DNA from: an uncultured Coriobacteriales bacterium | GTDB taxonomy: Bacteria > Actinomycetota > Coriobacteriia > Coriobacteriales > Atopobiaceae | Reading direction: 5' to 3' | DNA: 18,196 bases | NCBI GenBank assembly: GCA_947305035.1 | Contig: CAMZCV010000001.1 | Coordinates: 1 to 18,196, forward strand | Part shown: in pieces, positions 1-18,196 of the stretch | Layout of the letters: every line of letters starts with the position of its first letter | Position numbering within the stretch: the stretch's first letter is position 1 | The notes under the pieces: generated by a model | Told to the model about the DNA's origin: nothing | Databases searched by the model: none | Seen by the model: only the letters and a program-made list of their open reading frames with translations | Program-made: the position numbers and the translations under genes

Positions 1-1297
1 CGTCACCATAATCAGTAAACACATTTGCCCACGAATCGTAAGCAACAAAAGTTCCAGATGATCCGCCAGATGGGCAGAATCTTGCTAGGTACTTGTGATT
101 GGCGATTGCTGTATAGTTTTCAGACGTGTTCCACCGAAAAGTAAGTGTGTCCGATGTTGTTCCAGAGATTGAAAAAGAACCGTTATCATTGTTCGTTACG
201 GCGATGCCGTTAGCTGTTGTGCTGGGCCGCTTTGACTTGTCGTACAGCTGGTTCCACACTACCGTGTTGCCGTGGATGCTCTTGACCTCAGCCACGCCAT
301 CCTGCGCCGACGTGCGCTGCATCCACGTGGCAAGCGTCTCGTCGCTGCCAGTGAGCGCCTGTGCCGCGCCTGCTAGGAGCTGAGGGTAGGAGCCGTCAAC
401 GTCGGCCTTTCCCTGATAGGTGGCTTGACGGACCAGCTCTGCGGCAACGCGGCCATCTTCGGCTGTCACGCGGCCAGACTCGGCGGTGACCCTCGCGGAC
501 TCGGCGCTCACGCGACCGGACTCTGCAGTGACGCGGGCGCTCTCGGCGTTGGCCCTGCTCGTCTCAGCATTCGCTCGGGCCGTCTCAGCGCTCTTGCGGG
601 CGTTCTCCTGAGACTTGCGCGTGTTCTCCTGCGAGACACGGGTGCTCTCGGCACTTGCGCGGTTGCTCTCATCCGATGCCCTCGCCGTCTCGGCGGATGC
701 GCGGGCAGTCTCAGCCGACGCCCTGCTGCCCTCGGCGGACTGACGCGCCGTCTCCTGCGATGCGCGGGTGGACTCTGCGCCAGCTCGTGCCGTCTCGGCG
801 GATGCGCGTGAGGACTCTGCGGATGCGCGCGATGTCTCGGCGCTTGCCCTGCCGCTCTCGGCAGTGACGCGCGATGACTCAGCCCCAACACGCGCCGTCT
901 CTGCGTCTGCCCTCCCAGACTCGGCACTTGCGCGTGCCGTCTCTGCGCTGACTCGTCCAGCCTCGGCAAGCGCTCGTGCCTGCTCTGCGCTCACGCGTGC
1001 CGCCTCTGCGCCCGACCAGTCTGGCACCGTGTAGGAGTGCGTGCCATTGGCATCGGTGAAGGTGACCACGTGGCCCTCTTGCACGTCGGTGATTGCCACG
1101 GTGGCGGAAAGGCCGTCCAGCACGTCAAACGTGGTCGTGTGGACGCCCACCTCAGCGTCCTCGTAGGTGATGGACACGCGGTGGCCACCAGAGATGTCGG
1201 CAACGGCAACCTGCGGGCTGTACGCGCTGCCGATGTAGGATTCCTCGAACTCCAATTCGAGGTCAACTGTCTGGTCAACTGTCTGGTCATCAGCCAT
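1..1297 (-). CDS. Tail fibre with 27-heptad shaft (3' end cut by window)
   Basis: The gene starts at ATG 1297 and runs off the left edge, with 432 codons visible and no stop. Residues 1-100 are a beta-rich anchoring domain (FEESYIGSAYSPQVAVADISGGHRV, then VQEGHVVTFTDANGTHSY). Residues 101-289 are 27 uninterrupted heptads, always Arg at position 1 and Glu at position 5. A QATYQGKADVDGSYPQLLAG linker follows. Then comes a domain with VKSIHGNTVVWNQLYDKSK and NGIAVTNNDNGSFSISGTTSD, a pattern common in fibre tip modules of gut Gram-positive phages. Codons shift to much lower G+C after about position 250. The adhesin at the tip is the likely host range determinant. The true end is unknown. Confidence 0.87.
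   Translation of the reverse strand, partial: MADDQTVDQTVDLELEFEESYIGSAYSPQVAVADISGGHRVSITYEDAEVGVHTTTFDVLDGLSATVAITDVQEGHVVTFTDANGTHSYTVPDWSGAEAARVSAEQARALAEAGRVSAETARASAESGRADAETARVGAESSRVTAESGRASAETSRASAESSRASAETARAGAESTRASQETARQSAEGSRASAETARASAETARASDESNRASAESTRVSQENTRKSQENARKSAETARANAETSRANAESARVTAESGRVSAESARVTAESGRVTAEDGRVAAELVRQATYQGKADVDGSYPQLLAGAAQALTGSDETLATWMQRTSAQDGVAEVKSIHGNTVVWNQLYDKSKRPSTTANGIAVTNNDNGSFSISGTTSDTLTFRWNTSENYTAIANHKYLARFCPSGGSSGTFVAYDSWANVFTDYGD
431..997 (-). repeat. Tandem heptad coding repeat (27 units of 21 bases)
   Basis: Twenty-seven 7-residue units follow each other without gap, consensus R-A/V-S-A-E-T/S-A/G. Arg 1 and Glu 5 are invariant and Ala at position 4 occurs in 23 of 27. 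At DNA level the units vary in synonymous bases. Ala at 4 and small residues at 7 would give an alanine-type coiled-coil core with Arg-Glu bridges on the surface. The predicted rod is about 28 nm. Confidence 0.95.
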
Positions 1298-1601
1298 GGT
1301 ACTTTGGCACCTCCAAGATGTTGCGTCCGAACTGCACGCTCACGATGTTGGTCGGGATTCGGTAGCCGTTGTAGTCAACGGCATTGACCTGCACCTCGAC
1401 GCCGCGCCCCTCCATGAAGGTCGCTGTCTGCTCCTGCGTGAGCGTGACGGTGAGCGTGGCGTCGGTGCCGTCGATTTCGATTGCGGGATTCTTGACCGTG
1501 ATGGTTCTCCTGCCCTGCTTTAGCGTGAGATACACGTCACAGCCCGTGAGGTCCGCGCCATGGACGAGGACACGGAACGTCGGTGTGCTCAATCGTCTCA
1601 T
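1290..1601 (-). CDS. Short conserved tail accessory protein
   Basis: This 103-residue, wholly beta-type protein starts with FRVLVHGADLTGCDVYLTLKQG and has TVTLTQEQTATFMEG near the middle, ending before QVNAVDYNGYRIPTNIVSVQF. Proteins of this pattern occur just before fibre genes in many Gram-positive and actinobacterial prophages, usually annotated hypothetical. The repeated-strand layout suggests a small immunoglobulin-like or fibre-anchoring domain. The ATG has AAGGAGG upstream, 9 bases after the previous stop, and the end overlaps the fibre start by eight bases. The function is unknown. Fibre attachment is a positional guess. Confidence 0.75.
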   Translation of the reverse strand: MRRLSTPTFRVLVHGADLTGCDVYLTLKQGRRTITVKNPAIEIDGTDATLTVTLTQEQTATFMEGRGVEVQVNAVDYNGYRIPTNIVSVQFGRNILEVPKYHG

Positions 1602-1610
1602 GAGTCCTCC

Positions 1611-3029
1611 TTATGCGATTCGGACTGCCCTCAGATAGCACTGGCAGCTCAGTGTGGAGCCGCTGTTCTGCCACGCGCGGCAGTAGTAGGTCGTGGATGC
1701 TGTTGGGGACACGATGGCAAAGCTGCTGTACTTGGTCATGCCGCCATCGGCTGGTGCCTGCGTGAGCGCTGCCATCTGGCCGACACTGACGGACGAGACG
1801 CTGGAATCGTCCGCGAAGTAGACCACGCGCCTGCCGCTGCTGTTGCTTGCGAAGGTGGTGGACACGACAACCATCCACGTCCCTGCCGCGAGCGTGATGC
1901 TGCCCAACGTGACGTTGCTGCTTGTTGCGACGCTGACCGCATTGGGATTTGAGGTCACGACTGTGCCCTGTGGGATGGATTTGTCAAGGGCGCTGATGAC
2001 GTCCAGCATGTCGTAGTCTTGCCCTGTGGACGCCCAGCCACCGCCGTCTCCAAGCCAGAGAGTGTCTCCGTAGACCTTAGCGACCGATCCCCCAAGCATT
2101 ACGTCTGCATAGAATCCTGCAAGCCTAGAAGGAACCCCGTCAGAATCCTCTTCCGAAGCCTGAAGAGATACATAGTCATGACCGATGTGCTCGTATCCAT
2201 GCGCATATACAACAGGGTCGGACGAAACCATGCTGCGCATCGAGAACTTCGCTGGCGCGTCATAGAACGACTGGTCGCCGCTAATCGATGACACGGGGGC
2301 AAACTCGATGGTGGCATCGCCACTTGTGATGGTGCTGGTGTATGAGTGAGGCGTACTGCCAGATGCGTTGGGGTTGCTGTCGACAACAGATATCGAAAGA
2401 TTGTTGTTAAGCAGGCTAATCACTGCCTGACTACTGTTCTTTCCCAGCTCAATCAAGCTCGTTGCAAACTGTGAGAGGACCGTCGTGCCGCTGCGGAGCT
2501 TGATGCCCTCGTCATCGGTGAGGGTATTGAAGCCAGACTCGGAGCCGACGCGCACCTTTGCTACCGCGCCGTCAAGCCACGCCTTGAGCATGCTTGAGCC
2601 GCCCCGCACGAAGTCGAGGAACGCGCTCGCGAGGTGGAGGAAGGTCGTTGCGTTCGCCGGGTCGCTGTCGGCAATCTTGATACCGCTTGAGTCAGCCACG
2701 ATGTAGTTTGTGGCCGTCTGAGCCGCACCATTGATGCGCCCGCTCATGGCGTCGCCGCCACCGACCACCACCACGTCCACAGGCGTCGTGCCGCTGATGT
2801 AGACCAGCACCTCATCGCCCTCGCTGACGGAGTAGGACGTTGGGCACTCGATTTCAGCGTCTGGACCCTCGACGTCGGTGTCCAGCACGACGGTCACGAT
2901 GCCGTCGGCGCTGTCTGAGGTCGCGCGCCCGTGCTCGGTGCGCATGGTCGATTTCGTGCCCATGCCCTGCTCCACGATATCGCGCGGCTTTGGGAAAAGG
3001 GCCCGCGCGAGGTCGAAGTCTGTGATCAC
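1611..3029 (-). CDS. Tail protein with C-terminal fibre-like domain
   Basis: This protein is about 472 residues long. The GTG start overlaps the hub stop (GTGA) and has GGGAGG 6 bases upstream. The frame is open to 3125 but inside the hub gene. The N-terminus (ITDFDLARALFPKPRDIVEQGMG) leads into a beta-rich part (SYSVSEGDEVLVYISGTTPVDVVVVGGG) that probably docks on the hub. The middle holds helical and strand segments (FLHLASAFLDFVRGGSSMLK). The last 110 residues (TLAAGTWMVVVSTTFAS, VVYFADDSS, YYCRAWQNSGS and CYLRAVRI) resemble a TNF/C1q-like jelly roll used in fibre tips. It has no enzyme motif. The segment from about 2090 to 2480 is clearly poorer in G+C than its flanks. A receptor-binding or baseplate role is inferred. 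Confidence 0.72.
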   Translation of the reverse strand: MITDFDLARALFPKPRDIVEQGMGTKSTMRTEHGRATSDSADGIVTVVLDTDVEGPDAEIECPTSYSVSEGDEVLVYISGTTPVDVVVVGGGDAMSGRINGAAQTATNYIVADSSGIKIADSDPANATTFLHLASAFLDFVRGGSSMLKAWLDGAVAKVRVGSESGFNTLTDDEGIKLRSGTTVLSQFATSLIELGKNSSQAVISLLNNNLSISVVDSNPNASGSTPHSYTSTITSGDATIEFAPVSSISGDQSFYDAPAKFSMRSMVSSDPVVYAHGYEHIGHDYVSLQASEEDSDGVPSRLAGFYADVMLGGSVAKVYGDTLWLGDGGGWASTGQDYDMLDVISALDKSIPQGTVVTSNPNAVSVATSSNVTLGSITLAAGTWMVVVSTTFASNSSGRRVVYFADDSSVSSVSVGQMAALTQAPADGGMTKYSSFAIVSPTASTTYYCRAWQNSGSTLSCQCYLRAVRIA

Positions 3030-4096
3030 GACCAACCTCCCTTCAAATCGAGCGTCCACGTCCACGTCTTGAGGTCGAGCTGTGCGCTCGACACCTGCCA
3101 GCGCGTCCTCCTGTTGCCCTCGCACCAGCGCTCGACCATGCCATCGCGCAGCGGTCGGTACATCAGGCCGTGGCTGAGCGTCAGGCTCTCTGCGCTCGCG
3201 TCACCGAGCATCTGCCGCGCCTTTGCGGTCGCGGCGTCTGCGGTGAACGGGCTGAGGTCGCTCATCGTCTCGAACTTGTCGATGCCGTACCCTCGCACGG
3301 AGACGGATGCGTGGTCGCCGTCCGCGACCGTTGCGATGCCAGTCACCGACTTGTCCCCAGACTCGCTGCGCACGATGACGCGCGTCGGGTGCGAGAGCGC
3401 GTCGGTGTCGCCTGACGGCTCGCCGATGACGATGCCGCGCGGCGCGCTCGGGTCCACGTCGTAGTCGGGCTCCTTCTTCGACGGCTCGATGTAGCGCTCT
3501 ACGGCAACGAAGCCGTCTGGGTCCACGACGATGCGGTCCCCTGCCTTGTTGGCGACGTCCATGGCTATCGAGAGCCACGACTTGCCAGCGTCGTACACGC
3601 AGGCGCTGCCAAAGAGGTAGTCCGTCGCGTCGCCGCGCACCCTGAGCTGCCGTCCCGTCTGACGGGCGATGGAGCGGATGACGTCCAGCGCCTTCGCGCT
3701 CGCGGCCACCGTGTAGCCGTTCGCCGCGACGGTGCCCTTGCCGTCACCCTCCCACGCAATGAGCGTGCTTGACAGCGTGAGCCTGGTCATCATGCCGTCT
3801 CCGCGCCCGCTCCACGGGGCTGCGGTCACGTAGCCGGTGAACAGCGTCTCGCGCAGGAGCAGGCCCGTCCAGTCGCTGACGTCGTGGACGAGCCTTAGCG
3901 CGCTTGTGCCGTCCCAGCCATGTTCGCCGACGCATTCGAGCGATGCTCCTGCGCGCGTGTCGCTGTAGTAGCTGAGGTCGAGCTTGCCGCCCTTGACGTT
4001 GTGCAGCTCCCCGCGCACGTCGGTGAGGTTGGACGGGTCCACCTGCAGGACGGTGAGGGCGTGGCTGAGGTCGCCGCGCGCCCAGTCCACAGCCAT
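3026..4096 (-). CDS. Tail hub/baseplate minor tail protein
   Basis: This 356-residue protein lies after the lectin tail protein. Its layout matches hub-type minor tail proteins of actinobacterial siphophages. The first part has strands and a loop (DWTGLLLRETLFTGYVT). A middle follows with KALDVIRSIARQTGRQLRV and an inner-membrane-ring-like IVVDPDGFVAVERYIEP. A C-terminal part has helices (ATAKARQMLGDAS) and WTWTLDLKGGW at the end. Such proteins form the ring at the tail tip that the fibres attach to. No peptidase or lysozyme motif is visible. The ATG at 4096 is chosen because GGAGG lies 7 bases upstream, and it overlaps the previous stop (TGATG). GTG codons at 4099 and 4102 are too close to the ribosome site. 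Confidence 0.75.
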   Translation of the reverse strand: MAVDWARGDLSHALTVLQVDPSNLTDVRGELHNVKGGKLDLSYYSDTRAGASLECVGEHGWDGTSALRLVHDVSDWTGLLLRETLFTGYVTAAPWSGRGDGMMTRLTLSSTLIAWEGDGKGTVAANGYTVAASAKALDVIRSIARQTGRQLRVRGDATDYLFGSACVYDAGKSWLSIAMDVANKAGDRIVVDPDGFVAVERYIEPSKKEPDYDVDPSAPRGIVIGEPSGDTDALSHPTRVIVRSESGDKSVTGIATVADGDHASVSVRGYGIDKFETMSDLSPFTADAATAKARQMLGDASAESLTLSHGLMYRPLRDGMVERWCEGNRRTRWQVSSAQLDLKTWTWTLDLKGGWS

Positions 4097-5928
4097 CACC
4101 ACACCTCCTCGTCGAACGAAATCGACACCGACGCGATGCCAATGGCGTGCTTGGACAGGTCCACTTCGGCGCCCGTCACGAGCGCCTGCGCCCAGAAGCC
4201 GTTAGGCCCGCGGAAGTAGACGTGCCCAGCGTGAGCCGCCCAGTCGGCAAGCTCTATGCCGCTGTCAAGCGTCTGGCCGTGCAGCACGCCCTTGAGCGTC
4301 CAGCTCGCGGTCGTTGACGGCCCGAGAGAGTTGAGCTGTCGCTCGCGGCCCAGCACCTCGTGAGAGGACGTGGAGCGGGAGAACGACGGCGAGAACTCGG
4401 GCGGCTCGCCCGTGTTGTGGTACACCGCGAGGTCCCTGCTGAGGTCCTGTGACGTCACGTGATAGCCGCTGTCATGGATTGCATTGAACGTCTGGACCAC
4501 CGATGACCACGTGCCCGCGCTCGTGGCCGCGTAGAGCTTCCACTGGACGCCGAGCGGTGGCGCGATGACCCATGGGCTTGACCCTGCGACCTCGACGAAC
4601 CGCGTGCCGTGCCCGCGCGGGATGACCAGCCACAGGCGCGCCGCCGCGTTGCTTGCGGTGACGGTTGCCGTCGTGCCGCTGACGGTCGCAGACAGCGTGA
4701 GCCCGCTTGAGTGGCCGGACTCGTAGGAGAGCGTGATCGTCTCGGTGCGGCTCGCCGTGATTCCGTCTGGCGTCGTGAGCGTGACGGTGAGCTTCACGCT
4801 GTCGCCGCTGGCCACGCTCTTGACGAGCTGCCACATGGGGACGATGGAGCTTCCAGCCGCCGCGCCCGTCGTGTTGAGCGTGTCGAACGGAGCGGCCTTC
4901 GCCACGATGGCGTTTCCGCTCGTAGTCGCGTTGCTGGTCCACGAGACGGCAAGCCCGTCAGGCGCGATGGCCATGTCGATGTCGCTGATGCTGACCGCAC
5001 GAGCGGTCACGACGGTCCACGTGAGCGCGTCACCGTGTGCAGCCGCGCCGCTCATCCAGCCGCTGGTCCACTCGCGGACCGAGAACTCGACGTCGGTGCG
5101 GTCGTAGGTGCTTGAGTTGTCCACCGCGACGCCGTTGGATGACCAGAGACGGCCACCGGACGCTGTTGCCGTGCAGTTGCTCTGCCCGGGCGTCCCCCAG
5201 CCGTCCCATGTGGTCGCGCCGTCTGCGATTGACTTCCAATTGCTCCACGCGCCCATCGCCCCGCCAGCCGTGCGCCTGCGCGTGCGGTAGCGGAGCTGGA
5301 CGGTGGTCGCACGTCCGACCCAGCACGGGTAGACGGTGCCGCTGCCGATTGCGACGGCTCCCGTCTTGACCGTGCCGACGGTCGTGCCGCACGACCCAGA
5401 CGATGGCGTTGGAAGCACCATCAGCGAGTGGTCCGTGTCGGTCTTGGCGGCGAGCGTCGCAAGCCACTCCGTGGGCACGAGGACGAATCGCTGCGCGGCG
5501 CTGCCGTTTGACGTCCAAATCTGGATGTTGGTCTTGAGGTCGGTCTTGCCGCCTGCAACGTCGAGCACGTAGGTGGACGCGCCGAACGCGCCGATGCTCA
5601 CCACGGGATAGCTCGTGCCGTTGACGGCCTGCGTGCCCGTCTCCGTGATGGCCCACCGCTGGGCCGTGCTGCCGTTGGACGTGTAGAGCTGCACGTTGGT
5701 GCCCTTGGCCTGCGTGCCGCCAGCCACGTCGAGAGACTTGCCCGTCTCCGCGTCGATGATGGTCCAGTAGCCGCTCTGACTGGTGAGCGTCCACTTCTGG
5801 GCGTTGCTGCCGTTGCGCCCCCACACCTGCACGTTGGCCTTGTTGGCCACGCTGTTGTTGCTCACGTCGAGCGCCATGGTGACGTCCAGCAGCGGCAGGA
5901 TCTCGTAGGAGCCGCTAGCGATTGACAT
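4096..5928 (-). CDS. Minor tail protein with N-terminal ricin-type lectin domain
   Basis: This 610-residue protein follows the tape measure gene (TAATG overlap), where distal tail or first baseplate proteins lie. Residues 1-150 are a beta-trefoil lectin (ricin B/CBM13 type). Three repeats end in QxW-like motifs: NVQVWGRNGSNAQKW at about 32-46, NVQLYTSNGSTAQRW at 78-92, and NIQIWTSNGSAAQRF at 134-148. The middle has immunoglobulin/fibronectin-like strands. The last 170 residues (RQLNSLGPSTTASWTLKG, then HVYFRGPNGFWAQALVTGAEVD) look like the structural tail part. The lectin should bind host wall sugars. Calling the rest distal tail protein-like is inference from position. Confidence 0.82.
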   Translation of the reverse strand: MSIASGSYEILPLLDVTMALDVSNNSVANKANVQVWGRNGSNAQKWTLTSQSGYWTIIDAETGKSLDVAGGTQAKGTNVQLYTSNGSTAQRWAITETGTQAVNGTSYPVVSIGAFGASTYVLDVAGGKTDLKTNIQIWTSNGSAAQRFVLVPTEWLATLAAKTDTDHSLMVLPTPSSGSCGTTVGTVKTGAVAIGSGTVYPCWVGRATTVQLRYRTRRRTAGGAMGAWSNWKSIADGATTWDGWGTPGQSNCTATASGGRLWSSNGVAVDNSSTYDRTDVEFSVREWTSGWMSGAAAHGDALTWTVVTARAVSISDIDMAIAPDGLAVSWTSNATTSGNAIVAKAAPFDTLNTTGAAAGSSIVPMWQLVKSVASGDSVKLTVTLTTPDGITASRTETITLSYESGHSSGLTLSATVSGTTATVTASNAAARLWLVIPRGHGTRFVEVAGSSPWVIAPPLGVQWKLYAATSAGTWSSVVQTFNAIHDSGYHVTSQDLSRDLAVYHNTGEPPEFSPSFSRSTSSHEVLGRERQLNSLGPSTTASWTLKGVLHGQTLDSGIELADWAAHAGHVYFRGPNGFWAQALVTGAEVDLSKHAIGIASVSISFDEEVW

Positions 5929-8306
5929 TAGATCGCCCCCAGACGCTTGAGCTCGTAGAGGTAGCCGCGCGTGGCATTGACGATGCCAGCCTCGTCGTTG
6001 ACCGCGACGTCGTTGAGGTAGACGTTGTACGTGCTGCCAGTCTTGCGCTCGTCAAGCGCGTCCTTGATGTAGTCGCGGAGCTTGTCGATTGGCACGACTG
6101 CCTCCTTGCCTGCCTCGCCGACGCCGATGACCGATGGGCTGTCGAAGATGCCGCCCTTCGCGTACCAAGAGACGCTGAAGCTCGGCAAGCTGCCCTTGCC
6201 ACCGATGCCGAACGGTGCCGTGCCGCCCGACACGGAGATGTGCGGCAGCTTGAGCGTGAAGATGTTGCCGAGGTGCAGCGGGAAGATGCCCTTGATGCGG
6301 TCGATGGCGCCCTGGATTGCCGCCTTCGCGTCGCTGAAGGGCTTGGTCATCTTCTCCTTGACGCCGTTGAAGGCGTTGGATGCCGCGGTCTTCGCAGCAT
6401 TGAGTCTGTCGCTCACGGCGCTCTTGATGTTGGTCACGGCGTTGGTCACGGTCGTCTTGATGGACGTCCATTTGCTCGTGATGGCCGTCTTCGCGCCCTC
6501 CCAGACGGTGGACGCGAAGGTGGAGGCAGCCTGGAACTTCTCGGTGATGAAGGTCGAGACGCTCGTGAAGACCTCGACGGCCTTGCTGTAAATCTTGCTC
6601 CACGTCTCAGAGAGCCACGTCGTGAAGGACTCCCAGAGCTTGCGTCCAATCTCGGTCTGCGTGAAGAAGACGATGAGCGCGGCAACGACGGCTGCGATGA
6701 TCGTGACGATGACGCCAATCGGTGACGCCTCGAACGCGAGCGCTAGCAGCGCCCACGCGTCTCCGGCAAGCCCGGTCGCGGCCGCCCACGCACCAGTCAG
6801 CGCGGAGACAATCGGAAGGTTTGCGATGAGTCCGCCGATGCCACCGATGATGCCAGTGAGGTTGATGATTCCAAGCGCGGAGCCGAGCGCCGTGATGCCG
6901 CCTGCGAAGACGGCGATGCCCGTCACGAGTGGCATGATGACGCTCGAAATCTCGTCAAAGTGGTCGCCGAGCCAGTCGAGCTTTTCCCCAAGGTCCTCGA
7001 TGAAGTCGCACGCGTCGTTGATGCCGTCGCCCAGCGTCGTGCCGAGCGCGGTGCCCAAGTCCTCGACCTTGCCCTTCACACTGTCTGCGGATGGCAGCAG
7101 GTCGCTGAGCTTGCCGATGAGGTCGCCGACTCCATCCTTGAGCTTCGTGAGCGAGTCGAGCGCTCCCGTCTCCTCGAAAGCCGCCGTGAAGTTGTCAACG
7201 AACGTCTGCGCGGTGTCGGACACGTCTTGGAACGCCGTCACCACGTCATCCCAGCGGATGAACTCCTCGGGCACGTCGAGCCCCATGCCGCGAAGCAGGT
7301 CCTCCACGCTCGCCGCGATCGTGTCGAAAGCCGTCTGAAGGATTGGCCCAGCGACCTCGGGAATCTTGTTGACCACCGTGCCGATGACCTCGGGCAGCGC
7401 CGCGACGATGCGCGAGCCGATGATTCCGAGACGTGGGACGATGTTGTCAGCCACGGCACCGATGGACTCCACGAGGTTGTCTGTCAGCTTGCCGATGTCG
7501 GCGTTGTCATCGGCAAGTCCCGTCAGCCAGTTCTGCCATGCCGCCTTCGTCATGCTGATGGAGCCTGAGATGGTCTTCATCGCCTCGCTGGTCGTGGTGC
7601 CAGCGATCTTCATCTCTTCCTGCATGACCGCGATGGCGGAGACGATGTTGTCGAAGCTCAGGCTGTTCGCGTCAACCGTGACGCCGAGCTTCTCCTGCAC
7701 CTTCGTCAGCTTGGATGCGTCCTTGACGAGACGCTGCATCTCGGATTTCGTGCCACCATAGCCCAACTTAAGGTTATCGAGCATGGTGTAGTTTTGCTTG
7801 GCAAACCCTTGGAAGGCGTTCTGCACGTCCTCCATGTTGGAGCCAAAGACGTTGACGTTGTCTGCCATCGACGTCATGGCGAGGTTGCCCAGCTCCGCCG
7901 CCCGCTGCGTGTCGCCGCCAAGCGAGCTGATGAGCGCAGCCGAGAAGCTGGTCACCTGCTCCATGTACTGGTTCGCGCTCAGGCCCGTCGTTCTGTATGC
8001 CTCCTGAGCGTTGTCCATGACGGTCTTCCACGCATCGCCGAACAGCTTCTGCACGCCGCCCTGTAGCTGCTCGAAGTCAGCGTAGGAGTCCAGCGCCTGC
8101 TTGCCGATGACGCCGATGCTCGTGGCAACGGCACCGAACGCTGCGGCGCCGACCTTGCCCAGCGCGCTCAGCGCGCTCCCGAACTTGCCCGAGAAGGCAT
8201 CGCCAGAAGCCTTGCCAGCGGAGCCGCCAGCCTTCGTCAGTGCGTTGGAGAACCCTTTGGTCGATGGCATGATGGTTACGTACGCTGTGCCAACGTTAGC
8301 TGGCAT
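5928..8306 (-). CDS. Tail tape measure protein
   Basis: This protein of about 792 residues is the longest gene here. It begins with VGTAYVTIMPSTKGF, a common start in tape measure proteins, followed by a Gly/Ala-rich segment. The conserved tape measure core follows: YADFEQLQGGVQKLFG, then GLSANQYMEQVTSFSAALI, then DNVNVFGSNMEDVQNAFQGFAKQNY. A strongly hydrophobic stretch near residues 440-545 holds several possible membrane segments, thought to help DNA cross the host membrane. The C-terminus has a small globular part (AKGGIFDSPSVIGVGEAG-KEAVVPID) typical of the family. The start chosen is the ATG at 8306, 8 bases after AGGGGG. Upstream GTG/ATG codons are too close to that site. At 1.5 angstrom per residue the tail would be about 120 nm. 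Confidence 0.95.
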   Translation of the reverse strand: MPANVGTAYVTIMPSTKGFSNALTKAGGSAGKASGDAFSGKFGSALSALGKVGAAAFGAVATSIGVIGKQALDSYADFEQLQGGVQKLFGDAWKTVMDNAQEAYRTTGLSANQYMEQVTSFSAALISSLGGDTQRAAELGNLAMTSMADNVNVFGSNMEDVQNAFQGFAKQNYTMLDNLKLGYGGTKSEMQRLVKDASKLTKVQEKLGVTVDANSLSFDNIVSAIAVMQEEMKIAGTTTSEAMKTISGSISMTKAAWQNWLTGLADDNADIGKLTDNLVESIGAVADNIVPRLGIIGSRIVAALPEVIGTVVNKIPEVAGPILQTAFDTIAASVEDLLRGMGLDVPEEFIRWDDVVTAFQDVSDTAQTFVDNFTAAFEETGALDSLTKLKDGVGDLIGKLSDLLPSADSVKGKVEDLGTALGTTLGDGINDACDFIEDLGEKLDWLGDHFDEISSVIMPLVTGIAVFAGGITALGSALGIINLTGIIGGIGGLIANLPIVSALTGAWAAATGLAGDAWALLALAFEASPIGVIVTIIAAVVAALIVFFTQTEIGRKLWESFTTWLSETWSKIYSKAVEVFTSVSTFITEKFQAASTFASTVWEGAKTAITSKWTSIKTTVTNAVTNIKSAVSDRLNAAKTAASNAFNGVKEKMTKPFSDAKAAIQGAIDRIKGIFPLHLGNIFTLKLPHISVSGGTAPFGIGGKGSLPSFSVSWYAKGGIFDSPSVIGVGEAGKEAVVPIDKLRDYIKDALDERKTGSTYNVYLNDVAVNDEAGIVNATRGYLYELKRLGAI

Positions 8307-8706
8307 CACCATCACCCCCTATCAGGCCGAGCGCCGCAGCGACGTCGGCCATGTCGCGCTCCGCGCGGTCTGCCATCTCCTGCCGCTCGATGCACTCGTG
8401 CGGAAGCGGGAGCGGCTCCTGGTCTGGAGCGTCCTTTGCGTGGGCCATGACCCACGTCCTGAGCTCGTACTCGATGAGCCTGAGCATCTGCGCCTCGGCG
8501 GTCCACGACTCGTCGGGATGCTCGGCCACCCTGAGCCGCGCCCCCTCGGGCAGTTGCGAAAGAAGGGCGGAGACGCGCCACAGTCCGCGCGCGCCCCCGC
8601 CCCTCTCGCCAAAGATGACCCAAGTCACATCAAGCCCGTAGTACTGCTGCATGTCTGCCAGCAGCTCGTGCGGCCTACGCTCGCACGCGACCGCCAGCGC
8701 GGCTAG
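8296..8706 (-). CDS. Tail assembly chaperone, frameshifted (T-like, DUF5361-type) part
   Basis: This 136-residue extension is read only after the -1 shift. It begins LAALAVACERRPHELLADMQQYYGLD, which is the typical start of DUF5361-like phage proteins. Those are the downstream halves of tail chaperones in Gram-positive siphophages. An internal ATG at 8652 exists but would cut off the conserved LAALA-HELLAD part and has no good ribosome site. The fusion is therefore the likely product. The C-terminal helices are charged (RQEMADRAERDMADVAAALG). The fused form should bind tape measure protein and recruit tube subunits. It overlaps the tape measure start by eleven bases. Confidence 0.88.
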   Translation of the reverse strand, partial: LAALAVACERRPHELLADMQQYYGLDVTWVIFGERGGGARGLWRVSALLSQLPEGARLRVAEHPDESWTAEAQMLRLIEYELRTWVMAHAKDAPDQEPLPLPHECIERQEMADRAERDMADVAAALGLIGGDGDAS

Positions 8707-8936
8707 TTTTTTGCGTCGGCGCCCTCAGCCTCGGCGATTGCGGTCACAAGCTCGCCCATGACCTCCATGGAGCCGCCGAGCATGTCGGCAACCTCGTCTG
8801 CCTTGCCGCCGAGGATGACGTCGATGGCGTCGAAGGCGTCAGAGCCGCCGCGCGCGATTCGGCGCTGGACGGACCAGCCGTGGACCGCCTCTGCGCTGTA
8901 CTCGATTTCGTGATCGTGGAACTTGACGGACTTCAT
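8703..8936 (-). CDS. Tail assembly chaperone, short (gpG-like) form
   Basis: This 77-residue protein follows the major tail gene by 12 bases, with AGGGGGA before its ATG. A short beta start (MKSVKFHDHEIEYS) is followed by helices rich in Met, Ala and acidic residues, as in the G-type tail chaperones that bind tape measure and tube subunits and are absent from the virion. It ends GADAKN followed by TAG. The last codons form the slippery site for a -1 shift into the following frame, which gives a fusion of about 213 residues ending at 8296. Confidence 0.88.
   Translation of the reverse strand: MKSVKFHDHEIEYSAEAVHGWSVQRRIARGGSDAFDAIDVILGGKADEVADMLGGSMEVMGELVTAIAEAEGADAKN
8706..8712 (-). other. 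Programmed -1 ribosomal frameshift site, A AAA AAC
   Basis: In the frame of the short chaperone the codons read GCA AAA AAC TAG, which places a perfect X XXY YYZ heptamer right before the stop. After a -1 slip the next codon is CTA and the frame runs open to 8296. A small GC hairpin (CCGC, GCTG loop, GCGG at 8691-8702) begins three bases after the heptamer. It may help, though it is closer than usual. Confidence 0.93.
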
Positions 8937-8948
8937 TCGGTCCCCCTA

Positions 8949-9590
8949 TTAGTTGCCTGTGGTAGTGGTGGTCGTGGTGGTCGTGGTGCCGGTCTCTGTG
9001 CTCTCGTACCAGTCGTGGCAGCCGGAGCCAGACGAGTCGGTCTGGTAGGTCAGCGTGAGGTTGCGCTGTGCGGCAGTGGTGCTGTTGCCGGTGAACTCGC
9101 CGCGCGCGGTGACCTTGCAGATGGGGATGACCTTGCGCCAGCGACGGCCATTCTTGAGCACGAGGTCGAGGATGGCGATGCGCTCCTCGTCGCTGTTGGA
9201 CCAGTTGTGGTTGACGTCCAGCAGGCCGTTTGCGTCGGTGACGTTTGCGGAGCCGTAGTAGAGCCCCAGCGGCTCCTTGCGGGTCTCCATGAGCGTGATG
9301 CCCAGCGTCTCGGTGGTGGTGGACCCGTAGGTGTCCACGGTGTCACCGTTGATGTCGCTGAGCGTGTCGCTGGAGCGGTCCACGCCCTCGGTGAAGCCAT
9401 CGCCCGAGACGTAGCCCATGTTGGGGATGGCGTCGGGGATGGCGGTCGTGATCTTTGCGAGACCCGTCGCAGAGGTCAGGGTCTCAAGCGCGGCAATCGT
9501 GGTCGCGTTGCGGACGGCGCAGAAGAAGTAGCCGCCCTTGACGCCGCGAGTCGTGGAGACGTTCGCGGTGTTGTTGGTAGCCTGAGCCAT
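8949..9590 (-). CDS. Major tail (tube) protein with Thr10 C-terminal tail
   Basis: This 213-residue protein precedes the tail assembly chaperone pair, the fixed place of the tube subunit. It is beta-rich, starts with a flexible Asn/Thr-rich arm, and contains repeated strand segments (YFFCAVRNA, LGITLMETRKEP, RIAILDLVLKNGRRW, RNLTLTYQTD) as in siphovirus tube proteins. The ATG has AGGAGG 8 bases upstream. After the last strand the chain runs through a short acidic linker into exactly ten Thr and then Gly-Asn. This tail resembles the capsid protein's tail although the two proteins are otherwise unrelated. It should be displayed on the outside of the tube. Confidence 0.9.
   Translation of the reverse strand: MAQATNNTANVSTTRGVKGGYFFCAVRNATTIAALETLTSATGLAKITTAIPDAIPNMGYVSGDGFTEGVDRSSDTLSDINGDTVDTYGSTTTETLGITLMETRKEPLGLYYGSANVTDANGLLDVNHNWSNSDEERIAILDLVLKNGRRWRKVIPICKVTARGEFTGNSTTAAQRNLTLTYQTDSSGSGCHDWYESTETGTTTTTTTTTTGN
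8958..8987 (-). repeat. Ten-threonine codon repeat at the end of the major tail gene
   Basis: Ten consecutive Thr codons, mostly ACC and ACG with ACT and ACA near the end, precede Gly, Asn and TAA. The pattern, the count of ten and the following Gly-X-stop match the capsid gene repeat at 10984-11013. They share 23 identical bases. Confidence 0.97.
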
Positions 9591-9602
9591 GTTGTGGCCC
9601 TC

Positions 9603-9968
9603 CTATTCGATGTTGATGTAAAGGCGCATGGACGCGCGGTGGCGCCCACCTCGCGTGCTGAAGCTGTCGCGGCTTATCTCCACGACGCGCGCCTCGGAAA
9701 GAAGCGGATGGTCTGCTGCGGCGTCCTGCAGCACCTCGACGCACGAGCGCGCGAGCGCAGCAGCCGTCGCGTCCGTCTCCGCGCAGCACAGCAGCTCGAC
9801 GGTGGAAACCTGCAGAAAGGCGTCTGACTCGTCTGCGGTGTGCGACACGATGACGCGGCGCCCCTCACCCATCGCGGAGAGGGAGCCGTCCGAGAACTCC
9901 GTCGTGACCTCGACCGTGGGCAGGGACTCGGAGAGGATTGCCACGGCGAGCGCGGTCTCGTCCACCAT
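9603..9968 (-). CDS. Probable tail terminator protein
   Basis: This 121-residue protein lies just before the major tail gene, the standard place for the tail terminator that stops tube growth and joins tail to head. The alternating pattern fits an alpha/beta terminator-like fold. An N-terminal helix leads to a strand (PTVEVTTEF), a long strand segment (VSTVELLCCAE), a long helix (AALARSCVEVLQ), and a final strand ending SMRLYINIE. The ATG overlaps the previous stop (TGATG) with AGGGGG upstream. The family is not recognisable by motif, so the call is positional. Confidence 0.65.
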   Translation of the reverse strand: MVDETALAVAILSESLPTVEVTTEFSDGSLSAMGEGRRVIVSHTADESDAFLQVSTVELLCCAETDATAAALARSCVEVLQDAAADHPLLSEARVVEISRDSFSTRGGRHRASMRLYINIE

Positions 9969-10216
9969 CAGAACCCCCTAGCCCTCTGAAGCGGCCCGCC
10001 GTGCGCAGTGCCGCCGTCCTGCTTTGCAATCGCGTGGCAGCGCGTGCGGCCTTCGCGCACGTCGGCGCTGAACGTGGCGCCAAGAGACGTGTTCATTGAC
10101 GCGGCCTTGGTCGCAATCTGCTGTGCCTGCGAGAGGCACGTGCGCTTCACGCCGTCGCTGTTGCGCAGGGCGATGAAGCCTGCCGTGTCTGGCACGAAGC
10201 GAAAGTCACTGGCCAA
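9968..10216 (-). CDS. Small head-tail joining protein, possibly HK97 gp10-like
   Basis: This 82-residue protein is the second gene after the connector, where phages of this type encode a gp10-like joining protein. It has a short N-terminal strand region, a helix (LSQAQQIATKAASMN) and a strand (FSADVREGRTRCHAIAK). That strand-helix-strand order is common in this family, although it is shorter than usual. The start is TTG. A TGA lies in frame nine bases upstream and no ATG or GTG is available before residue 20. It overlaps the previous gene by eleven bases and the next by three. The function is inferred mainly from position. Confidence 0.6.
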   Translation of the reverse strand: MASDFRFVPDTAGFIALRNSDGVKRTCLSQAQQIATKAASMNTSLGATFSADVREGRTRCHAIAKQDGGTAHGGPLQRARGF

Positions 10217-10562
10217 TGCGCCTCACCGCCCTAATCCATGCGTTGTGAGGTCCCGGCACGCCCGTCGGGTCGTAGATGTGGCCCTCGGTCACGAGGTAGT
10301 CGTGGCCGCGCACGGTCACCTTGCAGCCCACAAACGGGCCGTCGCAGCCCTTTGGCAGGTAGAGCGGCACCGTCTCGACGATGCCGTCAGGGTGCCGCTC
10401 GCTTGCCTCCTGCTCCCACGCGAGGTCGCCAACGACAACGCCCCCGACCAGCTCTGAGTGGTCGAGGGCGTAGGTCACGGGCCTCTTGTTGCCGTAGGCG
10501 TCCCTCTCGCCGGGGACGATGGGATGCCAGATGCGCACTGACTCGGTGGGAGCGCTAATCAT
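10206..10562 (-). CDS. Head-tail joining (stopper-like) protein
   Basis: This is a beta-rich protein of about 118 residues with a small-barrel composition, for example GPFVGCKVTVRGHDYLVTEGHIYDPTG near residues 75-101, ending in AWIRAVRR. Its size, fold pattern and place directly after the connector fit the stopper proteins that seal the head after packaging. I do not recognise a specific family with certainty. The ATG start follows AGGTGA by 5 bases and overlaps the previous stop. The frame is open upstream only inside the neighbour. Confidence 0.7.
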   Translation of the reverse strand: MISAPTESVRIWHPIVPGERDAYGNKRPVTYALDHSELVGGVVVGDLAWEQEASERHPDGIVETVPLYLPKGCDGPFVGCKVTVRGHDYLVTEGHIYDPTGVPGPHNAWIRAVRRIGQ

Positions 10563-10941
10563 CGCCCTCACCTGCCAGCGCGCCGAACCCGATGCGCGCG
10601 CAGATGCCAAGCATCCTGCGCTCGGAGTCGAGCAGCTTTGGCGTCCCGTAGCCGCCCGTGAAGGTGAACTGCCTGTTGTACGGCCCCGTCGTGAGCGACA
10701 TCTGTGTGATGCCCACCGGAATGTCCGTGCCGCCGCTCGGCATGATGCGGTTGGCCATGGAGCGGCACACGCGCATGAGGCGGTCGGCGAACGACTCGGA
10801 CGGGCTGGTGTAGTCGATGCCGCGACGGTCCAGCTCAGCGTCGATGACGGCAGAGCAGTCGTCCAGACACTCCTGCAGCATCACGAGGTCTTCCACGTCG
10901 CCATAGCGCGCCTGATAGTCGGTAACGGTGGCATAGGACAC
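10555..10941 (-). CDS. Head-tail connector, Gp19/Gp15/Gp42-like adaptor
   Basis: This protein of about 128 residues follows the major capsid gene. It starts with a helical region (YATVTDYQARYG, then helices with DLVMLQECLDDCSAVIDAEL). The conserved PVGITQMSLTTGPYNRQFT segment near residues 75-93 is typical of the Gp19/Gp15/Gp42 family of head completion adaptors that bind under the portal. The start chosen is the GTG at 10941, 8 bases after AGGAGG. The GTG at 10950 falls inside that ribosome site and is unlikely. The end overlaps the next gene by eight bases. Confidence 0.82.
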   Translation of the reverse strand: MSYATVTDYQARYGDVEDLVMLQECLDDCSAVIDAELDRRGIDYTSPSESFADRLMRVCRSMANRIMPSGGTDIPVGITQMSLTTGPYNRQFTFTGGYGTPKLLDSERRMLGICARIGFGALAGEGDD

Positions 10942-10974
10942 GCCGACCACCTCCTATCTGGTTGCCTTGCGCTC

Positions 10975-11925
10975 CTACGCGCCAGTCGTGGTGGTCGTGG
11001 TGGTCGTGGTGGTGGCGGAGGGAGTGCTGCCGGTCAGCAGGACGATCTGCGTCTTGTCCATGACGGCGAACGCGACCTCGATCTCGAAGCGGACGGCGAA
11101 CATGTTCATCTGCCACAGGTTCAGCGTGTGGTCGCTGCCGTCGTTGTAGGTGAGGGTCGCCTGGTCGGAGACGGCCATCTGGATGCCCTCGACGCTGCCC
11201 CAGCGCACGCCGGAGAAGTCACCGGCGACGCCCACGACTGCGGGAGTGGAGCCAGCGGTGCCAGCGACGTAGACGCCCTTGGCAACGGCAACGTTGGAGC
11301 CGAGGATGTTGCCGACGGTGTTGGAGCCGACGCCAGCGGTGAACAGCGGGTGACCAGTCTGGTCGGTGGCACCGAGCACGATGCTCTTGCCCTGCGGGGC
11401 GAGCGCGATGCCGTTGAGGATGCCGTCGGCCTCGGCGATTGCGGCGTCGATGTCAACGAAGCGCTGGTAGACGGTCTTGCCATCTCCAGCGACGATGCTC
11501 TTGGTCTCAACGCCGGTGCCCAGCACGTCGAAGCCGGAGCCGGGGGCGGTGGAGGACATGATGGTCTGGTCGAACTTCTTGGAGAGGGCGGCGGGGAGAC
11601 GGCGGATGCACTCGGCGTACAGAGCGGCCTTGTCGCGCTTGAACTCCATGGAGAACGGCTCGATGATGGCGAGCTTGTACGGGGTGATGGTCTTGTTGCC
11701 GAAGGTGTGCTTGCCGACGGGCTTGGCGTTGGTCTCGTCAACCCAGTTGGCGGTCGGCTCGCCAGTGATGGTCTGGACCTTCACGCCGGAGCCAGGGATG
11801 CTGATGCGGTTGGCGAGCTGCATGAAGGCAGAGCTCTCGATGGCCTTTGCCCAGATCTCGCCCGAGACCTCGGGGTCGAGGATGACGTTGGAAGTGTGGC
11901 GGGAGATGTCCTGATAGGTGGGCAT
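10975..11925 (-). CDS. Major capsid protein, HK97-fold, with Thr10 C-terminal tail
   Basis: This 316-residue protein sits between scaffold and head-tail joining genes and has the pattern of HK97-fold coat proteins. The N-terminal arm (MPTYQDISRHT) leads to EVSGEIWAKAIESSAFMQLANRI-type helices. An E-loop-like TPYKLAIIEPFSMEF region and a late RWGSVEGIQM strand follow. The C-terminal MFAVRFEIEVAFAVMD matches the closing strand of the family. The ATG start has AAGGGA 6 bases upstream. There is no N-terminal delta/scaffold domain, consistent with a separate scaffold gene. Beyond the fold, the chain ends with a Ser/Thr/Pro linker, exactly ten Thr, then Gly-Ala. That tail is not part of the HK97 fold and would be solvent exposed. 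Confidence 0.93.
   Translation of the reverse strand: MPTYQDISRHTSNVILDPEVSGEIWAKAIESSAFMQLANRISIPGSGVKVQTITGEPTANWVDETNAKPVGKHTFGNKTITPYKLAIIEPFSMEFKRDKAALYAECIRRLPAALSKKFDQTIMSSTAPGSGFDVLGTGVETKSIVAGDGKTVYQRFVDIDAAIAEADGILNGIALAPQGKSIVLGATDQTGHPLFTAGVGSNTVGNILGSNVAVAKGVYVAGTAGSTPAVVGVAGDFSGVRWGSVEGIQMAVSDQATLTYNDGSDHTLNLWQMNMFAVRFEIEVAFAVMDKTQIVLLTGSTPSATTTTTTTTTTGA
10984..11013 (-). repeat. Ten-threonine codon repeat at the end of the capsid gene
   Basis: Ten consecutive Thr codons run as ACC ACC ACG three times and then ACT, followed by Gly, Ala and TAG. The trinucleotide pattern can expand or contract in frame. It shares a 23-base identical stretch with the repeat at 8958-8987 in the major tail gene. 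Confidence 0.97.
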
Positions 11926-11937
11926 TGCTGTCCCTTT

Positions 11938-12402
11938 CTACTGGCCCAGCACGGCGTCGATGAGTTCGCCGAATCGCTGGGAGTTGGTGATCTTTGGCGG
12001 CACGTTCGCGCCGCCGTCATCGGTGCGGGTCGGGTGGACCGGCATGAGCTTCAGCAGGCGCTTTGCCTGCTCGACCAGCTCGTCCGCGTCTGCGCCGTTG
12101 AGCATCTGCGCGACCTCCAGCGGGATGCCCGCCTTCTGCGCGGCTGCGCTCACGTCGGCGCTGCGCTGGGCGTCGGCCTTGAGCTGCGCAAGCTCTGCCT
12201 CTGCCTTGGCGGCGCGCTCTGCGGCCTCGCTGGCCTCCTTGCCGTCCACGTAGCCCTCGTACTTGCGCCGTTCCTTCTGTCGGGCGTCACCGACCAAGCG
12301 GTTGACCTCCTCCTGCGTGAACGTGCGCTCGCCAGACTGCGCAGCTGCGGCAGTCTGGTCGTTGGTGGTGCCCTCAGTTGCCTGAGTGTTGGTGTCGGCC
12401 AC
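11938..12402 (-). CDS. Capsid scaffolding protein
   Basis: This 154-residue protein has the make-up of phage scaffolds. It has a disordered Thr/Gln/Ala-rich N-terminus and a FTQEEVNRLV segment near residue 28 as in DUF4355-like scaffolds. A long charged coiled coil follows (about 35-85, rich in Lys, Glu and Ala). A C-terminal segment contains hydrophobic residues (FGELIDAVLG) that probably docks on the coat. It directly precedes the major capsid gene, 12 bases apart. The start chosen is GTG at 12402 with AGGAGG 5 bases upstream. The frame stays open to 12504 but that part crosses the terminator. Scaffolds direct coat assembly and leave or are degraded on maturation. Confidence 0.85.
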   Translation of the reverse strand: MADTNTQATEGTTNDQTAAAAQSGERTFTQEEVNRLVGDARQKERRKYEGYVDGKEASEAAERAAKAEAELAQLKADAQRSADVSAAAQKAGIPLEVAQMLNGADADELVEQAKRLLKLMPVHPTRTDDGGANVPPKITNSQRFGELIDAVLGQ

Positions 12403-12436
12403 GTCGGCCTCCTTTCCCTGCCCTAGCAGGTGTCGG

Positions 12437-12460
12437 TGCGGCGATTGACCGCCCGCCGCA
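12437..12460 (-). repeat. Inverted repeat in scaffold gene leader
   Basis: A perfect 7-base inverted repeat (TGCGGCG and CGCCGCA) is separated by 10 bases. It lies between the terminator and the scaffold ribosome site, in the only sizeable intergenic gap (12403-12519). On the mRNA it would form a GC-rich hairpin about 24 bases upstream of the AGGAGG. I see no convincing -10/-35 promoter in this gap. The repeat could be an operator, or an RNA hairpin that stabilises or processes the capsid transcript. Confidence 0.5.
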
Positions 12461-12473
12461 TTGCGTGGGTATG

Positions 12474-12494
12474 AAAAAAGCCCCTTTCGGGGCT
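12474..12494 (-). terminator. Rho-independent terminator before the scaffold gene
   Basis: Read on the minus strand, AGCCCC, a GAAA tetraloop and GGGGCT form a perfect six-pair stem followed at once by a run of T. This is a canonical intrinsic terminator. It lies 26 bases after the metallopeptidase gene and about 72 bases before the scaffold start. That is inside what otherwise looks like one late operon, so it probably attenuates transcription or marks a break between two transcripts. Confidence 0.85.
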
Positions 12495-12519
12495 GATTTC
12501 GCATTGATTGCTGTGGCCG

Positions 12520-12924
12520 TTAGCTGGCTATCCAGTCGACGCCCCAGCGGTCCACGCACTTCCGGAAGTCCTCCATGTCGTGCGGGACGATTGAGTAGAC
12601 CTCGTTGCCGTCCTTGTCCTCGCCGACGCCGACGTGCAGGAGCTCGTGGAACAGCAGGCGTCTCAGATGCTCGTCGTCCATGCCCTCGCAGTTTGGCTCG
12701 TAGACCACAATCAGGAAGTCGGCGGGGATGGCCCACTTGTTCTTGTCCGCAACGCGCTCGCACTCGCCGAAGACCGTACGGCCCTTTGAGCGCTTCGCGT
12801 TGTCGCTGCCGAGGCAGCAGATGGTGGCGTCGCTGTCGCGGATGTGCGCGAGCGAAGGCTCGGTGTCGACGAGCTGCTGCGCCAGCTCGGCGTAGTGCTC
12901 GCTGATATAGCGTGTCTCAGCCAT
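12520..12924 (-). CDS. Putative phage zinc metallopeptidase (HELLH)
   Basis: This 134-residue protein contains a zincin motif, LLFHELLHVG (HELLH at residues 93-97), followed by a GxxEDKDG turn and a later PHDMEDF segment whose His115 could be the third zinc ligand. The layout resembles the putative phage metallopeptidase family: about 90 N-terminal residues with a GECERV strand and an FLIVVYEP strand before the zinc helix. The ATG start has GGAGG 5 bases upstream and overlaps the preceding glycosyltransferase stop. The open frame continues upstream, but only inside that gene. It sits between the minor head region and scaffold, where many phages encode a head maturation protease. A terminator follows. 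The substrate is unknown. Confidence 0.78.
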   Translation of the reverse strand: MAETRYISEHYAELAQQLVDTEPSLAHIRDSDATICCLGSDNAKRSKGRTVFGECERVADKNKWAIPADFLIVVYEPNCEGMDDEHLRRLLFHELLHVGVGEDKDGNEVYSIVPHDMEDFRKCVDRWGVDWIAS

Positions 12925-13657
12925 TCCTGCCTCCATTGCATCGCTCTTCGTGCAGGCGCATGACCTCATCCCATGGCGTCTCGCGCCACTTGACCACGCG
13001 CGGGTCATCTGCCCAGCCATCGTGCGGCACTCCTGCGAAGTGGACAATCTTCGCGCCGGGAGCGTTCTTGTCCGTCCACCAGTTGCTGTTGTACTCGGAC
13101 GGCATGTCGTGGATGCGGCCCTGACAGAGGTAGTTGCTCACGTCCTGCTCGACCCACGTGTAGCGCCTGCGGTTGAGCACGTCGATGATTTCGTTTGCCT
13201 TGCCGTCGCGCAGCTTCTTGAGGTTGTAGAGCGTCACGCCCGCGTTGCAGTAAAGCAGGCCGTTCTCGCTCTTGTGCCACTCGTGGGACGCGCTGTAGTA
13301 GCAGTCATCGATGGGCATGTCCCACACGCCGCTCACGTCATCGACGCACACGGTGTCGGCGTCCAGCGAGAGGACCTTGTTGACGCGCGGCAGAACGTGG
13401 CAGAGCGCCAGACGCATCATGGCCATGTAGGTGAAGCCGCTCGACATGTTCGGCCCGTCAGGCGCGAAGAACGTCTGGCCACTCGCGTCGTGGAGCTGGA
13501 TGATGGACGGCAGCTCGGTCGGGAACTCCGCGTCCTCGATGACGAAGTGGACCACGTCCACGTCGCTCATGGCGACGAGTGACTTGGCCGCTGTCTCCAT
13601 GTCGCCGTAGATGTTGCGCGTGCCGCAGAAGGCGGCGTGCTTCTTCGCCCTAGCCAC
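12917..13657 (-). CDS. Glycosyltransferase family 8-like protein
   Basis: This 246-residue protein matches the retaining GT8 pattern (glycogenin and LPS galactosyl/glucosyltransferases). It has a DxD metal site in LSLDADTVCV (DAD at 99-101), YCNAGVTLYNL near 136-145, EQD at 170-172, YNSNWW near 189 and a C-terminal IVHFAG near 204-209. These are the usual nucleotide-sugar, Mn2+ and acceptor elements, so the active site looks intact. The start is GTG, 6 bases after a GGGAGG site, inside the end of the preceding glycosyltransferase. There is no signal peptide or membrane segment. The gene lies within the head module, coupled on both sides, so it should be expressed with capsid genes. Modification of capsid and tail proteins is inferred, not shown. 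Confidence 0.88.
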   Translation of the reverse strand: MARAKKHAAFCGTRNIYGDMETAAKSLVAMSDVDVVHFVIEDAEFPTELPSIIQLHDASGQTFFAPDGPNMSSGFTYMAMMRLALCHVLPRVNKVLSLDADTVCVDDVSGVWDMPIDDCYYSASHEWHKSENGLLYCNAGVTLYNLKKLRDGKANEIIDVLNRRRYTWVEQDVSNYLCQGRIHDMPSEYNSNWWTDKNAPGAKIVHFAGVPHDGWADDPRVVKWRETPWDEVMRLHEERCNGGRNG

Positions 13658-14297
13658 GCAGCACCTCCCTGAACTCGTGCCCGCACGACACGCGCGGGTC
13701 TGCCACGATCGTGAAACCCGCGTTGGTCACGAGGTTGCAGAAGTTGATGTCCTCGCCGCCAGACTGGAATGCGTCGTGGCACGAGTAGGCGTCCTCCTTG
13801 TCGAGGGCCGTGCGGGAGAGGTCCGTCCACTCGAACCACGGGAACGGCAGGAATCGGAACAGGTCGGCGCTGATGAGCGCGCAGCCCATGCCGCCGCCCT
13901 TCACGCGGACCTCTGTCGTGCCGGCGTCCCGCATCTCACGCAGCTCTGCCGCGTCGTACATGTCCCAGCCATCGCCGAGACGGTAGAGGCATGTCAGTCG
14001 CTTCTCGCCGCGCGCATAGCGGTTGAGGTAGTAGCCGAGCACAACAGGCGCGTCATGCTCAAGCAGGTTCGCCAGCGCGTCGCTCGGCAGGTCTATGTCG
14101 TTGTCCACCATGAGCACTCGGTCGTAGCGGGCGTTAAGCGCGTCTGCCGCGATGCGGTTGCGGGCCATCGCGCAGCCGTAGCCCTGGCGCGGCTTGTAGT
14201 CCACCTCGTGGCCGCAGCGGTCGAGCCGCCACAGGCTCTGAGAGGTTGCCTGCGAGATTCGGCCGTCGTAGGTCGGGACTTCGATAAGTATGCGCAC
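13650..14297 (-). CDS. Glycosyltransferase, GT-A fold (GT2-like)
   Basis: This 215-residue protein has GT-A fold landmarks. They are an N-terminal strand (RILIEVPTYDG) and an ARNRIA segment near residue 45. A metal-binding DxD (VDNDID, DND at 65-67), a GGGMGCALI acceptor-side strand near 134 and GGEDINFC near 180 follow. The last two resemble the ED motif of family 2-like enzymes that transfer a sugar from a nucleotide-sugar. The GTG start has a GGGAGG site four bases upstream and follows the minor head stop by one base. No membrane segment is visible, so it should act in the cytoplasm. It overlaps the next glycosyltransferase by eight bases, so the two are probably made together. Donor and acceptor cannot be read from sequence. 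Virion proteins are the likeliest acceptor given the context. Confidence 0.85.
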   Translation of the reverse strand: MRILIEVPTYDGRISQATSQSLWRLDRCGHEVDYKPRQGYGCAMARNRIAADALNARYDRVLMVDNDIDLPSDALANLLEHDAPVVLGYYLNRYARGEKRLTCLYRLGDGWDMYDAAELREMRDAGTTEVRVKGGGMGCALISADLFRFLPFPWFEWTDLSRTALDKEDAYSCHDAFQSGGEDINFCNLVTNAGFTIVADPRVSCGHEFREVLRG

Positions 14298-14298
14298 G

Positions 14299-15087
14299 CT
14301 ACCTCCCTGCTGACTTGCGTCTGACGGCGATGCTCTTCTTCCTGTCGCGCACGTTCTGCTCGTGCTGCGAGTGGTCCATGTCCAGCCATGCCTGATATCC
14401 GGCGTCGTAGTCGCGCGGGTTGTAGCCCTCGACGCTTCCCGGTCCCCAGCTCGGTACGACCATGCACTGACAGCCGTTGTGGTAGTGGTTCGGGTCCACG
14501 CCGCCAGCGGTCAGCTTCGAGAGGTACGCAAATCCGCGGCTTGCTAGCATCTGGCAGAACGGGCATCCGTTCGGGTAGCTCTTGGAGCCGCGCGGAATCC
14601 TTGCGAACAGGACCTCGCGCGGGTCGCGCCTGCCGTTCTCGAACACGGTGTTGCCAGCGGCCTCGCGGATGCCGCGACCGAAGTAATCGACCAGCATGGA
14701 CTCGACGCGGCCATACGCCTCGGCAAGAAGCTGGTCCTCTGCCGTCGCGGCGCCGTCCAGCTCTGCGAGCGGCGACACGGACGCCCTCACGACCTGCTCG
14801 ACGTCCACAGGCTCGTAGCCGTCCATGAGCACCGTGTCGATGCCCTCGCCGACCATCCGCCTGCGCATTCCGTCGTAGAACTCTGCGGCGAGCTGTGCGG
14901 CGCTTGACCTCGACTGGTAGCACACGGGCTGCATGACCTCGATGAGCTGGTTGCGCACGTCGGCAACGGGAGCTGAGTAGTCCACCCTTGCGAGCGCTTC
15001 CTTGAGCACGGAGCGCATGTGATCGTCGATGTTCTGCAGCGAGTCGGCGTAGCCGTCAATCCACGCGCGCGGGACGGTGCTACTCAT
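14299..15087 (-). CDS. Minor head protein, VG15/MuF-like
   Basis: This 262-residue protein follows the portal gene and overlaps its stop (start ATGAGTAG). The C-terminal part carries a cysteine/histidine cluster, CPFC at residues about 175-178 and H-x-H-x-x-C-x-C at about 201-208. That is characteristic of VG15/MuF-type minor capsid proteins of actinobacterial phages and probably binds zinc. The N-terminal half is helical, as expected for a portal-associated internal head protein. The last 20 residues are strongly basic (RDRKK and RRK), suggesting contact with DNA or the scaffold. Family members sit inside the prohead near the portal and may be ejected with DNA. The exact role here is inferred. 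Confidence 0.85.
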   Translation of the reverse strand: MSSTVPRAWIDGYADSLQNIDDHMRSVLKEALARVDYSAPVADVRNQLIEVMQPVCYQSRSSAAQLAAEFYDGMRRRMVGEGIDTVLMDGYEPVDVEQVVRASVSPLAELDGAATAEDQLLAEAYGRVESMLVDYFGRGIREAAGNTVFENGRRDPREVLFARIPRGSKSYPNGCPFCQMLASRGFAYLSKLTAGGVDPNHYHNGCQCMVVPSWGPGSVEGYNPRDYDAGYQAWLDMDHSQHEQNVRDRKKSIAVRRKSAGR

Positions 15088-16519
15088 TGTTTCCGCCGAA
15101 GATGGCCTGCGCCATGGCAGCGCTCGCCTCGCGCGTCTCGTCGCTCTTGACGCTATCGAGGTCCGCGTCATCGATGCCGACCATGCGGGCAGCAACGTCG
15201 GTCTTGCCGAAGCCAGGGCGCACGCTCTCGACCTTCGTCACCCAGTCTGCACGGGCTGCGTCGGAGAACAGCATCGGCTTTGCGAACTTCGCGCGGATGC
15301 CCAGCGCGCCCTCGTCCAGCCTGTCGGTGGTGGTGTTGCCCTGCACGGCGAGCGCCGCGCGGATGACGCGCTCAAGCGTCCGCTTGTCCTGCTCGATGTC
15401 GCGGTTGGCGATGAGGCAGATGTCCTCGCGCGCTGCACCGATGGCCTCGGCGCTGCTCGGGTTGTCCTGCACGATACCGAGCGAGTTGAGCGGCACGCCA
15501 GTCGCACCGCTGAACTGCGCGGCGAGAGCTCGAAGCTCGTCCACGAACGGCTGCGGGGAGTTTCCGCTGAACTGCTGGATGTCCGTGCGGCTCTCGCCGC
15601 TCTCGTCAACCTCGGTAGCGAGCACGCGGTCCATCTGGTACTTGAGCTTGTCGTTGACCACGGCCTCGTACTGCTCGGGCAGGAGGTTGAGCATGGCGAG
15701 CTTCGGCACCGAGTAGTAGGCGCCCGAAATCTGCATGTGCCACATGCAGCGGATAGCGTCATCGGTGAGCGTGCGCACGAACTGCGTGATGCGAGTCCTG
15801 CCAAAGGCGTTGAGCGTGCCCGTTCCGTCATGCACGAAAACGTATAAACTCGGCTCCTGCTCGGGCGTGAACCCGTCATCGGCTTTCCACTCGCCAGCGG
15901 CCACCTGCCGGAGCTGCACGACGTTGCCGGGCAGGTGCAGGTTGACGATGGTCGGCACCATCCGCCCTGCGCTCCATGGCGTCAGCTCCTGACGCGCGAT
16001 GGCGAGCCCTGCGCCCACCACGCCGTCCTTGCCGTCAGGGGACGGGATGGCCGTGAAGGTCTCGGCGCTGTGGAAGCGCACGACGGCATCGCCGGGCTGG
16101 TTGCGCGTGACTGTCGCGGCCATGCAGCCGTAGAGCAGCTTGGGCACGAGGTGGCGGTTGTAGCCGCCGATGACGTTGTTGCGGTCGAGGATGCCGTCCA
16201 GCGTCGCTCGGTCGTAGCCGTCGGGCGCGTTGAAGCGCTCAAGCGTGATGCGGTCTGCCAGCGCGTCCACGGCCTTCGCGGGCCAGTGGCAAGTCTGGTC
16301 GTTGGGCACGTCGGCCTTGCTGCCGTAGTCGGACACCTTGACCTTGCCGTCGTAGTAGCGGCGCAGGTCGGTGTTGTGCGCGACGTGCCTGCCGTACTCG
16401 TCCACGAGGTGCTGCGCCCACGCGCGCGTCTCGCCCGAAAGCCCCGACGCGTTCGTGATGCCGCTCAAGTCGACCATGCCCATGCGCATTGGTCGGAAAG
16501 TGTCGGGCTGCTCCATCAT
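15080..16519 (-). CDS. Phage portal protein, SPP1 Gp6-like
   Basis: This protein of about 479 residues should form the dodecameric ring at the capsid vertex through which DNA enters and leaves. Features typical of the SPP1 Gp6-like portal family are the N-terminal DLRRYYDGK segment and WPAKAVDALADRI near residue 75. A C-terminal half with VPLNSLGIVQDNPSSAEAI and a following long helix also fits. Its place between large terminase and minor head protein is standard. The start is the first of two adjacent ATG codons, 5 bases after a GGGAGG ribosome site. It overlaps the terminase stop by four bases. The gene ends by overlapping the next gene's ATG. Confidence 0.93.
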   Translation of the reverse strand: MMEQPDTFRPMRMGMVDLSGITNASGLSGETRAWAQHLVDEYGRHVAHNTDLRRYYDGKVKVSDYGSKADVPNDQTCHWPAKAVDALADRITLERFNAPDGYDRATLDGILDRNNVIGGYNRHLVPKLLYGCMAATVTRNQPGDAVVRFHSAETFTAIPSPDGKDGVVGAGLAIARQELTPWSAGRMVPTIVNLHLPGNVVQLRQVAAGEWKADDGFTPEQEPSLYVFVHDGTGTLNAFGRTRITQFVRTLTDDAIRCMWHMQISGAYYSVPKLAMLNLLPEQYEAVVNDKLKYQMDRVLATEVDESGESRTDIQQFSGNSPQPFVDELRALAAQFSGATGVPLNSLGIVQDNPSSAEAIGAAREDICLIANRDIEQDKRTLERVIRAALAVQGNTTTDRLDEGALGIRAKFAKPMLFSDAARADWVTKVESVRPGFGKTDVAARMVGIDDADLDSVKSDETREASAAMAQAIFGGNNE

Positions 16520-17943
16520 CCAATCCTCCCTCTGCGCTTTGGGTCGCGCTTCGTGGTCCGCGCCGCCCACAGGGCCAGCGCGCAGGCGTCCAGCCGCTCG
16601 GGGCACTCGCCGCCGAACCCGTAGCCGCCATCCTTGCCTATCGGGCGCCTCGTCGCGCCCAGAGCGCTCTCTGTGAGCGCGGGGTCATCCAAGTGCGTGA
16701 GCGTGCCGTCGTTGATGGCGTTGACGAGCATCGCGTCTGCCGCGATGGCGTCGGCGGTGCGAGCGACCATGACGGCGCCCTTTGGCATGCCCGCGCCGAC
16801 AAGCTGCTGGCCAAGGTCCGTCGCGTCGGCGCGACCGTCGATTGCGACCGCAGCCGCGCGTCCCTTGCGCGCGACGATCCAGTCCACGAGCCACGCGACG
16901 CCCGAGACGGTCGGCTCCGTGCGGACGAACTCCACGTGGCATCCGTCCGCGTGCGTCACTGCCGCGGCAAGCGTGACGCTGCGCCCGTCTGGCGTGAAGC
17001 GCACGCCATAGGCGAGCTTGCTCACCTCTCGCGGCGCGTGGGCGGTCTTTGTCGCGTTCCAGCTCATCGACGTGATGAGGAAGTCAGCGACGCGCATGCT
17101 CGGGTTCCATCTGCCCAGGTACTCGCGCGCGAAGCTGTCGGGCTTCATCACGTAGCTGTCGATGGCGTCGAGCATGACGTCCTCGCGGATGCGGTACCCG
17201 AGCGCCGGGTTCGTGCGGTACGCAAGCTCAAGCGCGTGCGCTCGGTCCGTGAGGTTCGGCACCTCGTCAACAGACCACTCAAGCCACCACATCGAGCCAG
17301 CCTTGCCAGCGTGCGCCGCCTCGTGGTAGTCGGCGAACACGTCGCCGCTGCACTTCTCGTTCGGCGGCGTGCCGACGAAAATCATCTGCGGGTCGCCTGA
17401 CTCCGACGCGAGCGTTGTGGGCTTGATGGCGTCGAGCTGGTCGTAGGTAAGCTCCTGTGCCTCGTCGATCACGATCACGTCGTAGGTCTCGCCGCGCGCG
17501 CCGCTGTTGGTGCGTGTCTGGAACTCGATGCATCCGCCGTTCGTGAAGTAGACGCCCTCTGTGCCAGCAGCGCGGTAGATGCTCTTGACGCGACGCGCGA
17601 GGTCTGGCGTGCCGCTGCACTCGTCGCTGATGAACTTGAACATCTTGCGCACGGTCGAGCCGTTGTGCGCGGAGTAGAGGACGTGCTTGCCCTTCGCCGC
17701 CATCGTGATTGCGTACTTGCGTGCGCCGAAGCTCTTGCCGTTCTGGCGCGGCTTGCTGATGCAGATGGTCCGTGACGCGAAGCGCCCCTCGTGGTCGCGT
17801 GCCATGAACAGCGTAAGCTCGTGGCGCTGGCACGGGTAGAAGTGCGTGCCCCATCCCTCGAACACGTCGCACAGGCGCTCGCCCGAGCTGTGGTGGTAGG
17901 GACCTACCGTGTTGAACGTCGGCTCTTGGTTGCCGTACCTCAC
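16516..17943 (-). CDS. terL: Phage terminase large subunit (packaging ATPase/nuclease)
   Basis: This is the motor that pumps phage DNA into the prohead and cuts it. The 475-residue protein has a Walker A-like loop (KPRQNGKS, residues about 64-71), a Walker B with catalytic Glu (VIVIDEAQ, about 156-163) and a coupling motif (FVGTPP, about 189-194). The C-terminal half holds Asp residues fitting the RNase H-like nuclease, for example AIDGRAD and ERLDACALALW near the end. The chosen start is a GTG overlapping the stop of the preceding gene (GTGA). The open frame extends ten codons further upstream, but that stretch lies inside the small subunit gene. The length is normal for the family. The gene overlaps the portal gene by four bases. 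Confidence 0.96.
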   Translation of the reverse strand: MRYGNQEPTFNTVGPYHHSSGERLCDVFEGWGTHFYPCQRHELTLFMARDHEGRFASRTICISKPRQNGKSFGARKYAITMAAKGKHVLYSAHNGSTVRKMFKFISDECSGTPDLARRVKSIYRAAGTEGVYFTNGGCIEFQTRTNSGARGETYDVIVIDEAQELTYDQLDAIKPTTLASESGDPQMIFVGTPPNEKCSGDVFADYHEAAHAGKAGSMWWLEWSVDEVPNLTDRAHALELAYRTNPALGYRIREDVMLDAIDSYVMKPDSFAREYLGRWNPSMRVADFLITSMSWNATKTAHAPREVSKLAYGVRFTPDGRSVTLAAAVTHADGCHVEFVRTEPTVSGVAWLVDWIVARKGRAAAVAIDGRADATDLGQQLVGAGMPKGAVMVARTADAIAADAMLVNAINDGTLTHLDDPALTESALGATRRPIGKDGGYGFGGECPERLDACALALWAARTTKRDPKRRGRIG

Positions 17944-18152
17944 AGCTCGTCCAGCACCTGGTCGAAGTCGCACATCTCCTCGTCGGGGTCGCCGATTGCC
18001 TCAATCTCGTCCATGACCTCCATGAGACGCTTTGAGAGCGATGCCATGTCGCGTCCACTCTCGCATGTCTGGATTGTCCTGGCGATTGCGTCTCTCAGCG
18101 CGATCAATGTGTCTCTCTTGCTCCCAGAAGCTGCTGCATCAACGAGATTCAT
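17940..18152 (-). CDS. Probable terminase small subunit
   Basis: This 70-residue, mostly helical, charged protein starts at an ATG with a GGAGG ribosome site 7 bases upstream. It lies directly before the large terminase gene and overlaps it by four bases (GTGA). That position, the small size and the helical pattern (Leu-rich N-terminal helix from about residue 12, acidic C-terminus) fit the short small terminase subunits of actinobacterial siphophages. These recognise the packaging site and regulate the large subunit. I see no clear helix-turn-helix motif, so the role rests mainly on position. It is the first gene of the visible operon. An alternative is an uncharacterised leader protein. Confidence 0.6.
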   Translation of the reverse strand: MNLVDAAASGSKRDTLIALRDAIARTIQTCESGRDMASLSKRLMEVMDEIEAIGDPDEEMCDFDQVLDEL

Positions 18153-18196
18153 GCACTGACCTCCATGTGGAAACGTCGTGCCCCTAAAACAGCCCT
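18153..18196 (-). promoter_or_regulatory. Leader of the packaging operon
   Basis: The 44 bases upstream of the small terminase start hold its GGAGG ribosome site and no other gene. I see no clear promoter. A late promoter or the packaging site may lie beyond the window edge. Confidence 0.4.

What the first reader, a model, noticed from the sequence alone, without database searches (positions are those of the whole stretch)
8949..13657. Twin Thr10 tails on capsid and tail tube, with two glycosyltransferases in the same operon
The major capsid protein and the major tail protein are unrelated, yet both end in exactly ten Thr, then Gly and one residue. These are the two most abundant virion proteins. 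A GT8-like and a GT2-like enzyme with intact DxD sites sit in the head module, which is an odd place for sugar enzymes unless the acceptor is the virion. Glycosylated capsid and tail tube proteins have been reported in some mycobacteriophages. Here I infer that the Thr10 tags are dense, mucin-like O-glycosylation sites. One enzyme may add the first sugar and the other extend it. A sugar coat could mask virions or aid binding to gut mucus or host glycans.
Basis: partly seen in the sequence, partly recalled or inferred. Interest (0 to 1): 0.9.

Follow-up and report, generated by a model that had tools for sequence, protein, structure and literature searches.

The report
Matching sugar tags on phage particles
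A virus of a gut bacterium carries the same short run of threonines at the end of its two main shell and tail proteins, and comparison with relatives suggests that sugar-adding enzymes encoded next to the shell gene use these runs as attachment points, which would give the virus particle a sugar coat.

Summary
The major capsid protein (MCP) and major tail protein (MTP) both end in exactly ten Thr, then Gly-Ala or Gly-Asn. A GT8 enzyme and a GT-A-fold enzyme lie between the VG15 head gene and the scaffold gene. The second is closer to STIV A197 and Mnn9 than to ordinary GT2.

The tag tracks the enzymes. In loci fetched by portal or capsid (59 units), 12 of 13 modules with such an enzyme have a tagged MCP, and the 13th has Thr10 on its MTP; 0 of 46 without one do. 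In 16 of 16 units with both proteins tagged, the tag type agrees, alternative tags (SSSG, xTG) included. Two MTPs with identical C-terminal cores carry different tags, each matching its own capsid. Some modules add a CDP-glycerol phosphotransferase.

Best reading: tags are acceptors for virion O-glycosylation, a new variant of that known in mycobacteriophages. No sugar was seen. Against: enzyme and capsid genes are linked, so independent events are fewer than units; some Thr-tailed phages show no such enzyme; records of 12 GT8 relatives outside this module gave 0 of 12 Thr-tail pattern matches.

The parts
8949..9590 (-). major tail (tube) protein carrying the tag
   Evidence: PF25681 2.1e-9, phrog_117 8.2e-26
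8958..8987 (-). Thr10 tag of the tail protein (followed by Gly-Asn-stop)
   Evidence: absent in L171/L028 (no enzymes found), whose tail protein is otherwise 183 of 204 identical
10975..11925 (-). major capsid protein, HK97-type family, carrying the tag
   Evidence: PF05065 1.4e-20, phrog_10 7.6e-38; in the model residues 301-316 have no secondary structure, mean pLDDT 65 (301-310) and 43 (311-316)
10984..11013 (-). Thr10 tag of the capsid protein (followed by Gly-Ala-stop)
   Evidence: alignment A7 shows it appended after the family's usual end TPSA
12917..13657 (-). GT8 glycosyltransferase
   Evidence: PF01501 1.8e-14; invariant DxD and H206 in A3; profile matches LgtC 1g9r and GT8 5gvv
13650..14297 (-). 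small GT-A-fold glycosyltransferase, A197/Mnn9-like (phrog_1574)
   Evidence: A2 profile vs PDB: 2c0n 2.7e-7, 3zf8 3.3e-6; AlphaFold mean pLDDT 87, Foldseek top hit 2c0n 1.8e-10; invariant DxD and ED
11938..12504 (-). scaffolding protein (context; downstream border of the enzyme slot)
   Evidence: PF14265 1.4e-6, phrog_233
12520..13047 (-). putative phage metallopeptidase between GT8 and scaffold (context; role unknown)
   Evidence: PF18894 2.2e-25
14299..15195 (-). VG15 / head maturation protein (context; upstream border of the enzyme slot)
   Evidence: PF25310 6.1e-39, phrog_13257
15080..16606 (-). portal protein (its family served as a query that asks for neither tail nor enzyme)
   Evidence: phrog_104 1.4e-64
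16516..17973 (-). terminase large subunit (context)
   Evidence: phrog_9 3.2e-43

Best explanation
The Thr10 runs are acceptor tags for virion O-glycosylation. The two glycosyltransferases are made with the head proteins. They sugar the flexible C-termini of the capsid protein (and hence the shell surface) and of the tail-tube protein. The A197/Mnn9-like enzyme probably puts the first sugar on Thr, because it occurs with Thr tags in several modules where no GT8 was found. GT8 probably extends the sugar, and in GT8-only modules acts on a Ser-rich tag. Shown: tags, enzymes, co-occurrence, matching of tag types. Inferred: that the enzymes act on the tags, the sugar, the order of steps, surface exposure and any benefit.
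For: (1) Loci from the portal and MCP2 scans, 112 examined: 25 had no complete MCP and 16 no upstream coverage; 59 units after merging. Enzyme present: 12 of 13 MCPs tagged (9 poly-T, 2 SSSG, 1 xTG), the 13th (L199) has Thr10 on its MTP. Enzyme absent: 0 of 46. Fisher 1.2e-11; poly-T alone 9 of 13 against 0 of 46, 5.7e-8 (units treated as independent). (2) Wider set of 92 units, including loci found by enzyme or tail scans: 18 of 19 against 0 of 52, 21 not scorable. (3) Both proteins complete in 59 units of that set: 40 neither tagged, 16 both tagged and all of one type (11 T, 3 SSSG, 2 xTG), 2 T on MCP only, 1 T on MTP only. (4) MTPs of L236 and L251 share an identical C-terminal core (about 70 residues), then carry SASSSGVAGA and ETTTTTTGA, each matching its own MCP and enzyme set. 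(5) Window and L171: MTPs 183 of 204 identical, with and without tag, with and without enzymes. (6) Portal tree of 61 units: 10 of 10 independent pairs concordant, p 0.002. (7) Where the MTP tag sits, some relatives carry an extra C-terminal domain (PF12733, PF02037 or PF07498 in the table; alignment). (8) The GT-A model's nearest solved fold is STIV A197; other top hits include protein-acting enzymes (COLGALT1, LH3, ppGalNAc-Ts).
Against: Enzyme and MCP genes are neighbours and can move as one block: on the MCP2 core tree enzyme and tag change only once, on the MCP tree 4 and 4 times, on the MTP tree 4 and 4 (3 supported pairs), so the portal-tree count overstates independence. The three MTP groups all touch phrog_117, so they are probably distant relatives. 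The xTG and SSSG classes were defined after seeing the data; with poly-T alone the tree test is weaker (7.5 of 10 on average, p 0.016). L188's tail protein ends AGTTTTGN with no enzyme found in its 8.3-kb record. L150 has enzymes and a tagged MCP but an untagged MTP. Record G151 has Thr tails on MCP and MTP without PF00535 or PF01501, and no GT among the 25 of 44 Pfam families shown for the 28 of 46 ORFs scanned. Of 15 GT8 relatives, the 12 not in a recognised head module gave 0 of 12 pattern matches for a T4-Gly-[Ala/Asp/Glu] end in their records (six of these under 8 kb; other tag types not searched). The fold match is at GT-A level and does not fix the acceptor. No glycan has been seen.
Confidence: 0.78

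Rival explanations
1. The enzymes modify something else (host wall or surface sugars, or phage DNA), and the tags do another job; the two travel together only because the genes are neighbours.
For: Enzyme and MCP gene are linked; on the MCP2 tree both traits change once. GT8 relatives occur outside recognised head modules without the Thr-tail pattern (0 of 12 records).
Against: The MTP gene is a further step away (1.4 kb between MCP and MTP genes in the window), falls in three sequence groups, and still carries the tag type of its capsid in 16 of 16 doubly tagged units. L236/L251 show the tail tag differing with the enzyme set on an identical C-terminal core.
Confidence: 0.1
2. The tags are bare, flexible or sticky tails (spacer, hydrogen-bonding or mucus-binding peptide) that need no sugar.
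For: Thr tails occur in phages where no GT was found (G151) and on L188's tail protein.
Against: Within this group 0 of 46 enzyme-free modules have a tagged MCP; Ser-rich and Gly-x-Thr tags replace poly-T together on both proteins, as an acceptor code would predict better than one stickiness.
Confidence: 0.09
3. The Thr runs are a repeat-slippage by-product copied between genes by recombination.
For: The DNA is a near-perfect 9-bp repeat, and run length varies from 4 to 10 among the 52 Thr-tailed MCP homologs.
Against: Mixed Thr codons differ between phages; the run is terminal and in 52 of 52 MCP homologs followed by Gly and one residue; SSSG and xTG tags, which are not such repeats, behave the same way; none among 46 enzyme-free MCPs.
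Confidence: 0.03

Closest known systems
C-terminal virion O-glycosylation of mycobacteriophages Che8, Corndog, Myrna (Freeman et al. 2023)
   Same: Phage-encoded glycosyltransferases; C-termini of capsid and tail-tube proteins (as reported in passages of PMC12619734 and PMC12363180; the paper itself is not held; that the glycans are O-linked is recalled from its abstract).
   Different: Here the acceptor is a visible homopolymer or repeat tag shared by both proteins and of several types. The enzymes sit inside the head module, while the Che8 enzyme is gp110 and its head genes are gp1 to gp6. Che8's own MCP and MTP end FNKTGS and YSDGS, no Thr run.
STIV A197 (archaeal virus GT-A enzyme; capsid protein B345 is glycosylated)
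   Same: Nearest solved structure of the small GT by profile and fold; small single-domain viral GT with a glycosylated capsid protein in the same virus (PMC10551542 passages).
   Different: Double jelly-roll archaeal virus; its acceptor is unproven; no C-terminal Thr tag is described in the passages read.
GT8 glycosyltransferases (LgtC; 5gvv)
   Same: Pfam GT8 with DxD and a conserved C-terminal His. That 5gvv is an enzyme extending O-glycans of a Ser-rich adhesin is recalled, not from a call.
   Different: Acceptor here is unknown; gene sits in a phage head module.
CDP-glycerol glycerophosphotransferases (TagB/TagF type, PF04464)
   Same: Domain fused to GT8 (L245, L236, L251) or next to the GT genes (L022, L202, L279) in tagged modules.
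   Different: Not among the ten window proteins scanned and in 0 of 46 enzyme-free units. Teichoic acid enzymes act on wall polymers (recalled); here a virion acceptor is inferred.

Membership tests
C-terminally O-glycosylated phage virions (mycobacteriophage type) | phage encodes a glycosyltransferase | tested here: met
C-terminally O-glycosylated phage virions (mycobacteriophage type) | modification site is the C-terminus of both capsid and tail-tube protein | tested here: inconclusive
   matching Ser/Thr tags sit at both C-termini; modification itself not seen
C-terminally O-glycosylated phage virions (mycobacteriophage type) | glycan shown by mass spectrometry and lost without the enzyme | not testable with these tools
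   needs virions
C-terminally O-glycosylated phage virions (mycobacteriophage type) | enzymes homologous to those of Che8/Corndog/Myrna | tested here: inconclusive
   tblastn (E 1e-5) of GT8 against 50,697 phage records: no match; of the GT-A enzyme: 16 records, none of a mycobacteriophage. Che8 is in the collection, so close homology to it is excluded, remote is not; the accessions I tried for Corndog and Myrna are not held
GT8 family | Pfam PF01501 above cut-off, DxD and C-terminal His | tested here: met
   54.4 bits against cut-off 24.3; invariant residues in A3
GT2 family | a Pfam GT2-type model above cut-off | tested here: not met
   only Anp1 18.8 bits (cut-off 28.8) and Glyco_transf_21 12.9 (21.7) for 13650-14297
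GT-A fold, A197/Mnn9-like | GT-A fold with DxD | tested here: met
mucin-type O-glycosylation | GalNAc on Ser/Thr by a ppGalNAc-T | not testable with these tools
   fold-level similarity only; sugar unknown

The most novel reading that the evidence does not exclude
These phages use a modular glycan code on the virion: short interchangeable C-terminal tags (poly-Thr, Gly-x-Thr, Ser3-Gly) are added together to capsid and tail tube and are each read by a matching enzyme set carried in one slot of the head module. In a subset, GT8 fused to a CDP-glycerol phosphotransferase would cap the glycan with glycerol phosphate, giving the particle a teichoic-acid-like coat that imitates a Gram-positive wall.
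Probability: 0.35. Interest if true: 0.88.

Novelty: new variant of a known kind. Interest (0 to 1): 0.75.

Why it matters
Virion glycosylation in tailed phages is reported for a few mycobacteriophages (passages). If true, a readable tag-plus-enzyme rule would let one predict glycosylated virions from sequence, in phages of gut and rumen bacteria that may meet animal mucus and immunity. The tags would also be natural minimal sequences for O-glycosylation in bacteria. The glycerophosphotransferase fusions raise the possibility of a phosphate-bearing coat. I found no paper on poly-Thr tags or such fusions in phage head modules in the listings of my searches of the held library, which lacks most subscription journals; I read passages of four papers and no whole text.

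Tried and rejected
A viral scan with the wide GT-A alignment A2 was not possible (no conserved stretch); I used the single window protein instead. The genome-contig scan with the same protein gave 2 loci, both titled Coriobacteriaceae MAGs of the RUG series (that RUG means rumen is recalled). A search of 140 genomes of the window's family with the MCP gave 17 genomes with a match, with short loci of which several could not be scored. The Che8 comparison gave no Thr run. The archaeal virus vir323, best phage-record match of the GT-A enzyme at 32%, has no Thr tags on the 12 proteins read; the enzyme's neighbours look collagen-like.

Considered and rejected: Thr runs as frame artefacts (both ORFs are recognised structural proteins); host-serotype conversion enzymes (slot in the head module and co-occurrence with tags argue against it; membrane segments were not tested); DNA glucosylation (no link to tags expected). 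The blind twin-tail search (22 of 64 enzyme loci, 15 of 232 others, not merged for duplicates) is only supporting: many loci are short; one of the 22 (L119) and four of the 15 belong to an SNGHGGL group; most of the other 11 are Thr-tailed loci in which these enzymes were not found or the slot is not covered.

Dropped before counts: 25 loci without complete MCP and 16 without upstream coverage of 112; 21 of 92 units not scorable; 10 of 71 scorable units without a usable portal in the tree. L188's tail protein belongs to a fourth group that my profiles did not cover and is not in the tables; counting it changes the tree test from 10.0 to 9.7 of 10 on average. With poly-T alone the tree test is 7.5 of 10 concordant on average, 2.5 without difference, p 0.016. 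Enzyme detection used profiles of the GT-A enzyme and GT8 only; another enzyme in a 'none' module would be missed, though PF00535 and PF01501 were also negative in the records of L188, L190, L192, L198 and L223.
Full report
WHAT IS THERE. The window (64.7% GC) is one contig of a 1.66-Mb metagenome assembly (G000, 339 contigs, 68.75% complete). It holds a phage structural region on the minus strand: terminase, portal, VG15, two glycosyltransferases, a metallopeptidase, scaffold, MCP, tail terminator, MTP and a lectin-bearing tail protein by profile; the connectors, chaperone, tape measure and other tail genes are named from position and size. The two named loci with the enzyme pair are in Coriobacteriaceae MAGs (L149, L150). 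MCP and MTP both end in exactly ten Thr, then Gly and one residue. In the MCP family the tag is appended after the usual end of the protein, TPSA (A7). In the MTP family the same place is empty in some relatives and holds an extra C-terminal domain in others (PF12733, PF02037 or PF07498; that such domains are displayed on phage surfaces is recalled).

THE ENZYMES. GT8 is a clear family member (PF01501, 54.4 bits, cut-off 24.3) with invariant DxD and His. The other enzyme is not an ordinary GT2. Its profile finds STIV A197 and yeast Mnn9 in the PDB. Its AlphaFold model (mean pLDDT 87) has A197 as nearest solved fold, followed by collagen galactosyltransferase, an unnamed glycosyltransferase, LH3, Mnn9, mimivirus R699 and ppGalNAc-transferases. 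Several of these act on proteins, but the match is at fold level. The two genes overlap by eight bases, which suggests coupled translation. In PMC10551542 (passages read) A197 is described as essential and the STIV capsid protein as glycosylated.

DO TAG AND ENZYMES GO TOGETHER? I fetched loci with a portal alignment and with an alignment of a second capsid group, neither of which asks for tails or enzymes, though their seeds included both kinds. Of 112 loci, 25 had no complete MCP and 16 no upstream coverage; after merging MCPs of at least 97% identity 59 units remained. With an enzyme between portal/VG15 and MCP, 12 of 13 MCPs were tagged; the 13th, L199, has an untagged MCP but Thr10-GA on its MTP. 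Without one, 0 of 46 were tagged. In the larger set, which includes loci found by enzyme or tail scans, the figures are 18 of 19 and 0 of 52 among 92 units, 21 of them not scorable. Counting only Ser and Thr in the last ten residues, without any tag definition, still separates the groups (MCP p 1e-6, MTP p 1e-5).

TAG TYPES MATCH WITHIN A PHAGE. Besides poly-Thr there are Ser3-Gly tags (L236, L245, L277) and Gly-x-Thr tags (L022, L279, L170, L161). Where both MCP and MTP are tagged, the type agrees in 16 of 16 units (11 T, 3 SSSG, 2 xTG; two of the 11, L047 and L148, come from the tail-pattern scan), across three capsid and three tail groups. MCP and MCP3 match different PHROG major head families, MCP2 none; the three tail groups all touch phrog_117, one of them weakly, so they are probably distant relatives. 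L022 carries SSGSTGITGA on both proteins. The best natural experiment is L236 and L251: their MTPs agree in 179 of 194 aligned residues and are identical over about the last 70 core residues; then one ends SASSSGVAGA and the other ETTTTTTGA. Their MCPs end SASSSGVVGA and ASATTTGA. In the first a GT8 fused to a glycerophosphotransferase was found, in the second in addition the A197-like enzyme. The window and L171 are a second pair: MTPs 183 of 204 identical, one tagged with enzymes, one bare without.

WHO DOES WHAT. The A197-like enzyme without a detected GT8 occurs with Thr or xTG tags (L265, L260, L199, L202, L022, L170); both enzymes with Thr or xTG tags; GT8 without a detected A197-like enzyme only with SSSG (L236, L245). 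I infer that the A197-like enzyme starts on Thr, and that GT8 extends or, when alone, starts on Ser. This rests on few cases, and L260, L170 and L161 are short loci in which a further enzyme could be cut off.

A THIRD ENZYME. In several tagged modules GT8 is fused to a CDP-glycerol glycerophosphotransferase domain (L245, L236, L251) or one lies beside the GT genes (L022, L202, L279) (Pfam PF04464, 3.7e-25 to 1.1e-40). A profile search adds L205, L257 and L277 among the units; it finds none in the 46 enzyme-free units. It is not among the ten window proteins scanned. If active on the same acceptor, such virions would carry glycerol phosphate.

HOW INDEPENDENT IS THE EVIDENCE? On a careful portal tree of 61 units enzyme and tag each change 11 times and 10 of 10 independent pairs agree (p 0.002). 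But the enzyme slot is only one or two genes from the MCP, so both can move as one block. On the MCP2 core tree both traits change once, on the MCP tree four times each, on the MTP tree four times each with three supported pairs, all concordant. I therefore rest the case more on the MTP, a separate gene further downstream, and on tag-type matching, than on the portal tree.

RESULTS AGAINST. L188's tail protein ends AGTTTTGN although no enzyme was found in its 8.3-kb record; its sisters L190 and L192 have neither tag nor enzyme. L150 has enzymes and a tagged MCP but a bare MTP; L102/L280 has a tagged MCP2 and bare MTP with the enzyme slot outside the contig. A pattern scan of IMG/VR (stopped at 120 rows) shows Thr tails in other phages too. 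Eighteen such records, with five others, were searched: PF00535 in 3 of 18 (one below cut-off), PF01501 in 0 of 18. One of them, G155, has three Thr-tailed proteins, one of them a major tail protein by PHROG, together with a GT6 and sugar-nucleotide enzymes; another, G151, has Thr tails on MCP and MTP and no GT in what I could see. So the tag is not proof of a phage GT everywhere; host enzymes could serve, or the tail may have another use there. In the other direction, 12 of the 15 GT8 relatives are not in a recognised head module, and their 12 records gave no match to a T4-Gly-[Ala/Asp/Glu]-stop pattern (six are under 8 kb, and other tag types would not be seen).

PLACE AMONG KNOWN SYSTEMS. 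C-terminal glycans on capsid and tail tube are reported for mycobacteriophages (Freeman et al. 2023; not held, known to me from passages in PMC12619734 and PMC12363180, and from recall of its abstract). The system here would work like that one. It is not shown to be a member by homology: by tblastn the enzymes have no match in mycobacteriophage records, and Che8's proteins lack such tags. I file it as a new variant of a known kind. That virion glycosylation has immune effects is reported for mycobacteriophages; for this phage any role in mucus or immunity is a guess.

Noticed in passing
window 4096-5928(-): A tail protein begins with ricin-type beta-trefoil lectin repeats (PF14200 1.5e-27), so the virion may also bind sugars; whether of the host or of sister virions is unknown. 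Hits to this protein's profile occur in L028, L206, L209, L211, L215.
   Followed up: partly
window 12520-13047(-): Putative phage metallopeptidase (PF18894) wedged between GT8 and scaffold; its PHROG (513) is labelled transposase, which looks wrong here.
   Followed up: no
L245 4399-6096, L236 3572-5518, L251 5647-7335: Phage ORFs fusing GT8 to a CDP-glycerol glycerophosphotransferase domain; similar domains near GT8 in L014, L015, L016, L019, not in a recognised head module.
   Followed up: partly
L205 3327-4301: The glycerophosphotransferase of this Thr-tagged phage is split into two adjacent ORFs; may be a broken gene.
   Followed up: no
L033, L070, L073, L084, L119: Two or more proteins per locus share a C-terminal motif like SNGHGGL; another shared C-terminal signal. 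L119 also has a hit to the GT-A profile.
   Followed up: no
L293/L294 (record G155): Phage with three Thr-tailed proteins plus GT6 and GDP-mannose dehydratase/epimerase-type enzymes: a possible independent case with another GT family.
   Followed up: partly
L289 (record G151), L292 (record G145): Low-GC phage records with Thr-rich tails on two structural proteins (in L289 MCP phrog_10 and MTP phrog_88) and no PF00535 or PF01501.
   Followed up: partly
G000 contigs C89, C11, C152 (L002, L003, L004): The same assembly holds three more related head-module pieces in which these enzymes were not found; the one with a complete MCP (L003) has no tag.
   Followed up: partly
L248 7381-9520 (archaeal virus vir323): A GT-A relative (32%) sits beside two collagen-like tail proteins, reminiscent of the Gly-x-Thr tags here.
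   Followed up: no
window 433-1006: Arrays of 42-bp imperfect repeats near the end of the window; not examined.
   Followed up: no
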